Both the position numbers and the translations under genes were made by a program. A DNA stretch of 64,000 bases from Chryseobacterium sp. JV274. Lineage in GTDB: Bacteria; Bacteroidota; Bacteroidia; Flavobacteriales; Weeksellaceae. Below the pieces are notes generated by a model. The model did no database searches. It saw nothing but the letters and a program-made list of their open reading frames with translations, and was not told the origin of the DNA. The stretch covers positions 744,001 through 808,000 of the forward strand of contig NZ_LR824569.1 in assembly GCF_903969135.1 (NCBI RefSeq), in the 5' to 3' direction. Shown here piece after piece: positions 1-64,000 of the stretch (the first letter of the stretch is position 1; every line of letters begins with the position of its first letter).

Positions 1-77
1 GTAGCCTCACCGTGCTGTGCAGACACTAAGTTTAATACAAAAATACTGTAGAATAAAACTGCGAATTTCTTAAACAT
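1..77 (-). CDS. N-terminal fragment, probable ATP synthase F0 subunit a
   Basis: Reading the minus strand from an ATG at 77, 25 codons stay open to the window edge. They encode a signal-peptide-like start: basic MFKK, a hydrophobic core, then VSA followed by QHGEA. Bacteroidetes F0 subunit a proteins have a cleavable N-terminal extension like this. The gene just upstream (137-508) is the kind of small membrane protein that often precedes atpB in flavobacteria. The identity is inferred from position and signal peptide only; any secreted protein would fit the residues visible. Confidence 0.4.
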   Translation of the reverse strand, partial: MFKKFAVLFYSIFVLNLVSAQHGEA

Positions 78-136
78 TGATAGGTTTTTTTCGTTGTGCA
101 AAAATATGATATTTTTTCTAGTTTCAATAAATTATT

Positions 137-508
137 TTACTGTTTTTTATCATGATTAATCAGCTTGATCGCATAGTATGTAAGCAGTGCTGTCAGGACA
201 AAATAAGGGATGATAAAATGGAATTTATAGCCTGGAATCACTTCAAAGTTCAGTTTTTTTCTGATTAAGTACATCAAACCAAATTTTAAAAGAATCAAAC
301 CAATGACAGACAATCCTAAAAATTCCGGTGCTACTCTATTGATTAAGATAATAAGAGTAATCATCATCATAAACATGACGCTCAAGAAAACATAAAACTT
401 AATGATCACAATTTCATCCAGGTGAAAAACAAATTTCCAAAGAGAAAAATGCACCAGGAACGTCAGAAAGAATAAAATGACAACAAGAATATTGGGATTG
501 ATTTTCAT
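137..508 (-). CDS. Small four-helix membrane protein upstream of probable atpB
   Basis: About 123 residues starting MKINPNILVV. The frame stays open upstream to 577, but the extra residues are not membrane-like, and the hydrophobic first helix follows directly on the ATG at 508, so that start is chosen. Four hydrophobic segments (roughly residues 5-25, 35-55, 65-85 and 98-118) alternate with short basic loops, and the tail is KLINHDKKQ. No catalytic motif is visible. Size, topology and position resemble AtpI-like proteins encoded ahead of the F0 genes, which assist assembly of the c-ring. That role is inferred, not read from the residues. Confidence 0.65.
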   Translation of the reverse strand: MKINPNILVVILFFLTFLVHFSLWKFVFHLDEIVIIKFYVFLSVMFMMMITLIILINRVAPEFLGLSVIGLILLKFGLMYLIRKKLNFEVIPGYKFHFIIPYFVLTALLTYYAIKLINHDKKQ

Positions 509-633
509 TCTAAATTTTAATAGACCGCAAAAATAGACTTTTTCTATCGTATTATGATAAGATTTGATATATATCATTTTTTCTTATCTATATAATATTA
601 CGTCCGGACACTTTAGATATGCTAAAAATTCCT

Positions 634-641
634 TATTTTTG
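634..641 (+). promoter_or_regulatory. Bacteroidetes -7 element for ffh
   Basis: TATTTTTG matches TAnnTTTG exactly and lies 23 bp before the ffh ATG. A TTTA at 612-615, 18 bp upstream, may be a weak -33 element (consensus TTTG). Confidence 0.6.
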
Positions 642-664
642 CAAACCTATAATTTACAATAAAT

Positions 665-2023
665 ATGTTTAATAGTTTACAGGATAAATTAGACAAGGCA
701 TTACATAATATTTCCGGTAGAGGAAAAATTACCGAAATCAATGTAGCGGAAACCGTAAAGGAGATCCGTAGAGCATTGGTAGATGCCGACGTTAACTATA
801 AAGTTGCAAAAGATCTTACTAAAAGAGTTCAGGATAAAGCATTAGGAGAGAACGTTCTTACTTCCCTTACGCCTGGACAGCTGATGACGAAAATCGTCCA
901 TGATGAATTGGTAGACCTTATGGGAGGTTCTCAGGAAGGAATCAATCTTTCAGGAAAACCATCTGTAATCCTTATTGCAGGTCTTCAGGGTTCTGGTAAG
1001 ACTACATTCTCAGGAAAGCTTGCTAATTATTTACAAACAAAAAGAAATAAAAAACCTTTATTGGTGGCATGTGACGTTTACCGTCCTGCTGCGATTGACC
1101 AGCTAAAAGTTTTAGGTGGACAAATCGGGGTTCCAGTTTTCACAGAAGAAGGTTCTACAAATCCTTCTACGATTGCTGAAAACGCAATTAATTTTGCAAA
1201 ATCAAACGGTCATGATGTTGTGATCGTGGATACGGCAGGTCGTTTGGCAATTGATGAACAGATGATGAACGAGATTAAGTCAGTTCATTACTTCATTAAA
1301 CCAGATGAAACACTATTCGTTGTTGACTCAATGACAGGTCAGGATGCTGTGAATACGGCAAAAGCATTCAACGATGCTTTGAATTTTGACGGAGTTGTTT
1401 TAACTAAATTAGATGGTGACACCCGTGGTGGAGCTGCTTTGACGATTCGTTCTGTTGTTGAAAAACCAATCAAATTCATTTCTACAGGAGAAAAAATGGA
1501 AGCTTTAGACCTTTTCTACCCGGAAAGGATGGCAGACAGAATCCTGGGAATGGGAGACGTTGTTTCCTTGGTAGAAAGAGCTCAGGAGCAGTTTGACGAA
1601 GAAGAAGCTAAAAAACTTCACAAAAAAATCGCTAAAAACGAGTTTGGTTTTGATGATTTCCTAAAACAGATCAATCAGATCAAGAAGATGGGTAACATGA
1701 AGGACTTAATGGGCATGATTCCTGGTGTTGGAAAAGCGATCAAAGATGTAGAAATCAGTGATGATGCATTCAAGCACATTGAAGCGATTATCTACTCTAT
1801 GACTCCTGAGGAAAGAAGAAGACCTTCTATCATCAATACTCAGAGAAAAGGAAGAATTGCTAAAGGTGCTGGAAGAAAAATCGAAGATGTAAATCAACTG
1901 ATGAAACAATTCGACCAAATGGGTAAAATGATGAAGATGATGCAGGGCCCTCAAGGAAAGCAGATGATGCAGATGATGAGCAAGATGCCAAATATGCCGG
2001 GAATGGGCGGAATGGGAAAATAA
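665..2023 (+). CDS. ffh: Signal recognition particle GTPase Ffh
   Basis: The 452-residue protein is the GTPase subunit of the signal recognition particle, which binds signal sequences on ribosomes and delivers them to FtsY and the Sec translocon. The N domain covers about residues 1-95. The G domain has the P-loop GLQGSGKTT (106-114), DTAGR (189-193) and TKLDGD (247-252). The M domain, from about 300, ends in a very methionine-rich stretch (MGKMMKMMQGPQGKQMMQMM and beyond), as expected for the signal-sequence groove. Length is normal for the family. The gene is a single unit with its own promoter, and a bidirectional terminator follows. Confidence 0.98.
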   Translation: MFNSLQDKLDKALHNISGRGKITEINVAETVKEIRRALVDADVNYKVAKDLTKRVQDKALGENVLTSLTPGQLMTKIVHDELVDLMGGSQEGINLSGKPSVILIAGLQGSGKTTFSGKLANYLQTKRNKKPLLVACDVYRPAAIDQLKVLGGQIGVPVFTEEGSTNPSTIAENAINFAKSNGHDVVIVDTAGRLAIDEQMMNEIKSVHYFIKPDETLFVVDSMTGQDAVNTAKAFNDALNFDGVVLTKLDGDTRGGAALTIRSVVEKPIKFISTGEKMEALDLFYPERMADRILGMGDVVSLVERAQEQFDEEEAKKLHKKIAKNEFGFDDFLKQINQIKKMGNMKDLMGMIPGVGKAIKDVEISDDAFKHIEAIIYSMTPEERRRPSIINTQRKGRIAKGAGRKIEDVNQLMKQFDQMGKMMKMMQGPQGKQMMQMMSKMPNMPGMGGMGK

Positions 2024-2044
2024 CAAGACAAAATCATTCATAAA

Positions 2045-2071
2045 AAAACTCTCAGAATTTCTGAGAGTTTT
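2045..2071. terminator. Bidirectional terminator between ffh and the barrel-protein gene
   Basis: CTCTCAGA (2049-2056) and TCTGAGAG (2060-2067) form an 8-bp stem with loop ATT, extended by A/T pairs. There is an A-run before and a T-run after, so it can serve both converging genes. Confidence 0.85.
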
Positions 2072-2091
2072 TATTTTATCTGAATATGGGT

Positions 2092-2754
2092 TTATTTAAA
2101 TTTATACCCTAGCCCCAGCTGGAAGAAATTCATTTTTAATGTTTCACCATCTACAGGGTTCTTGATCATATTGGTAAGACCAAAGCTATAGCGTGCATCT
2201 ACAAATAATCCTTTATGGATGTTGTAATCAGCTCCTAAGAAAATACCAAAATCTGTGGATTTCAATGTATCATTCAGATACCTTTCTACATAACGCTCTC
2301 CTTCTCGGATTCCTGAAGGATCTACCATTCCTGCATTCGGACCGCTCATCTCAAATTTCACCTTGTTATTGGTCTTAAAACTCACATACGGACCTGCATA
2401 AATACCTAGTTCCGGAGTTACATAATATCTTGCAGACACAGGAATTACAATTCTGTTAAGGTTCATCTTTTCAGTTACTGTAATACCTGGCAATGAAACT
2501 TCTGCTTTTCCTCCAAGATTAGCATATTCAAGCTCTCCCTGAATAGCAAATTTGTTATTGAATTTGTGTTCAACCAAACCCCCAACATAAAATCCGGATT
2601 TAGATTTCATGCCGCCTTCAATTCCACCAAATTCAAAATCACCTTCATTAGTATTCAATTTTGATAAAGCATATCCTGCTTTTAACCCGAATGTGGTTTG
2701 CGCATTTAAACCTGCAAATAAAGCGATTGCAGACGCTAATAAGATTTTTTTCAT
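2092..2754 (-). CDS. Outer-membrane beta-barrel protein, PorT-like
   Basis: A 220-residue protein with a signal peptide (MKKILLASAIALFAGLNA, then QTTFG). Alternating hydrophobic strands follow, ending in the aromatic-rich FFQLGLGYKFK typical of barrels inserted by BamA. The pattern GLKAGYALS near the start, VGGLVEHKFNNKFAIQGE in the middle and DARYSFGLTN late matches the OMP_b-brl_2 type found in many paralogs in Bacteroidetes. It resembles the gene at 5307-5969 in length and motif order. Function is unknown; such proteins are usually small porins or structural barrels. Confidence 0.85.
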   Translation of the reverse strand: MKKILLASAIALFAGLNAQTTFGLKAGYALSKLNTNEGDFEFGGIEGGMKSKSGFYVGGLVEHKFNNKFAIQGELEYANLGGKAEVSLPGITVTEKMNLNRIVIPVSARYYVTPELGIYAGPYVSFKTNNKVKFEMSGPNAGMVDPSGIREGERYVERYLNDTLKSTDFGIFLGADYNIHKGLFVDARYSFGLTNMIKNPVDGETLKMNFFQLGLGYKFK

Positions 2755-2781
2755 GATTATTAAATAGTTTTATAGTAAAGA

Positions 2782-2807
2782 AGTCCTAAGATAGCAATCT
2801 CAGGACT
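2782..2807 (-). terminator. Hairpin downstream of barrel gene 2827-3489
   Basis: AGTCCTAAGAT and ATCTCAGGACT pair around an AGCA loop with one mismatch. On the minus strand it is followed by TTCTTTACT, a poor T-tract, so termination may be partial. It is a diverged copy of the hairpin at 3515-3541. Confidence 0.55.
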
Positions 2808-2826
2808 AATTCATCTATTTTATTTA

Positions 2827-3489
2827 TTATTTTGCAAATACATATTTAACTCCAAAAGTCACGGAAGTTAAACTGATCCCAAATTTGTAGTCATCAGCTC
2901 TTTTGGCACCGTCAATATCTCTTTTGTAAGTATTGTACCCGAACTCTCCTATTGTTGCTTCAATTGACCAGTTCTTCGTTATGAAATAATCCAGACCCGG
3001 CTTAATATTCACTCCAATGTTAGTATAGTTATTTTTTTGCATAAACGGAGCGGAAAGTATAGGATCTCCACCATTACCATCACTGTTAAAATCCAACTCT
3101 TCCTTGCCAAACTCCAATGGAACCTGCAATTGTCCGAAAATGTATAATTTATCAGATAAAGTCCAGTATTTTCTTATGAATGGAGCTACCACAAATGCGT
3201 TATCCGTATTTTTTATTTCAACCGGATTACTGAATTCACTTGCATTTACTTTGTATTTGGTAACAGCACTTTTGTATCCTACTCCTAGTCCCACCGCTAA
3301 ATTTGTATTAACGAAATAACCTGCTGTAGGAAGAATCCTGATTACATTGTCCTTTCTGTTCCCACCAAATTCATTGGTTTCCTTGTGATAAAACCCTACC
3401 TGTCCTGAAAGATAAGAAGTTCCTTTAGCAATCTGTGCGTTTGATAAACCAAAAAGCGCAACAGCGCCCATCAATACGATTTTTTTCAT
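2827..3489 (-). CDS. Outer-membrane beta-barrel protein, tandem paralog A
   Basis: A 220-residue secreted barrel with the signal peptide MKKIVLMGAVALFGLSNA, cut before QIAKG. Motifs are YLSGQVGFY, YFVNTNLAVGLGVGYKS, KYWTLSDKLYIFGQLQVP and VKPGLDYFITKNWSIEATIG, with a terminal VTFGVKYVFAK strand. These match the next gene (3562-4218) almost position for position. The middle loop differs: here it is charged (KEELDFNSDGNGGDP), there Ser/Thr-rich. The pair arose by tandem duplication. The ligand or pore role is unknown. Confidence 0.85.
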   Translation of the reverse strand: MKKIVLMGAVALFGLSNAQIAKGTSYLSGQVGFYHKETNEFGGNRKDNVIRILPTAGYFVNTNLAVGLGVGYKSAVTKYKVNASEFSNPVEIKNTDNAFVVAPFIRKYWTLSDKLYIFGQLQVPLEFGKEELDFNSDGNGGDPILSAPFMQKNNYTNIGVNIKPGLDYFITKNWSIEATIGEFGYNTYKRDIDGAKRADDYKFGISLTSVTFGVKYVFAK

Positions 3490-3514
3490 GATTATTATAT
3501 TAGTTTTATAAAAA

Positions 3515-3541
3515 AAAGCCCTAAGAATTTCTCAGGGCTTT
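3515..3541 (-). terminator. Terminator of barrel gene 3562-4218
   Basis: AAAGCCCT (3515-3522) pairs with AGGGCTTT (3534-3541), extended by AAGA/TCTC-type pairing around a small loop. On the minus strand it is followed by a long T-run. It is the homologous, stronger version of the hairpin at 2782-2807. Confidence 0.85.
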
Positions 3542-3561
3542 CTTGCTATATGCTTTGTTTA

Positions 3562-4218
3562 TTATTTTGCAAATACATATTTAACTCCGAAAGTTACAGA
3601 AGATAAATTCAATCCGAAGTTATAGTTGTTTGTAGCATCACCATCTTTTGGCTTGTAGTTGCTATAACCGAACTCACCGATAGTAGCTTCGATAGACCAG
3701 TTCTTGTTTAAGAAATAATCTAAACCTGGCTTCACAGTAACACCGATTTTAGTGTATTTAGCTTCAGTAGAAGTAGAGTTTGTAACAACTGAATTTCCAG
3801 AAGTAGCTACAGAGTTAGTTTCAGTTTCAGTTTTTCCAAACTGCATTGGCACTGCTAATTGTCCGAAGAAATATAACTTGTCAGATAAAGTCCAGTATTT
3901 TCTTACGAATGGAGCAACAACAAAAGCTGGAGTTTTAACGATGCTTTCGTTTACAATTGTAGTGTTTCCTAAAGTTGCTGTATTAGTTACAGTGTTCTTT
4001 TCAGTTTGGTAACCAATTCCTAATCCAACTGCTAAGTTAGTGTTTACGAAATATCCAACTGTAGGTAATACGTTGAAGTTTTCTTTTTTAATGTTTCCGT
4101 TGTTAGATTCTTCTTGAGAATAACCAACAGATCCTGATAAATATGTAGTTCCTTTAGCAATTTGAGCGTTTGATAAACCAAAAAGTGCAACAGCACCCGC
4201 TAATAATATTTTTTTCAT
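3562..4218 (-). CDS. Outer-membrane beta-barrel protein, tandem paralog B
   Basis: A 218-residue secreted barrel with the signal peptide MKKILLAGAVALFGLSNA, cut before QIAKG. It has the same succession of strands as 2827-3489, including KYWTLSDKLYFFGQLAVP, VKPGLDYFLNKNWSIEATIG and the C-terminal VTFGVKYVFAK. Its long loop after GQL (TETETNSVATSGNSVVTNST) is rich in Ser, Thr and Asn, and codons there look like low-complexity expansion. It has its own promoter and terminator, so it is transcribed separately from its copy. Function unknown. Confidence 0.85.
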   Translation of the reverse strand: MKKILLAGAVALFGLSNAQIAKGTTYLSGSVGYSQEESNNGNIKKENFNVLPTVGYFVNTNLAVGLGIGYQTEKNTVTNTATLGNTTIVNESIVKTPAFVVAPFVRKYWTLSDKLYFFGQLAVPMQFGKTETETNSVATSGNSVVTNSTSTEAKYTKIGVTVKPGLDYFLNKNWSIEATIGEFGYSNYKPKDGDATNNYNFGLNLSSVTFGVKYVFAK

Positions 4219-4246
4219 TTTAAAAAATTTTAATACTTTCTGAGGG

Positions 4247-4254
4247 CAAATTTA
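4247..4254 (-). promoter_or_regulatory. -7 element for barrel gene 3562-4218
   Basis: On the minus strand this reads TAAATTTG, an exact TAnnTTTG match 28 bp before the start codon. No good -33 TTTG is seen at the usual spacing. Confidence 0.5.
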
Positions 4255-4255
4255 C

Positions 4256-4634
4256 AGTGGTCCTCATTAATATTAAAATTTGTTAATGTGATTAATATCA
4301 TTGTTAAATTTTAGAGTATTGTAAAAATAAATCATAGTTAAGAGAAGTTATTGAGTTTTTCACAATATTATGAATAAAAAAACTCCATTTTACTAACGAG
4401 AGGTGAATATGTTTACTTTTTTAAATTTTCGTTTTTTTTCTAAAACCCCATGAATTCTGGAAAAATGCCAAAATAAGTTAACCTAAAATATTAACTTTTA
4501 AGTTATTAACTCTTAAAAATTAAACATTTGTTTATAATATGAAGTTGTTTTTATCTTTCCTAATCGCTGTAGGGCCATTATTTCAAAAATTTCTGATAAA
4601 AGGTCTGTAAGTCTGCTTATATTATATCAAAAAA
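4256..4634. other. Gene-free AT-rich spacer
   Basis: No convincing gene. It holds A/T runs, a 23-codon ORF on the plus strand (4539-4610, ATG to TAA, mostly hydrophobic residues), and then the strong GC-rich hairpin at 4635-4655, which could also end a plus-strand transcript. A small RNA or small protein is possible but not supported further. Confidence 0.4.
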
Positions 4635-4655
4635 ACTCCGGCCTTCGGCCGGAGT
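4635..4655 (-). terminator. GC-rich terminator of gene 4677-5174
   Basis: ACTCCGGCC and GGCCGGAGT form a perfect 9-bp stem closed by TTC. There are A-runs on the left and T-runs on the right, so it works in either direction. The minus-strand barrel gene ends 22 bp away. Confidence 0.9.
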
Positions 4656-4676
4656 TTTTAATATGCAATTGCTTTC

Positions 4677-5174
4677 TTATTTCAAAAAGAAATTATAACC
4701 AATGTTAACAGCTCCTACATTCCAGCTATCTCTGTACCAACCATAGTCACGTCTGTTACTGATTGACTGATATCCGATGTACAACTCTCCTTTAGACATT
4801 TGATATCCAAATTTAGGCTGTGCATAGAAACCACCATCCACTCCATCTTTTGTAGAGATACCATATCCCAGGTCTAATCCTACAAAGATAGGAGCTCCAG
4901 AGAATCTGTATTTACCGGAAACAGCTACAGGAATAAATCCGAAATCATCAAAGTGATCTTTTCCGAAGAAATGAGAATATCCTGTTGTTACCCCAAGGTC
5001 AAGACCTTTAGCAATATTCCACATATAAGCAGCATCCACTCCTAATGTAAATGAAGATACATCACTTGCATCAGACACAGGAACCCCAATATGTCCACCA
5101 ATTTTAAAACCTTCCTGCGCTTGAGCAGCACCTCCTAAAAGTGCAAAAGCACCTAGTAATAATAGTTTTTTCAT
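4677..5174 (-). CDS. Short outer-membrane beta-barrel protein
   Basis: A 165-residue protein with the signal peptide MKKLLLLGAFALLGGAAQA before QEGFK. About eight amphipathic strands follow (GGHIGVPV, FTLGVDAAYMW, DLGVTTGYSHFF, VAVSGKYRF, FVGLDLGYGI, YAQPKFGYQM, GELYIGYQSI, VGAVNIGYNFFLK), ending in an aromatic Phe-Leu-Lys. This is an 8-strand barrel architecture like OmpW or OmpA-N, but without a recognisable family signature. It is shorter than its neighbours and not closely related to the duplicated pair. Confidence 0.8.
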   Translation of the reverse strand: MKKLLLLGAFALLGGAAQAQEGFKIGGHIGVPVSDASDVSSFTLGVDAAYMWNIAKGLDLGVTTGYSHFFGKDHFDDFGFIPVAVSGKYRFSGAPIFVGLDLGYGISTKDGVDGGFYAQPKFGYQMSKGELYIGYQSISNRRDYGWYRDSWNVGAVNIGYNFFLK

Positions 5175-5200
5175 TTTTTTAGTAGCTTTGAATTATTCTG

Positions 5201-5208
5201 CAAAAGTA
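5201..5208 (-). promoter_or_regulatory. -7 element for gene 4677-5174
   Basis: On the minus strand this reads TACTTTTG followed by C, an exact TAnnTTTG match 26 bp before the start codon. Confidence 0.6.
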
Positions 5209-5250
5209 CTAATTATTTTCATCATAAGGATACAACCGCTCTACAACGAG

Positions 5251-5279
5251 AAAAGCAGAACAATTTTTGTCCTGCTTTT
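5251..5279 (-). terminator. Terminator of gene 5307-5969
   Basis: AAAAGCAGAACA and TGTCCTGCTTTT pair (one G-T wobble on the minus strand) around a 5-nt loop. On the minus strand the stem leads into TTTT. Confidence 0.75.
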
Positions 5280-5306
5280 TATTATTTCTAAATAAGATTT
5301 TCAGAA

Positions 5307-5969
5307 TTAGTTTCCTCCGAATTTGAAACCTACACCCACCTGAGCAAAGCTGTTCTTTACAGTACCTCCACTATTATCGTTAGATAGGTTGGATACACCT
5401 AAGCTGTATCTTGCATCAAAGAAAAGTCCGTTCTCCAGCATATATTCAACTCCTAAGAAAGGAGCAAGGTTTAAAGATTTGATATCTTTTTTAATATCCA
5501 CATCACCAGTATCTCCTTCCACTTCTACATCAAGGAAATCTGAGCCAATTACAGTTTTTTGTTTAGCCGTAAGAATAATTCCTACGTTAACACCTGCTGC
5601 TACAGAAAAACCTTCAGTAATAAAGTATTTTGCAGAAACAGGAACCAAAAGAGTTCCAAAAGTAATCTTAGTTGACTCCCCAAAATACATTCCTCCAGCA
5701 TTTACTCCGTCAATTTTTTCTTTAGCTCCAAGTGGTGAGTATAAAACCTCTCCCTGAACAGCAAAGTTATCATTGAATTTGTACTCAGCCATTCCACCGA
5801 TATAGAAAGTATATTTAGGAGACATTTTTCTTCCGTCAAGATCATCTTGCTTATCATCTAGTTTAATAGTTGACATTGCGAAACCAGCTTTAGGACCAAA
5901 TCGAAATTCCTGAGCGTTTGCAGAAATTCCCATAACAGCGACTGCTGCAACAAGTAAAAGTTTTTTCAT
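5307..5969 (-). CDS. Outer-membrane beta-barrel protein, PorT-like
   Basis: A 220-residue protein with the signal peptide MKKLLLVAAVAVMGISANA before QEFRFG. It then has FGPKAGFAMS, YIGGMAEYKFNDNFAVQGEV, TLLVPVSAKYFITEGFSVAAGVNVG and DARYSLGVSN, and a terminal FAQVGVGFKFGGN. The order of motifs matches 2092-2754 (OMP_b-brl_2 type), so these two are older paralogs flanking the duplicated pair. An acidic periplasmic or external loop (DVEVEGDTGDVDIKKDIK) separates two strands. Specific function unknown. Confidence 0.85.
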   Translation of the reverse strand: MKKLLLVAAVAVMGISANAQEFRFGPKAGFAMSTIKLDDKQDDLDGRKMSPKYTFYIGGMAEYKFNDNFAVQGEVLYSPLGAKEKIDGVNAGGMYFGESTKITFGTLLVPVSAKYFITEGFSVAAGVNVGIILTAKQKTVIGSDFLDVEVEGDTGDVDIKKDIKSLNLAPFLGVEYMLENGLFFDARYSLGVSNLSNDNSGGTVKNSFAQVGVGFKFGGN

Positions 5970-5998
5970 GTTTAATTAGTTTTTACATTCAAGGTCTG

Positions 5999-6029
5999 CA
6001 AAACTAATTATTTTTTTCAAATTAACAAA
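5999..6029 (-). promoter_or_regulatory. Complete TTTG-N19-TAnnTTTG promoter for gene 5307-5969
   Basis: On the minus strand TTTG (6026-6029) is followed after exactly 19 bp by TAGTTTTG (5999-6006). This is the full Bacteroidetes housekeeping promoter and ends 29 bp before the start codon. Confidence 0.8.
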
Positions 6030-6088
6030 TTTTAACTAACCAATTTAAGGTTAATAAAAGGTTAACGGAAACTTTCACCTATTCTTAA

Positions 6089-7048
6089 CTAGTCGTTTCT
6101 TAGTCTTTTGTCCTCATCATTATAAGCAAGAATAATCTTTCTTACCACCGGATGTCTTACCACATCCTCTTCTGTAAGATGCACAAACCCGATCTCCTTC
6201 ACTCCGTTTAAAATCCTCATAGCTTCTTTCAGCCCGGACTGCTGGTTTTTCGGAAGGTCAATCTGGCTCGGATCTCCTGTGATAATGAATTTAGCATTCA
6301 TACCCATTCTGGTAAGGAACATTTTCATCTGTGCATGAGTTGTATTCTGCGCTTCATCAAGAATCACAAAAGCATCATCAAGGGTACGTCCTCTCATGAA
6401 AGCCAAAGGAGCTACTTCAATTACTTTTTTCTCCATAAAACCTTCCAGTTTCTCATGGGGAATCATATCACGAAGTGCATCGTACAAAGGCTGCAAATAT
6501 GGATCCAGCTTCTCTTTAAGGTCACCGGGAAGGAATCCCAGACTTTCTCCCGCTTCTACAGCCGGTCTTGTCAGAATGATTCTTTTCACTTCTTTATCTC
6601 TTAAAGCTCTTGCGGCCAATGCTACACTGGTATATGTTTTTCCAGTTCCAGCAGGACCAATGGCGAAGACCATATCCTTTTTCTCCGTCTCCTTTACCAA
6701 TTTTTTAAGATTGGTTGTTTTAGCCTTAATAACTTTTCCGTTGACCCCTTTTACGATAATATCCTGATCAAAAACCAGTTGTTTCTCATTTTCGTCTTTA
6801 ATATTTAGTATATTTTCAACGTCTTTCAGGCCTATTGAGTTGTTTTTGGAGATAAAACTGACAATATCATTCAGTTTTTGTTTCAGTATATCTAAAGCTT
6901 CCTTATTTCCCATGGCAAAGATGACATGATCTCTTCCTGTAATTTTAATGGTTGGAAAGCTTGATTTTATTAAGTTGAAATATTGGTTATTAACTCCATA
7001 GAAGATTTTCGCATCGATATCTTCCAAATCATATGTTAATTCAAACAT
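6089..7048 (-). CDS. phoH: PhoH-family ATPase/RNA helicase-like protein
   Basis: A 319-residue PhoH/YbeZ-type P-loop NTPase. Walker A is GPAGTGKT (131-138), Walker B is VILDEAQN (228-235), and the sensor-like motif TGDPSQIDL is at 257-265, all characteristic of PhoH. An N-terminal KH-like region with NNQYFNLIKSSF and GRDHVIFAMGNKEA precedes the ATPase. The family is linked to RNA processing with YbeY and acts in the cytoplasm; the exact reaction is not settled. It is a single gene between a barrel gene and a divergent SAM hydrolase. Length matches other PhoH proteins. Confidence 0.95.
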   Translation of the reverse strand: MFELTYDLEDIDAKIFYGVNNQYFNLIKSSFPTIKITGRDHVIFAMGNKEALDILKQKLNDIVSFISKNNSIGLKDVENILNIKDENEKQLVFDQDIIVKGVNGKVIKAKTTNLKKLVKETEKKDMVFAIGPAGTGKTYTSVALAARALRDKEVKRIILTRPAVEAGESLGFLPGDLKEKLDPYLQPLYDALRDMIPHEKLEGFMEKKVIEVAPLAFMRGRTLDDAFVILDEAQNTTHAQMKMFLTRMGMNAKFIITGDPSQIDLPKNQQSGLKEAMRILNGVKEIGFVHLTEEDVVRHPVVRKIILAYNDEDKRLRND

Positions 7049-7090
7049 GCAGTATTTTTATTTTTAGATTTTAAAATTAAAGCTTTTTTT

Positions 7091-7098
7091 CAAATTTA
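7091..7098 (-). promoter_or_regulatory. -7 element for phoH
   Basis: Minus-strand TAAATTTG, an exact TAnnTTTG match 42 bp before the phoH start. A TTTG-like ATTG lies 17 bp further upstream. Confidence 0.45.
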
Positions 7099-7145
7099 TA
7101 TCAAATTCTTTTCAACAATCTTTCGGGCTTTCTTTTTATTTTAAA

Positions 7146-7153
7146 TAACTTTG
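7146..7153 (+). promoter_or_regulatory. -7 element for the SAM hydrolase gene
   Basis: TAACTTTG followed by C, an exact TAnnTTTG match 28 bp before the ATG at 7182. Confidence 0.6.
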
Positions 7154-7181
7154 CAATACTACATTATTCTAGAAATTGCTC

Positions 7182-8009
7182 ATGTCAATTATTACCCTTA
7201 CTTCGGATTTCGGAAATTTAGATTACAGAGTTCCCGCTGTGAAAGGCAAAATTCTGTCTCTAAACCCTGAGGTTAATATTATTGATATAACCCACGATAT
7301 CCAGGCATTCAACCTTATACAGACTTCGTATATTGTAAGAAATGCTTATAAATATTTTCCTAAAGGAAGCATTCACATCATTTCCGTAGACAGTTTTCAC
7401 AACAGATCAAGAAAGAATATCATTTACAAAGCCGATGGATCTTACTTTTTAGCGGCAGATAACGGTCTTTTAAGCCTTATCTTTTTTGATATTAAACCGG
7501 AAGCAATCTATGAACTTACGCTGAACAACCGTTTTGATGACATCATCAACTTTACTTCTACAGATATTTTTGTTCCTGCAGCGGTACATCTTGCCAATGG
7601 CGGACTCCCTGAAGTAATAGGGCGAAAAATAAGTACAGCCAAACAACTGATGTTCCCAAGAGCAGTTTATAATGAATCGGAAGGCATGATTATCGGCGAA
7701 GTAACTTATATTGATAATTTCGGAAATATAATCTCAAATATCAACAAAGACTTTTTTGAAAATATCAGCAAAGGCTACGATAGTTTTACCATAAAATTCA
7801 GAAATTTAAGCCTTTCAAGGATATTTTCCAGCCATACGGAGGTTGTTTCAGACTGGGAAAGGGAAACAGAATTCCATGGGCAGTCTGCTGCTATTTTCAA
7901 TGATAGTCAATTATTGGAGCTTACCATCTATAAAGGAAGTAAGAAAAACGGTGCTAAAAGCCTGTTTGGATTGAATGTGGGCGAAAATATTTATATTGAA
8001 TTCAGCTAA
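7182..8009 (+). CDS. S-adenosyl-L-methionine hydrolase (SAM hydroxide adenosyltransferase)
   Basis: A 275-residue protein of the DUF62 / SAM chlorinase-fluorinase superfamily. Most members split S-adenosylmethionine into adenosine and methionine using water. N-terminal ITLTSDFG with D at residue 9, the IIDITHDI segment and HIISVDSFHN are family hallmarks. The C-terminal part starts with GEVTYIDNFGNIISNI, and this YIDxFGN motif marks the second domain. The ATG at 7182 is used because it leads directly into the conserved strand; a TTG six bases earlier is in frame but unneeded. Fluorinase activity is very unlikely. It is a single gene with its own promoter. Confidence 0.85.
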   Translation: MSIITLTSDFGNLDYRVPAVKGKILSLNPEVNIIDITHDIQAFNLIQTSYIVRNAYKYFPKGSIHIISVDSFHNRSRKNIIYKADGSYFLAADNGLLSLIFFDIKPEAIYELTLNNRFDDIINFTSTDIFVPAAVHLANGGLPEVIGRKISTAKQLMFPRAVYNESEGMIIGEVTYIDNFGNIISNINKDFFENISKGYDSFTIKFRNLSLSRIFSSHTEVVSDWERETEFHGQSAAIFNDSQLLELTIYKGSKKNGAKSLFGLNVGENIYIEFS

Positions 8010-8044
8010 GATTATATATTTCATAAAAAAACCGATTTTTTTTA

Positions 8045-8052
8045 TATATTTG
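8045..8052 (+). promoter_or_regulatory. -7 element for E2 acyltransferase gene
   Basis: TATATTTG, an exact TAnnTTTG match 20 bp before the ATG at 8073. Confidence 0.5.
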
Positions 8053-8072
8053 TCAAAATCTAAAAATCAAAA

Positions 8073-9380
8073 ATGGCAGAATACAAATTATTGCTTCCTT
8101 CCATGGGAGAAGGTGTTATGGAAGCGACAATTATCACTTGGTTATTCAATGAAGGTGATAACGTAAAGGAGGATGACTCCGTAGTAGAAATTGCAACAGA
8201 TAAAGTAGATTCAGATGTTCCGACACCAGTTTCGGGGAAAATCGTAAAAATTTTAAAGCAAAAAGATGAAGTTGCAAAAGTAGGTGAAGCCATTGCTATT
8301 TTAGAAATTGAAGGAGAAGGCGCAGCTTCAGAAGAAGTAAAAACTGAAACTCCGGCGGCTACTCCGGATGCTGACACTTTAAAAGCGATTGAAGAGCCTT
8401 TACAAACAACAGCTGCTTCAAACGTAGAATTCTCAGGAGATCTTTATTTATCTCCACTTGTAAAATCTATTGCACAACAGGAAAATATTTCTGAAACTGA
8501 ACTGAAATCTATCAAAGGAAGCGGTTTGGAAGGAAGAATTACAAAAGAAGATATATTAGCATATGTTGCTAACAGAGGAAACCAGCCGGTTCAGCAGGCG
8601 GCTCCTGTACAGGCAGCATCCACTCCGAAACCAACAGTATCTGCTCCGGCAGCTACAATCTCGGTAAGCGCAGGTGATGAGATCATTCCTATGGACAGAA
8701 TGAGAAAGATCATCGCTGAAAACATGGTAAAAGCAAAACAAATTGCTCCACACGTTACTTCTTTCATCGAAACAGACGTTACTAACGTTGTGAAATGGAG
8801 AAATAAAAATAAAGCAGTATTTGAAAAGCGCGAAGGTGAGAAATTGACTTTCATGCCGATTTTCGTAAAAGCTGTAGTAAAAGCAATTCAGGATTTCCCA
8901 ATGATCAATGTTTCTATCAATGGTGAAAACATCATCAAAAAGAAAAACATCAACATCGGTATGGCTACTGCCCTTCCGGACGGAAACCTTATTGTTCCTG
9001 TAATTAAAAATGCAGATCAGTTATCACTTTCAGGTCTTGCAAAAGCAATCAACGATCTGGCTTACAGAGCAAGAAACAAGAAATTAAGACCTGAAGACAC
9101 TCAGGGTGCAACCTATACTATTTCTAACGTAGGAAGTTTCGGAAACCTTATGGGAACCCCTATCATTCCTCAGCCTCAGGTAGCTATTTTAGCAATCGGA
9201 GCTATCGTTAAGAAGCCTGCAGTTCTTGAAACAGCTGATGGTGATGTAATTGCTATCAGAAACTTAATGTTCATGTCTCACTCTTATGACCACAGAGTGG
9301 TAGACGGTTCTTTAGGAGGAATGATGCTGAAGCATGTTCACGACTATCTTGAAAACTGGGATCTGAACACAGAAATATAA
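8073..9380 (+). CDS. 2-oxo acid dehydrogenase E2 (dihydrolipoamide acyltransferase)
   Basis: A 435-residue E2 core subunit of a 2-oxo acid dehydrogenase complex. Domains in order: a lipoyl domain with the modified lysine in EIATDKVDSDVP (K44); an Ala/Pro/Glu-rich linker; an E3/E1-binding domain (about 123-165, LSPLVKSIAQQENIS ... GLEGRITKEDIL); a second Ala/Pro linker; and a catalytic acyltransferase domain with SHSYDHRVVDG (His407). The DKVDSDVP lipoyl motif is typical of branched-chain-type E2 proteins of flavobacteria. No E1 or E3 gene lies next to it, so the complex would be assembled from genes elsewhere. The substrate (branched-chain 2-oxo acids or pyruvate) cannot be fixed from sequence alone. 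Confidence 0.9.
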   Translation: MAEYKLLLPSMGEGVMEATIITWLFNEGDNVKEDDSVVEIATDKVDSDVPTPVSGKIVKILKQKDEVAKVGEAIAILEIEGEGAASEEVKTETPAATPDADTLKAIEEPLQTTAASNVEFSGDLYLSPLVKSIAQQENISETELKSIKGSGLEGRITKEDILAYVANRGNQPVQQAAPVQAASTPKPTVSAPAATISVSAGDEIIPMDRMRKIIAENMVKAKQIAPHVTSFIETDVTNVVKWRNKNKAVFEKREGEKLTFMPIFVKAVVKAIQDFPMINVSINGENIIKKKNINIGMATALPDGNLIVPVIKNADQLSLSGLAKAINDLAYRARNKKLRPEDTQGATYTISNVGSFGNLMGTPIIPQPQVAILAIGAIVKKPAVLETADGDVIAIRNLMFMSHSYDHRVVDGSLGGMMLKHVHDYLENWDLNTEI

Positions 9381-9427
9381 GTAAATATACAATCAGCAAT
9401 AAAGTAATTTTTGCCGGTTTTAAATAC

Positions 9428-9450
9428 AAACCTCCGTTTTTCGGAGGTTT
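9428..9450 (+). terminator. Terminator after E2 gene
   Basis: AAACCTCCG and CGGAGGTTT form a perfect 9-bp stem around TTTTT, followed by a T-run. The same stem sequence recurs at 44128-44151. Confidence 0.9.
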
Positions 9451-9642
9451 TTTTGTTTTTGTTAACCAAAGCTCAATGAAATATCAAAAGATCAAACAAC
9501 ATAAAATAACAATTACAAATATTTAAATAAAAGGTATTTAATTTATTAAATCAATAACAAATTAAACACAATTCTATCTACAATAACTTTTTTGGAAGTT
9601 AGATTTATTAGCGCTATTTTTAAACTTAAATAATATTCAACA

Positions 9643-10266
9643 ATGGATCTGGATTACAGAAAGTATGACATGACTAAATTTTCTGATTTCACCGAACAGG
9701 ATGAAAATCTCATTGATGGAGTCTACGATCAGCTTTCTGCGGTCTATGAAATTTCTGTAATTGATCTTAAAGAATCTCCTTATGAACAATTCAGTTCTCA
9801 TGATCTCTATCCCATATTCATCCCGCAAATCTGTTATTTTGTAAAAGACAGAACGACAGGTGATTCTTTCTATCTTTTTATCGTCAGCAAAGTTGGAATG
9901 ACATCCAAAGGAGGCCGGTTAGGTCGTAAATTTGACACTATTCAACTTTGGGGACTCAAAAAACTGGAGGAAGATTTTGGGTATATCTCCATCAATAAAA
10001 AGAAATTAATGGATAAGATTGCAGGAATATTCAGCAGTTTTACTATCAATTTTAAAGATCATGAATTTAAAGATTTCTATGTTTTAGGAAGTGATCAATT
10101 TAAAACCATGAATTTTCTAACTCCAAAAAGAAAAGCAGCTATAAAAACTTTTCCGAATGAAAATTTCAAACTTGAAGTGAAAAACAATATTTTAAGCTTT
10201 GGTTTACCGGAAATACTTACAATTGGAAACGCTGAAATCATCTCAAAATTTTTAAACCACATATAA
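9643..10266 (+). CDS. Hypothetical cytosolic protein, possibly DUF3137-like
   Basis: A 207-residue soluble protein, not confidently recognised. It has no signal peptide or membrane segment. The middle contains ICYFVKDRTTGDSFYLFIVSKVG and a basic GGRLGRKFD. The later part FKDFYVLGSDQFKTMNFLTP resembles the 'F..F.V...D...R.LLTP' pattern of DUF3137 proteins, which bind nothing known. This resemblance is weak. The upstream 260 bp are AT-rich with no clear TAnnTTTG. The ClC gene follows after 42 bp, so the two could be co-transcribed. Confidence 0.75.
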   Translation: MDLDYRKYDMTKFSDFTEQDENLIDGVYDQLSAVYEISVIDLKESPYEQFSSHDLYPIFIPQICYFVKDRTTGDSFYLFIVSKVGMTSKGGRLGRKFDTIQLWGLKKLEEDFGYISINKKKLMDKIAGIFSSFTINFKDHEFKDFYVLGSDQFKTMNFLTPKRKAAIKTFPNENFKLEVKNNILSFGLPEILTIGNAEIISKFLNHI

Positions 10267-10308
10267 TTTTCAAAATTTTACCGTAATTTCATCCCTCAAA
10301 ACAGACAA

Positions 10309-11661
10309 ATGCTGAAAATTTTCATCCTGATACGGAAATCCATCAAAAATTCCTTTGACAATATCCGGAACGAACAGCTGAAGTACAATCTGCTTCAGGC
10401 TATTCCTTTTTGGATAGGATCTGTTATTACAGGTTTTTTTGCCGTCATGTATGCACAGATATTTGCCTGGGGTGAACATCTTATGAATTTTATCTTTGAC
10501 TGGCATGCATGGATGATTTTCATCATCGCTCCCATAGGATTTGTACTTTCCTGGTGGCTGGTGAAAGAATTTGCGCCCAATGCCAAAGGAAGCGGTATTC
10601 CACAGGTCATGGCTGCGGTAGAACTCGCCAATCCGAAAGAACACCGCAAGATCAGAAGCCTTCTGAGTATTAAGATTATATTTTTCAAAATCCTGTCTTC
10701 AGTCATTCTGGTCATCGGAGGAGGTGCGGTAGGACGTGAAGGACCTACTATTCAGATTGCAGGCTCTGTTTTCAGAAAAGTCAACGAATATCTTCCCGAA
10801 TGGTGGCCGAAAATTTCCAAGAAAAACATGATTATGACAGGAGCCGCAGCCGGGCTTGCAGCAGCTTTCAACACTCCGTTGGGAGGTATTGTTTTCGCTG
10901 TGGAAGAACTGTCAAAAACCCATATCAATTACTTCAAAACAGCTTTGTTTACTGCAGTAATTATTGCCGGTCTTACAGCACAAACACTTGCTGGTTCTTA
11001 TTTATATCTGGGATATCCGAAGACCAATGATGTTTCTTTAATGGTTATGTTTCCCATTGTACTTGTTGCTGCTGTTGCGGGTATTCTAGCCAGTCAGCTT
11101 TCTGTTGCGATGCTTAAAATCAACAGTTGGAAAAAAAACAAGCTGAAAACCGATAAGGCCAATGTTATATTTCTGATCGTTTGTGCTTTGATTATTGCCT
11201 CAATCGCTTATTTCATCAACAGGGAAATTCTGGGCTCCGGGAAAGAAATTATGGAGCGTGTTCTTTTTACGAAGGACAAGCATGAAGACTGGTATGTTCC
11301 GGTTCTAAGAATGCTTGGCCCTGCCCTTTCTTTTACTTCCGGTGGTGCAGGAGGAATTTTCGCCCCTGCTCTCACAGCGGGAGCAAGTATAGGCTCTGTT
11401 ATTTCAGGCGCCATTCATTTAACACCCAACGAAACCAATGTTGTTGTTCTGGCCGGAATGGTAGCTTTTCTCACGGGAATTACCAGGGCTCCGTTTACTT
11501 CAGCAATTATTGTTTTGGAAATGACAGACAGACATTCATTGATTTTCCACCTGATGCTGGCAGGAATGGTTTCTTCCATTGCTTCTATTTTAGTAAGCAG
11601 ACATTCGCTGTATGATGTATTGAAGGTCAATTTTCTGACGGAGTTAAGACAAAAAGATTAG
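10309..11661 (+). CDS. ClC-family chloride channel or H+/Cl- antiporter
   Basis: A 450-residue integral membrane protein with the ClC signature regions in order: GSGIPQ (94-99), GREGP (142-146) containing the gating/proton glutamate E144, and GGIFAPALTAGA in the second half. About ten hydrophobic segments are present, and LTAGASIG and FTSAIIVLEMT are typical. The protein ends soon after the last helix with no CBS domains, as in many bacterial members. The retained gating glutamate and bacterial origin favour a 2Cl-/H+ exchanger, but channel activity cannot be excluded. It may be co-transcribed with the unknown gene before it. Confidence 0.95.
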   Translation: MLKIFILIRKSIKNSFDNIRNEQLKYNLLQAIPFWIGSVITGFFAVMYAQIFAWGEHLMNFIFDWHAWMIFIIAPIGFVLSWWLVKEFAPNAKGSGIPQVMAAVELANPKEHRKIRSLLSIKIIFFKILSSVILVIGGGAVGREGPTIQIAGSVFRKVNEYLPEWWPKISKKNMIMTGAAAGLAAAFNTPLGGIVFAVEELSKTHINYFKTALFTAVIIAGLTAQTLAGSYLYLGYPKTNDVSLMVMFPIVLVAAVAGILASQLSVAMLKINSWKKNKLKTDKANVIFLIVCALIIASIAYFINREILGSGKEIMERVLFTKDKHEDWYVPVLRMLGPALSFTSGGAGGIFAPALTAGASIGSVISGAIHLTPNETNVVVLAGMVAFLTGITRAPFTSAIIVLEMTDRHSLIFHLMLAGMVSSIASILVSRHSLYDVLKVNFLTELRQKD

Positions 11662-11674
11662 TCAGAAATTGTCC

Positions 11675-11775
11675 GTTGAAAGTTGATCGTTTGGAAAAGT
11701 ATTGTATTGAAAATAGCTTTTCATTAAGAATATCCCCAATATTAAACTTGAAACTATAAACCATCAACATGCAAC
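11675..11775. repeat. Decayed inverted-repeat element A
   Basis: The left end GTTGAAAGTTGATCGTTT and the reverse complement of the right end, GTTGCATGTTGATGGTTT, match at most positions. The roughly 65-bp interior has no ORF. It has the form of the short dispersed palindromic elements also seen at 16758, 18494, 22663, 29258 and 42273. Confidence 0.45.
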
Positions 11776-11790
11776 TATTTCATGAATCCT

Positions 11791-11822
11791 CTTGCATATA
11801 AGAAATATATTCTCTACTTTTG
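11791..11822 (+). promoter_or_regulatory. Promoter of the rpsF operon
   Basis: CTTG (11791-11794) and TACTTTTG (11815-11822) are 20 bp apart, close to the TTTG-N19-TAnnTTTG consensus. The leader to the rpsF ATG would be about 30 nt, too short for a large structured leader. Confidence 0.7.
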
Positions 11823-11856
11823 CACCTCGAAATAATTAACAAATTCATTTAACATT

Positions 11857-12198
11857 ATGAACAATTACGAAACTGTTTTCATTTTAACTCCCGTTCTATC
11901 TGAGTCACAGGTAGAGGAAGCAGTGAACAAGTATGTAGATCTTATCAAAGAAAAGAACTGCGAAATCGTTGCTAGAGAAAACTGGGGATTAAAAAAATTA
12001 GCTTATCCTATCCAATTGAAAAAGAACGGGTTCTATACTCTAATCGAATTCAAAGGAGAAGGTAGTGTAGTAGCTGATCTAGAATTAGCATTTAAGCGTG
12101 ACGAAAGAGTAATCCGTTACCTTACTACGAAACTTGACAAACATGCTGTTGAGTATGCTGTAACTAGAAGAACTAAAGTAAAAGCAGCTAAAGCTTAA
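11857..12198 (+). CDS. rpsF: 30S ribosomal protein S6
   Basis: The 113-residue protein opens with [21 protein letters not shown], the S6 beta-alpha fold start. It contains [24 protein letters not shown] and the [19 protein letters not shown] segment. S6 binds 16S rRNA in the platform together with S18, encoded next. Length is normal for flavobacteria. The arrangement rpsF-rpsR-rplI is conserved in most bacteria. Confidence 0.97.
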
Positions 12199-12232
12199 TT
12201 ATTAACCCTATTTTTTTTAAAAAAGACAAGAC

Positions 12233-12535
12233 ATGGCAATAGATGAAATGGCTAAACAAGCCTCAGCTGGAGGAGAATCAGAAGTAAAATTCCTTACTCC
12301 GCTTGATATCAATACAAAATCTGAAAAGAAATATTGTAGATTCAAAAAATACGGAATTAAGCACGTTGACTACAAAGATGCTGATTTCTTATTACAATTT
12401 GTAAACGAGCAGGGTAAAATCTTACCAAGAAGATACACTGGAACTTCTTTAAAATACCAAAGAAAAGTTTCTGCTGCTATCAAAAGAGCAAGACACCTTT
12501 CTTTACTACCTTACGTAGCTGACTTATTGAAATAA
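12233..12535 (+). CDS. rpsR: 30S ribosomal protein S18
   Basis: A 100-residue S18. The core is [43 protein letters not shown] and the terminal [14 protein letters not shown], all diagnostic. The N-terminal 30 residues ([20 protein letters not shown]) form the extension usual in Bacteroidetes. S18 binds with S6 on the 30S platform. It follows rpsF after 34 bp. Two hairpins separate it from rplI. Confidence 0.97.
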
Positions 12536-12546
12536 GACAAATAAAT

Positions 12547-12572
12547 AAAAGAAGAGAGCAGTCTCTTCTTTT
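12547..12572 (+). terminator. Hairpin between rpsR and rplI
   Basis: AAAAGAAGAGA and TCTCTTCTTTT form a perfect 11-bp stem around GCAG, followed by GTTG rather than a clean T-run. It may be a partial terminator or an RNA-processing stem inside the operon. Confidence 0.6.
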
Positions 12573-12601
12573 GTTGCTGAATAAATAATTAATTCTAACT
12601 T

Positions 12602-12623
12602 GATTTTAGAACACTCTAAAATC
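12602..12623 (+). promoter_or_regulatory. Second hairpin, just before rplI
   Basis: GATTTTAGA and TCTAAAATC form a perfect 9-bp stem around ACAC, ending 19 bp before the rplI start. It could influence rplI translation or be an mRNA-stability element; no consensus leader is recognised. Confidence 0.45.
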
Positions 12624-12642
12624 TTTAAAAAGGACAACAACA

Positions 12643-13146
12643 ATGGATATCATCCTAAAACAAGACGTAGAAAACTTAGGACTTGAGTTTGATACAGTAA
12701 GCGTAAAGCCAGGTTATGCTAGAAACTTCTTACTTCCTCAAGGAATTGCTCTTTTAGCTACACCTAAAAACAAAGCTGCTTTAGAAGCTACATTAGAAGC
12801 TAGAAAAGAAGAAGAAGCTAAATTAATCGCTGCTGCTAACGCTGTAGTAGATCAATTAAAGAAAACTTCTATCACTATCCCTGCAAAAGTAGGTTCTGGT
12901 GACAAATTATTCGGATCTATCAACAATGCAGATCTTTCTGCAGCTCTTGCTAAAGCTGGAGTTTCTGTAGAGAAGAAATATATCAAAATTCCAGGGAACA
13001 CTATTAAGAGAACTGGTAAAGTAACGGCAAACATCAGATTACACAGAAACGTTGAGTACAATTTCGAATTCGATATCGTATCTGACGCTCCAGTTGTAGC
13101 TGCTCCTGCTGCTAAAAAAGAAGAAGTTAAATCTGAAGAAGCTTAA
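12643..13146 (+). CDS. rplI: 50S ribosomal protein L9
   Basis: The 167-residue L9 begins MDIILKQDVENLGLEFDTV and has the conserved VKPGYARNFLLPQGIA (about 22-37). The N-terminal globular domain is followed by the long connecting helix (AALEATLEARKEEEAKL) and the C-terminal RNA-binding domain with DKLFGSI. The final 20 residues form a short Ala/Lys/Glu-rich tail (APVVAAPAAKKEEVKSEEA). L9 binds 23S rRNA at the base of the L1 stalk. It is the last gene of the rpsF operon. Confidence 0.97.
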   Translation: MDIILKQDVENLGLEFDTVSVKPGYARNFLLPQGIALLATPKNKAALEATLEARKEEEAKLIAAANAVVDQLKKTSITIPAKVGSGDKLFGSINNADLSAALAKAGVSVEKKYIKIPGNTIKRTGKVTANIRLHRNVEYNFEFDIVSDAPVVAAPAAKKEEVKSEEA

Positions 13147-13177
13147 TTTTAAGCAACTGAGATTTTCTCGCAATATC

Positions 13178-13203
13178 AACCACTTCAAATATTTGAAGTG
13201 GTT
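13178..13203 (+). terminator. Terminator of the rpsF-rpsR-rplI operon
   Basis: AACCACTTCAAAT and ATTTGAAGTGGTT make a perfect 26-nt palindrome followed by TTTTTT. Confidence 0.9.
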
Positions 13204-13325
13204 TTTTTATTGAATTACCCCATCTTCTTGCGTTGCAAAAATCCACCTCTCCAGAGAATAGAATTTCCTCCCGATAAATCTCATAACAAAAAAGCTATTA
13301 CTGCTCTATCAAACACTTCCACTCA

Positions 13326-14129
13326 CTACTTATCCCCTCTCAGTTTCTGCTGATATTCCGTAGGAGCAATACCGATTACTTTTTTGAAAATATTACTGAA
13401 AGACGACAGGCTATTGTATCCTACCATCATTGCTATTTCGTACATATTGTATTTTCCTTCCAGCATTAGTTCAAGGGAACGGGTAATTCGTAATGCCCGT
13501 AGAAAACGGACGTAATTCATGCCTAGAATCTCTTTAAATTTCCTCGAAAGGGTTCTGGTACTCATTCCGAATTCTTTGGCCGTAGATTCTATAGTAAGGG
13601 GTTTTTCAAGGTTCGCATGAATATATCTTGCAATCTTTAATAGTGTTTCATCCTTAGGAAAGGGATGCTGTATGGGAAATGCAAGGTGTCTGTGCTTTTT
13701 CTCGTGTAAAACTCCTTTAAGGGCTTTGAGAAAAAAATATTTAGAATGGTCATTTTTTGTGATTTTCCCATCCCATTCTTTAGTATATAAAATCATCTCC
13801 CGAAGTAGATTATTAACAGAATAAATATTAATTTCATCAAAAAAGCCATTTTCGCTTTCTTCCTTCTTAAAATAAAAATTATATAAATCAACTTTCGGAC
13901 TGGTAGAAAAAATGTAGTGAGGTGTTCCGGCAGGAATCCACATAAAGCACCTTGCAGGAAGATACCAATGCTTCTGATCTGTAAAAACATGCACAATACC
14001 TCCTTCTGCATATACTAATTGTGCAGAACTGTGATAATGAATCTCTGTTGTTACATTACCTGTAAGGACATGATAGATGTAAAATTCGGCATCATCCTCT
14101 TCTACGGCTTTAAAATGACTGTCATTCAT
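13326..14129 (-). CDS. AraC-family transcriptional regulator with cupin sensor
   Basis: A 267-residue regulator. The N-terminal half is a cupin-like ligand domain (TTEIHYHSSAQLVYAEGG, CFMWIPAGTPHYI). The C-terminal 100 residues carry two helix-turn-helices: EFGMSTRTLSRKFKEILGMN, and the conserved VGYNSLSSFSNIFKKVIGIAPTEY with the family 'GY.S.S.F...FK...G..P..Y' signature. It is transcribed away from the efflux operon at 14267 with a 137-bp shared region. It is therefore the likely local regulator of that operon, possibly responding to a substrate of the pump. The ligand is unknown. Confidence 0.92.
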   Translation of the reverse strand: MNDSHFKAVEEDDAEFYIYHVLTGNVTTEIHYHSSAQLVYAEGGIVHVFTDQKHWYLPARCFMWIPAGTPHYIFSTSPKVDLYNFYFKKEESENGFFDEINIYSVNNLLREMILYTKEWDGKITKNDHSKYFFLKALKGVLHEKKHRHLAFPIQHPFPKDETLLKIARYIHANLEKPLTIESTAKEFGMSTRTLSRKFKEILGMNYVRFLRALRITRSLELMLEGKYNMYEIAMMVGYNSLSSFSNIFKKVIGIAPTEYQQKLRGDK

Positions 14130-14216
14130 GAAATAAAGATAAGAAGATTTTTCAAATTGGCGTAAATAAGCAAATCTTTTTCTGTTTTCACAAATCAGGT
14201 CTTACTCTTGTCGTCG

Positions 14217-14224
14217 TAACTTTG
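14217..14224 (+). promoter_or_regulatory. -7 element for the efflux operon
   Basis: TAACTTTG followed by C, an exact TAnnTTTG match 42 bp before the ATG at 14267, in the region shared with the AraC-type regulator gene. Confidence 0.5.
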
Positions 14225-14266
14225 CTGCATCAAAATCATTTTTAGCAAAAATCCTTTAATTAATTT

Positions 14267-15601
14267 ATGAATATCATATTTAACGCATGCCGATATCTGT
14301 GCATGGCGTTGTGCTTATTATTGAGCAGCTTTTTACATTCACAGATGATAGATTATCAGCATCTCGGCTTACAACAAGCTGTAGAGATTGGTCTGAAAAA
14401 CAACAAAAACATACAGATAAGTCATCTAAAACAGGAAATGTCCGCTACCAAAGAGAAAGATCTCAAAATGGAAAAGCTTCCGGACATTGAATTTCATACC
14501 AGCTATACTCAGGTAACCAATTTGTATCAGCATCAAAATGGCGTATTTAACAAAGCGACAAGGTATGATGCGATCAATGGGATGTATGATTTTACATTAT
14601 CTGCATCAATTCCTGTGTACATGGGCGGCAAAATAAAAAATACAGAAAAAAAAGCGGCTATTGACACTGAAATATCTGCTTTAAGAACGCATTTGGATGA
14701 GAGACAGCTTACCATGGAAATCATCACAGCTTTTCTGCAGATCCATCATTTAAAAGAACAACAAAGTCTCATTAATGATAAGATGAAAGAAGATTCTGTT
14801 AACATTAAACAGGTAAAAGCTCTTAAAGCCAACGGAGTCGTAACAGTGAATGAAGTATTGAGAACTTCATTACAGCTTTCCAATCATAAAATGAGCTGGA
14901 CAGAACTGGATAACGATATTCAGATTGCAGAGCACAAACTGAAAACAATTCTTTCTCTTCCGGAAATTCAGGAAATGCATGTGAATACGGAAGATCTTAT
15001 TTCGGAGAATGCTGCGATTCCTTATATTGATGATTTGACTGAAACAGCTTTAAATAAAAATGAATCCGTTGAAATCACTCACAAAAATCTTTCACTGAAG
15101 GAATTGGATCAAAAAATCACCAAAGCGAATTACTTACCTAAAATTACAGCAGGCGGAGAATATTTTTTAAAGTATCCGAATATGATGTTTTTTCCTCCCG
15201 AACCTTATGCATACCGTCTGGGAATGATGGGTGTGAATCTTAGCTATCCTATCGAAAATCTGTATAAAAATAAATACAAAATGCAGGAAGCACGGGAAAA
15301 TATAGACCTTGCCAAGCTTCAGATAGCAGAAAATGAAGAGAAAATAAGACACAGTGTCTACGAAGCCTACAAAAAGTTTGAAGAAACAGACCAGAAAGTG
15401 AAAATTGCTGAAGAAGCGATTGACCAGGCTAAAGAAAACTATCGCATTGTAAGAACAAAATATGCGAACAAACTAAGTCTTATCACTGAATTGATTGATG
15501 CCGACAATACTTATCTGGAGGCAGAATCTAACCTTATTTCCGTAAAAATAAACCGACAACTTAAATATTACCAACTCCAATATACGATTGGAAACTTATA
15601 A
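14267..15601 (+). CDS. TolC-family outer-membrane efflux protein
   Basis: A 444-residue outer-membrane channel with a signal peptide (hydrophobic residues about 9-25, ending SFLHSQ). Two TolC-type repeats follow: GLQQAVEIGLKNNKNIQISH near the start and the helical KAKENYRIVRTKYANKLS-like segment near the end (AEEAIDQAKENYRIVRTKYA). Family members form trimeric alpha-barrels that carry drugs or metabolites across the periplasm. The next gene starts 5 bp after its stop, so it is in one operon with the adaptor at 15607. Substrate unknown. Confidence 0.9.
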   Translation: MNIIFNACRYLCMALCLLLSSFLHSQMIDYQHLGLQQAVEIGLKNNKNIQISHLKQEMSATKEKDLKMEKLPDIEFHTSYTQVTNLYQHQNGVFNKATRYDAINGMYDFTLSASIPVYMGGKIKNTEKKAAIDTEISALRTHLDERQLTMEIITAFLQIHHLKEQQSLINDKMKEDSVNIKQVKALKANGVVTVNEVLRTSLQLSNHKMSWTELDNDIQIAEHKLKTILSLPEIQEMHVNTEDLISENAAIPYIDDLTETALNKNESVEITHKNLSLKELDQKITKANYLPKITAGGEYFLKYPNMMFFPPEPYAYRLGMMGVNLSYPIENLYKNKYKMQEARENIDLAKLQIAENEEKIRHSVYEAYKKFEETDQKVKIAEEAIDQAKENYRIVRTKYANKLSLITELIDADNTYLEAESNLISVKINRQLKYYQLQYTIGNL

Positions 15602-15606
15602 AAACT

Positions 15607-16653
15607 ATGGCACAGAAACAACTGACACAAAAGGAAAAAAGAATCAACAAGTCCATTACTTTACTGGCCTGGATCCTGATTATCAGCGGAATTACAGGAA
15701 TGGTCAGTTTTTATCTTTTTTCAAGAAAGAATGTCACTACCAACGATGCACAGATCGAACAATATATCACTCCTGTATCCAGCAAGGTTTCCGGATTTAT
15801 CAAAGCAATACAGTTTAATGAAAATCAGTTTGTACACAAAGGTGATACTTTGATTATCATAGACAACAGAGAGTTTGTGAATCAGGTACAAATGGCAGAA
15901 GCCAATCTCCACGCCAATACAGCTACCATCAGCACTATTGAAAGCGGTGTCAATACTAAAGAAAGCGATACAAAGATCATTGATGCCAACATTGCTTCTG
16001 CAAGAATTGATATCTGGAGAACAGAACAGGATTTTAAAAGATATAAAAACCTGCTGTCAGAAGATGCCGCTACCGAACAGGAATTTGAAAATGTAAAAGC
16101 TTCATATGAACAGTCAAAGGCCAATCTTCTGGCATTGGAACAGCAAAAAAATGCAGTAAGAGCCGGAGCCAATGAACAGCAGACCAAGGTTGCCCCTGTT
16201 AAAAGCCAGATTCAGCAGAGTTCTGCAAGTCTGAATAATGCCAAACTCTATCTTTCTTATACTGTAATTACGGCTCCCTATGATGGGTGGGTTGGAAAAA
16301 AGACTATTCAGGAAGGGCAATTGATTAAAGAAGGTCAGGCTTTGGTACAGATGGTCAGCAAAGAAAAATGGATCATTGCCAATTACAAAGAAACACAACT
16401 TGGACAGATTGATCAGAACCAGGAAGTCATTATTACTGCAGATGCTTATCCCGACGTAGAATTTAAAGGAAAAATACTTTCCGTTTCTCCAGCATCAGGA
16501 TCACAGTTTTCTTTAGTAAAACCTGATAACGCAACCGGAAACTTTGTAAAAATTGAACAGAGATTTCCTGTAAAAATTATTCTTGATAATAATAAAGACA
16601 ACGAAAAACTGCTTTCCGGAATGAATGTTCTGGTGAGCGCGAAGAAGATATAA
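15607..16653 (+). CDS. EmrA/HlyD-type membrane fusion protein
   Basis: A 348-residue periplasmic adaptor anchored by one N-terminal helix (about residues 16-37, ITLLAWILIISGITGMVSFY). The biotinyl-lipoyl half-motifs are VSSKVSGFIKAIQFNENQFV and ITAPYDGWVGKKTIQEGQ, with a long coiled-coil hairpin between them (about 90-200). The beta-barrel domain is at the end. It links an inner-membrane pump to the TolC-like channel encoded just upstream, and the MFS gene at 16931 is the likely pump, as in EmrAB-TolC. Confidence 0.92.
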   Translation: MAQKQLTQKEKRINKSITLLAWILIISGITGMVSFYLFSRKNVTTNDAQIEQYITPVSSKVSGFIKAIQFNENQFVHKGDTLIIIDNREFVNQVQMAEANLHANTATISTIESGVNTKESDTKIIDANIASARIDIWRTEQDFKRYKNLLSEDAATEQEFENVKASYEQSKANLLALEQQKNAVRAGANEQQTKVAPVKSQIQQSSASLNNAKLYLSYTVITAPYDGWVGKKTIQEGQLIKEGQALVQMVSKEKWIIANYKETQLGQIDQNQEVIITADAYPDVEFKGKILSVSPASGSQFSLVKPDNATGNFVKIEQRFPVKIILDNNKDNEKLLSGMNVLVSAKKI

Positions 16654-16757
16654 GTTTGAGTGCGGGAGTGAATTGAAGTACTAGAGTACAAAGTTATTCA
16701 ATTGAAAATCACTTCAAATCAATACATTTCATACTTTACGATTAAATTATTTTTTTA

Positions 16758-16859
16758 GCGAAAAGACAAGACTGCAAAATAGCGAATCTGCAAATTTTTT
16801 CTTAAGCATATTTGCCATTTTACCTTTTACTTTTACACCTTGCTTTTTTGTCTTTTCGC
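16758..16859. repeat. Decayed inverted-repeat element F
   Basis: GCGAAAAGACAA (16758-16769) and its perfect 12-bp inverse TTGTCTTTTCGC (16848-16859) bound about 78 bp, with further imperfect pairing inside. No ORF is present. It occupies the unusually long gap between the adaptor and pump genes, so it was probably inserted into an existing operon. Confidence 0.6.
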
Positions 16860-16930
16860 ATTTTAAACTCAGGCTGTGAGTTTACTTATCTGCCTTTTCA
16901 GCATTTATCTTTTAATGCTTTCAAAAAATT

Positions 16931-18493
16931 ATGCAACACAATACAGTTTATCATAAATGGGTACCACAATGGCTGAAACTGCCGCTTCTTATATTGGCAT
17001 TGTTTCCCCACCTGATGTTGTTGTCGCTTTTACATTCAAACAGCGCCTTCACCTCTTCTTTTATGGATGTTGATTCAGATGACATTCAGTATTTAATGAT
17101 TTTGATGTATGGGACATTTGTGGTTACCCTTTTAGTTTTACAGCGGTTTATGGCTTATTTCAGCGTCAAATATTATGTCCTGCTGATGGCCTCTATTTCT
17201 GTTATTATACTTTACATTTTATCGGTAACTCACGATTATCATGTTATTTTGGTGATCCGGTTTTTAGAAGGAATTTTCGGGCTGTTGGAAGGGGCTATTT
17301 TCCTTCCTTTGATTATTGCTGAATTAAAAACGAAACACGCCAAAGTCTTAGCCTACCTTTTCATGTATACTATTATGCTCACCGGGGGTACAATAACCAC
17401 TTCCCTGTTGAAATCAAGCATTGAGAACTACGATTTTCAGCATATGATCCTGATGATGGTCTATTTCCATGTATTTGTACTGATCATTGGCATTGCTTTA
17501 TTCAACAGAAACAGATTCTTTCCTAAAAAACCTTTGTACCAATTGGATATTACCAGCTGGTTTTTACTTTGGGTATGCCTGCAGGCTGGCGGTTATGCTA
17601 TTATTTATGGTAAAAGACTGATGTGGCTCGAGTCTGATACCATTATCATGTGTTTATTTATATTCCTGCTTTCGGGAGGATTATTTATGCTTAAACAAAG
17701 AAATTCCAAGAGACCATTATTTCATTTTGAAGTTTTCAGTTCAAAAAATGTGATTGCAGGAATGATTCTGTTCTTCATTTTTTACCTGATCCGATCAGGG
17801 CTGAATAATGTCTACAGCATCATGGCTACGGTATGGAAATGGCCCTGGGATTATATTGTAAACATCCAGTACTGGAATGTTGCAGGAACTCTTCTGGGTA
17901 TAGTATTATCAGGAATCTGCCTGGTGCGTGGAGTTTCCTCAAGAATTGTTTTCTTTACCGGATTTCTGTTACTTGCAATAGACTGTGCATGGTTTACCTA
18001 TACTTTTTATCCTGACACTGCCCTTTCTACGATTTGTCCGCCTTTATTTCTACAGGGCGTTGCTCAGGGATTATTATTTACGCCGCTAGTTTTCTTTTTG
18101 ATTTCAGGAACTCCGGAAGAATATGTGCCCAATGCTACAGCTTTAGGAACCACAACCCGTTTCTGGACAACAGCTATTGGTTATGCACTAATGCAGAATC
18201 TGATGCTTTTTTTAACCTTAAAACATTCTGATACAATTAGTTCTAATTTTACAGACACCAATCCCATTTTTTACAGTCAGTGGAATCAGCTTTTCGGTGC
18301 TAATATTTCAAAACTGTCAGTTAATGATTCTTTATCAATGACAGCCGGTGCTTTTAAAGCCAAAATAACAGCTCAGTCTATTCTCCTTTCCAATATGGAA
18401 ATTTTCACGGGACTTTTCTGGCTCGCATTAATTACGGCCATCTGTTTATTGCTGTATCATCCGGTAAAAATAGCTGTGAGAAATATAATGTAA
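16931..18493 (+). CDS. MFS efflux transporter, DHA2/EmrB-like
   Basis: A 520-residue membrane protein with about 14 hydrophobic segments, as in the 14-helix DHA2 drug:proton antiporters. The motif 'RFLEGIFGLLEGAIFLPLII' (around residue 110) corresponds to the EmrB-type 'R.lqG.gga...p' region, and GVAQGLLFTPLVFF occurs in the second half. The canonical MFS A-loop is degenerate. Being third in line after TolC and EmrA-like genes, it is the probable pump of a tripartite system under the AraC-type regulator. The 277-bp gap before it holds a repeat element. Confidence 0.85.
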   Translation: MQHNTVYHKWVPQWLKLPLLILALFPHLMLLSLLHSNSAFTSSFMDVDSDDIQYLMILMYGTFVVTLLVLQRFMAYFSVKYYVLLMASISVIILYILSVTHDYHVILVIRFLEGIFGLLEGAIFLPLIIAELKTKHAKVLAYLFMYTIMLTGGTITTSLLKSSIENYDFQHMILMMVYFHVFVLIIGIALFNRNRFFPKKPLYQLDITSWFLLWVCLQAGGYAIIYGKRLMWLESDTIIMCLFIFLLSGGLFMLKQRNSKRPLFHFEVFSSKNVIAGMILFFIFYLIRSGLNNVYSIMATVWKWPWDYIVNIQYWNVAGTLLGIVLSGICLVRGVSSRIVFFTGFLLLAIDCAWFTYTFYPDTALSTICPPLFLQGVAQGLLFTPLVFFLISGTPEEYVPNATALGTTTRFWTTAIGYALMQNLMLFLTLKHSDTISSNFTDTNPIFYSQWNQLFGANISKLSVNDSLSMTAGAFKAKITAQSILLSNMEIFTGLFWLALITAICLLLYHPVKIAVRNIM

Positions 18494-18650
18494 AAGAAGG
18501 GAGCTGGAAGATCGAAGTTCCTGAGATAAAAGTAATACTCAAAGTTCATTTGGATCAATATAAAAAGTTTAATAATTTTTTATTGAAGTAACTACTTGTC
18601 TTCAAACAACCAAAAGTAACTTCCATCTCCCTTCTTCCATCTTCCAACTC
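18494..18650. repeat. Decayed inverted-repeat element B
   Basis: The left end AAGAAGGGAGCTGGAAG matches the inverse of the right end (GGAAGAAGGGAGATGGAAG) with few differences. The interior of about 110 bp has no ORF. Similar ends occur at 29258 and 42273. Confidence 0.6.
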
Positions 18651-18740
18651 TATCCTCTATCCAATTTGGCCGGTTTATTGTTCGTATTTTTCCAGCAGCA
18701 ATATTGCGCAAAGCACTACGTTTAATACAAAAGCTTACGA

Positions 18741-20102
18741 ATGGAAATTGAAAGAATTTTACTGAACCAAAGGGATTTTTTTACAACACAGCAGACCAAA
18801 AATCTTGCTTTCCGGAAAATGTATCTTGAGAAGCTTAAAAGCCTTATTATTGCTAATGAGAAAATGCTGTATGAAGCGATTAACAAAGATTTTGGAAAAT
18901 CCGAATTTGATACTTTCACAACAGAGCTATCTTTTATTCTGAATGATATCAATTATTATATCAAGAATTTAAAATCTCTTTCAAAGCCTAAAAAAGTAAG
19001 CACCAATCTTGTCAACCAGCTCGGGAGCAGTAAAGTTCATGCAGACCCTCTTGGCTGTGTATTGGTAATCGGAGCCTGGAATTATCCTTATCAGTTATCC
19101 CTTTCTCCTGTTATTGCGGCAATGGCAGCTGGAAACTGCTGTATTCTTAAGCCTAGCGAAATAGCTGAAAATACGATGAAGGCGATGGCATTTATCATCA
19201 ATGAAAACTTTCCACCTGAATACCTTTACGTATACGAAGGTGGTATTGATGAAACGACAGCTCTCTTAAAATTAAAATTTGACAAAATATTTTTTACAGG
19301 AAGTACAAAGGTTGGAAAGATTGTTTACAAAGCGGCAGCAGAGCATCTTACTCCCGTAACACTTGAACTGGGAGGAAAATCTCCGGCTATTGTCACCAAA
19401 AATGCCAATCTTGAAATAGCAGCAAAAAGAATTGTATGGGGAAAATTCCTCAATGCCGGACAAACCTGCGTAGCTCCCGATTATCTGTTGGTAGAAGAAA
19501 CCATTCAGGAACAGTTTCTGGAAATGCTCAGAAAATATATCAAAGAGTTTAAATATGAAGCGGGCTCCGGGCAATACACAAAAATTATTAATCAAAGAAA
19601 TTTCCAGCGTCTTATACACCTTATTGATAAAGATAGAATCTATTCCGGAGGATCTTTTGATGAAGAAAAGCTACACATAGAGCCTACTATTCTGAACCCT
19701 ATAAACTGGAATGACGAAATCATGCAGGAAGAGATTTTCGGACCTCTCCTGCCGGTTATCAGTTTTCAAAGCTACAATGCAGTTCTCAACTCTGTTTTGG
19801 AACTTGAAAAGCCATTGGCTGCCTATCTTTTTACCAATAATTCCGAGGAAAAAGAAATCTTTACACGGAAACTTTCTTTTGGAGGAGGCTGCATCAATGA
19901 TACGGTAATGCATTTAAGTAATGATCATCTACCATTTGGAGGGGTGGGAAGTTCAGGAATAGGAAATTATCATGGGAAATATGGCTTTGAAGCCTTTTCA
20001 CATCAAAAAGCTGTTCTTGAAAAAGCCACCTGGGGTGAACCGAACATCAAATATCCACCGTATTCTGAGAAAAAATTAAGCTGGATTAAGAGATTAATGT
20101 AA
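18741..20102 (+). CDS. Aldehyde dehydrogenase, class 3 type
   Basis: A 453-residue NAD(P)-dependent aldehyde dehydrogenase. Features are GAWNYPYQLSLSPV (111-124), the cofactor loop FFTGSTKVGK (184-193), the general-base glutamate in ELGGKSPAIV (E209) and the catalytic cysteine in NAGQTCVAPDY (C243). The short N-terminus and the PFGGVGSSGIGNYHGKYGF near the end are typical of the class 3/fatty-aldehyde branch, including coniferyl-aldehyde-type enzymes. It has no N-terminal targeting. A convergent terminator follows. The exact aldehyde is unknown. Confidence 0.92.
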   Translation: MEIERILLNQRDFFTTQQTKNLAFRKMYLEKLKSLIIANEKMLYEAINKDFGKSEFDTFTTELSFILNDINYYIKNLKSLSKPKKVSTNLVNQLGSSKVHADPLGCVLVIGAWNYPYQLSLSPVIAAMAAGNCCILKPSEIAENTMKAMAFIINENFPPEYLYVYEGGIDETTALLKLKFDKIFFTGSTKVGKIVYKAAAEHLTPVTLELGGKSPAIVTKNANLEIAAKRIVWGKFLNAGQTCVAPDYLLVEETIQEQFLEMLRKYIKEFKYEAGSGQYTKIINQRNFQRLIHLIDKDRIYSGGSFDEEKLHIEPTILNPINWNDEIMQEEIFGPLLPVISFQSYNAVLNSVLELEKPLAAYLFTNNSEEKEIFTRKLSFGGGCINDTVMHLSNDHLPFGGVGSSGIGNYHGKYGFEAFSHQKAVLEKATWGEPNIKYPPYSEKKLSWIKRLM

Positions 20103-20117
20103 TACTCATAGAAATAA

Positions 20118-20147
20118 AAAAACTGCCTCATTTCTGAAGCAGTTTTT
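20118..20147. terminator. Bidirectional terminator between the ALDH and thioredoxin genes
   Basis: AAAAACTGCCTCA and TGAAGCAGTTTTT pair with one mismatch around TTTC, with A- and T-runs on both sides. Confidence 0.8.
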
Positions 20148-20151
20148 TATT

Positions 20152-20724
20152 TTATCCTTTTTTAGGAGCCCAGGTAGTAAAGAACTCTTTTACTTTTTCT
20201 TTGCTATACCCTTTTCCTTCTTCTAAAACATCACTTTGCTGAACCTTGATCATTTTCCCGTCTTTATCTAAAATAATAAAAACCGGATAGCCAAATTTCT
20301 CACCCGGATTCCCATATTGGGCAAAAACCTTTTCATTCTTATTATCCGGAGAAAAGTTCAGGTGATAGTAGACATAGTTTTTATCCACTATTTCCTTTAA
20401 TTCAGGAGTAGTTTGTACATAATTATTAAAACGAAGACACCAGATACACCAGTTTCCGCCAGCCTGGATCATAACGTTTTTACCTTCTTTCTTAGCCTGA
20501 GCTACTAATTTTTTAATATCCGCCTCTGCATCCGCTTTTGGATCATAAGGCTTTGGCAGCTTAGCTTTTTCTTCAGCAGCTTTTTTCTTTGCTTCTAATT
20601 CTTTCTGCTCAGTCGGAACTATAAGAGCGTTTTTTTGATTTCCTTTATCAGGTGTATTTTTTACATCCTGTGCAAAAGCGATTACACTTAATCCCAGGAA
20701 AGCTAACATTGTCAATTTTTTCAT
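20152..20724 (-). CDS. Secreted thioredoxin-family protein
   Basis: A 190-residue protein with the signal peptide MKKLTMLAFLGLSVIAFA before QDVKN. A lysine/alanine-rich linker (about 40-65) leads into a thioredoxin fold with the redox motif C-I-W-C (93-96, in GGNWCIWCLRF) and the cis-proline segment YPVFIILDKDGK. The Trp before the first Cys and the early position of the motif resemble DUF255/thioredoxin_7 proteins and the DsbD C-terminal domain. It probably reduces or isomerises disulfides in the periplasm. It is transcribed alone, divergent from the acyltransferase gene at 20805. Confidence 0.88.
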   Translation of the reverse strand: MKKLTMLAFLGLSVIAFAQDVKNTPDKGNQKNALIVPTEQKELEAKKKAAEEKAKLPKPYDPKADAEADIKKLVAQAKKEGKNVMIQAGGNWCIWCLRFNNYVQTTPELKEIVDKNYVYYHLNFSPDNKNEKVFAQYGNPGEKFGYPVFIILDKDGKMIKVQQSDVLEEGKGYSKEKVKEFFTTWAPKKG

Positions 20725-20759
20725 AACATAAAAGTAAAAAAATAATATATATCCCTCTG

Positions 20760-20767
20760 CAAAAATA
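20760..20767 (-). promoter_or_regulatory. -7 element for the thioredoxin gene
   Basis: Minus-strand TATTTTTG followed by C, an exact TAnnTTTG match 35 bp before the start codon. Confidence 0.6.
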
Positions 20768-20788
20768 GAACCATAATTTTATTATCAC

Positions 20789-20796
20789 TAAATTTG
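20789..20796 (+). promoter_or_regulatory. -7 element for the acyltransferase gene
   Basis: TAAATTTG, an exact match ending 8 bp before the ATG at 20805. The message would have only a few untranslated bases. Confidence 0.5.
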
Positions 20797-20804
20797 CGTG
20801 TTTT

Positions 20805-21689
20805 ATGAATTTTCTAATCAAAATATTATATCTGATCTCCAAACTTCCGCTTAAAATATTGTATATTTTTTCGGACGTGATTTTTTTCCTGAACTATTAT
20901 CTGGTAGGATACAGAAAAGAGGTAATTACCCAAAATCTGAAAAACTCTTTCCCTGATAAATCGGAAGAAGAAATTAAAGAGATCCGGAAAAAATTCTACC
21001 TTAATTTTTCAGATTATCTGGTAGAAACTATCAAATCTTTCAGCATTTCTGAGACAGAAGCCAGGGTGAGAATGCAGCACATCAATCAGGAACTGTTTCA
21101 TGATGCTAAAAAGGAGGGTAAAAACATTATCCTTCTGGCAGGACATGTCTTCAATTGGGAGTGGATCAATGCATTGGCAAAGATTGTTCCCCAGGCGCAT
21201 TGCCATCCTGTATACAGAAAGGTAAATAATGACTTCTGGGAGAACCAGATGAGGAAGGTCCGTAATAAATTCGGAAATGAAGCATTGGAAGCCAATGAAG
21301 TGATCCTGAATATTTTCAGATCTAAAAACAATGGAGATTCAGCCTATATGTTTGTAGCAGATCAGACTCCTCACTTCGCACATGTCACGTACGGATTAGA
21401 GTTCCTGAATCAGAGAACTCCTGCTTTTGTTGGATATGATAAGCTGGCTACCAGAATGGATCTTGTTTTCATCTATTGTGAGATGAAGAAGGTAAAACGT
21501 GGTTATTATCAGGTAAATTATCATAGAATATGTCCTGATGGTGAAAAGTTTACTGAAAATGAAGTGGTAAGAAAGTTCCATAAATTATTGGAAAACACAT
21601 TACACAAAAATCCGGACAACTATCTTTGGTCACACAGAAAATGGAAATACCAGGACTCCATCAAAAATTTTGATTCCGAAAAAAATTAG
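20805..21689 (+). CDS. Lipid A/aminolipid acyltransferase, LpxL/HtrB-like
   Basis: A 294-residue membrane-associated acyltransferase. An N-terminal hydrophobic segment (about 5-35) is followed by VGYRKEVITQNLKNSFP, the catalytic HX4E motif in AGHVFNWEW (H114, E119) and ADQTPH, all typical of the lysophospholipid/lipid A acyltransferase family. It would add a secondary acyl chain to lipid A or a similar lipid at the inner membrane. The glycosyltransferase gene follows after 6 bp, suggesting a joint role in envelope lipid or polysaccharide synthesis. Which acceptor is used is not clear. Confidence 0.9.
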   Translation: MNFLIKILYLISKLPLKILYIFSDVIFFLNYYLVGYRKEVITQNLKNSFPDKSEEEIKEIRKKFYLNFSDYLVETIKSFSISETEARVRMQHINQELFHDAKKEGKNIILLAGHVFNWEWINALAKIVPQAHCHPVYRKVNNDFWENQMRKVRNKFGNEALEANEVILNIFRSKNNGDSAYMFVADQTPHFAHVTYGLEFLNQRTPAFVGYDKLATRMDLVFIYCEMKKVKRGYYQVNYHRICPDGEKFTENEVVRKFHKLLENTLHKNPDNYLWSHRKWKYQDSIKNFDSEKN

Positions 21690-21695
21690 ATTGAC

Positions 21696-22673
21696 ATGCA
21701 GAAAAAACTGGCAGTTGCCATCTTAAACTGGAACGGCAGAAATTGGCTTGAAAAATTTCTTCCGGGTGTGGTTCAATTTTCTCAGAATGCGGATATTTTT
21801 GTTATCGATAATCTTTCTACGGATGATTCCATTGAGTTTTTACAAAAGAATTTCCCCACAGTAACCGTTATTAAAAACGATAAAAACTATGGGTTTGCAG
21901 GAGGTTATAATGAAGGGTTGAAAGCCATCTCTAACGAATATTACTGCCTTCTCAATTCTGATGTAGAAGTTACCGAGAACTGGATAGAACCTGCTTTGGA
22001 ATTATTGGAAAAAAATCCTTCCGTTTCAGCAGTACAGCCTAAAATATTATCTTATCACAATAGAAGCTATTTTGAATTTGCGGGAGCTGCCGGCGGATTG
22101 ATAGACAACCTTGGATATCCTTATTGCAGAGGCAGGGTTTTTGATGACCTGGAAGAAGATAAAGGACAGTATAATGATGAAACAGAGATTTTCTGGGCAT
22201 CAGGATGCTGCTTTTTCATCCGTTCAAAAGATTTCTGGGAACAGAATGGTTTTGATGCCAGATTTTTTGCCCATCAGGAGGAAATTGACCTTTGCTGGAG
22301 ACTCATTAATTCCGGAAAAAAGATTTATTATACGGGAAAATCCAAAGTTTATCATGTAGGTGGTGGTACACTTAACAAACAGAGTGCACAAAAAACTTTT
22401 TTAAACATCAGAAATAACCTTTCCATGATGCTTAAGAATCTTCCCTTTCCTCAATTGATATGGCTGATCTTTTTCAGATTATGTCTGGATGGTGTTGCCG
22501 GAGTTTATTTTGGATTAAAACATGGTTTTCCACATCTGTGGGCTGTTGTAAAGGCTCATTTTGGATTTTACGGACAGCTTCCGGGAACATGGAAACTTCG
22601 TCAGAAAAGCCAAAAGAATCAGTTCTATCAATCGAAATGGCTTATTTTTAAACACTTTTTAGGTGGCAGATGA
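21696..22673 (+). CDS. Glycosyltransferase family 2 protein
   Basis: A 325-residue GT-A glycosyltransferase. It begins KLAVAILNWNGRNWLEKFLP, then VIDNLSTDDSIEF with nucleotide-binding acidic residues, KNYGFAGGYNEGL, and LLNSDVEV, the DXD-equivalent metal-binding site. The middle has EIFWASGCCFFIRS and HQEEIDLCWRL with the catalytic-base region, followed by a hydrophobic C-terminal segment. This pattern is close to rhamnosyltransferase-like family 2 enzymes. It is probably co-transcribed with the acyltransferase 6 bp upstream. Donor and acceptor are unknown. Confidence 0.92.
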   Translation: MQKKLAVAILNWNGRNWLEKFLPGVVQFSQNADIFVIDNLSTDDSIEFLQKNFPTVTVIKNDKNYGFAGGYNEGLKAISNEYYCLLNSDVEVTENWIEPALELLEKNPSVSAVQPKILSYHNRSYFEFAGAAGGLIDNLGYPYCRGRVFDDLEEDKGQYNDETEIFWASGCCFFIRSKDFWEQNGFDARFFAHQEEIDLCWRLINSGKKIYYTGKSKVYHVGGGTLNKQSAQKTFLNIRNNLSMMLKNLPFPQLIWLIFFRLCLDGVAGVYFGLKHGFPHLWAVVKAHFGFYGQLPGTWKLRQKSQKNQFYQSKWLIFKHFLGGR

Positions 22674-22772
22674 TAGGTTGCAGGTAATAGGGATAGTAAA
22701 AACATTTATAACTTCAACTAACCTTAAACTTTAAACTCTAAACTAAAGAACTAGCAACTGGCAACTGGCAAC
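22663..22772. repeat. Decayed inverted-repeat element E
   Basis: The left end GGTGGCAGATGATAGGTTGC partly overlaps the end of the glycosyltransferase gene. It matches imperfectly the inverse of the right end (GTTGCCAGTTGCCAGTTGC). The interior holds TTAAACTTTAAACTCTAAAC-like simple repeats. Confidence 0.4.
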
Positions 22773-22791
22773 AATTTATAATTTAAAAACA

Positions 22792-23346
22792 ATGGATTTC
22801 TGTGCAATAGATTTTGAAACGGCCACTCATGAGAAAAGTTCAGCTTGTGAGATGGGAATATGTGTGGTACAGGATTCTAAGATTGTTGAGACTAAAACCT
22901 GGCTGATCAAACCTCCGAGTTTTCCTTATTTTAATAAATTCAATATTGCGGTGCATGGTATTCAACCGGAAGACGTAAAAGATGCACCTACTTTTGATGA
23001 GATATGGTATGAAGCCCAGGATATGATGTACGGAAGCCTTATGATTGCTCATAATGCAGGATTTGATGCTTCTGTTTTAAGAGGATGTTTGGAACATTAT
23101 GGGATGTTTACTCCCCAGCTCAGCTATTTGTGCAGCATACAGCTTGCCAAGAAGTCATGGAACTACCTTCCAAAATACGGTTTGAAACCTTTGGCAGAAT
23201 ATCATAAAATTGATTTTACCCACCACAGAGCGGGAGCAGATGCTGAAGTATGTGCAAAGATCTCTCTCCTGGCTTTTGAGAAATTGTTTCTCACCAGTAA
23301 TGATGAAGTAAATGAATATTTGAAAGCGAAAATCAAAAAGCTTTAA
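22792..23346 (+). CDS. DnaQ-like 3'-5' exonuclease
   Basis: A 184-residue DEDDh exonuclease. The first motif is FCAIDFETAT with D7 and E9. The second is in MIAHNAGFDASVLRG (HNA..D). The last is HHRAGADAEVCA with the catalytic His and Asp. There is no fused polymerase or BRCT domain, so it is a stand-alone epsilon-like or RNase T-like nuclease, which may act in DNA repair or RNA trimming. It is transcribed alone; apaG converges from the other side. Confidence 0.9.
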   Translation: MDFCAIDFETATHEKSSACEMGICVVQDSKIVETKTWLIKPPSFPYFNKFNIAVHGIQPEDVKDAPTFDEIWYEAQDMMYGSLMIAHNAGFDASVLRGCLEHYGMFTPQLSYLCSIQLAKKSWNYLPKYGLKPLAEYHKIDFTHHRAGADAEVCAKISLLAFEKLFLTSNDEVNEYLKAKIKKL

Positions 23347-23355
23347 TAGAACAGA

Positions 23356-23384
23356 TTATTGAACCCGGGTTCTTATTCTGCAAT
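23356..23384. terminator. Possible bidirectional terminator
   Basis: A 12-bp palindrome GAACCCGGGTTC at 23361-23372 lies in a longer imperfect palindrome between two converging genes. No T-run follows directly, so termination is uncertain. Confidence 0.35.
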
Positions 23385-23426
23385 CTATCAATCATTACTA
23401 TTGTACTATTCTGGCACAAAAAAGCT

Positions 23427-23816
23427 TTAATTACTCAACACTTCAGATAACAGATTGAATTTTGGAATATCAATTTCAAAAGTTTCCTGTGTTTCCAGGT
23501 TTTTCACCAGGTATTTTCCGCTCATATTCCCTACTCCGGAACGAAGCATTACATTGGAGAAATAAGAGAAATTTTCATTTGTTCCTATTTCAGGAGTGAG
23601 GCCGATTACGCCATCCCCTATAATCTCTGTATATCCAAATCCTACATCAAAAATCAACCATTTTCTTTTCAATACTTTGATAGGAAAGCTTCCGTCATTT
23701 TCTATCGTGATATTGTATTTAAAAACGTAACGGTTTTCGGATGGATAACTGTTTTTACTATCATATTCAGGTATTACTGAAACTTTGATATTGGAAGTCA
23801 TTTTTGAAAACATCAT
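23427..23816 (-). CDS. apaG: ApaG-family protein
   Basis: A 129-residue single-domain ApaG (DUF525) fold. Hallmarks are RYVFKYNITIENDGSFPIKVLKRKWLI, GDGVIGLTPEIGTNENFSYFS, GNMSGKYLV and the C-terminal FEIDIPKFNLL. The family is a fibronectin-III-like sandwich originally linked to cobalt/magnesium resistance and to Ap4A metabolism. The biochemical role is unclear. The start may be M1, M2 or M6; the ATG at 23816 is given. It lies downstream of the odhB terminator, so it has separate or partial read-through transcription. Confidence 0.93.
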   Translation of the reverse strand: MMFSKMTSNIKVSVIPEYDSKNSYPSENRYVFKYNITIENDGSFPIKVLKRKWLIFDVGFGYTEIIGDGVIGLTPEIGTNENFSYFSNVMLRSGVGNMSGKYLVKNLETQETFEIDIPKFNLLSEVLSN

Positions 23817-23843
23817 TGTAGCATTTTCTTAATAAATACAAAA

Positions 23844-23869
23844 ATCTCGCCTTTTTTATAAGGCGAGAT
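23844..23869 (-). terminator. Terminator of the odhAB operon
   Basis: ATCTCGCCTT and AAGGCGAGAT form a 10-bp stem with a 6-nt loop. On the minus strand it runs into TTTTTG. Confidence 0.85.
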
Positions 23870-23898
23870 AATATATTTACATTATAATTTTATTAAAA

Positions 23899-25152
23899 CT
23901 ATAAACCAAGGCCTTTTCTTTCGTCACCTCCCAATAATATTTCAACTGGATTGTCGATACCTTCTTTTACCGCAACAAGGAATCCTACAGATTCTTTACC
24001 GTCGATAATTCTGTGGTCATAAGACATTGCAACGTACATCATTGGTCTAATTACTACCTGTCCGTCAACAGCAACCGGTCTCTGGATAATGTTGTGCATT
24101 CCTAAGATTGCAGACTGTGGAGGGTTGATAATTGGCGTAGACATCATAGATCCGAAAGTACCACCATTTGTAATAGTGAAAGTACCACCAGTCATTTCGT
24201 CAACAGTAATTTTACCGTCTCTTACTTTGATAGCAAGATCTTTAATGTTTGCTTCCACGCTTGCGAAAGACATATTTTCAGCATTTCTCAATACAGGAAC
24301 CATTAATCCTTTAGGACCTGAAACTGCAATTGAAATATCACAGAAATCGTAGTTTACTTTGAAGTCACCGTCGATAGATGCATTTACATCCGGGTACATT
24401 TGTAATGCTCTTGTCACCGCTTTAGTAAAGAAAGACATGAAACCAAGTCCAACTCCGTGTTTCTGAGCAAATTCTTCTTTATATAGTTTTCTTAATCTGA
24501 AGATTTCAGACATATCCACTTCGTTGAAAGTCGTCAGCATAGCTGTTTCGTTCTTCACAGAAACCAGTCTTTGTGCGATTTTTCTTCTTAAAACTGAAAG
24601 TTTAGTTGTAGTGGTAGTTCTAGCACCTGTAGCTGTCATTGGGCTTCCTCCTAATGCAGGAACAGCCGCTAATTCAGCATCAGTTTTAGTAATTCTTCCG
24701 TCTCTTCCTGTTCCTGAAACCTGAGCAGAATCCATTCCTTTTTCATCAAGGATTTTCTTAGCAGCCGGAGATGGAGCTCCTGTTGCATAAGTTTGTGGAG
24801 CCGCTACCGGAGCTGCAGGTTTTGGAGCTTCTTGTTTCGCAGGTTCAGCCGCTTTCGGAGCTTCTTCCTGTTTTGGAGCTTCAGCAGCAGGTGCAGCACC
24901 TTCTGGTCTTTTAGCATCCATATCAATTAAACAAACTACCTGACCTACCTGTACTACATCACCTTCTTCTGCCTTTAAAGTGATAATACCACTTTGTTCT
25001 GCCGGCAATTCAAGAGTTGCTTTATCTGAATCCACTTCGGCGATAGGTTGATCTTTTTCTACATAATCACCATCTTTTACAAGCCAAGTTGCAATTTCAA
25101 CTTCTGTAATTGATTCGCCCGGTGAAGGAACTTTCATTTCTAAAACTGACAT
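23899..25152 (-). CDS. odhB: 2-oxoglutarate dehydrogenase E2 (dihydrolipoamide succinyltransferase)
   Basis: A 417-residue E2 subunit of the citric-acid-cycle 2-oxoglutarate dehydrogenase. It has a lipoyl domain with K44 in [12 protein letters not shown], an Ala/Pro/Glu/Lys-rich linker (about 80-125), a peripheral-subunit-binding domain (about 128-160, [13 protein letters not shown] ... [10 protein letters not shown]), and a catalytic domain ending SYDHRIIDG (His380) and GLGL. It lies 39 bp downstream of odhA and forms an operon with it. No lpd (E3) gene is nearby. Confidence 0.97.
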
Positions 25153-25191
25153 ATCGAGTATTTTTTATTTTTTAATTGGATATTATTTAAA

Positions 25192-28008
25192 TTAAGCTGT
25201 AACTGGTCTTTTTGCAGGAGCATCATCTCTGTCGAAAACTCTGTTGATCACTGCATTCTGGTTTTTCTCAAACATTTTGTGGCTACCTGGAGCTGGAGCA
25301 CCGCTTGGTACCGGAGCAACCACCTGGATTCCTGTATCTCTGAAGTTTCTCAGGATATAAGACCAAGCTCCCATGTTTTCAGGTTCTTCCTGAGCCCAAA
25401 CCAATTGTTTTTTATTTTCGTATTTGTTGAAGATTGCTTCAATAGCATCTGTCTGAAGCGGATATAACTGCTCGAATCTTACTAATGCAATATTTTCACA
25501 GTTCAGTTCTTCTTTCTTCGCCAATAATTCGAAGTACAGTTTACCTGAACAAAGAACTACTTTTTCTACTTTTTTAGGATCTGCAGTTGGATCATCCAAG
25601 ATTGGCTGGAATGTACCGTTTGCAAAATCTTCAATTGGAGAAACCACTTTAGGATGTCTCAGTAAAGATTTAGGGCTCATTACGATCAGTGGTTTTCTGA
25701 AGCCCCATTTCAACTGTCTTCTCAATAAATGGAAGTAGTTGGCAGGTGAAGTAATATTAGCCACTACCATATTTTCATTAGCACAAAGGGTAAGGAATCT
25801 TTCCAATCTTGCTGAAGAGTGTTCTGCTCCCTGTCCTTCTGAACCGTGAGGCAATAACATTACCAATCCGTTCTGGATTTTCCACTTTTCTTCGGCTGCG
25901 GCAAGATATTGGTCAACAATAATCTGAGCACCATTCACGAAATCTCCGAACTGAGCTTCCCAGATCGTTAATGTATTTGGAGAAGCCATTGCATATCCGT
26001 AATCGAAACCTAGAACACCATATTCTGAAAGGTGAGAGTTGAATACATCAAATCTGCTTTCTGATACGTGTCTTAACGGGATATATTCTTCTTCTGTATC
26101 TTCTGTTTTTACTACCGCATGTCTGTGAGAGAAAGTACCTCTTTCTACATCTTCTCCGGAAATTCTTACGTTGTGACCTTCTACAAGTAGTGTTGCGTAT
26201 GCTAACCACTCTCCTAATGCCCAGTCTAATGAATTTCCTTCAATAGCTTTGATACGGTTTTCGAAAAGTCTTGTAATTTTATTGATGAATTTTTTATCAA
26301 CAGGAAGTGTTGACATTTTCAGCGCTAATTCTTTCAGCTTTGCTGCATCATATTTTGTATCAACCGGCAACTGAACTGCTCCTCTCTTTCCGATTGGGTA
26401 GTTAGTCCAGTCTTCAGCCATGAACAGATCCATTACGTTCTTTTCAATTTCCTTTGAAGCATCAAAATCTTTATCCAGAAGAGCTTTGAATTCCGTTTCC
26501 ATTTTAGCAATTACATCATTGGAAGTAATGCTGTCTTTAAGTAATTTATCTTTATAAATTTCTCTTGGATTCGGGTGTTTTGAAATTGTTTTATATAAGT
26601 TAGGCTGAGTGAATCTTGGTTCATCACCTTCATTATGTCCGTATTTTCTATATCCTAAAAGGTCGATATAAACATCTTTTCCAAATTTCGCTCTGAAATC
26701 AGCAGCAAAATGGATGGCATGAACAACAGCTTCAGCATCGTCAGCATTCACGTGCATTACAGGAGATTCTGTAACTTTTGCGATATCTGTACAGTATGTT
26801 GAAGATCTTGCATCCATATAGTTGGTTGTAAATGAAACCTGGTTATTTACAACGATATGAACGGTACCTCCTGTTCTGTATCCTTCCAGCGTCATCATCT
26901 GAGCTACTTCGTAAGCAATACCTTGTCCGGCAATAGCTCCGTCACCGTGAATGATGATTGGCAATACTTTAGAGTAATCTTTGTATTTGTCATCTACTTT
27001 TGCACGGCAGATCCCTTCTACCAAAGCAGCCACTGTCTCAAGGTGAGACGGGTTCGGAGTAAGGTTTATACACACTTCTTCTCCTGAAGCAGTTTTGATC
27101 TTTTTAGATGATCCTAAGTGATATTTAACATCACCTGAGAATACATCTTCTTCAAACTCCTTCCCTTCAAATTCCGAGAAAATCTGCTTGTAAGATTTCC
27201 CAAAAATATTGGTAAGTACGTTTAGTCTACCTCTGTGAGCCATTCCTAACACCACTTCATCCACTCCTAACTGAGAAGATCTTGAGATCAACTGATCTAA
27301 AGCCGGAATTAATGTTTCACCTCCTTCTAATGAGAATCTTTTTTGTCCTACAAATTTTGTGTGAAGATAGTTTTCAAATGCAACCGCCTGATTTAATTTT
27401 AATAAAATCTCTGTTTTTTCGTTTGCAGAAAGGCTTGGATGGTTTTCATTTACCTGAAGCCATCTTTTGATAAAATCTTTTTCTTCAACGTTGTTGATGT
27501 ATGTATATTCTACTCCGATAGAATCGCAGTAGATACTTTCAAGATGTTTGATCAAATCTGCCAATGTAGCAGGCTCTTTCATTCCTGTTTCAACAGCGCA
27601 GTTGAATTTTGTATTTAAATCTTCTTTAGAAAGACCGAAATTTTCGATATCTAAAGTAGGTGTATAGTGTCTTCTTTCTCTTACCGGGTTTGTTTTTGTA
27701 AAAAGGTGCCCTCTTGTTCTGTAAGCCTCAATAAGGTTTACTACTTTAAATTCTTTCTTGATATGCTCAGGAACTTCTCCGTTTGATACTGCCTGAGAAA
27801 TCTGTTGTTGAACTGCCGGGGCAGCGCTGGCCGAAGCCTGAATAAACTGGGTGTTATCGTCATCTCCATAGTTCTCTAAAGCAAAATCGAAGCCTTGAAA
27901 GAAGGCTTTCCATGATGGTTCTAGGGAGTCTGGGAATTTTAAGTACTGTTGGTATAAATCCTCAATTAATTGAGAATGAGCTGCGTTTAGGAATGAAAAT
28001 CTGTCCAT
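25192..28008 (-). CDS. odhA: 2-oxoglutarate dehydrogenase E1 component
   Basis: A 938-residue thiamine-diphosphate-dependent decarboxylase that starts succinyl-CoA production from 2-oxoglutarate. The N-terminus FLNAAHSQLIEDLYQQYLKFPDSLEPSWKAFF is the E2-binding segment. GMAHRGRLNVLTNI, the TPP-binding region IIHGDGAIAGQGIAYEV and GYRKYGHNEGDEPRFTQP are diagnostic. The C-terminal transketolase-like domain includes LLPHGSEGQGAEHSSARLER. Length is normal. It is the first gene of the odhAB operon; a minus-strand TAAATTTG at 28057-28064 may be its -7 element. Confidence 0.97.
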   Translation of the reverse strand: MDRFSFLNAAHSQLIEDLYQQYLKFPDSLEPSWKAFFQGFDFALENYGDDDNTQFIQASASAAPAVQQQISQAVSNGEVPEHIKKEFKVVNLIEAYRTRGHLFTKTNPVRERRHYTPTLDIENFGLSKEDLNTKFNCAVETGMKEPATLADLIKHLESIYCDSIGVEYTYINNVEEKDFIKRWLQVNENHPSLSANEKTEILLKLNQAVAFENYLHTKFVGQKRFSLEGGETLIPALDQLISRSSQLGVDEVVLGMAHRGRLNVLTNIFGKSYKQIFSEFEGKEFEEDVFSGDVKYHLGSSKKIKTASGEEVCINLTPNPSHLETVAALVEGICRAKVDDKYKDYSKVLPIIIHGDGAIAGQGIAYEVAQMMTLEGYRTGGTVHIVVNNQVSFTTNYMDARSSTYCTDIAKVTESPVMHVNADDAEAVVHAIHFAADFRAKFGKDVYIDLLGYRKYGHNEGDEPRFTQPNLYKTISKHPNPREIYKDKLLKDSITSNDVIAKMETEFKALLDKDFDASKEIEKNVMDLFMAEDWTNYPIGKRGAVQLPVDTKYDAAKLKELALKMSTLPVDKKFINKITRLFENRIKAIEGNSLDWALGEWLAYATLLVEGHNVRISGEDVERGTFSHRHAVVKTEDTEEEYIPLRHVSESRFDVFNSHLSEYGVLGFDYGYAMASPNTLTIWEAQFGDFVNGAQIIVDQYLAAAEEKWKIQNGLVMLLPHGSEGQGAEHSSARLERFLTLCANENMVVANITSPANYFHLLRRQLKWGFRKPLIVMSPKSLLRHPKVVSPIEDFANGTFQPILDDPTADPKKVEKVVLCSGKLYFELLAKKEELNCENIALVRFEQLYPLQTDAIEAIFNKYENKKQLVWAQEEPENMGAWSYILRNFRDTGIQVVAPVPSGAPAPGSHKMFEKNQNAVINRVFDRDDAPAKRPVTA

Positions 28009-28056
28009 TATTACAGTTTATCTATTTTATTAAAATTTATTTGTAGAATTAATCTT

Positions 28057-28064
28057 CAAATTTA
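28057..28064 (-). promoter_or_regulatory. Possible -7 element for odhAB
   Basis: Minus-strand TAAATTTG, an exact TAnnTTTG match 48 bp before the odhA start. No clear -33 element. Confidence 0.4.
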
Positions 28065-28134
28065 ATAAAAAAAACCGAGTTAGAACAGTCTGAAACCGTT
28101 AAAAAAACTTAAGAAAAAAATAAATAAATAAAAA

Positions 28135-29175
28135 TCACTTATACACTGATAATGAGAGCTTCATGTTCACGTCCTGTCCTTCCATCGGACGTTCAATAAA
28201 GGTCTGACGGATATCCCCGAAGCGCATCTCGTCTTTTTTGGCTTTCTGAATCAGCTGCTGAATTGCCCGAATTCGTCCTTCATAGTTCCCTTTATAGTAG
28301 ATTACGTAATTTTGAGACGGATTTACAGATCTGAAATTGAAATTATTGTCAGACACTCCAATTTTCTTAGAAAGCGGAATTCCCAGAAAATAAGAAACTT
28401 CTTTATCTTTATAATTGTCCGCGTCAGTGATCAGGATGGGATATCCAAATTCATCATCTCTTTTTCCCATATCCATCGTCACAAAGTTATAAGCTTTGTT
28501 ATAATTCATCACGATATTTTTGTAGAGCGCGTCTTTCTTATTTGAAGTACTTACATTGATCCCAAGCAGCAGTTTGTCTTCTTCATTTTCCACCATCAGG
28601 CTGTCATATTTGATTGCTGCCATCTGATTGTCTTTTTCTACTTTATTTCCTAAAGAATTTTTAAGATTCGTCATGCTTTTGTCGATATTTTCAGCAAAAC
28701 GGTCTTCAGTCCAGAAGTTTTCTACTCTTTTCCAGACAGCCAGTTTAGGTGTATGTACGTACCAGATTATTTTTGTTTTTTCTGCAGAAACAGGCTTAAA
28801 TTTAACATCAACCAGCGTTGGATTTTCATTTTCATCCTCAAAAAGCTGATATTTCAATGTTTTATTAAGGTTCTCATACCGGATGAACATTTCTCCATCG
28901 GTATTATTTTTAGCATCTACATAACTGATGGCACTTCCCTGTCCTTCATAAGGCGTATAGTAATCAATATCGATAGATTGTGAACTGGTAAAAAAGTTGT
29001 TCCATCTTGTAAAGTTCTGCAGATTATTAAACTGGGTAAATACCTTATCTACCGGATAATCAATCTCTTTTTCAATGGTGAAATTTTTACTTTCGTCCAC
29101 AAAATAGTACATGGAAGCAGCATAAGCTCCCCCCAACAAAACAACGATAAAAGTTAATATCTTAAAAATACGCAT
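28135..29175 (-). CDS. Membrane-anchored SRPBCC-domain protein
   Basis: A 346-residue protein with an N-terminal membrane anchor (about 5-25, FKILTFIVVLLGGAYAASMYY). A START/SRPBCC-like domain follows: KEIDYPVDKVFTQFNNLQNFTRWNNFF is the characteristic first strand and helix, and the long C-terminal helix is FAENIDKSMTNLKNSL. A second half (about 200-346) has no recognised motif, though its length and strand pattern suggest a GyrI-like effector domain. Such proteins bind hydrophobic or aromatic ligands. It stands alone between odhA and the glycogen operon. No partner is evident. Confidence 0.75.
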   Translation of the reverse strand: MRIFKILTFIVVLLGGAYAASMYYFVDESKNFTIEKEIDYPVDKVFTQFNNLQNFTRWNNFFTSSQSIDIDYYTPYEGQGSAISYVDAKNNTDGEMFIRYENLNKTLKYQLFEDENENPTLVDVKFKPVSAEKTKIIWYVHTPKLAVWKRVENFWTEDRFAENIDKSMTNLKNSLGNKVEKDNQMAAIKYDSLMVENEEDKLLLGINVSTSNKKDALYKNIVMNYNKAYNFVTMDMGKRDDEFGYPILITDADNYKDKEVSYFLGIPLSKKIGVSDNNFNFRSVNPSQNYVIYYKGNYEGRIRAIQQLIQKAKKDEMRFGDIRQTFIERPMEGQDVNMKLSLSVYK

Positions 29176-29179
29176 CGCA

Positions 29180-29187
29180 CAAAAATA
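29180..29187 (-). promoter_or_regulatory. -7 element almost touching the start codon
   Basis: Minus-strand TATTTTTG ends only 4 bp before the ATG at 29175. If used, transcription would start at or next to the start codon. Confidence 0.5.
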
Positions 29188-29257
29188 GTATAAATAAAAA
29201 GAGTGAACAATATGCTGATCACTCTGATTGTATGTTTAACAATAATTAATCTGGTTA

Positions 29258-29416
29258 AAGGCTGGAAGCTGGGTGAGAGAAGCTAGAGGTTACTATTCCG
29301 TGGATAATTACTAATCATTTTTTGATTAAAAACATTCGACCTTACCTTATAAACATGAATTTTATATGATAAGATTACTGGTTCTACATCAGCTTAATAT
29401 CTTCCAGCTTCCTTTC
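29258..29416. repeat. Decayed inverted-repeat element C
   Basis: GGAAGCTGG (29264-29272) and CCAGCTTCC (29404-29412) pair perfectly within longer imperfect arms of the AAGGCTGGAAGCTGGG type. The interior is ORF-free. It ends at the 3' end of glgC. Confidence 0.55.
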
Positions 29417-29418
29417 TA

Positions 29419-30687
29419 TTATCCGACATGTGTTCCCGGAGCAATTACAGCGCCTTTCTTCACTACAACAATCCCATCCTGTACGGAATAAGTTCCATAG
29501 TCGCCATCCGGGATATGTTTTCCTCCGATGATTTTCACATTGTCACCGATGTAACAGTTTTTATCAAGGATTGCTTTTTCTATATAACAATATTTCCCGA
29601 TTCCCATATTAGGGCGGCCAGCTCTGTCATTCAGCACAATTTCTGTGGTATTCTGGTAAAAATCGGCTCCCATCACATAGGAATTTACGATGGTGCTTCC
29701 TTTGTCTATTCTTGTTCTGTTCCCGATTACTGAATTTTCAATTTTATCAGCCATAATGATACATCCGTCACCAAACACAGCCTTACTTACATAAGAACCG
29801 TTGATTTTTGACGGAGGAAGCATCCTTGCTCTGGTATAAATGGGTGAAGAAGAGAAAAGGTTAAACTGCGGCAGATCCAGACAAAGATCCAGATTCGCTT
29901 CGTAGAAAGATTCTATAGTTCCGATATCTGTCCAGTATCCTTCATACTGATAGCTTAGTGTCTTGTATTTTCCAATAGAGCTCGGAATGATATCTTTTCC
30001 GAAATCATCACCAGCTCCTTCATCAAACATTTTTTTTAGGATAGTCTTGGTGAAAATATAGATTCCCATGGAAGCCAGGAACTCTTTTCCTGTATGTTTA
30101 TTTTCTGCTGAAACCTCAGATTTCAGACCTTCCAGCATATCATAATCCGGCTTTTCATAGAAAGAGGTGATATTTCCTTCATCATCTGATTTTAAGATCC
30201 CAAAACCTGTGGCATCTTTTGCATTGACAGGGATTGTAGCAATAGTAAGATCGCCTCCATTTTCAATGTGGAAATCAAGCATTTCCCTGAAATCCATCTG
30301 ATACAGCTGATCTCCTGAAAGAATCAGGATATAGTCATAATCATATTTTTCAAGATGTTTCATCGATTGTCTTACGGCATCTGCAGTTCCCTGATACCAG
30401 CTTTCATTTTCTACATTCTGTTCAGCTGCCAGAATATCGACAAAGCCTTTGCTGAAAATATCAAAGTGATAAGAATTCTTAATATGTGAATTGAGAGAAG
30501 CAGAATTAAACTGCGTTAAAACCAGAATCTTATTTAATCCAGAATTCAGGCAGTTTGAAATAGGAATATCTACCAACCTGTATTTTCCCGCGATAGGCAC
30601 AGCCGGTTTTGATCTGGAATATGTTAACGGGAATAATCTTGTTCCCCTGCCTCCTCCTAAAACTATGGAGATTACATTTCGATTCAT
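29419..30687 (-). CDS. glgC: Glucose-1-phosphate adenylyltransferase (ADP-glucose synthase)
   Basis: A 422-residue enzyme making ADP-glucose from glucose-1-phosphate and ATP, the committed step of glycogen synthesis. It has GGGRGTRLFPLT (11-22, nucleotide binding), YQGTADAVRQ (98-107) and SGDQLYQMD (124-132). The C-terminal left-handed beta-helix (about 300-422, NRTRIDKGSTIVNSYVMG, GIGKYCYIEKAILDKNCYIGDNVKIIGG) mediates allostery and oligomers. It is the last gene of glgBAC, 83 bp after glgA. Confidence 0.97.
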   Translation of the reverse strand: MNRNVISIVLGGGRGTRLFPLTYSRSKPAVPIAGKYRLVDIPISNCLNSGLNKILVLTQFNSASLNSHIKNSYHFDIFSKGFVDILAAEQNVENESWYQGTADAVRQSMKHLEKYDYDYILILSGDQLYQMDFREMLDFHIENGGDLTIATIPVNAKDATGFGILKSDDEGNITSFYEKPDYDMLEGLKSEVSAENKHTGKEFLASMGIYIFTKTILKKMFDEGAGDDFGKDIIPSSIGKYKTLSYQYEGYWTDIGTIESFYEANLDLCLDLPQFNLFSSSPIYTRARMLPPSKINGSYVSKAVFGDGCIIMADKIENSVIGNRTRIDKGSTIVNSYVMGADFYQNTTEIVLNDRAGRPNMGIGKYCYIEKAILDKNCYIGDNVKIIGGKHIPDGDYGTYSVQDGIVVVKKGAVIAPGTHVG

Positions 30688-30770
30688 AAATATCTTGCGT
30701 TTTTTATTGAGTTTATTGTTTTGTTCTTAGTGTTCACCGCTACTTTAAAACATTCTTTATTTTTATTGTA

Positions 30771-32177
30771 TCAGCTATTATATAAAGCTATGTATTTTTC
30801 TGCAGATTTCTCCCATGCAAAGTCAAAATTCATGTTGGCATGAATAAGATCTTCCATCACTCCTTTTTGGTTATAAATGCCCAGCGCCCTGTTCATCGCA
30901 TGTACAATATCATCTACGCCAGGATAAGTAAAGTTAAGCCCTGCACCTCCGGTTGAGATATCTTCTACGGTATCTCTGAGCCCTCCCGTATATCTTACTA
31001 CAGGAACAGTTCCGTATCTCATGGAATACATTTGATTCAATCCGCAAGGCTCTACTCTTGAAGGCATCAGAAGGAAATCTGCCGATGCGTAGATCTTATG
31101 GGAAAGATGTTCTTTATATCCCAGATCCAGAGCAAAGTTGGTATAGGTATAATCGTATTCCTTTAACTTATTCTCAATATAGGTATTTCCAGACCCGAGA
31201 ATCATAATATTTAAAGCTCCGTAACTTTGTTTAATGCTTTTCCATACTACATCCGGTAAAAAATCGGCTCCTTTTTCTGTAGCAAACCTTCCAATAAAGG
31301 CAAATAAAGGCAGTTCCGGCTTCAATCCGTATTCTTTGCAGAGTTGTTGTTTATTTTTCTTCTTTTGAGCAACTGCATTTTTACTGTTAAAATTAAAGTC
31401 CAGCATCGGATCGGTTTCCGGATTCCAGACTTCAGTGTCGATACCATTGATAATTCCGTATGCTTTTCCAAATTCCTGGCGAACAAGGCTTTCCAATCCG
31501 CGGAAACTTATAAAAAGTTCTTCCAGATATCCTTCTGAAACGGTGGTAAAGGCATCAGCACATTTAATCATACTGGCCAGAGGATTCATGAATCCGTTCC
31601 AATCCATCAGTCCCCATTTATAAGAATCAAAAGACGGCATATAGTGCGCCATCCCCCAGCTCATCGTTCCCTGATATTCTCCGTTGTGGATAGTTCCTAT
31701 TGTTTTCACTCCTTTTAAAAATTCAAATTCCCGGCAGTGTTCTACCATAAAGGGAACCAGTCCGGTGTGATAATCATGACAATGTAAAACATCTGGACGA
31801 ATTTCCATGGCACACAGCCAGTGTAACACTCCATGCTGGAAGGCCATAAACTGGAAACTTTCGTCCTGATATCCATAAGGATTGTCTCTGTCTAATAATC
31901 CGGGGATTCTCACCATATACAGTTCAAACCCCAGAGCGTTTGTCTTTTCTTTCAACACCTGAACCTGCAGCATATTGATTCCCTGATGAATAAATCCATC
32001 AAAAACCAAATCAAATTCATGATCATATATAAAGGGCTTGTTGTACCATGGTATTACTACTTTAGCTTCTACTCCTTTTATTTTATTCTGATATTTTGGC
32101 AGCGCTCCTACTACATCCGCAAGACCGCCTACTTTTGCTACAGGATAACATTCTGTACTTAAATGATAAACAACCAT
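30771..32177 (-). CDS. glgA: Glycogen synthase (ADP-glucose)
   Basis: A 468-residue GT5 enzyme that extends alpha-1,4-glucan with ADP-glucose. The N-terminal KVGGL (15-19) contacts ADP-glucose. HCHDYHTGL lies in the first Rossmann domain, and FIGRFATEKGAD begins the second. PSRVEPCGLNQMYSMRYGTVPVVRYTGGL contains the catalytic E-x7-E-type region. GIINGIDTEVWNP is also diagnostic. It starts 3 bp after the glgB stop, so it is tightly coupled in the operon. Confidence 0.97.
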   Translation of the reverse strand: MVVYHLSTECYPVAKVGGLADVVGALPKYQNKIKGVEAKVVIPWYNKPFIYDHEFDLVFDGFIHQGINMLQVQVLKEKTNALGFELYMVRIPGLLDRDNPYGYQDESFQFMAFQHGVLHWLCAMEIRPDVLHCHDYHTGLVPFMVEHCREFEFLKGVKTIGTIHNGEYQGTMSWGMAHYMPSFDSYKWGLMDWNGFMNPLASMIKCADAFTTVSEGYLEELFISFRGLESLVRQEFGKAYGIINGIDTEVWNPETDPMLDFNFNSKNAVAQKKKNKQQLCKEYGLKPELPLFAFIGRFATEKGADFLPDVVWKSIKQSYGALNIMILGSGNTYIENKLKEYDYTYTNFALDLGYKEHLSHKIYASADFLLMPSRVEPCGLNQMYSMRYGTVPVVRYTGGLRDTVEDISTGGAGLNFTYPGVDDIVHAMNRALGIYNQKGVMEDLIHANMNFDFAWEKSAEKYIALYNS

Positions 32178-32180
32178 TCT

Positions 32181-34130
32181 TTATCTCTTGTGTTTAATTC
32201 TGTGTAATTTATACTTTTTATCTTTCTTCTGTCTTAAAATAATTCCTGCCAAGGGCGGTAGTTTTACAGTCATTGATTTCGGGTATCCCCGCCATTCTTC
32301 ATGCTTCTCTTCCAGTATTTCAGGTTCTACTCCGCTTCCGCTGTATTTTTCATCATCAGAATTTAAAACAACCTCCCAATGAGTTCCTGCAGGAATCCCT
32401 ATTTTATAATCCAGTACTTTTGGTGCCAGGTTCAAAGCTACCATAGCCACATCATCTTTCCGTTTTCCTTTTCTCAGGTATATATACACTGAGTTTTCCA
32501 GATCATCTGCTTCTACCCATTCAAAACCATGTTTATCAAACTGGTTTTCATAAAAGGCAGAGTCTGATGTATACAGGTGATTCAGTTCCTTAACGATTTC
32601 CTGCATTCCTTTATGAACAGGATATTTCAGCAAATGCCAGTCCAGGCTTCTGGTAAAGTTCCATTCACTGGTCTGCCCGAATTCATCCCCCATGAAAAGC
32701 AGTTTGGCTCCGGGATGGGTATACATATATACATATAAGGCCCGCAGATTGGCAAATTTCTGCCATTCGTCCCCTTTCATTTTATAGATCAGACTTGCTT
32801 TTCCGTGTACCACTTCATCGTGTGACAAAGGCATCATATAATTTTCATTATACATATACATAGAAGCAAACGTCAGTTTATGGTGATGGAATTTACGGTT
32901 AGGAAAATCTTCTTTAAAATAATCCAGCGTATCATGCATCCAGCCCATCATCCATTTCATTCCAAAGCCTACACCTCCGTCATGAACAGGTTTTGTAAGC
33001 ATGGGAAAATCTGAGCTTTCCTCTGCTATGGTCATTATATTATTTCCGAATTCCTTATACACTGCAGTATTAAATTCCTGCAGAAATGTTTTCGCTTCCA
33101 GATTTACATTGGTTCCATAGATGTTCGGTTCCCATTCGCCCTCATTTCTTGAATAATCCAGATGCAGCATTGAAGTTACGGCATCTACACGCAATCCATC
33201 AGCATGGTAGCGGTCCAGCCAGAACATGGCATTAGAGATCAGAAAAGATTTCACTTCATTTCTCCCGTAGTTGAAAATATGTGACTTCCAATCAGGATGA
33301 AAACCTTTTCTCGGATCTTCATGTTCATAAAGATAGGAACCGTCGAAGCGGTGAAGACCATTAGCATCTCCGGGAAAATGAGACGGAACCCAATCCAGAA
33401 TAACGCCTATATTATTTTTATGAAGTTCATCAATGAGAAACATCAGATCCTGTGGTGAACCGAAGCGTGAAGTCGCCGCGTAAAAACCGGTAATCTGATA
33501 TCCCCAGCTTGGATCGTACGGATACTCCATTACAGGCATGAACTCTACGTGGGTAAACCCCATTTCTCTGATATAAGGGACCAGCTTTTCTGCAATATCC
33601 CGGTAATTTAAAAACTGTCCAGGATTATCACCTTCCCTCACCCATGAGCCAAGGTGCAGTTCATACACTGATATAGGAGCTTCCAGCCTGTTTTTTTCCC
33701 AGCGGCTATCCATCCATTCCTTGTCATTCCATTCATACCAGGTGGTGGAAACCAAAGAAGCTGCCTGAATATTCTGTTCCCAGCTTACCGCATAAGGATC
33801 GCTTTTTTCCAGAATCTCGCCTCTTGGTGTTTCAATGGCATATTTATATAATGTTCCCCAGGTTAAGCCTTCAATAAATCCTTCCCAAATTCCAGATCCG
33901 TCCCATCTTGGAAACAAAATGTGATCTTTATGATTCCAGTTATTAAAATTTCCAATAACGGAAACTTTCTTTGCATTGGGTGCCCACACTGAAAAGTACA
34001 CGCCCTTCACGCCATCTTTTTCAGCAGAATGTGCTCCAAATTTACCATACAGCTTATAATGTCTACCTTCTTTGAAAAGATACACATCATGATCGGTGAA
34101 AAGCGTGTAGGTTTTAACAGAATTCATCAA
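32181..34130 (-). CDS. glgB: 1,4-alpha-glucan branching enzyme
   Basis: A 649-residue GH13 branching enzyme that creates alpha-1,6 branches in glycogen. The N-terminal CBM48 module (about 25-115) has YFSVWAPNAKKVSVIGNFNNW. The catalytic barrel has DGLRVDAV (nucleophile D316), TIAEES (acid/base E370) and LSHDEV (435-440, transition-state Asp). The C-terminal beta domain begins about 560. It is the first gene of the glgBAC operon. The start used is the ATG at 34130; M2 is an alternative. Confidence 0.97.
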   Translation of the reverse strand: MMNSVKTYTLFTDHDVYLFKEGRHYKLYGKFGAHSAEKDGVKGVYFSVWAPNAKKVSVIGNFNNWNHKDHILFPRWDGSGIWEGFIEGLTWGTLYKYAIETPRGEILEKSDPYAVSWEQNIQAASLVSTTWYEWNDKEWMDSRWEKNRLEAPISVYELHLGSWVREGDNPGQFLNYRDIAEKLVPYIREMGFTHVEFMPVMEYPYDPSWGYQITGFYAATSRFGSPQDLMFLIDELHKNNIGVILDWVPSHFPGDANGLHRFDGSYLYEHEDPRKGFHPDWKSHIFNYGRNEVKSFLISNAMFWLDRYHADGLRVDAVTSMLHLDYSRNEGEWEPNIYGTNVNLEAKTFLQEFNTAVYKEFGNNIMTIAEESSDFPMLTKPVHDGGVGFGMKWMMGWMHDTLDYFKEDFPNRKFHHHKLTFASMYMYNENYMMPLSHDEVVHGKASLIYKMKGDEWQKFANLRALYVYMYTHPGAKLLFMGDEFGQTSEWNFTRSLDWHLLKYPVHKGMQEIVKELNHLYTSDSAFYENQFDKHGFEWVEADDLENSVYIYLRKGKRKDDVAMVALNLAPKVLDYKIGIPAGTHWEVVLNSDDEKYSGSGVEPEILEEKHEEWRGYPKSMTVKLPPLAGIILRQKKDKKYKLHRIKHKR

Positions 34131-34327
34131 GATCAGTTTATATTTATAATTTCCCTGAAACTACGAAAAATACTGACAATAGCGATTAATTATTCATCAA
34201 ATAATTATCAATATCATTTCGTGTTTTGTCTTTCTATCAAATATATCATTTTTTACCTCACATTTTTATGATTTCAAAACAATCTTTTTTTTAAATTTAG
34301 CATCACTATTTTTATTAAACACATACG

Positions 34328-35449
34328 ATGAGGTTTGAACTTTATACAGAAGAAAAAGACGACAGACCGGTATTTATCACCGGAAATTTCAACAGCTGGA
34401 ATCCTAAAGATTACAATTTCCAGCTCCAACAAACAGATCCCTCCAATTATTTTATAGAAATTGAAGACCAGATACTTGCCGAAGAAATTGACTATAAATT
34501 CACAAAGGGAGGCTGGGAGAATGTGGAGCTGGATGAATATGGAAATATCACTCCCAACCGGAAAGTAAAAAAAGCAGCTGGCAAAACTTCGGATACTGTA
34601 AAAAAATGGAGATTAAACTGGGGACCGTTCAAAGAAGAATATTATCCCATTGCTGAAATAATTTCCGAAAATTTTTATATTCCGCAGCTTGACCGCCACC
34701 GTAAAGTTTGGGCACTGCTTCCCTACGATTATCACACAACGGATAAGCGATATCCTGTTTTATATCTTCAGGATGCCCAGAACTTATTCAATGAAGGAAG
34801 CGGCTTCGGAAACTGGGAAATTGATAAGAAGCTGTCTATCCTTGCAGAATATGGCCGTGGTGACCTTATCATCATTGCTATAGAACATGGCAGCGAGGAA
34901 AGAATTAAAGAATATATTTTCGATAATGATCATGTAGCCAATGGTTCTGAGGGAAAAAAATACATCCGTTTTATTGCAGATACTTTAAAACCTTTTGTGG
35001 ATGAAAATTACAGAACAAAAAAAGACCGTGACAATACCGGAATTGGGGGCAGCTCATTAGGGGCGCTCATCAGTATATACAGCGGATTTCTTTATCCTGA
35101 AGTGTATTCCAAATTATTGATATTCTCTCCTTCACTGTGGGTTGAGCCCAATAACAATTTCCCGATGATGAATTTCCGGGTTCCTTTTAAAACAAAAATT
35201 TATCTTTATGGAGGCGGTCAGGAAGGATCTAAAATGGTCAAAAGGATTCATATTTTTGAAGAATATCTGAAAAGATGGGAAGAGAAAAAGCTGTTTGATT
35301 TTGAGTTCAAGACCAATATCAATCCTGAGGGCACTCATAATGAATTTTACTGGTCACAGGAGTTTCCAAGGGCCATTGAATGGCTATTCTACGACAATAC
35401 TGAAAACCCTGTAGAAGTAAAACCACAACAACAAAGCATTAAAAACTAA
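34328..35449 (+). CDS. Esterase-D-family hydrolase with N-terminal CBM48-like module
   Basis: A 373-residue protein. Residues 1-80 (RPVFITGNFNSWNPKDY, DYKFTKGGWENVELDEYGN) look like a CBM48/AMPK-type glycogen-binding fold. Residues 105-355 form an alpha/beta hydrolase of the putative-esterase (esterase D/enterochelin esterase) family with the nucleophile elbow GSSLG (S243) and a late GTHNEFYW for the catalytic His. It is divergent from glgBAC. The binding module and location suggest action on or near glycogen or maltodextrin, possibly removal of acyl groups; this is inference. No signal peptide. Confidence 0.8.
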   Translation: MRFELYTEEKDDRPVFITGNFNSWNPKDYNFQLQQTDPSNYFIEIEDQILAEEIDYKFTKGGWENVELDEYGNITPNRKVKKAAGKTSDTVKKWRLNWGPFKEEYYPIAEIISENFYIPQLDRHRKVWALLPYDYHTTDKRYPVLYLQDAQNLFNEGSGFGNWEIDKKLSILAEYGRGDLIIIAIEHGSEERIKEYIFDNDHVANGSEGKKYIRFIADTLKPFVDENYRTKKDRDNTGIGGSSLGALISIYSGFLYPEVYSKLLIFSPSLWVEPNNNFPMMNFRVPFKTKIYLYGGGQEGSKMVKRIHIFEEYLKRWEEKKLFDFEFKTNINPEGTHNEFYWSQEFPRAIEWLFYDNTENPVEVKPQQQSIKN

Positions 35450-35541
35450 GCCAGCAAAATTGCTGAAGAAGATTTTCGGACAGACAAGAACAAATGAAGA
35501 CGACGATTGTCTATGATCTTAGAAAAATATAATATTTATTT

Positions 35542-36957
35542 ATGAAACTAATTAATAAAAAAAACAAAAATTACACTCAGGTCTTCCACGTATTTACAGA
35601 GGAAGAATGGACAAAATCCAGTAAAAATTTCAATAAAAACATTTCTACTTTTTTTACGGGAAAGAAGTATGAAGTTTTCATTAATGCTCATGAAGAAGGA
35701 ATTACCTATTTTATTGGATTAGGAAAATCTACGTTACAGAATTTCGAAATCCAGCAGGTTGCAGCAAAATTTTCACAAACACAGAAAGAAAAACTGCAGG
35801 CAGTGCCTACATTAGCTCTGGCAGATTTCATGAATGAAAAACAGTTTGAGGAATTTGTAAAAGGAATTTTAGCAGGAACGTACAACTATCCTTTCGATAA
35901 GAAACATGTTTTCTGGAATGTAAAATTTGAATTGCATTTTGAAAATTTAAGCCAGAAAAAACTAGATCATATCAGTCAAAAAACCGAAGCCCTTATTAAC
36001 GGGCAGACTGCCTGTCAGGACTGGCTCAACAAACCTGCCAATCTTAAAAAACCGGATATTTTAAGTGCATATCTTAAAAATCTGGCAAAAAAACATGAGT
36101 TGAAGTACACCGTTTTCAACAGAAAGAAATGTGAAGAGCTTGGATTGGGTGCTTATCTATCGGTCAATCAGGGAAGTGCTTATGATGCTGCGTTCACTAT
36201 TTTAGAATATAAAACTACGGTTAAAAATGCCAAGACTTTCGGATTGGTAGGAAAATGTATTTTGTTTGATACTGGAGGAATATCAATAAAAAGCTCTGCC
36301 AATCTGCATTATATGAAGTCTGATATGGGAGGTGCTACAGCTGTTTTGGGTACTTTAATTTATGCTGCAGAAATGCAGCTCCCTGTGAACATCATTGCTG
36401 TTCTTCCTATTACAGATAATGCTGTTTCTGAAAAAGCCCTGCTTCCGAGTGATGTGATCACAGCCTACAACGGAAAAACCATTGAAGTACTTGATACCGA
36501 TGCCGAAGGCCGTTTAATCCTTGCAGACGGATTATCTTACCTTTCCAAAAACTACAAAACAGACTTTCTGATTGACCTGGCTACTTTAACAGGAAGCTCT
36601 GTACGCATGTTTGGAGATACCTGTGCCGCGATGTTCTCCAATAATGAGGAACTGAAAAATAATCTGATAAAAACCGGAGATCAAACCAATCAGAGAGTAT
36701 GGAATCTTCCTTTATGGGATGTGTGGAAGGACGACATTCAGTCTGATGTAGCCGATATGAAAAACATCTCCTTAAAACCGATCGGAGACTGTATTATTGC
36801 AGCAAAATTCTTAGAGCAATTCATTGAAAACCATCCTAAATGGGCACATTTGGATATTGCAGGAGTAGCCTTTGGGAATGTAGGCTACGCCAAGGAAAAA
36901 GCAGCAACAGGTTATGGGGTTCAACTCCTTGTGGATTTAATTGAAAATTATCATTAA
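35542..36957 (+). CDS. Leucyl aminopeptidase family protein (M17)
   Basis: A 471-residue cytosolic metallopeptidase of family M17. The C-terminal catalytic domain has LVGKCILFDTGGISIKS, YMKSDMGGATAVLG, and the signature TDAEGRL in EVLDTDAEGRLILADGLSYL with metal ligands Asp and Glu. The N-terminal 160 residues are less conserved, as usual. The enzyme releases N-terminal residues from peptides using two metal ions. It lies 92 bp after the esterase and 141 bp before the ATP-grasp cluster. It could be a general peptide-recycling enzyme or contribute to the cluster, but it has no other link to it. Confidence 0.9.
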   Translation: MKLINKKNKNYTQVFHVFTEEEWTKSSKNFNKNISTFFTGKKYEVFINAHEEGITYFIGLGKSTLQNFEIQQVAAKFSQTQKEKLQAVPTLALADFMNEKQFEEFVKGILAGTYNYPFDKKHVFWNVKFELHFENLSQKKLDHISQKTEALINGQTACQDWLNKPANLKKPDILSAYLKNLAKKHELKYTVFNRKKCEELGLGAYLSVNQGSAYDAAFTILEYKTTVKNAKTFGLVGKCILFDTGGISIKSSANLHYMKSDMGGATAVLGTLIYAAEMQLPVNIIAVLPITDNAVSEKALLPSDVITAYNGKTIEVLDTDAEGRLILADGLSYLSKNYKTDFLIDLATLTGSSVRMFGDTCAAMFSNNEELKNNLIKTGDQTNQRVWNLPLWDVWKDDIQSDVADMKNISLKPIGDCIIAAKFLEQFIENHPKWAHLDIAGVAFGNVGYAKEKAATGYGVQLLVDLIENYH

Positions 36958-36993
36958 AAATTAGTTTTTTACAAAAAAACTCTGTATAATTGA

Positions 36994-37081
36994 TTAGTGA
37001 ATTTTCAAAAACGCACGATATTGCATTTTTTAATATTAATAAAACAATAAATAAATGCTTTTATTTTTGAAAATTCACTAA
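36994..37081. repeat. 18-bp perfect inverted repeat upstream of the ATP-grasp cluster
   Basis: TTAGTGAATTTTCAAAAA (36994-37011) is repeated as its exact inverse (37064-37081), 52 bp apart. The right arm overlaps TATTTTTG (37062-37069), an exact -7 element for the gene at 37099. An inner GCATTT/AAATGC pairing is also present. This could be an operator, a cruciform/stem at the 5' end of the message, or the ends of a tiny decayed element. Confidence 0.8.
37062..37069 (+). promoter_or_regulatory. -7 element of the ATP-grasp cluster
   Basis: TATTTTTG fits TAnnTTTG exactly, 29 bp before the ATG at 37099, inside the right arm of the inverted repeat. No TTTG is seen at -33, so an activator or another factor might be needed. 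Confidence 0.5.
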
Positions 37082-37098
37082 AAATTAAAAAACATTAT

Positions 37099-38313
37099 AT
37101 GGAGAAGAAAACTATTGTGTGTATTTCGTGCTATTACAAAGGCTACGATTTTATGGACGAAATGAAGAATCTCGGCAATAAAATCATCTTAGTAACCTCA
37201 GAAAATCTTAAGGAAAAAAACTGGCCCTGGCATGCAATTGATGAGGTATTTTATATGCCGGAACTCAAGCCGTCTGTATGGAATCTGGAGCATCTGATTC
37301 AGGGATTTTCCCACCTGATGAAAACCAGAAAAGTAGATGCTGTAGTAGCATTGGATGATTATGACGTAGAAAAAGCGGCATTAATCAGGGAAACATTCCG
37401 TATTCCGGGAATGGGACAGACTACACACCGGTATTTCAGGGATAAACTGGCTATGCGCCAAAAAGCAAAAGATTCAGAGATCAGCGTTCCCGAATTTACA
37501 CCTGTATTCAATGATCATGAAGTCAATGAATTTACAGACCATGTTCCTGCACCATGGGTACTGAAACCCCGCTCTGAAGCTTCAGCATCAGGAATCAAGA
37601 AAATAACTTCCAAGGAACAACTTTATGAGGCACTGGAGACACTGGGAGAAGAACGTCATCTTTTTTTACTGGAAAGTTTTAAGCCCGGAGACGTTTACCA
37701 TGTGGACAGCCTTACTTTTAATAAAAAAATTGTATTTACTTCTGCCTCAAAATACCTTGCTCCTCCTATGCAGGTTTCCCATGAAGGCGGAGTATTCAGA
37801 TCTAAGACTTTAGGAAGATATTCCGAGGAGTTTAAGGCATTGGAAGAAATTAATGCCCGAGTTCTTTCCAATTTCGGATTGATCAATGGTGCCACCCATA
37901 CAGAATTTATCCAAGGAAAAGAAGATGGAAAATGGTATTTTCTTGAAACCTCATCAAGGGTTGGCGGTGCTCATATTCCGGACCTGGTAGAGGCCTCAAG
38001 CGGTATTAATATCTGGAGAGAATGGGCTAAAATTGAAGATGCACTTCTGAGAAGAAATGATTACAGTATTTCACCACCTACAGGATATTACTCAGGGCTT
38101 ATTGTTGCGCTGATTAAAGATAAGGAACCGGATTACAGTAATTTTGAATGTGAAGAAGTTGTAAAATTCCTTCCGATAGATTATCATGTCGGGATTGTTT
38201 ACAAATCCGGAGATGCCTCCATTGTGCAGGACAGACTGGATTCTGCTGCAGATATGATTCATGCAGATATGCTGAACATTCTGCCTCCAAAAGGCAACAA
38301 ACTGAGTTCCTAA
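37099..38313 (+). CDS. ATP-grasp ligase (first of the cluster)
   Basis: A 404-residue ATP-grasp carboxylate-amine ligase of the carnosine-synthase/BL00235-like type. The N-terminal preATP-grasp domain (about 1-110) has a Rossmann-like start KTIVCISCYYKG. ATP-binding is by VLKPRSEASASGI (154-166). Metal binding is by THTEF (266-270) and ETSSRVGG (283-290). The C-terminal 80 residues form a small extra domain. It would activate a carboxylate as acyl phosphate and join it to an amine. Substrates unknown. First gene of the cluster. Confidence 0.88.
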   Translation: MEKKTIVCISCYYKGYDFMDEMKNLGNKIILVTSENLKEKNWPWHAIDEVFYMPELKPSVWNLEHLIQGFSHLMKTRKVDAVVALDDYDVEKAALIRETFRIPGMGQTTHRYFRDKLAMRQKAKDSEISVPEFTPVFNDHEVNEFTDHVPAPWVLKPRSEASASGIKKITSKEQLYEALETLGEERHLFLLESFKPGDVYHVDSLTFNKKIVFTSASKYLAPPMQVSHEGGVFRSKTLGRYSEEFKALEEINARVLSNFGLINGATHTEFIQGKEDGKWYFLETSSRVGGAHIPDLVEASSGINIWREWAKIEDALLRRNDYSISPPTGYYSGLIVALIKDKEPDYSNFECEEVVKFLPIDYHVGIVYKSGDASIVQDRLDSAADMIHADMLNILPPKGNKLSS

Positions 38314-38317
38314 AAAT

Positions 38318-38541
38318 AAAGAGTAACATTGATATTCAAAATGTTATTGAATTCATAATATATAATCTGCCGGAAGATTCCATACTAAAATGTAATTTAG
38401 AGAGTATAAGTTCTGGAAAATGGCAAGACATATTATCAGTTCGTTGACTCAACTTTTAGAAAAAAGATCAGCCTGGAGGAATTGAATTTATCAAATAGAA
38501 GTACAGTATTAAAATTAAACAAGGAAAAATGCCTCATATAG
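38318..38541 (+). pseudogene. Possible remnant of a small gene
   Basis: Between two cluster genes, one frame reads protein-like without stops to 38447 (LPEDSILKCNLESISSGK and on). A second frame, from about 38410, continues protein-like to a stop at 38539-38541 (TYYQFVDSTFRKKISLEEL and on), overlapping the next start. A single indel could join them. There is no obvious start codon. Weak evidence; it may be ordinary spacer. Confidence 0.2.
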
Positions 38542-39242
38542 AACATACAGAATATTATTCAAATATATTGGGAACAAGTCTCAAGGTAGAAGTGACCGGG
38601 CATTACGGCCACCCTATTATTATGTTTCCTACTTCCCAGGGACAATACACTCAAAATCATGATTTTCATCTTAACGGAAGTATCAACTGGTTTATAGAAC
38701 AGGGAAAAGTAAAGCTTTACAATGTTCAGACCATTGACAGCTGGAGTTTTTATGATGACAAAATATCTCCTCAGCAAAGAATAAGAAATTATGAACGGTA
38801 TGTACAGTTTCTGATCAAGGAATTTGTTCCCTATATTCAGAAACTTCATAAAACCCATCGCGTAGCAGTAGCCGGAGCAAGTTTTGGAGGCTATCACGCT
38901 GCCAATTTTGCTTTCAGATTTCCTGATGTGGTTTCTCATCTGTTTTGCCTTTCCGGAGCGTTCAGCATAAGAAATTTCATGGATGGCTATTCTGATGAAA
39001 TCGTATATTTCAACTGCCCCAGAGAATTTGTAAGAAATGATGAAGCCTGGAAATACAAACACATGCATATTGTACTCAGTACTTCTGATCAGGATATCTG
39101 CAAAGAAAAAAATGTTGAAATGTCAGAAATTTTAAGGCTGAAAGGAATCGATTTCTGGTATGACGAAAGAAAATGGATAGGGCACGACTGGCCACTGTGG
39201 AGAATGGTCTTCCCAACCTTTATAGGAACATTTTTCTCTTAA
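38529..39242 (+). CDS. Esterase-family alpha/beta hydrolase
   Basis: A 237-residue alpha/beta hydrolase of the putative-esterase family. The oxyanion region is HPIIMFPTSQGQYTQN. The nucleophile elbow is G-A-S-F-G (116-120, S118) in AVAGASFGGYHAANFAFRFP. A late His is in WIGHDWPLWR. It has no signal peptide, so it is cytosolic. Within the ATP-grasp cluster it could hydrolyse an ester or thioester intermediate, act as an acyl transferase, or proofread products. It lies 58 bp before the second ATP-grasp gene. Confidence 0.88.
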   Translation: MPHIEHTEYYSNILGTSLKVEVTGHYGHPIIMFPTSQGQYTQNHDFHLNGSINWFIEQGKVKLYNVQTIDSWSFYDDKISPQQRIRNYERYVQFLIKEFVPYIQKLHKTHRVAVAGASFGGYHAANFAFRFPDVVSHLFCLSGAFSIRNFMDGYSDEIVYFNCPREFVRNDEAWKYKHMHIVLSTSDQDICKEKNVEMSEILRLKGIDFWYDERKWIGHDWPLWRMVFPTFIGTFFS

Positions 39243-39299
39243 ACACAATAAAAAAGACAAATAGAAAAAAATATACACCCATCTTAAAAAACAAAAATT

Positions 39300-40253
39300 A
39301 TGACAAAAAAAGTAGGAATTCTTTTCGGTATGGAAGACACGTTTCCCTGGGCATTTATAGATAAAGTGAATGAACTGGGAGGTGGAGATATCATAGCTGA
39401 ACCCGTTACCATCGATAAATTAGAACAGGGTGCAGATTATGGGTATGCGGTAATCATCGACAGAATTTCACAGGACGTTCCCTTTTACAGAGCATACCTG
39501 AAAAATGCCGCACTCAATGGCACTTATGTAATCAACAATCCGTTTTGGTGGAGTTCTGATGAGAAGTTTTTCAACAATGCCCTGATGTCTAAACTGGGAA
39601 TCCCACTTCCTAAGACTGTTCTGCTTCCGTCACACGAAAGGCCAGACAACACTTCTGAAACTTCATTCAGAAACCTGAAATTTCCACACGACTGGGAATA
39701 TATCTTTAATTATGTAGGATTTCCGGCATACATGAAACCTCACGACGGCGGTGGCTGGAAAAATGTATACAGAGTAGAAAATCCGGATGACCTTTGGAAC
39801 AAATTAGGCGAAACGGAACAGCTGGTGATGATGGTACAGGAAGAAATAATCTTTGATGATTATTACAGAGTGTACTGTTTGGGCAGAAAATATGTTCACA
39901 TCATGCCTTACGAACCAAGAAATGCACCTCATCTGAGATATGCTACTACGCACCAGACAGAAGGTAAAGAACTTGAAAAACTACTGAAAACTATTCATGA
40001 TTATACCATTACCATGAATGAAGCATTAGGATATGATTTCAATACGGTAGAATTTGCAGTGAGAGACGGTATTCCTTATGCAATTGATTTTTGCAACCCG
40101 GCTCCGGATGCAGACCGAAATTCTGTAGGAGAAGAAAATTTTGCATGGATTATAGAACATGCTGCAAAACTGGCTATAGAAAAAGCTAAAGAATATGTTC
40201 CTGGGAAACCTAATATTACTTGGGGAACCTTTGTGAAAGATTCCATAAAATAA
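39300..40253 (+). CDS. ATP-grasp ligase (second of the cluster)
   Basis: A 317-residue RimK-like ATP-grasp protein. The N-terminal domain starts KKVGILFGMEDTFPWAFIDKVN. ATP contacts come from PAYMKPHDGGGWKNVYRV (142-159, phosphate-binding loop). MMVQEEI is the adenine-binding hinge. NTVEFAVRDGIPYAIDFCNPAPD (248-270) holds the metal-binding Glu, Asp and Asn. It is compact and lacks extra domains. It would form an amide bond between unidentified carboxylate and amine substrates. The next gene follows after 30 bp. Confidence 0.9.
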   Translation: MTKKVGILFGMEDTFPWAFIDKVNELGGGDIIAEPVTIDKLEQGADYGYAVIIDRISQDVPFYRAYLKNAALNGTYVINNPFWWSSDEKFFNNALMSKLGIPLPKTVLLPSHERPDNTSETSFRNLKFPHDWEYIFNYVGFPAYMKPHDGGGWKNVYRVENPDDLWNKLGETEQLVMMVQEEIIFDDYYRVYCLGRKYVHIMPYEPRNAPHLRYATTHQTEGKELEKLLKTIHDYTITMNEALGYDFNTVEFAVRDGIPYAIDFCNPAPDADRNSVGEENFAWIIEHAAKLAIEKAKEYVPGKPNITWGTFVKDSIK

Positions 40254-40283
40254 CATTGAAAAGAAATAAAAAACACAAAAAAA

Positions 40284-41405
40284 ATGCATCATCAGTTTAC
40301 TATTGGAATTGAAGAAGAATATCAGATCATTGATGTAGAAAGCAGAGATCTGGTTTCTCACGTTTCAAAAATCATCGAAGGCGGCAAAGCGGTTTTAAGT
40401 GAAAATTTAAAACACGAAATGCACGAATCTATGATTGAAATGGAAACAGGGATCTGCCAGAATATTCAGGAAGCCAGAGCAGAATTGACGAATTTAAGAC
40501 GTCATCTTATCAACATCGCTCATGAACAGGGGCTGCGCGTTTCCGGAGGAGGTACTCACCCATTCTCTCATTGGTCAGATAACAATATCACACAGGGAGA
40601 AAGATACATCAAAATCGTGGACGACATGGGAGATGTAGCCCGTGAAAACCTTATTTTCGGACTGCATGTCCACATTGGAATTCCTAATCGTGAAGAAGGG
40701 GTAAGAATTCAGAATGTAATGCGTTACTTTCTTCCTCACGTGTATGCTCTTTCTACCAATTCGCCATTCTGGATTGGAAGATACACCGGATTTAAATCTT
40801 ACAGACAGGAAATCTTTGTGAAATTCCCGAGAACCGGTATCCCAAGTTATTTTAACTCTCTGGCAGAATTCGACAGTTATGTAGATCTTCTTGTGAAAAC
40901 AGGAACCATCGACAATGCCAAGAAAATATGGTGGGATTTACGTGTTCATCCGTTCTACCCTACGATTGAATTCAGAATTTGTGATATGCCACTGAGAATT
41001 GATGAAACGGTATGTCTTGCTGCCATTATGCAATGCCTTGTTGCTAAAATCTATAAACTTCATCAGCAAAATCTGAGCTTCAGAAGTTATAGAAGACTGC
41101 TGTTGAACGAAAATAAATGGCGTGCTTCCAAAAGCGGTATTGAAGCCCATCTGATCGATTTCGGAAAAGAAGAATCTGTTCCTTATCCTCATTTATTGAA
41201 AGAACTTTTAGAGTTTATTGATGATGTGGTAGACGATTTGGGATGCCGCCATGAAGTGGAATATGCCTGGAAAATTCTGGAAAACGGAACCGGCGCAGAC
41301 AGGCAGCTTCAGATCTTTAAGGAAACAGGGGATCTCACGAAAGTTGTTGATTATATGATCTCTGAAACAGAGTATGGCATAACACATGGTGAAACTGCTT
41401 CATAA
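40284..41405 (+). CDS. Carboxylate-amine ligase, YbdK/GCS2 family
   Basis: A 373-residue member of the glutamate-cysteine-ligase-2 (COG2170, YbdK) family, which has a glutamine-synthetase-like fold. It starts FTIGIEEEYQII with GIEEE (8-12), and has SGGGTHPFSHW (87-97) and HVHIGIPN, providing the metal- and ATP-binding acids and histidines. YbdK itself has weak gamma-glutamyl-cysteine ligase activity. In this cluster it probably joins a carboxylate, perhaps glutamate, to an amine. Length is normal. The GATase gene follows after 33 bp. Confidence 0.93.
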   Translation: MHHQFTIGIEEEYQIIDVESRDLVSHVSKIIEGGKAVLSENLKHEMHESMIEMETGICQNIQEARAELTNLRRHLINIAHEQGLRVSGGGTHPFSHWSDNNITQGERYIKIVDDMGDVARENLIFGLHVHIGIPNREEGVRIQNVMRYFLPHVYALSTNSPFWIGRYTGFKSYRQEIFVKFPRTGIPSYFNSLAEFDSYVDLLVKTGTIDNAKKIWWDLRVHPFYPTIEFRICDMPLRIDETVCLAAIMQCLVAKIYKLHQQNLSFRSYRRLLLNENKWRASKSGIEAHLIDFGKEESVPYPHLLKELLEFIDDVVDDLGCRHEVEYAWKILENGTGADRQLQIFKETGDLTKVVDYMISETEYGITHGETAS

Positions 41406-41438
41406 TATTTTTGGTAACTTTACAAAAAATATGATGTA

Positions 41439-42272
41439 ATGAAAGATATTCGAATTGCTCTGCTGGACATGAACAACAATCATGTGAATCAAGGTTTTAG
41501 AAACATTAAAGAAATTTCTGAAGCATTTCAGCAGAACTCTGAAGAAAATGTTGTCATCAAGACATTTGATGTGAGATTTAAAGATGAAATGCCGGAGATC
41601 GGAGATTTTGATATTTTCATTTCTTCAGGCGGTCCTGGAAATCCACATCGTGAAGGTTTTGCCTGGGAAGACAGATTTGCCCATTTTTTAGATTCTGTTT
41701 TTGAGCATAATAAATATAGTGAAGATAAAAAATACCTTTTCCTTATCTGCCATTCATTCCAGCTGGCAAGTATTCATTGGAACCTTGGTAATATCTGTAA
41801 AAGAAAGTCTTATTCCTTTGGAGTAATGCCTGTTCATAAAACAGATGAAGGCAAAGAAGAGTTTTTATTCAAAAATCTTCAGGATCCTTTTTATGCCGTA
41901 GATTCAAGAGCGTACCAGTTTATAGAGCCGGATCATGACCGTTTTGAAGAACTTGGGATGACTATCATGGCGATTGAGAAGTTCCGTCCTCATATCAATC
42001 TGGAAAGAGCGGTAATGGCGGTTCGCTTTTCAGAAGAAATATTCGGAACACAGTTTCATCCTGAAGCTAATCCTGAATCTTTGATCGAAAATCTGAAAGA
42101 TGAAAAAAACAGAGAAGCTATGATCGAAAATTTCGGTATGGAGAAATATCTTGAAACGATCGACAGAATAGACGATGAGGATAAAATCATTCTGACCAGA
42201 CATCAGATCCTTCCGAGATTCCTTCAGTTTGCAAAAAAAAACATTTTGAAAGAAGCTGAGACTTTGGCTTAA
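41439..42272 (+). CDS. Class I glutamine amidotransferase-like protein
   Basis: A 277-residue GATase-I fold protein. The triad is present: Cys104 in FLICHSFQLA, and His207 and Glu209 in GTQFHPEANPESL. The oxyanion-type loop ISSGGPGNP is at 61-69. The elbow is unusual: the two glycines of the standard GxCxGxQ are Leu and Ser here. It may release ammonia from glutamine or, like gamma-glutamyl hydrolases and PuuD, cleave a gamma-glutamyl bond made by the neighbouring ligase. A C-terminal helix-rich extension of about 60 residues follows the domain. Confidence 0.85.
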   Translation: MKDIRIALLDMNNNHVNQGFRNIKEISEAFQQNSEENVVIKTFDVRFKDEMPEIGDFDIFISSGGPGNPHREGFAWEDRFAHFLDSVFEHNKYSEDKKYLFLICHSFQLASIHWNLGNICKRKSYSFGVMPVHKTDEGKEEFLFKNLQDPFYAVDSRAYQFIEPDHDRFEELGMTIMAIEKFRPHINLERAVMAVRFSEEIFGTQFHPEANPESLIENLKDEKNREAMIENFGMEKYLETIDRIDDEDKIILTRHQILPRFLQFAKKNILKEAETLA

Positions 42273-42405
42273 AAGGCAGGAAGATGGAAGAAGGATGCTG
42301 GAAGTTATTTTCAGTTAAGACTACTGAAAATGCTTTTATTCATGAACTGATAGTCTAAATATTTTCATAGTTAAGAACTTCCCTCTCCCAGCTTCCAACT
42401 CCTTA
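42273..42405. repeat. Decayed inverted-repeat element D
   Basis: The left arm AAGGCAGGAAGATGGAAG and the inverse of the right arm (AAGGAGTTGGAAGCTGGG) match imperfectly. An internal perfect 9-bp hairpin, ATTTTCAGT/ACTGAAAAT, follows the left arm. It is inserted between the GATase gene and the last gene of the cluster. Confidence 0.6.
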
Positions 42406-42428
42406 CTATATATAACAATCGGGCAGAA

Positions 42429-43643
42429 ATGTTCGATTTTTTAACATCACAAAAGAAAAAAAATATGATTCCAAAATACAGAAAACAGTACAATAAGGAG
42501 TTTTCGGATGAAAAGTACAATCAATTAAAAAATATACTGGCAGAAAAAGGAGGTACAGCACCTACTTTCAGGGTTTCAGAAAGCCCTATTTTTTTGACTA
42601 AAGAATTTGAGAGTAAGCTTATTGATGCCAGCGAAAGTATTATCAGCCAGATTAAGGCAATATCTGCTGAAACACTTCGGAAAGCCGTTCCTGATAACTG
42701 CAGAGTTCCCAATGATACGGATCAGCCTCATTTTTTCACGATAGATTTTGGAGTCTGCAAAAGCGAAAACGGAGCGATAGAACCTCAGCTAATAGAACTT
42801 CAGGCGTTTCCTTCTTTGTATGCTTTTCAGAAAGTGTATGAAGAAACTTATTGTGAAGTTTACCCTTTTCTTTCGGAAATCAGAAATCCTATGCCTCATG
42901 AAACCTTTAAAAACTATTTGAAGGAGCTTATTGTAGGTGAGGAAAATCCTGAAAATGTAATCCTGCTTGAAATCTTCCCTGAAAAACAAAAAACAGCCAT
43001 TGATTTTGTTTTAACAGAGCAATTATTAGGAATAAAAACAGTGTGTCTGACCAAAGTAAAGAAAGAAGGCAAAAAACTGTATTATGAAAACAATGGAAAT
43101 CTGGTAGAAATCAAAAGAATTTACAACCGTATTATATTCGACGAGTTGGATAATATTCCGGATCTTAATACAGAATTTGATTTCCGTGAAGAAGTAGATG
43201 TTAAATGGATCACTCACCCCAATTGGTTCTTTAAAATTTCAAAATTTCTTTTGCCTTTATTAAAACATCAGTTTGTTCCAAAGAGTTATTTTCTACATGA
43301 ATTTCCGGAAAATGAAAATCTTGAAGACTTTGTATTGAAGCCTTTATTTTCATTCGCAGGAAGTGGTGTTAATTTAAATCCTACGAAGGAAATTACAGAC
43401 GCTATTCAGGATAAGGAAAATTATATTTTACAGAGAAAAGTGTATTATGAGCCCATTTTTGAAGATATCAACGGAGAATTTTCAAAAGCAGAGATCCGTT
43501 TGTTGTATATTTGGCGGGAAAATGACGAACGCCCTATTTTATTGGAAAATCTTGGGAGAATGACTAAAGCCGCAATGGTAAATGTTGATTTCAATAAAAA
43601 GGATGCCATCTGGATCGGAAGTTCGAATGCATTTTTTGGATAA
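42429..43643 (+). CDS. ATP-grasp-like protein, possibly circularly permuted
   Basis: A 404-residue soluble protein without a firm family name. The C-terminal part has ATP-grasp-like ATP-binding segments: FVLKPLFSFAGSGVNL (301-316), YILQRKVYYEPIFED (332-346) and AEIRLLYIWRENDERPILL. The N-terminal half has FTIDFGVC and IEPQLIELQAFPSL (about 117-130), which resembles a metal-binding strand that normally follows the ATP loop. That order is what a circularly permuted ATP-grasp would show. It is the last gene of the amidoligase cluster, separated from the GATase by a repeat element. M13 is an alternative start. Confidence 0.7.
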   Translation: MFDFLTSQKKKNMIPKYRKQYNKEFSDEKYNQLKNILAEKGGTAPTFRVSESPIFLTKEFESKLIDASESIISQIKAISAETLRKAVPDNCRVPNDTDQPHFFTIDFGVCKSENGAIEPQLIELQAFPSLYAFQKVYEETYCEVYPFLSEIRNPMPHETFKNYLKELIVGEENPENVILLEIFPEKQKTAIDFVLTEQLLGIKTVCLTKVKKEGKKLYYENNGNLVEIKRIYNRIIFDELDNIPDLNTEFDFREEVDVKWITHPNWFFKISKFLLPLLKHQFVPKSYFLHEFPENENLEDFVLKPLFSFAGSGVNLNPTKEITDAIQDKENYILQRKVYYEPIFEDINGEFSKAEIRLLYIWRENDERPILLENLGRMTKAAMVNVDFNKKDAIWIGSSNAFFG

Positions 43644-43664
43644 AAAATTTAAAACTAATAATAC

Positions 43665-44123
43665 ATGGAAGAAAAGTCGACTGCTTTTGCAGAATTTGAC
43701 AACAGCGGTTTAACACGAAGAAGAAACTTATTACCCGTGTGGATTAAAATTTTCTTATGGATCTTTTTAATCGGAGGCGCAGTATCTGCTATTTTATTGA
43801 TTGCAGGTTCTCTGCTGACTCATGTTTCCTTATCGATATATGGGATCAATGCTAATCATCCTTATTCAATGACGGGGCTTTTGATCAGCTTTTTGTTTCT
43901 GTTCAAAGGTATTGTTGCTTACGGACTCTGGTTTGAACAAAAATGGGCAGTACAGACTGCAATAGTTGATGCAATCATAGGAATTGCCATTTGTCTCATT
44001 ATGATGGCAATTATCCCATTTACTGTTCCAACGATCAGCTTTACCCTTAGATTAGAACTCATTCCTTTGTATTTCTATCTGATGAAAATGCAGAACATAA
44101 AGAAAACCTGGGAAAGCTTATAA
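43665..44123 (+). CDS. Small four-helix membrane protein
   Basis: A 152-residue protein with a short polar start and four hydrophobic segments (about 27-50, 62-82, 92-120 and 124-140), ending in MKMQNIKKTWESL. No motif is recognised. It begins 21 bp after the ATP-grasp-like gene and ends before a terminator, so it may be the last gene of the cluster's transcript. Transport of a cluster product is conceivable, but four helices and no family match do not support it. Confidence 0.7.
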   Translation: MEEKSTAFAEFDNSGLTRRRNLLPVWIKIFLWIFLIGGAVSAILLIAGSLLTHVSLSIYGINANHPYSMTGLLISFLFLFKGIVAYGLWFEQKWAVQTAIVDAIIGIAICLIMMAIIPFTVPTISFTLRLELIPLYFYLMKMQNIKKTWESL

Positions 44124-44127
44124 AAAC

Positions 44128-44151
44128 AAACCTCCGATATTTCGGAGGTTT
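44128..44151. terminator. Bidirectional terminator before cphA
   Basis: AAACCTCCGA and TCGGAGGTTT form a perfect 10-bp stem around TATT, with A- and T-runs on both sides. It serves the plus-strand cluster and the converging cphA. Confidence 0.9.
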
Positions 44152-44164
44152 TATTTTTTTAATA

Positions 44165-46795
44165 CTAAATATTCTTATTGTCTTCCAGCAACTCTTTGGC
44201 CTGGTATTCCTGTACCAAATCAATAGCATTGGAAATAACATCACTTAAAGCTGTGATAAACGTTCCTTCTTCAGCCATTCCCATAGCATGTTTTAATGCT
44301 TCGATTTCTTTAGGGATAATCTCATAGCTGACATCTCTGCCTGCAGCATTAATACCATCAATAATCAACCCGTTAATTTCATCTTCCGTTCTTCCTCGAA
44401 GATGTTTTTCATTCCGGATGATAATATAATCAAACATTCTTCCCGCAATCTTTCCGCATTCTCTGATATCGTTATCTCTTCTGTCTCCAACACCGGATAT
44501 AATTCCAATTTTCTTTGTAGACTCTACATTTTTAAGATAATCTTCAATGGCTTCGTATCCTGAAGGATTATGAGCAAAATCGATCAGTACTTTAAAGTTT
44601 TTAAATTTAAAGACATTCAATCTTCCCGGCGTAAGCTGAGCACTTGGAATAAAAGTTCTCAAAGAATTAGAGATATCTTCAATTCCAAACCCATAAAGAT
44701 AACTTGCCAAACTAGCCGCCAATACGTTTTCAATCATAAATCGGGCTTTTCCTTCCATCGTAATCGGGAAATCTTTTGCTTTTCCTATTCTGATCTTCCA
44801 GTCTCCTTTTTTAATAGTGACGAATCCTTCTTCATACACGCAGGTGATCTTTCCTTCTTTCGCAAATTTTACAATATGAGGGTTATTTTCATCCATACTG
44901 AAGATTGCCACATTAGAATCAAGGTCATTCACGATCTTCATAGAATATATGTTATCGGCATTCAGTACACTCCAGCCACTCTTCTTAACACTGTCCATTA
45001 CGACACGTTTTACTTTGGTAAGATCTCTTAAGCTGTGAACATCATTCATTCCCAGATGATCTTCCTCAATATTGGTAAGAACCCCGATATCACATTGTGA
45101 AAAGCCAAGTCCGGAACGTAAAATTCCTCCTCTGGCAGTTTCCAGTACTGCAAATTCTACGGTTGGGTCTTTCAAGATAAATTCTGCAGAAAGCGGACCT
45201 GTTGTATCTCCTTTTGACAACATCGTATTTTGAATGTAAATTCCGTCCGACGTTGTGAATCCTACTCTGTATCCATTGCTTTTTACAATATGTGAAATAA
45301 GTCTTGTAGTTGTTGTTTTCCCGTTAGTTCCTGTCACGGCAATAATTGGAATGGTAAAAGGTTTCCCTTGCGGATAAAGCATATCTACCACCGGTGCGGC
45401 AACATTTCTTGGCAGTCCTTCACTTGGAGCCAGGTGCATTCTGAACCCAGGAGCTGCATTGACTTCAATAATAGCTCCGCCACTTTCTTTTAAAGGCTGA
45501 GTTAAATTCTCCGCCATCACATCAATACCGCATACATCCAATCCGATAATTTTGGAAATTCTTTCCGCCATTGTGATATTTTCCGGATGCACCATATCTG
45601 TTACATCAATGGATGTTCCTCCGGTTGAAAGATTCGCCGTTGATTTCAGATAGACCACTTCTCCCCTTTGAGGAATGGTTTCCAGCGTATATTGAAGCTT
45701 TTCAAGAAGTTCCAGTGTATCTTTATCTACTTCAATCTCAGTAAGGACATTTTCATGACCATAACCTCTTCTTGGGTCTTTGTTTTCTTTTTCAATAAGC
45801 TGCTGAAGATTCAGTTCACCGTCTCCTACAACATGAGCAGGAACTCTTCTTGCTGCCGCCACCATCTTATTATTAATCACCAGTATACGAAAATCGTAAC
45901 CTGTGATATATTTTTCAACAATTACTTTTCTGGAATATTTTTGGGCATGTTCCAGGCCTATTTTAGCAGATTCCCATTCGTTGACATTAATGGAAGAACC
46001 TTTTCCATGATTTCCATCCAAAGGTTTTAAAACAATCGGATAACCAATTTTTCTGATCACCGCGTTTAATCCTTCTTCGTCTACAACCAAATCACCAATC
46101 GGCACCGGAATAGCAGCGTCATGAAGCATTCTTTTGGTTAATTCTTTATTACATGCAATATCAACGGCAATGGAACTTGTTTTTCCGGTAATGGTAGCCT
46201 GAAATCTTTGCTGATTTACGCCATAACCTAGCTGTACCAGAGAATTTGTTCCCAATCTGATCCAAGGAATTCTTCTGGAAGCAGCTTCTTCTACAATACT
46301 TCCTGTAGAAGGCCCAAGACGGACACGTTCTCGGATTTCTTTTAATTTATGAATACAGGTATTTAAATCATAATTCTTCCCTTCTATCAGGGCTTCTGCA
46401 ATCTTCATAGCTTCTTCAGCAGCGTAGATTCCCGCATTTTCTTCAATATAATTGAAAACCACATTATACACTCCAGGAGTTTTTGTTTCCCGGGTTCTTC
46501 CAAACCCCACATCCATTCCTGCCAGGGTCTGTATTTCCAAAGCGATATGCTCTATAACATGCCCCATCCAGGTTCCTGTTTCCACTCTATGAAAAAAACC
46601 ACCTTCCACTCCTTCCGAGCATCGATGGGTAATCAATGAGGGTATTAATTTTTCAATCCTTTCCCTGAATCCTTCGATTTTATTGGTAGGATAATTCTCC
46701 ATTTCTTCTAAGTCTAACCTCATCTGTATCAGCTTCTTTCTTCTGATGCTCCAGATGTTTGGACCGCGTAGTGCCTGAATCTTTTCGATTTTCAT
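44165..46795 (-). CDS. cphA: Cyanophycin synthetase
   Basis: An 876-residue enzyme that builds the arginine/aspartate polymer cyanophycin. The N-terminal region (about 1-160) has HRCSEGVEGGFFHRV and GHVIEHIALEIQTLAG. The ATP-grasp domain (about 215-480) contains VLKPLDGNHGKG (255-266) and IIEVNAAPGFRMH (442-454), which add aspartate. The Mur-ligase-like domain (about 481-876) contains GTNGKTTTT (489-497), which adds arginine. The size is that of the cyanobacterial enzyme. It is divergent from cphB across 199 bp. It acts in the cytoplasm and gives cells a nitrogen reserve. Confidence 0.97.
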   Translation of the reverse strand: MKIEKIQALRGPNIWSIRRKKLIQMRLDLEEMENYPTNKIEGFRERIEKLIPSLITHRCSEGVEGGFFHRVETGTWMGHVIEHIALEIQTLAGMDVGFGRTRETKTPGVYNVVFNYIEENAGIYAAEEAMKIAEALIEGKNYDLNTCIHKLKEIRERVRLGPSTGSIVEEAASRRIPWIRLGTNSLVQLGYGVNQQRFQATITGKTSSIAVDIACNKELTKRMLHDAAIPVPIGDLVVDEEGLNAVIRKIGYPIVLKPLDGNHGKGSSINVNEWESAKIGLEHAQKYSRKVIVEKYITGYDFRILVINNKMVAAARRVPAHVVGDGELNLQQLIEKENKDPRRGYGHENVLTEIEVDKDTLELLEKLQYTLETIPQRGEVVYLKSTANLSTGGTSIDVTDMVHPENITMAERISKIIGLDVCGIDVMAENLTQPLKESGGAIIEVNAAPGFRMHLAPSEGLPRNVAAPVVDMLYPQGKPFTIPIIAVTGTNGKTTTTRLISHIVKSNGYRVGFTTSDGIYIQNTMLSKGDTTGPLSAEFILKDPTVEFAVLETARGGILRSGLGFSQCDIGVLTNIEEDHLGMNDVHSLRDLTKVKRVVMDSVKKSGWSVLNADNIYSMKIVNDLDSNVAIFSMDENNPHIVKFAKEGKITCVYEEGFVTIKKGDWKIRIGKAKDFPITMEGKARFMIENVLAASLASYLYGFGIEDISNSLRTFIPSAQLTPGRLNVFKFKNFKVLIDFAHNPSGYEAIEDYLKNVESTKKIGIISGVGDRRDNDIRECGKIAGRMFDYIIIRNEKHLRGRTEDEINGLIIDGINAAGRDVSYEIIPKEIEALKHAMGMAEEGTFITALSDVISNAIDLVQEYQAKELLEDNKNI

Positions 46796-46839
46796 AGTCT
46801 ATTGGCATTTTAACAGTTAACAATAACTCCTTTCATAGC

Positions 46840-46847
46840 CAAAGATA
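46840..46847 (-). promoter_or_regulatory. -7 element for cphA
   Basis: Minus-strand TATCTTTG, an exact TAnnTTTG match 44 bp before the cphA start. Confidence 0.55.
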
Positions 46848-46945
46848 ATGTAAAACCCAAAACAAAACCATAGCAAATTTAAAGATTTGTTAAAAAACAA
46901 TTAATTTCAATTAACATTCTTAAAACATTAAAAATCAATTAAAGA

Positions 46946-46960
46946 TGGCACGAATTTCGC
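46946..46960 (+). promoter_or_regulatory. Sigma-54-like promoter for cphB
   Basis: TGGCACGAATTTCGC matches the -24/-12 consensus TGGCACG-N4-TTGC at all but one base. It keeps the required GG (46947-46948) and GC (46959-46960) ten bases apart. The expected start near 46972 would give a leader of about 23 nt before the cphB ATG. The match is by eye; a TAATTTTG at 46982-46989 is a less suitable alternative. Confidence 0.65.
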
Positions 46961-46994
46961 CAAAGAATGTTAATTATTTTTTAATTTTGTACCC

Positions 46995-47885
46995 ATGACG
47001 AAGCCTGTTGGAAAATTAATAGTTATCGGAGGAGCTGTAAACAAAGGAAGTTTTGCAGAAACCGATTATGATCAGAATATCGAAAAGAATCTTAATTTTT
47101 TTGAACGTGGGATCTTAAGGAAGATCATCAACGAATCAAAACTCAAGGAAGATTCTGTTATTGAAATTGTAACAACCGCCTCTCAAATACCTCAGATCGT
47201 AGGTTCTGAATACAAAAAGGCATTTGAATTTCTGGGTGCTAAAAATGTAAATGTTCTGGATATTCACAACCGTGAAGAAGCCAACTCTGATGCGATGGTA
47301 GCAAGAGCCAATGCTGCTGATGTCATGATGTTTACCGGAGGAGATCAGTTGAGACTGACTTCTATTCTTGGAGGAACAAGATTTCATGATACAATTCTAT
47401 TAAAATATCAGGAACAGGATTTCATCTATTCCGGAACTTCTGCGGGAGCTGCAGCGGCATCCGAGAATATGATCTACCAGGGAAGCAGTTCTGAAGCACT
47501 TTTAAAAGGAGAAATCAAAACCACCCAGGGATTAGGTTTGATTGATAATGTTATTATTGATACACACTTTGTACAGCGTGGCAGAATCGGTCGTCTTTTC
47601 CAGGCCGTAGTCAACAATCCGAGAACACTGGGAATAGGACTTGGAGAAGATACAGGGCTTTTCATCCATAATGATGTGATGACAGCTGTAGGTTCAGGTC
47701 TTGTAATTCTGGTAGACGGAAGATTTATTAAAGATACCAATCTTACGAATATCAATCTTGGTGAGCCTATTTCTATTGATAATTTAACGGTACATGTTAT
47801 GTCTATGAATGATCACTATGATCTTACCACGAAGAAATTAACTATTGAGAATTCTCAGTTTAATCCGATACCGCAGGATAAATAA
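46995..47885 (+). CDS. cphB: Cyanophycinase
   Basis: A 296-residue serine exopeptidase of family S51 that cuts cyanophycin into beta-Asp-Arg dipeptides. It has KLIVIGGA near the start, MMFTGGDQLRL (111-121) and the nucleophile elbow YSGTSAGAAA with Ser149, followed by IDTHFVQRGRIGRL, all diagnostic. Length is slightly longer than the classical enzyme of about 270 residues. It lies divergent from cphA and 39 bp before the next gene, with which it probably forms an operon ending in the isoaspartyl peptidase. Confidence 0.97.
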   Translation: MTKPVGKLIVIGGAVNKGSFAETDYDQNIEKNLNFFERGILRKIINESKLKEDSVIEIVTTASQIPQIVGSEYKKAFEFLGAKNVNVLDIHNREEANSDAMVARANAADVMMFTGGDQLRLTSILGGTRFHDTILLKYQEQDFIYSGTSAGAAAASENMIYQGSSSEALLKGEIKTTQGLGLIDNVIIDTHFVQRGRIGRLFQAVVNNPRTLGIGLGEDTGLFIHNDVMTAVGSGLVILVDGRFIKDTNLTNINLGEPISIDNLTVHVMSMNDHYDLTTKKLTIENSQFNPIPQDK

Positions 47886-47924
47886 CTCAAAAGTAATTCT
47901 TAATTTAGTTGAAAATAAAACTAA

Positions 47925-48422
47925 ATGAGGGAAGAAAAAATTGAACAATTGATTACCCTTCTTCTGGAAGGCTATGATGTGGAAAATAAAGAAGAAATGA
48001 TTTCAAACTGTTCTTTATGCTATGTAAACCCGGCCCAATATATAAAAGATAATGATGCAGAATGGGTTATTGAAAGCAATGAAGACGGTGCATTTGAATT
48101 TTCGGTGACCAATGAACTTTTTGATTTTCTAATCCGGGGTGATAAAATAGATGAAATTCATGAACTTATTGATGAAAGTCTCAATAACCTAATTGGAGAT
48201 TTCCCCATAGGAATACGATATGCAGGTGATTATTTTAAATGGCTGCAGCCGATTCTTAATCAGGAAGATCCGCCACTGGAAGTTATTGAGCTTGCAGACA
48301 GCTATTCTGATGAATTACAACTTATCATTGTAGAAAAACATAATGTAGAAAGCATTTCAAAACTTTGTCAAGAATTGAGGGTTCATTTTAAAAGAACTTC
48401 AATACCTGCTGATGGTATCTAA
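47925..48422 (+). CDS. Unknown acidic protein within the cyanophycin degradation operon
   Basis: A 165-residue acidic soluble protein, not recognised. It has no signal peptide, membrane segment or Cys-based motif. The residues are helical and rich in Glu, Asp and Ile (LIDESLNNLIGDFPIG, ESISKLCQELRVHFK). It sits 39 bp after cphB and 34 bp before the isoaspartyl peptidase, in the same direction. A role with cyanophycin granules or dipeptide handling can be guessed from position only. Confidence 0.7.
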   Translation: MREEKIEQLITLLLEGYDVENKEEMISNCSLCYVNPAQYIKDNDAEWVIESNEDGAFEFSVTNELFDFLIRGDKIDEIHELIDESLNNLIGDFPIGIRYAGDYFKWLQPILNQEDPPLEVIELADSYSDELQLIIVEKHNVESISKLCQELRVHFKRTSIPADGI

Positions 48423-48456
48423 AGAAATTAACAATAAAAAAAACTAAACTTTATTT

Positions 48457-49299
48457 ATGAAGCTCATTATCCACGGAGGTTTTTTCTCAGAAAGCGACCA
48501 AAGCCATGAAGTAAAAACTGCAAAACAGGATTCTTTAAAAGAGATTGCCCAAAAAGCATTTGATTATCTTAAGACCCATTCGGCTTTTGATACTGCTGCT
48601 TATGCTGTATCATTATTGGAAGACGATCCACTGTACAATGCAGGAATCGGTTCTCAGATCCAGAGCGATGGTGTTATCCGTATGAGTGCTGCTATTATGA
48701 ATGGAGAAACTCAAAAGCTAAGCGGAGTCATCAATATCCAGGATGTGAAGAATCCTGTTTTTGTGGCCAAAGATCTTATTGGAGAAGATGACCGGGTTTT
48801 GGGAGGTCACGGTGCGAAAATCTATGCTACGGAACATGGTTTTGAGAATTTTTCTACAGAGATTCCTCAGAGAAGAAGTGAGTATGAAGCCAAATTGGCC
48901 AATGGAGGTAAAGGAACGGTAGGCTGTGTAGCGATTGATCAAGACGGAAAGCTGGCTGTTGCTACATCTACAGGCGGAAAAGGTTTTGAGATTCCGGGAA
49001 GGATTTCAGATTCTGCCACAGTGGCAGGAAATTATGCCAATGCTTTTTGTGCGGTAAGTTGTACTGGTGTTGGAGAAGATATTGTAAGCAATGCTACTGC
49101 CACAAAAATTGTAACAAGGGTTACAGATGGAATGAGTCTTCAGCAGGCATTTATCAAAACATTTGATGAGCTTAAAGCCATAGATGGGTTTGCAGGTGCT
49201 ATTGCCATTGATAAGGATGGAAATATCTTTCATCAGGATTCCTATCCTACTATGGTTTTCGCCAGTTTTGATGGTGAAAATTTTGAAGTCTTCTCTTAA
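48457..49299 (+). CDS. iaaA: Isoaspartyl peptidase / plant-type L-asparaginase
   Basis: A 280-residue Ntn hydrolase. KLIIHGGF starts the fold, and NAGIGSQIQSDG is in the first subunit. The autoprocessing site lies before the new N-terminal nucleophile Thr154 in GKGTVGCVAID. The second subunit contains STGGKGFEIPGRISDSATVAGNYA. It splits beta-aspartyl dipeptides, including the beta-Asp-Arg made by cyanophycinase, giving Asp and Arg. Its place after cphB and the unknown gene fits this last step. It is shorter than E. coli IaaA (about 320) mostly at the end of subunit one. Confidence 0.93.
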   Translation: MKLIIHGGFFSESDQSHEVKTAKQDSLKEIAQKAFDYLKTHSAFDTAAYAVSLLEDDPLYNAGIGSQIQSDGVIRMSAAIMNGETQKLSGVINIQDVKNPVFVAKDLIGEDDRVLGGHGAKIYATEHGFENFSTEIPQRRSEYEAKLANGGKGTVGCVAIDQDGKLAVATSTGGKGFEIPGRISDSATVAGNYANAFCAVSCTGVGEDIVSNATATKIVTRVTDGMSLQQAFIKTFDELKAIDGFAGAIAIDKDGNIFHQDSYPTMVFASFDGENFEVFS

Positions 49300-49333
49300 A
49301 TTTAACATTTTTTTATAAGTCCGGTTATTTTTT

Positions 49334-49349
49334 TGGCACGTATTTTACA
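49334..49349 (+). promoter_or_regulatory. Sigma-54-like promoter for the YtxH-like gene
   Basis: TGGCACGTATTTTACA keeps the TGGCACG half exactly with correct spacing. The -12 half is TTAC instead of TTGC, which changes one critical base. The expected start would be near 49360, giving a leader of about 39 nt. Confidence 0.45.
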
Positions 49350-49398
49350 TTATTGATAACAACAAATTTTAATATTAATACATAAAAAAATAGAAATC

Positions 49399-49635
49399 AT
49401 GGGAAACAAAGGAAAAGGTTTATTAGCTTTATTAGGTTTAGGTGCATTAGCTTATTGGAAATATAAGAATTCAAGCCCTGAAGATCAACAAGCAGTAAAA
49501 GATAAAATCAATACAGCAAAAGATAATCTTAACAAATGGGGAAATGACCTTAAAAACAAAGCCAATGATGTTGCTTCTCAGGTTCAGAATAAAGTGGACG
49601 AAGTAAAAACAAAGGCTGAAGATTCTGTAAGCTAA
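49399..49635 (+). CDS. Small YtxH-like stress protein
   Basis: A 78-residue protein with one N-terminal hydrophobic segment (KGLLALLGLGALAYWKYKN, about 6-24) followed by a highly charged amphipathic helix with Lys/Asp/Asn repeats (INTAKDNLNKWGNDLKNKAN ... VQNKVDEVKTKAEDS). This is the YtxH or LEA-like pattern of small stress proteins attached to membranes. It is a single gene with a sigma-54-like sequence upstream and a strong terminator downstream. Confidence 0.85.
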   Translation: MGNKGKGLLALLGLGALAYWKYKNSSPEDQQAVKDKINTAKDNLNKWGNDLKNKANDVASQVQNKVDEVKTKAEDSVS

Positions 49636-49668
49636 ATAAAAGCAGTTTTTTTAACATTCATATATAGG

Positions 49669-49702
49669 AAAAGTCATCGTAATATTGATTACGATGACTT
49701 TT
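49669..49702. terminator. Terminator after the YtxH-like gene
   Basis: AAAAGTCATCGTAAT and ATTACGATGACTTTT form a perfect 15-bp stem around ATTG. It suits both this gene and the converging methyltransferase gene. Confidence 0.92.
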
Positions 49703-49728
49703 TATTTTGGAAAAATTTCAATTAATAT

Positions 49729-50520
49729 TTATTTTTTCTGGGCTGTTAAAGCAAAGACCAGCGGTATTTTATTTCCAAACTGCGGAATTCTCCATTTTCC
49801 TTTTTCAAATTCATCTACATGTCTGAAGCAAGGATATGGCGACCAGTCGAACTCACGGAAAGTATGCAGGTTTAAATCTTTTTTAATCAGATTACCAATA
49901 ACTTCTGATAATGAGTGATTCCACATTACATATTCCTGTACGATGGGTGCAGACTGATCTGCATAAGTTCCTTCATAAGTTTCTACGATCGGCTTTTCAT
50001 TAAAATAGTTGTAAGTCACTTTTGTAAAGTCATCATCAAACATCCAGACAACAGGGTGAAATTCTGCCATAATAAACTGTCCACCAGGTTTTAGAAAATG
50101 GTTGATAATTCCGGCCCATTTTTCAAGATCAGGAAGCCAGCCTATTGTGCCATAACTTGTATAAACGATATCAAATTTCTGATCCAGAATATTAGGTAGA
50201 TCATAGACATCTGAACAGATAAATTCTGTATCCGTTCCGCATTTCTGAGCAAGATCTCTGGCCGTATCAATAGCTTTATCAGAAAGATCAATCCCGGTAA
50301 CTTTTGCCCCCATTCTTGACAGTGAAATAGAATCCTGTCCGAAATGACATTGCAAATGCAGAATATTTTTTCCTTTTATATCTCCAAGAAGCTCCAATTC
50401 TATTGAATTCAAAGAACTTCTTCCATTCAGAAATTCATCTACAAAGTAGAAGTCCGACTTCAGATGCGGTTCTACTTTAGCATTCCAAGATTTTTTATTT
50501 ATTTCTAAGTAATTTTCCAT
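49729..50520 (-). CDS. Class I SAM-dependent methyltransferase
   Basis: A 263-residue methyltransferase. Motif I is ILHLQCHFGQDSISLSRMGA (HxxCxxGxD variant), followed by the acidic VTGIDLSDKAID and FDIVYTSYGTIGWLPD. The remainder has a cupin-free substrate region with EYVMWNHSLSEVIGNLI. This is the small-molecule methyltransferase type 11 family. Acceptor unknown. It is the last gene of a minus-strand group starting at 54248 or later, 20 bp downstream of the membrane protein gene. Confidence 0.88.
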   Translation of the reverse strand: MENYLEINKKSWNAKVEPHLKSDFYFVDEFLNGRSSLNSIELELLGDIKGKNILHLQCHFGQDSISLSRMGAKVTGIDLSDKAIDTARDLAQKCGTDTEFICSDVYDLPNILDQKFDIVYTSYGTIGWLPDLEKWAGIINHFLKPGGQFIMAEFHPVVWMFDDDFTKVTYNYFNEKPIVETYEGTYADQSAPIVQEYVMWNHSLSEVIGNLIKKDLNLHTFREFDWSPYPCFRHVDEFEKGKWRIPQFGNKIPLVFALTAQKK

Positions 50521-50540
50521 TTTTTAATTCTTTAAATCAT

Positions 50541-51254
50541 TTATCTCATCCAGCCTTGAACAATATAGTTTTTTGTGATTAATTTTCTTTCGGGTTTATT
50601 TATAGCATCCGGTTTAAACCACACTTCAATTCTACTTCCATAAAACTGTCCCCAATCGCCTTCGTAAATTGTAAAGTTATCTTTTAATTCAAATCTTTTT
50701 AATTCATCAGTATTATTTTCTACTTCAATCTTGCTTTTCTCTTTTATACTTTTCTCGGAAAGTATATTATTTTTGGTAATTTCAAATATTTTCAGGTATA
50801 CTTTTCCTTTTTCAATCTTATGTAAAAACAGATCATATTTATACATCCCCGGCTGGAAATAGTCGTAAAGAATAAAATCCTGTTGATGAATATTTACTCT
50901 GTCTTTTTCATCATTAAGCTTTAATGGCTTTTCAAATTTAATATTATCTGGAATTTTTAATTCCTCCGCAAAGAAATCATAAGGATAAAACATCAAGGCA
51001 AAAGAGAAGTATCCATAGGTTAGTACCGCCAGTATTACTGTTGAAAGGGTTTGCAAAATTCCTTTCAAATAATCTCTTTTGACAATCCTGATAATACCTA
51101 GAATAAAAGGAATCAGTAGAAAAATAAAAGGAAGAAAACAGCAAGTATAGAGTATGTATCTGTTAGATATAGAAAGACCCAAAAAACAGAGAAAAGCTAT
51201 AAATGTGCAGACTATAACCGAATTATACCATTTTCTATTAAAAAATTCCCACAT
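50541..51254 (-). CDS. Unknown membrane protein with C-terminal soluble domain
   Basis: A 237-residue protein with three hydrophobic segments in the first 95 residues (about 15-30, 34-58 and 68-92). A soluble domain of about 140 residues follows, rich in charged and aromatic residues (HQQDFILYDYFQPGMYKYDLF, GDWGQFYGSRIEVWFKPD). No signature was recognised. It is one base from the PH-SHOCT gene upstream, so they are probably translated together. Confidence 0.75.
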   Translation of the reverse strand: MWEFFNRKWYNSVIVCTFIAFLCFLGLSISNRYILYTCCFLPFIFLLIPFILGIIRIVKRDYLKGILQTLSTVILAVLTYGYFSFALMFYPYDFFAEELKIPDNIKFEKPLKLNDEKDRVNIHQQDFILYDYFQPGMYKYDLFLHKIEKGKVYLKIFEITKNNILSEKSIKEKSKIEVENNTDELKRFELKDNFTIYEGDWGQFYGSRIEVWFKPDAINKPERKLITKNYIVQGWMR

Positions 51255-51255
51255 T

Positions 51256-51795
51256 TTATGACAGTTTCTCCATTAGTTTCTTCTTTTGATCCAAAAATTC
51301 TTCCTCGCTAAGCACTCCGATTTCTTTTAATCTTCCTAACTGTTCGAGTTGGTCTAGAACACTAGGTTCAGGTGTATTCTGAACAGATACTTCAGGCTGG
51401 GACATGAAATCTCTTACCCTTTCACAAAACAGTTCAGCATGGTACTTTCCTACTCCATCAATCTCTACAACATCATCCGTAACCTGAATATCTATAGAAG
51501 CCAGTAAAAATGCTGTTTCATATTGTATTGAGCTTATTTTGCTGTAAGAAAAGTCTTCTACTTTCAACCCGTACATGAATTCTTTATCGACAAAGATCAA
51601 TCTTCTGTCTGTAGCTACTAAAATGATATGATGATTGTTTATTTTATTTCTGCCTTCAACGAGATAGACAATTTTTTCGTGTGCTGAAAGAATATCCGGC
51701 AGCTCATGAATTTCCTTTCGGGCAAATATAGTAGGACTGATATCCAGTCTTTTAAGTTCCTCTCTTATTTCGTCAAGTCTTGATTTTTCACTCAT
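51256..51795 (-). CDS. PH-like domain and SHOCT domain protein
   Basis: A 179-residue protein. The middle (about 40-130) is a bacterial PH-like domain (KIVYLVEGRNKINNHHIILV, ATDRRLIFVDKEFMYGLKVE) with the YokE-type pattern. The last 32 residues form a SHOCT motif (QLEQLGRLKEIGVLSEEEF and on). SHOCT helices often mediate oligomer formation. It lacks the zinc ribbon present in the two paralogs at 52529 and 53385. Function unknown; possibly membrane-surface or stress related. Confidence 0.85.
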   Translation of the reverse strand: MSEKSRLDEIREELKRLDISPTIFARKEIHELPDILSAHEKIVYLVEGRNKINNHHIILVATDRRLIFVDKEFMYGLKVEDFSYSKISSIQYETAFLLASIDIQVTDDVVEIDGVGKYHAELFCERVRDFMSQPEVSVQNTPEPSVLDQLEQLGRLKEIGVLSEEEFLDQKKKLMEKLS

Positions 51796-51860
51796 AGTAA
51801 CAGTTTATGAGCCTAAATTACTATTTCTTGGGAAAAGAATAATTTAATTTGGCTAAAATA

Positions 51861-52508
51861 TTATGTTTCAGATGGAATTACAATAGAACTGTGCAAGCAA
51901 TACATCTTCCAGCCTAATGTTTCGTACAACAGCTTTCCTTCTTCTGTTGCCACTAAAAGATTATTTGTAAATCCTTTTGATAAAGCGATCTTCTCAAGTT
52001 CTTTCAATAAAAAAGAAGCAAGCCCTTTCCTTTGATGATTTTTTTCGGTAATAATCCTGTCATATACAGCCACACCATTGATAAGAGAGACACGGCCTAT
52101 AGAAGCCTGTTCCCCATTCTCTGCTACAATCCTGACAACAAAAGTTGTGTTATACTCAGAAAATTCTAAGTAATACCCTTCTGCAAGACTGATTTCCGGG
52201 AAATTCATCGGGTGAGAACAGGTCATCATATATCCTTGTGACTGCAGTTTCCATCTTTCAGGAATCTTCCCTATAAATTCTTCAGGAGATGTAGATACTT
52301 TGAGATAAATCCAGGGCTCATCAATTGAATCTGCAAGTTGGTAAAAATCATCATTAAGTTGAGGAAATACAAAACGCTCTTTTTGTGTTTCATCTCCCAC
52401 CATCACGTGGAATCCGGATTTATACTGAACAGGAAAAGAGACTTCTCTTGATAAACACCATCCTTTAAGCCAATTTTCTACGATTTCTGCCGATACTTTG
52501 TTCTTCAT
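51861..52508 (-). CDS. GNAT-family N-acetyltransferase
   Basis: A 215-residue protein with an N-terminal part of about 100 residues of no known type, and a GNAT domain (about 110-205). The acetyl-CoA loop is KNHQRKGLASFLLKELEKIA (Q/R-x-x-G-x-A/G type). VATEEGKLLYETLGWKMYCL is the usual C-terminal strand and helix. The acceptor is unknown. It interrupts the series of PH-SHOCT genes and is 20 bp from the next one. Confidence 0.85.
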   Translation of the reverse strand: MKNKVSAEIVENWLKGWCLSREVSFPVQYKSGFHVMVGDETQKERFVFPQLNDDFYQLADSIDEPWIYLKVSTSPEEFIGKIPERWKLQSQGYMMTCSHPMNFPEISLAEGYYLEFSEYNTTFVVRIVAENGEQASIGRVSLINGVAVYDRIITEKNHQRKGLASFLLKELEKIALSKGFTNNLLVATEEGKLLYETLGWKMYCLHSSIVIPSET

Positions 52509-52528
52509 AATTCCGTATAAAAGTTTTA

Positions 52529-53374
52529 TTATAATTGCTCCAGCAGCTTCTTTTTTTGCTCTGCAAATTCTGCATCGGTTAAGATTCCGTTTTCTCTCAG
52601 TTTTCCTAATTTCTCAAGCTGATTAAAAATTTCTTCTGATGGCTGTGAAACACTTTTGCCCGTGGTATCAATTTGTTTCAGAGGTTGTTCCTTAGGATTA
52701 TTATACATGGCTTTTATGGTATCATAGAACGTCTCAGCATCTTCTTTATCCATATAGCATTCAAACTCAACTACTCTTTCGTCCAAATGCAGTTTAATTA
52801 TCGGAGATCTCGGATCTGTTACAAAGCTTACCGACTTTATGGTTTCATTACGGTAATCATTAATCTTTGCTGCACCAAACATTCCTTTTGATACAGAAAT
52901 CATTCTTTTTGGGGTTGCCACCAATACTCCTGCATCCAATGTATTGACAAACTGAGCATCTGTAATGGCAATTATTTGTTCCTCCTCGGAAATCAGATAA
53001 GGAAGTTCTTTGATCTCTCCTTTGGTGAACATGGAAAGATTGGCATTCAGCTTCTCCAGTTCAAATTTTATTTTGCGTTGTCTCCGTTTATAAACTTCTT
53101 TTGAAATTTGGCTTGAATCAGGCTCTACCATCACAGGGAGATTTTGAACTACCGCTGCCACTGGCAAAACCGTTTCTTTATTCTCTGTTTTCAACATGTC
53201 ATTAATATCATCAATACTGAATTTATTAAGATTGTACAGCAATTCTTCATTGATATTGCTCGTCTGATTCAAACATTTATTGCATAAAACGTTGCCATCT
53301 GAAAGCTTATTAGCTCCCAAAAGCGTATCCATAGAGGTTAATTCTGTTTTACACAATGCACAATTATTACTCAT
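52529..53374 (-). CDS. Zinc-ribbon, PH-like and SHOCT protein, paralog 2
   Basis: About 281 residues starting MSNNCALCK. An in-frame ATG at 53428 exists, but the zinc ribbon starts at the later ATG, which lies 10 bp after the stop of the upstream gene. The N-terminal ribbon is CALC...CNKC with KLSDGNVLC, resembling DUF4428. The middle has PH-like strands (EEEQIIAITDAQFVNTLDAGVLVATPKRMI). The last 33 residues are SHOCT (NQLEKLGKLRENGILTDAEF and on). Function unknown. It is probably a diverged duplicate of 53385. Confidence 0.8.
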   Translation of the reverse strand: MSNNCALCKTELTSMDTLLGANKLSDGNVLCNKCLNQTSNINEELLYNLNKFSIDDINDMLKTENKETVLPVAAVVQNLPVMVEPDSSQISKEVYKRRQRKIKFELEKLNANLSMFTKGEIKELPYLISEEEQIIAITDAQFVNTLDAGVLVATPKRMISVSKGMFGAAKINDYRNETIKSVSFVTDPRSPIIKLHLDERVVEFECYMDKEDAETFYDTIKAMYNNPKEQPLKQIDTTGKSVSQPSEEIFNQLEKLGKLRENGILTDAEFAEQKKKLLEQL

Positions 53375-53384
53375 TTCTTCTTTT

Positions 53385-54248
53385 TTATAATTTATCAAGT
53401 AACTTTTTCTTTTGTTCGGCAAATTCACCCTCTGTCAGCACTCCAATCTCTTTGAGTTTACCCAATTTTTCCAGCTGCTCAAAAATCGCTCCGGAATCTC
53501 CTTTATCAGTAGAATAAACATTTTCCTGAACCAGATCCGGAATTGTTTGGGAAAATGCCTGCAGTGGAACTGAATCCCTTCTCAATTCGTTTTCAGAATA
53601 GTTCGTACTTCGGTTTTTAACATTGGAAAATGCCCTTCCATCATTTTTATTGTGCAGTTTAAACTGTGCATCACCTCTATAGGTATTGATTTTCAGAATT
53701 GAATACAAAAGATTTTCAATATGATCAATGGAAGAAATATCCTGAAGGAGAAATTCATTCTTGACAACTCCACCCAGAAATTTTTTATCAATAAAAGCAA
53801 CCCTTTTCTGTGTTGAAAATATAATTCCCTCCCTGTTGTTTTGAAGATCAATTCCTTCTGCAATAGCCAGCAATTTTTCATCTCTGTCCAGAATATTTGC
53901 CAATTCATTCACTTCTTCATTGGCAAGAACACTCAGTCTTGCATTAAGAGCAACAATCTGATCTTTTATTTCATCCAACCTTGTTGGTGCATCATATTCG
54001 TAATGGCTGTTTCCTGTATATTGAGGGTCTCCGGTATTTTGGTTTGCATCAATTTTACTTTTCAGAATCATTCCTGTAATTTCTGCAAAATAAAACTGAT
54101 CAAGATTATGGATAAGGTCTCTGTTGATAGTAACGGCTTTAGTAAAGCATCCGGCACACAAATAACCACCATCAGCAAGTTTATTTTTACCTACAGACAT
54201 ATCTGTTGCCGTTAGCGGTGTTCCGCACAATGCGCAAATAGTGTTCAT
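53385..54248 (-). CDS. Zinc-ribbon, PH-like and SHOCT protein, paralog 1
   Basis: About 287 residues starting MNTICALCG. The upstream in-frame extension to 54353 is not protein-like. The N-terminal ribbon is CALCGTPL...CAGC, with KLADGGYLC between the Cys pairs, resembling DUF4428. The middle PH-like domain has RDEKLLAIAEGIDLQNNREG and FSTQKRVAFIDKKFLGG. The C-terminal SHOCT is EQLEKLGKLKEIGVLTEGEF and on. This is the best-preserved copy of the three paralogs and the first gene of the group after the hisS terminator. Confidence 0.8.
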   Translation of the reverse strand: MNTICALCGTPLTATDMSVGKNKLADGGYLCAGCFTKAVTINRDLIHNLDQFYFAEITGMILKSKIDANQNTGDPQYTGNSHYEYDAPTRLDEIKDQIVALNARLSVLANEEVNELANILDRDEKLLAIAEGIDLQNNREGIIFSTQKRVAFIDKKFLGGVVKNEFLLQDISSIDHIENLLYSILKINTYRGDAQFKLHNKNDGRAFSNVKNRSTNYSENELRRDSVPLQAFSQTIPDLVQENVYSTDKGDSGAIFEQLEKLGKLKEIGVLTEGEFAEQKKKLLDKL

Positions 54249-54384
54249 CTGGTTTTTATGTTTAAAAGTTTTTAATGAATTCAGAGCATTATTTTCACTC
54301 TGTTTATATACATCGATCCAAATTACAAATTCTGAGTCAATTTTAAAGATCAAAAATATTTAAATCTTAATATCAATCAAAAAA

Positions 54385-54413
54385 AACAGCCACAAAACTT
54401 TTTTGTGGCTGTT
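54385..54413 (-). terminator. Terminator of hisS
   Basis: AACAGCCACAAAA and TTTTGTGGCTGTT form a 13-bp stem around CTT. On the minus strand it is followed by TTTTTT. Confidence 0.9.
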
Positions 54414-54470
54414 TTTTCTTTTTATATATCCCAAAGTCAGATGATAATCTATTGGGCAATTTTTGCAATA

Positions 54471-55823
54471 TTATAATCCTAAGAACTCTTCAAGAGAAAC
54501 GGTTTTCTTTTCACCAGCTTCAAGATCTTTATAAGTAACAGTATTATTTTTAATTTCTTCTTCACCAAGGAAAACCATATTTTTTATCCCTTTCTTTTCT
54601 GCGTAAGTAAACTGCTTATTGATTTTTGCATTTTCAGGATATAATTCTGCCGAAATTCCTTTTTCTCTTAGCTGCATAATCAGCTTTAGGGCTTCTATTG
54701 TTTCTTCTCCTCCAGAATTAGCAAACAAATATTCGATCTTGGATGATGCTTCTTCAGGGAAAAGGTTCAATTCTTCCATTACCAGATAAATCCTGTCTAA
54801 TCCGAATGAAATTCCTATCCCCGGAATATTTTTAACTCCAAATACTTCTGTAAGGTTATCATATCTACCTCCACCACCGATGGATCCCATAGCAACCTCA
54901 TCTGCTTTCACTTCAAAGATAGCACCGGTATAATAATCCAGTCCTCTTGCCAGGGTAATATTGAATACAAGATTTTGCATATCAACACCAAGGCTCAGAG
55001 ACTGTGTAAGAACATATTCAAGTTCTTCTACTCCTTTCAGACCAATTTCATTTCCTGCAAATTTTTCTTTCAGTTGAAGAAGGTTTTCCAGCGCATCGTC
55101 AGACTGGCTGAACAGGAAATCCAGCTTGTCAATAGATTCCTGAGAAATTTCTCTTTCCAGTAATTCTTTTACAACTCCTTCTTTACCGATTTTATCCAGC
55201 TTATCTAATGCTACTGTAAAGTCAATCAGTTTATCAGTAATTCCTGCATATTCTGCCAATCCGGAAAGGATTTTTCTGTTGTTCATATGAATTGTAACAG
55301 GAACTTTCAGATCAGCAAATGATTTTAAATAGAGCTGAACCAGCTCTACTTCCTGCAATAAGCTTTCACTTCCTACCACATCTGCATCACACTGATAAAA
55401 CTCACGGTATCTTCCTTTCTGAGGCCTGTCAGCTCTCCAAACCGGTTGGATCTGAGAACGTTTGAATGGAAATGTCAGTTTCCCGTGATTCATTGCCACA
55501 AATCTTGCAAAAGGTACAGTAAGGTCATAACGAAGAGCTTTTTCTGAAATCTGAGAAATAAGTTTCTGATGGTTTTTATTATCCCAGTCTTCCTGATTCA
55601 CTTCAGAAGTATAATCTCCTGAATTTAAAATCTTAAAAATCAAACGGTCTCCTTCTTCTCCGTATTTCCCTGTCAAGGTAGAAAGATTTTCAAAACTTGG
55701 AGTTTCCAATGGCTGAAACCCGAATAATTCAAAATTATTCTGTAAAATATTGATGATATATTTTCTTCTGGAAACTTCCTGTGCCGTAAAATCTCTCGTC
55801 CCTTTTGCTAAACTTGGCTTCAT
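54471..55823 (-). CDS. hisS: Histidyl-tRNA synthetase
   Basis: A 450-residue class II synthetase. The start is set at the ATG at 55823 ([12 protein letters not shown], the family's usual beginning); a longer in-frame start at 55901 lies upstream of the likely promoter. Motifs are [38 protein letters not shown] (motif 2), [15 protein letters not shown] (His-specific) and [14 protein letters not shown] (motif 3). The C-terminal anticodon domain is about 365-450. It charges tRNA-His with histidine in the cytoplasm. Confidence 0.96.
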
Positions 55824-55848
55824 TTTTTGTATGTCATTTTGATAAATG

Positions 55849-55856
55849 CAAAAGTA
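55849..55856 (-). promoter_or_regulatory. -7 element for hisS
   Basis: Minus-strand TACTTTTG followed by C, an exact TAnnTTTG match 25 bp before the ATG at 55823. It supports that start. Confidence 0.65.
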
Positions 55857-55883
55857 CGGAATTGCATGGACTTTACACAGCAT

Positions 55884-55917
55884 AAAAAGCTGAAGAAACA
55901 ATCTTCCCCAGCTTTTT
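55884..55917 (-). terminator. Terminator of the ssb/HRDC pair
   Basis: AAAAAGCTGAAGA and TCTTCCCCAGCTTTTT pair imperfectly. On the minus strand the T-run follows the stem. Confidence 0.7.
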
Positions 55918-55946
55918 GCTGTTGTATTATCAATTATTCTGAAAAA

Positions 55947-56402
55947 TCAGACGCTTTCAAGAATCTCAAGGATCTCTTCACCATAATTTTCAATTTTATG
56001 CTTTCCAAATCCTTTGATCTCCAGCAATTCTTCTTTCCTGGCAGGTTTATACTTGGCTACAGATATCAGCTCTTTATTGCTGGCGATGAAATATGTGGGA
56101 AGATTCTGTTCCCGGGCTTTTTCAGACCGCCAAAGCTTCAGTGCATCCAGTATCTTTTCTTCATCTGTATTCAGGAAATCATTCTCTGCAGAATATTTCA
56201 CTGCTTTTGGTTCTTTAACTGTATTTTTTGTCAGTTTTAAATCTTCAAAATACAATATTACAGACCAATACCGCTCATCACTTACAAAAGCTGTTTCTAC
56301 TTTCATAATCTCATTGGCTTCCAGGAAATCATCCAGCATTTTCTGATCTATATAGAGAAATTCTTCTGGAAGTCTTATTTTAAAAACTTTTACTTTCATC
56401 AT
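55947..56402 (-). CDS. HRDC-domain nucleic-acid-binding protein
   Basis: A 151-residue protein. The C-terminal part (about 80-151) is an HRDC domain: ILDALKLWRSEKAREQNLP, TYFIASNKELISVA and ELLEIKGFGKHKIENYGEEIL, as in RecQ helicases and RNase D. The N-terminal half, with FKIRLPEEFLYIDQKMLDDFL, has no clear family. No helicase or nuclease domain is attached, so it likely supplies DNA or RNA binding to a partner. It starts 14 bp after the ssb stop, in the same operon. Confidence 0.85.
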   Translation of the reverse strand: MMKVKVFKIRLPEEFLYIDQKMLDDFLEANEIMKVETAFVSDERYWSVILYFEDLKLTKNTVKEPKAVKYSAENDFLNTDEEKILDALKLWRSEKAREQNLPTYFIASNKELISVAKYKPARKEELLEIKGFGKHKIENYGEEILEILESV

Positions 56403-56416
56403 TTGTGTTTTTAGAA

Positions 56417-56749
56417 TTATTTTCCTCCTAATAATAGAATCTCGTCTACACGAATTTCTGTGACATAACGCTTCATCCCGTCTTTATCATCATAGGATCT
56501 GTAGGTAAGCTTTCCTTCTATGGCAATTTCTTTTCCCTTGGAAACATATTTTTCAAAAATTTCGGCCGTTTTCCCAAAAGCAATAAGATTGTGCCATTGC
56601 GTTTCTTCTACTTTTTCTCCTTTCGCATTCGTATAATGATCACTTGTTGCCAAGGATACGCTTGCTTTTATATTTCCGTTGTCGAAGTTTACCATTTCAA
56701 CTTCTTTTCCTGTGTAACCAATTAATGTTACTTTGTTTCTTAGTGACAT
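56417..56749 (-). CDS. ssb: Single-stranded DNA-binding protein, short form
   Basis: A 110-residue SSB with one OB fold: SLRNKVTLIGYTGKEVEM, VSLATSDHYTNAKGEKVEETQWHNLIAFGKTAEI, YVSKGKEIAIEGKLTYRSYDDKDG and VTEIRVDEILLLGGK. It ends immediately after the last strand and lacks the Gly/Pro-rich tail and acidic tip that recruit partner proteins in classic SSBs. A full-length SSB is likely elsewhere. Pairing with an HRDC gene suggests a joint role in DNA processing. Confidence 0.92.
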   Translation of the reverse strand: MSLRNKVTLIGYTGKEVEMVNFDNGNIKASVSLATSDHYTNAKGEKVEETQWHNLIAFGKTAEIFEKYVSKGKEIAIEGKLTYRSYDDKDGMKRYVTEIRVDEILLLGGK

Positions 56750-57032
56750 AACTTTTAGATTTTAAAGATTAATAATTCAGATAAGAGACGTTCACTGTTT
56801 TTCTCAAATCTCTGTTGCAAAGATTGCGATCTTATCAACCCTCAATCGGTTATAAACTATTTAAATCCGTTTGTAGTCGTTTGCAAATGGATAATGAAAT
56901 AAATAGAATTCTGTAAAAAGCAGTATTTATCATGAGCAAAAGACAGTAAACATTACTTTTAAAGAAAAAATTATATGATAGAAAACTATATCCCAAAATA
57001 TTTTTCTCTCTTTAAAAAACATTGAAAAATGC

Positions 57033-57140
57033 ATGAGCAACGTTACAAATATCAACAATGAATTAAGCATAGAGATCATTAAAACAATACAGGAATATAT
57101 TGGACTTCTAAAAGAGGAAATCGAAAGACTGAAAAAATAG
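57033..57140 (+). CDS. Small coiled-coil protein of 35 residues
   Basis: ATG at 57033 to TAG at 57140. The residues are MSNVTNINNELSIEIIKTIQ, then a Glu/Lys-rich helix ending IERLKK, which could form a short coiled coil. A perfect 14-bp terminator hairpin follows 23 bp later on the same strand, which supports real transcription. No family match is known to me, and no clear TAnnTTTG element precedes it. Confidence 0.5.
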   Translation: MSNVTNINNELSIEIIKTIQEYIGLLKEEIERLKK

Positions 57141-57162
57141 AAAGCATAAAATAAACATATTG

Positions 57163-57193
57163 AAGTCAGAATAGAAAAATTCTATTCTGACTT
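57163..57193 (+). terminator. Terminator after the small ORF
   Basis: AAGTCAGAATAGAA and TTCTATTCTGACTT form a perfect 14-bp stem around AAA, followed by TCTTTTTCTC. Confidence 0.88.
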
Positions 57194-57239
57194 TCTTTTT
57201 CTCATTCAAATCCTATCCATTTACAAACGGATATTTCCG

Positions 57240-57247
57240 TATCTTTG
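57240..57247 (+). promoter_or_regulatory. -7 element for the arginase-family gene
   Basis: TATCTTTG, an exact TAnnTTTG match 13 bp before the ATG at 57261. Confidence 0.55.
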
Positions 57248-57260
57248 TTAAAATTCATCT

Positions 57261-58166
57261 ATGAAAAGGAATATCAATATTTTTGAGTTTCCTCTCAATT
57301 TGGGACTTACAAAAAAGGAACATGAGACAGAACCCGGGGTTCGAAAACTTCCGGACTGGCTCAGGAAATTTGATTTTCATAGCAGAATTGCTCCTCAAAA
57401 CGTTTTCAGGCTTGATGCTCCGGAATATTCCATGGACTTTGATGAGGAGTCAAATGTCAGAAATGCAGATCCCATTATTGAATATGCCAAAAAACAGTCT
57501 GATTATATTCTTAAGAATTACGAAGAGAATACATTCAATATTATCCTGGGCGGTGACTGCAGCATCCTGATTGGAAATGCTGTCGCTTTGAAAAAACTGG
57601 GAAACTTCGGGCTCTTTTATCTTGACGGCCATACCGATTTTATCCCTCCTGAACTTTCAGAAACCGGAGGTGCAGCAGGTATGGATCTCGCCATCATTAC
57701 CGGAACCGGACATGAGAAACTGACCAATATTGATGGTTTAAAACCTTATTTATCTGAGGAAAATATTTTCTGCTGCGGAAATGCAGAAACAGATGATGAT
57801 GAATATGTTAATCAAATCGTCAATTCCAATATTCATTACTATGATCTTTACCGTCTCAGAGAGAATGGTTTCAGGAAAACTGCTGAAGACTTTCTGAAAA
57901 TGGTGAATGATAAAGATTTGGATGGCTTTTTCATTCATTTTGATGTGGATATTCTGAAAGATGAAATAATGCCGGCCGTAGACAGCAGAATGGAAGACGG
58001 AATTAGCTATGATGATCTCAGAGAAATGCTGAAGCCTTTATTTGAAAGTCCATTGTGTTTTGGGATAGAGATTACTATTTTAGATCCTGATTATGATGAA
58101 AACGGAACGTATACCCGCCCATTTGTAGAAAATTTAATTCAAATTATAAAAAATAAAGAAGACTAA
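57261..58166 (+). CDS. Arginase-family ureohydrolase
   Basis: A 301-residue enzyme of the arginase/agmatinase/formiminoglutamase fold. Metal-binding motifs: LGGDCS (96-101), where Cys100 replaces the usual His of GGDHS; DGHTD (122-126); and HFDVDIL (227-232, D228 and D230), then MPAVDSR. The other manganese ligands are intact. It may hydrolyse arginine, agmatine or a related guanidino or amidino compound, and the cyanophycin pathway 8 kb away would supply arginine. It starts an apparent operon; the next ATG follows its stop codon directly. Confidence 0.88.
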   Translation: MKRNINIFEFPLNLGLTKKEHETEPGVRKLPDWLRKFDFHSRIAPQNVFRLDAPEYSMDFDEESNVRNADPIIEYAKKQSDYILKNYEENTFNIILGGDCSILIGNAVALKKLGNFGLFYLDGHTDFIPPELSETGGAAGMDLAIITGTGHEKLTNIDGLKPYLSEENIFCCGNAETDDDEYVNQIVNSNIHYYDLYRLRENGFRKTAEDFLKMVNDKDLDGFFIHFDVDILKDEIMPAVDSRMEDGISYDDLREMLKPLFESPLCFGIEITILDPDYDENGTYTRPFVENLIQIIKNKED

Positions 58167-58769
58167 ATGAAGAAGACTATAAAAAGAACATTCAGAGTTT
58201 CCAAGTATGTAATCTATAAAGAAACGCTTGTTGATTACAAAGAACATTTCTGGTCATTTTTGGGTGCATTTTTCGGAATTGGAATCATTGCATTTATCCA
58301 GTCTCATTCGTTAACGGAAACTGAGAATATATTCCTGATCGGTTCTTTTGGGGCTTCAAGTGTTCTGATTTATGGAGCCATACAGAGCCCGCTGGCACAA
58401 CCCAGAAATCTTGTAGGGGGACATGTACTGTCTGCATTGGTAGGGGTTACCGTCTATCAGTTTGTTCCGGATATTATCTGGCTTTCTGCTCCTTTGGCGG
58501 TAGCTTTTTCTATAGTATTGATGCAGTACACCAAAACCCTGCATCCGCCAGGTGGTGCTACTGCGCTCATTGCCGTAAGCTCTACCGGTAAAATTCCGGA
58601 ATTGGGATATTGGTATGTAATTTCCCCTGTTCTTTCGGGATGTATCATTCTGCTGCTTGTAGCTTTGTTTTTTAATAATATTACTCCTAACAGAAGTTAT
58701 CCTACCCACAGCAGGTTCATGAGGCTGTTAAGAAAAAGACATGCACATCCCCACAAAATAAAAAAATAA
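58167..58769 (+). CDS. HPP-family membrane protein
   Basis: A 200-residue integral membrane protein with four to five hydrophobic segments. The family signatures are SPLAQPRN (74-81) and HPPGGAT (126-132, in LHPPGGATALIAV). Related plant and cyanobacterial HPP proteins have been linked to nitrite transport; the role here is unknown. The start codon directly follows the arginase-family stop (TAAATG), so the genes are translationally coupled. Confidence 0.9.
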   Translation: MKKTIKRTFRVSKYVIYKETLVDYKEHFWSFLGAFFGIGIIAFIQSHSLTETENIFLIGSFGASSVLIYGAIQSPLAQPRNLVGGHVLSALVGVTVYQFVPDIIWLSAPLAVAFSIVLMQYTKTLHPPGGATALIAVSSTGKIPELGYWYVISPVLSGCIILLLVALFFNNITPNRSYPTHSRFMRLLRKRHAHPHKIKK

Positions 58770-58773
58770 AAAG

Positions 58774-59118
58774 ATGAATTGTCTGGAATGTGGCGAAAAA
58801 ATCATCGGAAGGTCTGATAAAAAGTTTTGCAACGATGCCTGCCGAAACGCCTATAACAATAAGCAAAATAAGGATTCTAACAACCTGATGCGGAATGTGA
58901 ACAACAAACTCCGCAAAAACTACCGAATACTGATGGAAATTAATACTGATGGTAAAACAAAAGTAGCCAGGTCCAGACTGGATGGCTTAGGTTTTGATTT
59001 TGATTATTTCACCAATCTGAAGGTTTATAAAAACGGTTCTGAATACAAGTTTATTTATGATTACGGCTATAAACTTCTGGAAGATGATTTTGTACTGATT
59101 GTAAAGAATCAGGCATAA
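58774..59118 (+). CDS. Zinc-ribbon protein, DUF2116-like
   Basis: A 114-residue protein beginning with a Cys4 zinc ribbon: CLECGEKIIGRSDKKFCNDAC with CxxC and a later C-x3-C spacing. It is followed by RNAYNNK, typical of DUF2116-like ribbons. The remaining 80 residues include LRKNYRILMEINTDGK and KVYKNGSEYKFIYDYGYKLL, of unknown function. It lies 4 bp after the HPP gene, in the same operon. It may bind RNA or DNA. Confidence 0.82.
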   Translation: MNCLECGEKIIGRSDKKFCNDACRNAYNNKQNKDSNNLMRNVNNKLRKNYRILMEINTDGKTKVARSRLDGLGFDFDYFTNLKVYKNGSEYKFIYDYGYKLLEDDFVLIVKNQA

Positions 59119-59142
59119 CCCACACACCTTAAATAAAATAGT

Positions 59143-60051
59143 ATGAAAGAAGTTGTTCTGATCACCGGAGCCAGTGGTATGATCGCCAAAGAACTGGCCA
59201 AAAAGATAGGCAAAGAATATGAAATCAGATTTCTGACCCGAAAAAAAGAACATGATCATGAATATGAATGGGATATCAGAAAAGGAAATATAGATGAGAC
59301 AGCTTTGGAAAATGTTTCTCACATTATTCATCTTGCTGGTGCCAACATTTCAGAAAAGCGCTGGACACCTGAAAGAAAAAGAGAATTGATCTCGAGCCGT
59401 GTTGATTCAGCGGAATTACTTCGAACTGCTTTAAGAAAAAATAAACTCAAGCTTAAGTCTTTTATTTCAGCTTCAGGAATTAATTTTTATGGTACTGAAA
59501 CTTCGGAAAAGATTTACACTGAAAGTGATCCTCCCGGCAATGATTTTTTAAGTGAAGTTGTGGTTTTATGGGAAAGGGCTGCAGATGATTTCAAAGAACA
59601 GGATCTGGCAGAAAGAGTGGTTAAAATACGAACGGCTGTTGTACTTTCCGAAAAAGACGGGGCCTTAAAGAAAATGATACCTCCTATTCAATATTATATA
59701 GGATCGCCTTTAGGAAGTGGCCAGCAATATATGCCATGGATTCATGTTGAAGATATTTGTTCTATTTATGAGCTAGCTTTAAAAAGCTCAGCAATGAATG
59801 GAGCTTATAATGCTGTTTCTCCCCAACATGCCACTAATAAAGATATTACAAAAAAGATTGCCAAAATACTTAAAAAACCTTTATTCATGCCCAATGTTCC
59901 AGGATTTGTATTAAAACTAATCTTCGGAGAACTAGCTACGGCTATACTGGAAGGTTCCAGAGCTTCTTCACAGAAAATCCAGAATGCCGAATTTCATTTT
60001 AAGTTTCCGGACCTGAATGAGGCTTTAGAAAATCTATTAAAGAAGCAATAA
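59143..60051 (+). CDS. TIGR01777-family NAD(P)-dependent epimerase-like protein
   Basis: A 302-residue short-chain dehydrogenase of the SDR39U1/TIGR01777 family (E. coli YfcH). The nucleotide-binding GASGMIA (9-15) starts a Rossmann fold. HIIHLAGANISEKRWTPERK, SRVDSAELLRTALRK and ASGINFYG are the family's signature run, and MPWIHVEDIC follows. The substrate is unknown; the family is linked to cell division in cyanobacteria and to sugar epimerisation by homology. It lies in the operon that starts at 57261. Confidence 0.92.
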   Translation: MKEVVLITGASGMIAKELAKKIGKEYEIRFLTRKKEHDHEYEWDIRKGNIDETALENVSHIIHLAGANISEKRWTPERKRELISSRVDSAELLRTALRKNKLKLKSFISASGINFYGTETSEKIYTESDPPGNDFLSEVVVLWERAADDFKEQDLAERVVKIRTAVVLSEKDGALKKMIPPIQYYIGSPLGSGQQYMPWIHVEDICSIYELALKSSAMNGAYNAVSPQHATNKDITKKIAKILKKPLFMPNVPGFVLKLIFGELATAILEGSRASSQKIQNAEFHFKFPDLNEALENLLKKQ

Positions 60052-60055
60052 CAGA

Positions 60056-60646
60056 ATGGGGAAAGAAATTTTAATTCTAAAAAACATTTCCAGGCATATT
60101 TCGCTCACCAATCAGGAGCAGTCTTATTTTCTGTCTCTGTTAAAAGAAAAAAAGGTAACCAAGAAAGAATTGATTTTGCAACAGCAGCAAGTCTGTAAAG
60201 AGATCAATTTTGTTCAGACAGGAATTTTGAGAGCTTTTCATATAGATACTACAGGAAAAGAATCTACAATCATGTTTGCTGTTCCAGACTGGTGGATCAC
60301 GGATATGTATTGTTTTATCAATAAGAAACCTGCGATGCTGAATATTGAAGCATTAGAAGAAAGCTGTATTTTGCAGCTTCAAAAAGATCATCTGGATGAA
60401 CTTTATCACCAGATACCGAAATTTGAACGCTTTTTCCGGATCATGATGCAAAACGCCTACATCAGAGAACAGCTCCGGACGATTGAAAATTTTTCTTTAC
60501 CGGCAGAAGAACGCTATTATAATTTTCTTCAGAAATATCCTGAAGCGGTAAAGCGTATCAAACAAAAGCAAATTGCTTCTTATTTAGGGATCACTCCCGA
60601 ATTTTTAAGCCTTATAAAATCCAAACAAAAAAACAATTTCTCTTAA
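60056..60646 (+). CDS. Crp/Fnr-family transcriptional regulator
   Basis: A 196-residue regulator. The N-terminal part (about 10-120) is a cyclic-nucleotide-binding-like barrel (LILQQQQVCKEINFVQTGILRAFH, AVPDWWITDMYCFINKKPAMLNIEAL). A connecting helix and a short helix-turn-helix follow at the C-terminus (QIASYLGITPEFLSLIKSKQ). Iron-sulfur cysteines are absent. It is four bases after the epimerase gene. It may act on its own operon. Effector unknown. Confidence 0.9.
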   Translation: MGKEILILKNISRHISLTNQEQSYFLSLLKEKKVTKKELILQQQQVCKEINFVQTGILRAFHIDTTGKESTIMFAVPDWWITDMYCFINKKPAMLNIEALEESCILQLQKDHLDELYHQIPKFERFFRIMMQNAYIREQLRTIENFSLPAEERYYNFLQKYPEAVKRIKQKQIASYLGITPEFLSLIKSKQKNNFS

Positions 60647-60697
60647 GCTATATTATTTTTTTTATTCTGAAAGTTCTGTTACTTTACCCAAAAAATT

Positions 60698-61057
60698 ATG
60701 TTTATACTTATTGCAGGTCCTTACCGCAGCGGAACGAACGATGATCCACAGCTTATCCAGCAGAATCTTCACAATCTTGAAGCTGTGGCACTTCCTATTT
60801 TCAGAAAGGGACACATTCCTATTATCGGAGAATGGGTTGCGCTGCCATTGATCCATCTTGCCGGTTCTACCCAAATAGGTGATGAAGCCTGGCATGAAAT
60901 ACAGTATCCGGTAGCTCATGCCCTTCTTGAAAAATGTGATGCAGTGCTTCGTATAGAAGGAGCTTCAAAAGGAGCTGATGAAGATGTAAGAATAGCCAAA
61001 GAAAGAGGTCTGACCATTTATTATAACATAGAAGATATTCCTTATGCAAAATCCTGA
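60698..61057 (+). CDS. DUF4406-like / nucleoside-deoxyribosyltransferase-like protein
   Basis: A 119-residue protein. It begins [17 protein letters not shown], followed by [21 protein letters not shown] and [29 protein letters not shown]. This is the pattern of DUF4406 and other small Rossmann-like deoxyribosyltransferase relatives. Its 3' end overlaps the next gene by 14 bases, so the two are translated together. A shared role in nucleotide or nucleotide-sugar clean-up with NudK is plausible. Confidence 0.82.
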
Positions 61058-61625
61058 TATAACCATCCTTCACACAGAAGTCCTTTCAGACAACTGGTAT
61101 ACTTTAAACAAAGTCACCTATTCTGTTTTAAAAAAGGACAGAACTACAGAAACTCAGAGCAGAGAGGCTTACGACCGTGGAAACGGAGCGGTTATTCTTC
61201 TTTACAACAAACTTTCAGACACGGTTATTCTAACCAGACAATTTCGGCTGCCGACTTATATCAATGGCAATGAAACAGGAATGCTTATTGAAGCCTGTGC
61301 AGGGCTTTTGGATAATGACAACCCGGAAGATTGTATAAAACGGGAAACAGAAGAAGAAACGGGGTATAAAATTTCCAAAGTTGAAAAGGTATTTGAAGCT
61401 TATATGTCTCCCGGATCTGTTACGGAAATCCTTCATTTTTTTATTGCAGAATATTCAAATGAAATGAAAATAACGGACGGTGGCGGACTGGAAGAGGAAG
61501 GTGAAAATATAGAGGTTCTGGAATTACCTTTTGAGGAAAGTCTTACTATGATTGATACCGGGGAAGTTAAAGATGCCAAAACGATTATGCTTTTGCAGCA
61601 CCTACGGATGAAAGGGATCATGTAG
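61044..61625 (+). CDS. nudK: NUDIX hydrolase, GDP-mannose pyrophosphatase type
   Basis: A 193-residue NUDIX hydrolase very similar in layout to E. coli NudK. It has [16 protein letters not shown], then [20 protein letters not shown] leading into EEETGY (Nudix helix 87-108, metal-binding E101, E104, E105), [18 protein letters not shown] and [10 protein letters not shown]. NudK hydrolyses GDP-mannose and similar nucleotide sugars. The start overlaps the gene before it by 14 bases. Confidence 0.92.
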
Positions 61626-61749
61626 AATGAGAACATCATTGATAGTTGATTGATGATAAATGATGAGTAAAATGTATATTTAACAGATCAGAGAAGTTTT
61701 GGAAGATTAAATTCCAATCTACGAGATTTTCTACAATAATCCATGAATA

Positions 61750-62427
61750 ATGAAGATGTTGGGAATAAAAATCATTAAAGTAATAGCTGTATTTTCAGTT
61801 TTGATCTTCAGTATTCTAATGCTGAAAACGATTTCCCAATATACATCATTTGATAAAAATATCGGATTTCTGGCCTTTAAGCAGCAGGTAGTTGGCAATC
61901 CGTACTGGATGACTTTTTTCTACATTCATATTTTTTCTATAACGCTTTGTCTTCTGGCTGGCCTTACGCAATTTTCTAATCGGTTTTTAGCGGAAAACAG
62001 AGACCTTCATAAGATCATTGGGAAAATATATATTTACAATATTTTGATCATCAATGTTCCGGCATGCTTTGTACTGGGATTGTTTTCAAATGGAGGTCTT
62101 ATCGGAATTACAGGATTTCTGATTCAGGATGTTCTTTGGGCCTATTTCACTGTTGCTGCTGTACTTTCTATTAAAAAAGGAAATATTATCAGGCATAGCA
62201 ATTATATGATGTTAAGCTATGCAGTAACCACAACAGCAATTACTTTCAGAATCATTAAAAATTTTTTGTATAATGAAACCCAGCATGATTACCAGCTTTT
62301 TTACGGACTGAATGTATGGGCTGCCCTTTTGATCAACCTTTGTATTGCTTATGTAATGATCAGAAAAAATACAGGATTACCTGGAAAAATCAACGGTAGA
62401 AAAAAAAATACAAAGACTGAGAAATGA
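61750..62427 (+). CDS. DUF2306-like membrane protein
   Basis: A 225-residue protein with about six hydrophobic segments (roughly 9-28, 52-74, 93-115, 118-142, 150-170 and 190-210). It includes FYIHIFSITLCLLAGLTQFSN and RDLHKIIGKIYIYNILIINV, a DUF2306-type pattern with a buried His in the second helix and a His in LHKIIG. The heme- or metal-binding role suggested for the family is uncertain. The C-terminal tail is basic and overlaps the small minus-strand gene at 62377. Confidence 0.8.
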   Translation: MKMLGIKIIKVIAVFSVLIFSILMLKTISQYTSFDKNIGFLAFKQQVVGNPYWMTFFYIHIFSITLCLLAGLTQFSNRFLAENRDLHKIIGKIYIYNILIINVPACFVLGLFSNGGLIGITGFLIQDVLWAYFTVAAVLSIKKGNIIRHSNYMMLSYAVTTTAITFRIIKNFLYNETQHDYQLFYGLNVWAALLINLCIAYVMIRKNTGLPGKINGRKKNTKTEK

Positions 62428-62577
62428 TACCAGAAAAAATGATCCGATAAATATTAATGTATTAAAAATCAATTCATACTTACTATTCTTAGTCCATTTA
62501 CTGAAAAAACGCATTATCAGATAAGCGATTCCTCCAAAAAGAGCGATAATAAAAAGAAGAAAAAAATAATATATCAT
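62377..62577 (-). CDS. Small two-helix membrane protein
   Basis: A 66-residue protein with two membrane segments (about 3-23 and 37-60), a basic loop between them (FFSKWTKNSKYELI) and a short tail. It converges on and overlaps the 3' end of 61750-62427 by 51 bp. Real membrane-protein character supports it, but the overlap and lack of a promoter match leave doubt. Confidence 0.45.
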   Translation of the reverse strand: MIYYFFLLFIIALFGGIAYLIMRFFSKWTKNSKYELIFNTLIFIGSFFLVSFLSLCIFFSTVDFSR

Positions 62578-62660
62578 GGTTTTGTGTTAATTCATGTAAA
62601 TCTATTATTTTAAATCTAAAAAAACAATCAATAACGGAAGAACAGATCTATAAATATCTT

Positions 62661-62668
62661 TATTTTTG
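62661..62668 (+). promoter_or_regulatory. -7 element for the VOC gene
   Basis: TATTTTTG, an exact TAnnTTTG match 28 bp before the ATG at 62697. Confidence 0.5.
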
Positions 62669-62696
62669 ATCAGAATTGATGCTTAAAAAATAATTT

Positions 62697-63077
62697 ATGG
62701 AAATTAAAAACCTTGACCATCTTGTTTTAACTGTGGCAGACATTGATAAAACGATTGCATTCTATACATATGTCATGGGATTTGAGGCAGTCGTTTTTGG
62801 AGAAAACAGAAAGGCACTCATCTTTGGAAATCAAAAGATAAATCTGCATCAGAAAGGACATGAATTTGAACCTAAAGCACAGACTCCAACCTGTGGTTCT
62901 GCTGATCTTTGCTTTATTGCACAGACAGATATTCATGGGGTGATGGAAGAACTAAAGCTGAAAAATATAAAAATCATTGAAGGCATTGTAGACAGAACCG
63001 GAGCTACTGGTAAAATAAAATCGGTTTATTTCCGTGATCCGGATCAAAATCTTATTGAAGTGAGCAATTATCATTAA
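62697..63077 (+). CDS. VOC (glyoxalase/bleomycin-resistance) family protein
   Basis: A 126-residue VOC-fold protein. It starts KNLDHLVLTVADIDKTIAFY with the first metal-binding His, and contains KINLHQKGHEFEPKA, SADLCFIAQTD and VYFRDPDQNLIEVSNY with the terminal Glu ligand. Small single-domain members of this type include fosfomycin-resistance and lactoylglutathione-lyase relatives; this one is closest to the 'virulence protein' VOC group. The reaction is unknown. Confidence 0.88.
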   Translation: MEIKNLDHLVLTVADIDKTIAFYTYVMGFEAVVFGENRKALIFGNQKINLHQKGHEFEPKAQTPTCGSADLCFIAQTDIHGVMEELKLKNIKIIEGIVDRTGATGKIKSVYFRDPDQNLIEVSNYH

Positions 63078-63234
63078 CAAATGTTCCTCTACATCAGCCT
63101 TTTACTATTCATTTTTAAAGATTTGATGGACTACAATTTTTAAAATAAAAAAATAGCAGTACAAAATCCATATAAAATTCGCAAAATCAATTGAGAAAAT
63201 CTATTTATTCCTTTATATTTTGGATTTAAAGCCT

Positions 63235-63242
63235 TAATTTTG
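63235..63242 (+). promoter_or_regulatory. -7 element for the gene at 63281
   Basis: TAATTTTG followed by C, an exact TAnnTTTG match 38 bp before the first ATG. TTTA lies 19 bp upstream at 63212-63215 as a weak -33 element. Confidence 0.6.
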
Positions 63243-63280
63243 CAGTGAAATTCAGAAAATTCGGATTCTTTCAACAGGTT

Positions 63281-64000
63281 ATGTACATGAAAAAAATGAT
63301 GATCGGGCTTGCTTTGGCCTTATCCATTACTATTTGGGGGCAAAAAACTCCTGCAAAAGCAAACAATCTGACACCCTACAGTTATCAGACTTTTAATTGT
63401 GATAATAAAGGGTATTTTGATTCGGCTAAATATAAAAAAGAAGAAATAGACGGAGTCAATAAGCTTTTGTACCAATTCAATGGAGTTGTATTTGATACCC
63501 GACCTGTTTTTAAACTTTCCCAGCTTGAAGAAATCCGCCAAAACAGAGAAGCTTACTTACAGGACCTTGAAAAGCAGTATGAGGAAAAGAAAAAGGAATT
63601 ATACAGCATTAAAGTTATTGATCTTCCAAGATGGAAAAAATTGATGGAAGAGACCATTGATTCTTTTGAAAATGAATATCAGTTGAATAAAGAAGAAATC
63701 CTTGCTTATTCTGATCCTTCCACCCTTAGAAACAGTAAATATTACAATACCTGCAGAGAACAGATTGATGCAATATCCTCTCCGGATAGAGAAAAGATGT
63801 TTGTCGCATGGAAAAACTACACAGAGCTTAAGAGTAAGAATAATGCTGATCCGAAAGGGGTAATGGCGAGATTTGATGCCAAAATGAATGATCCGCAGAA
63901 AGAAGATTATGCGTTGATAGACCTTATTGGTCTTGGATTTCACAACTGTGCCAACAGCAGTTTCAGACAGAAACGTGAAGATGAGGTAACCTCTTACAAG
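63281..64000 (+). CDS. Secreted coiled-coil protein, 3' end cut by the window
   Basis: Open from ATG 63281 (or ATG 63287) to the window edge, 240 codons with no stop. A signal peptide is likely: MYMKKMMIGLALALSITIWG, then QKTPAKAN. The rest is charged and helical (LEEIRQNREAYLQDLEKQYE, then EKKKELYSIKVIDLPRWKKL) with conserved-looking Cys and Asn residues near the end (CANSSFRQKRED). No family is recognised. It is probably a periplasmic or surface protein; the C-terminus is outside the window. Confidence 0.75.
   Translation, partial: MYMKKMMIGLALALSITIWGQKTPAKANNLTPYSYQTFNCDNKGYFDSAKYKKEEIDGVNKLLYQFNGVVFDTRPVFKLSQLEEIRQNREAYLQDLEKQYEEKKKELYSIKVIDLPRWKKLMEETIDSFENEYQLNKEEILAYSDPSTLRNSKYYNTCREQIDAISSPDREKMFVAWKNYTELKSKNNADPKGVMARFDAKMNDPQKEDYALIDLIGLGFHNCANSSFRQKREDEVTSYK

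Follow-up and report, generated by a model that had tools for sequence, protein, structure and literature searches.

We propose that a gene cluster of Chryseobacterium sp. JV274 encodes a carrier-free pathway in which successive amide-bond ligations would yield a small peptide-like conjugate, with hydrolases trimming or recycling it. We give this reading a probability of about 0.5; its bare outline, in which ligations in succession give a small conjugate that is then recycled, is probable. The folds of the proteins are established, for AG2 and AG3 through structure models and for the others through sequence, and so are the conserved putative catalytic residues, the retained gene order and the co-occurrence of AG2, AG3 and GAT. 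In the window, by which we mean the whole 64,000-nucleotide stretch of DNA that was analyzed, the genes are as follows.

34328..35449, plus strand: Est0, a second PF00756 esterase (3.8e-23); accessory
35542..36957, plus strand: LAP, an M17 leucyl-aminopeptidase-type peptidase (PF00883, 7.1e-106); accessory, travels with AG1
37099..38313, plus strand: AG1, an ATP-grasp ligase akin to L-amino acid ligases (PF13535, ATP-grasp_4); accessory
38529..39242, plus strand: ABH, an esterase-type alpha/beta hydrolase (Esterase PF00756, 4.3e-9); core
39300..40253, plus strand: AG2, modeled as a classical ATP-grasp ligase of the RimK/Ddl fold group; inner core
40284..41405, plus strand: YbdK, a GCS2-fold carboxylate-amine ligase (NF010039, PF04107); core
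41439..42272, plus strand: GAT, a class I GATase-fold protein with a divergent nucleophile elbow (LICHSF) (PF00117); core
42465..43643, plus strand: AG3, modeled as a circularly permuted ATP-grasp of the glutathione synthetase/YgiC/GspS fold; inner core

An earlier note on this DNA described six plus-strand genes at 37099..43643. An ORF check of the window finds all six, from AG1 to AG3, intact on the plus strand, with intergenic gaps (AG1-ABH-AG2-YbdK-GAT-AG3) of 215, 57, 30, 33 and 156 nt, but the core is narrower, at 38529-43643, and AG1 is a looser member. The AG3 reading frame opens at 42429 (42429-43643). Its true start is probably 42465 (Met13), because homologues (120 among the matches listed) are mostly 392-394 aa long and a methionine at the Met13 position opens 32 of the 33 other rows in alignment A1. 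Neither a sigma-54-like pattern (34000-44200, both strands) nor a TTG-N17-23-TAnnTTTG pattern (34101-44200, plus strand) was found.

A Pfam search (E<=0.001) assigns neither AG2 nor AG3 to a family. The structure model of AG2 has the fold of a peptide-ligase ATP-grasp and places it as a classical member of the RimK/Ddl fold group, with an acceptor that may be RimK-like or Ddl-like. Ddl-type dipeptide ligases rank first in both Foldseek and profile searches, and the score against the RimK family (TIGR00768, rimK_fam) is below the cut-off (29.6 vs 143.4 bits). In many lineages AG2 carries a lysine-rich tail, which is absent from the window's protein. AG3 is modeled as a circularly permuted ATP-grasp of the glutathione-synthetase/YgiC type with a full-length fold. 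Its identity to the YgiC, GspS and glutathione-synthetase folds is 9-17%, and the protein (392-404 aa) aligns end to end with GspS residues 205-617, the fused N-terminal amidase domain of glutathionylspermidine synthetase/amidase being absent. What had been listed as an odd ATP-grasp-like protein thus keeps its ATP-grasp assignment in refined, permuted form, so that the cluster holds four ligases.

The remaining core proteins can be assigned from sequence. YbdK scores 537.6 bits against NF010039, above the curated cut-off of 371, and 221.5 bits against PF04107 (GCS2; cut-off 21). GAT passes the Pfam gathering threshold of PF00117 (37.8 vs 22.8 bits), and its Cys-His-Glu triad (C104, H207 and E209) is invariant in the 31 rows of alignment A3. 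The nucleophile elbow of class I GATases is G-x-C-x-G; this elbow is not present in GAT, where the window protein reads L-I-C-H-S-F-Q and S106, also invariant in alignment A3, occupies the place of the second glycine. Putative catalytic residues are likewise conserved in ABH (S118, D189, D212 and H219; 82 sequences) and in Est0 (S243 and H337; 34 sequences, 7 clades).

The gene set is more than a group of chance neighbors: different families retain its order, and AG2, AG3 and GAT tend to share genomes also where they are not adjacent. Our closest-relative set was limited to the best 80 among at least 592 relatives and includes many Chryseobacterium; 64 of the 80 loci are fully flanked. The order ABH>AG2>YbdK>GAT>AG3 on one strand, with intervening ORFs allowed, is found in 61 of these 64; the other three have ABH>AG2>YbdK (two loci) or ABH>AG2>GAT>AG3 (one locus). 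The strand of AG2 is shared by GAT in 83/83 cases, by AG3 in 82/82 and by YbdK in 87/87, and ABH>AG2 is found in 32 of 55 clades. Much of the gene set is dispensable: YbdK is missing from some loci, and AG2 stands alone in 15 of the 34 fully flanked loci of a wider set (40 loci, L121-L160, picked from 86 AG2 genomes, mostly distant ones; L156 duplicates the DNA of L062). No AG2 match was found on plasmids. The homologues of a distant AG2 (120 among the matches listed) include one named candidate division KSB1.

Co-occurrence was examined in 247 genomes of the phylum by Fisher tests that ignore kinship. AG2 is present in 86 genomes, about one third of the sample, AG3 in 73 and GAT in 59 (E<=1e-30), 58 of which also have AG2. 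AG2 and AG3 occur together in 70 genomes against 25.4 expected, and AG2 and GAT in 58 against 20.5. In 28 of the 70 and 17 of the 58 shared genomes, respectively, the two genes are separated by more than 10 kb or sit on different contigs. AG3 without AG2 is seen in genome G190, which has YbdK-GAT-AG3, and likewise in G180 and G255; a first survey found no AG3 in 15 genomes of other families of the same order. GAT occurs without AG3 in 13 genomes, and in all 10 of those fetched the place between AG2 and GAT is taken by a permuted ATP-grasp (CPAG). The CPAG profile was built from seven of these ten genomes, so only three of the ten matches are independent. Two of the three CPAG proteins scanned pass the PF14403 cut-off, and that of L124 falls just below it (31.6 vs 32). 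In the inner pair of AG2 and a permuted ATP-grasp, two different permuted ligases therefore stand in the same place in different families. These results uphold the earlier view of the locus as a single unit that combines amide ligases of several folds with a GATase-fold protein and a hydrolase: its genes are conserved together in relatives, and AG2, AG3 and GAT co-occur where they are unlinked too.

The accessory genes are more restricted. AG1 resembles solved L-amino acid ligases (PDB 4wd3, 2.9e-15; 3vot, 2.2e-7). In 6 of 55 clades it is found no more than 8.5 kb from AG2, and five of these six have an M17 aminopeptidase nearby. A second esterase is found in four of the six by profile, plus L129 by Pfam. 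Over all 55 clades, a second esterase-profile match lies near AG2 in 18 (two of them weak) and a LAP-type peptidase in 5, in more than one arrangement. Several other neighbors recur locally. HutH adjoins AG2 in five loci of four clades by clustering (L137 and L154 were scanned), AG3 is immediately preceded by an ORF that looks amidohydrolase-like by eye in 7 of 20 loci (L161-L164, L166, L167 and L173), and 4 of 14 loci (L182, L183, L184 and L188) have a 397-aa ORF near GAT that looks M24 peptidase-like by eye.

The presence of the central ligase in about a third of the sampled relatives suggests a gene set whose probable task is to make and recycle a small peptide-like compound; its persistence and usually single copy point to a metabolite with a general role in these bacteria. 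Judging from the folds, YbdK would activate a carboxylate, which may be the gamma-carboxylate of glutamate, and couple an amine or amino acid to it, and AG2 would add a further amino acid. AG3 may then activate the carboxyl of this short (iso)peptide, to which an amino acid, amine or polyamine would be added as a cap. Capping by an amine or polyamine, suggested by the fold similarity at 9-17% identity, is less likely than not, and the nspC score in the window's genome (47.5 bits, far under the cut-off of 409) speaks neither for nor against an amine acceptor. GAT could cleave a gamma-glutamyl or other amide bond or deliver ammonia, the serine hydrolases and peptidases would return the parts, and AG1, where present, may supply dipeptides. 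Shared operons are no proof that enzymes act in sequence. The small amide-linked metabolite of the earlier note is nevertheless retained as the simplest guess.

We also offer, more speculatively, a specific version of this pathway: in Bacteroidota and the related Rhodothermota, a previously undescribed system of low-molecular-weight peptide conjugates would be a functional counterpart of glutathionylspermidine/trypanothione. The GCS-fold ligase and the classical and permuted ATP-grasp ligases would build the conjugate, and a dedicated GATase-fold cysteine hydrolase would undo it. In a bolder variant, the lysine-rich tail of AG2, where present, would itself be the acceptor.

Because a GCS2 ligase adjoins a GATase-fold cysteine hydrolase, the genes could instead serve a Puu-like gamma-glutamylation for the use of amines or unusual amino acids, with YbdK adding glutamate, GAT removing it as PuuD does, and an aminotransferase and peptidases completing the degradation. 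The neighborhoods offer candidates for these last steps, which speak equally for our main reading. An ArgD-like aminotransferase close to AG3 forms a cluster 4.4-5.3 kb from AG2 (13 loci, 5 clades; same strand in 12/12), directly follows AG3 in maps such as L054, L074 and L083, and scores under the argD cut-off in the one member scanned; peptidase-type neighbors differ between lineages (M17 in the window, M29 in L139, Asparaginase_2 in L128). However, no amine oxidase or aldehyde dehydrogenase was recognized in the 45 commonest neighbor clusters, few of which were family-scanned, and this scheme leaves unexplained why AG2 and a permuted ATP-grasp persist as the most constant part. We consider it unlikely.

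Quite unlikely, too, is a dipeptide-amide compatible solute like NAGGN, in which the ligases would make a peptide, ammonia from GAT would amidate its carboxyl and the aminopeptidase would degrade it. Ligases, a GATase-fold protein and an aminopeptidase do stand side by side, and GAT retains its complete triad. The NAGGN system, however, uses a GNAT/ATP-grasp fused ligase, and the nine proteins scanned gave no GNAT or class II amidotransferase match. Moreover, 27 of the 73 AG3 genomes have no GAT, and several host genera of the closest-relative set are presumably not marine, which also counts against a solute of this kind.

The lysine-rich tail found on many AG2 proteins raises the question of whether AG2 and AG3 add residues to a protein or peptide rather than to a small molecule. 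This is improbable, given the first rank of Ddl-type dipeptide ligases among the AG2 matches and the tail-less protein of the window. When the gaps in 120 loci were searched for a precursor or acceptor peptide, short ATG-start ORFs (20-79 aa) formed no cluster that spans more than 5 of the 55 clades; fragments of longer genes occur among the top clusters, and the largest one is part of the aminotransferase gene. Among the recurrent clusters of longer neighbors (>=80 aa), no general acceptor candidate was recognized.

The earlier note had also drawn a hint of nitrogen storage from the adjacent cyanophycin genes, and this part of it is not supported for the ligases. CphA, CphB and an isoaspartyl-peptidase-like gene do adjoin the cluster (44165-49299), and an Asparaginase_2 protein flanks it in L128. 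Within the fetched flanks, however, the loci with CphA next to the cluster all bear Chryseobacterium or Halpernia in their titles or come from genomes of the same genus. Across the 247 genomes, again with kinship ignored, GAT shares more genomes with CphA than expected (14 vs 7.2, p 0.003), whereas AG2 (14 vs 10.4, p 0.11) and AG3 (13 vs 8.9, p 0.063) do not clearly do so, and AG2 is absent from 16 of the 30 CphA genomes. Neither adjacency nor co-occurrence thus supports a cyanophycin link of AG2 or AG3, and joint nitrogen storage is highly improbable. Least credible of all are accidental neighbors with independent functions: parts of the set do occur separately in several families, but the near-constant order in close relatives, the unlinked co-occurrence and the replacement of a missing AG3 by another permuted ATP-grasp stand against it.

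The proposed ligation pathway would be comparable to the cycle from glutathione to glutathionylspermidine without being identical to it. The route to glutathionylspermidine and trypanothione (GCS, GSS and GspS-amidase) likewise combines GCS-fold and glutathione-synthetase-fold ligases with a cysteine hydrolase, and AG3, by its model, has the GspS/GSS fold. There, amidase and synthetase are fused, whereas here the ligases are separate and the GATase-fold protein is free. The window's genome also differs in having no GshB above the cut-off, the only match being a weak stretch inside CphA (22.2 vs 299 bits), and in having a BshC (bacillithiol) gene above its cut-off; even so, YbdK together with AG2/AG3 might make glutathione. 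YgiC and YjfC, peptide-spermidine ligases that are termed peptidylpolyamine synthetases in the partial text and reference list of PMC12568646, share 15% identity with AG3. In the same partial text, Cp1B is said to couple an acid with an amino acid; the E-64 type pathways to which this ATP-grasp belongs are mainly fungal, pair it with a second ligase of another fold (the ANL-type Cp1D) and, unlike our cluster, are described there without YbdK or a GATase. AG2 can also be compared with RimK/LysX/ArgX and D-Ala-D-Ala ligase; its rimK_fam score, as given above, is far under the cut-off.

A literature search of titles and the openings of abstracts among the matches listed, whose coverage did not extend to the 2009 amidoligase survey, found no description of this layout. 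The cluster could serve amide synthesis through its ligases, and AG2 and AG3 form a clear minimal pair for biochemistry. Multi-ligase neighborhoods as such are a known kind of system. According to the available part of PMC4431377, multi-amidoligase operons link distinct ATP-grasp and COOH-NH2 ligases, often acting in succession, and in this linkage our cluster resembles the multi-amidoligase neighborhoods of Iyer et al. 2009 as they are outlined there.

The six ORFs run uninterrupted and in the same direction in the window; from ABH through to GAT, the intergenic gaps measure 57, 30 and 33 nt. Their assignments in Pfam and NCBIfam are as follows.

37099-38313, plus strand: AG1, ATP-grasp ligase (ATP-grasp match)
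38529-39242, plus strand: ABH, alpha/beta hydrolase (PF00756 esterase)
39300-40253, plus strand: AG2, ATP-grasp ligase (weak RimK/LysX matches only)
40284-41405, plus strand: YbdK, GCS2-fold ligase (NF010039 member)
41439-42272, plus strand: GAT, class I GATase-fold protein (PF00117)
42429-43643, plus strand: AG3, ATP-grasp ligase (no match)

PDB sequence searches place AG1 close to L-amino acid ligases and YbdK close to 1tt4/1r8g, and AG3 is weakly similar to YgiC. As single sequences, AG2 and GAT have no PDB match at E<=0.1; the top match of an AG2 profile is a D-Ala-D-Ala ligase, which is weak (5.9e-4).

In a first survey, AG3 was found in 24/24 genomes of the genus, the window's own counted, and in 0/15 genomes from other families of the order. 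An AG2 query against one genome per species gave at least 592 confirmed relatives, and the best 80 loci were read with family profiles in all six frames. Their hosts include Chryseobacterium, Elizabethkingia, Maribacter, Dyadobacter, Runella, Cyclobacteriaceae and Saprospiraceae. Among the 64 of these 80 with full flanks, 61 carry ABH, AG2, YbdK, GAT and AG3 in this order on a single strand, intervening ORFs allowed; two have ABH-AG2-YbdK and one has ABH-AG2-GAT-AG3. We also hand-picked 40 further, mostly distant loci (one duplicates locus L062), 34 of them with full flanks. AG2 stands on its own in 15 of the 34, and nine have AG2, CPAG (a circularly permuted ATP-grasp distinct from AG3) and GAT in that order, with ABH also present in six. 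The others show AG2-YbdK-AG3 (three), the full core (three) or other partial sets (four). Counted over 55 AG2 clades (51 clusters formed at 80% identity, and four loci left unassigned), AG3 or CPAG lies in reach of AG2 in 36, ABH precedes AG2 in 32 and GAT is present in 30.

Co-occurrence was counted across a single set of 247 genomes from the phylum, with p values that ignore shared ancestry. AG2 and AG3 occur in 86 and 73 genomes (both E<=0.001), GAT in 59 (E<=1e-30) and cyanophycin synthetase in 30 (E<=1e-100). AG2 and AG3 are found together in 70 genomes against 25.4 expected, AG2 and GAT in 58 against 20.5, and AG3 and GAT in 46 against 17.4. The corresponding values with cyanophycin synthetase are 14 against 10.4 for AG2, 13 against 8.9 for AG3 and 14 against 7.2 for GAT. 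The partners are separated by more than 10 kb, or sit on different contigs, in 28/70 genomes for AG2/AG3 and 17/58 for AG2/GAT, and contig breaks in drafts may cause some of these apparent separations; four of the 28 AG2/AG3 pairs share a contig, at distances of 202 kb to 3.2 Mb.

Three genomes (G180, G190, G255) have AG3 without AG2. G190, which alone among the 59 GAT genomes has no AG2 match, carries a YbdK-GAT-AG3 block that lacks both AG2 and ABH (L194:1-14000). Conversely, 16 genomes have AG2 without AG3, 13 of them with GAT, and CPAG lies between AG2 and GAT in 10/10 of those fetched from the 13, seven of the ten being the source of the CPAG profile. The AG2 matches of the remaining three (G045, G123, G196) have 32-40% identity and may be non-orthologous. 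Of three CPAG proteins scanned, those of loci L128 and L131 score above the PF14403 cut-off, with that of L124 slightly below it; the L128 protein is similar to 3n6x, a putative glutathionylspermidine synthase (6.5e-7). Neighbourhood by itself hardly accounts for the unlinked cases, or for the fact that either of two different permuted ligases can fill the same position.

Weak second AG3 matches in ten genomes of the genus (31-38% identity over ~80 residues; e.g. G004:C1:318313-318582) lie within ORFs of 376-406 aa and may represent a further permuted ATP-grasp.

Accessory genes vary in arrangement. Among the 55 clades, AG1 is close to AG2 in six and LAP, an M17 aminopeptidase-type peptidase, in five. 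They lie upstream of AG2 in the group that includes the window. In L081 and L157 they are downstream and on the opposite strand; in L079, L087, L128 and L129 AG1 is downstream and on the same strand. In 18 clades a second esterase-profile match, weak in two of them, is close to AG2; Pfam assigns the L129 and L130 esterases to PF00756. L128 and L129 share AG2-CPAG-GAT-esterase-AG1 plus an adjoining opposite-strand gene, which scans as Asparaginase_2 in L128. In 13 loci, from five clades, AG2 is followed at 4.4-5.3 kb by an aminotransferase cluster, whose one scanned member (L071) is ArgD-like, under cut-off. In L139, an M29-type peptidase sits between YbdK and AG3.

Other neighbours were also observed. 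Where AG2 is apart from AG3, a histidine ammonia-lyase gene (hutH, above cut-off) lies directly downstream of AG2 in two loci (L137:9101-10642, L154:9089-10531). Where AG3 is unlinked to AG2, an ORF that looks amidohydrolase-like by eye directly precedes AG3 (L161:5957-7426, L163:8931-10388, L173:6002-7468). In the window, a small putative membrane protein (43665-44123) starts 21 nt past AG3, with similar matches limited to a few close relatives. The stretch 44165-49299 holds a minus-strand cyanophycin synthetase, cyanophycinase, a 165-aa unknown protein and an isoaspartyl-peptidase-like gene under its family cut-off. Three minus-strand ORFs adjoining the cluster (29419-34130) look by eye like glycogen genes; starch-synthase-type and GlgC-type genes adjoin the distant cluster in L131 (9724-12443). 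Four closely spaced minus-strand ORFs of 218-220 aa (2092-5969) are possibly a tandem paralogous family.

AG2 of many lineages bears a variable lysine/alanine-rich C-terminal tail (e.g. L045:9001-10323, L055:8923-10365, L090:8998-10377), which is absent from the window's AG2 and its Chryseobacterium relatives. A strict rule finds it in 27/117 AG2 proteins and 11/51 clades, in 0/472 other cluster proteins and in 3/949 other ORFs. Binding or service as an acceptor are ideas for its role. The tail end in L090 looks by eye like a helix-hairpin-helix domain.

The ligases of the locus would act by successive ligation to give a short conjugate, and a dedicated cysteine hydrolase together with serine hydrolases would recycle it. 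This reading draws on passages in which Cp1B couples an acid with an amino acid and YgiC/YjfC are named peptidylpolyamine synthetases (PMC12568646), and on a passage stating that ligases linked in an operon often carry out consecutive ligation steps (PMC4431377, citing Iyer 2009). We infer the reaction steps, substrates and direction at the locus. The best rivals to successive ligation with recycling are the use of amines by gamma-glutamylation, a dipeptide-amide solute and modification of proteins.

Gene neighbourhoods of the multi-ligase kind are known. Among the papers listed in our literature searches, with the key amidoligase survey outside the comparison, we recognised none on this gene set. 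We therefore regard the set as adding a variant to the known multi-ligase neighbourhoods.
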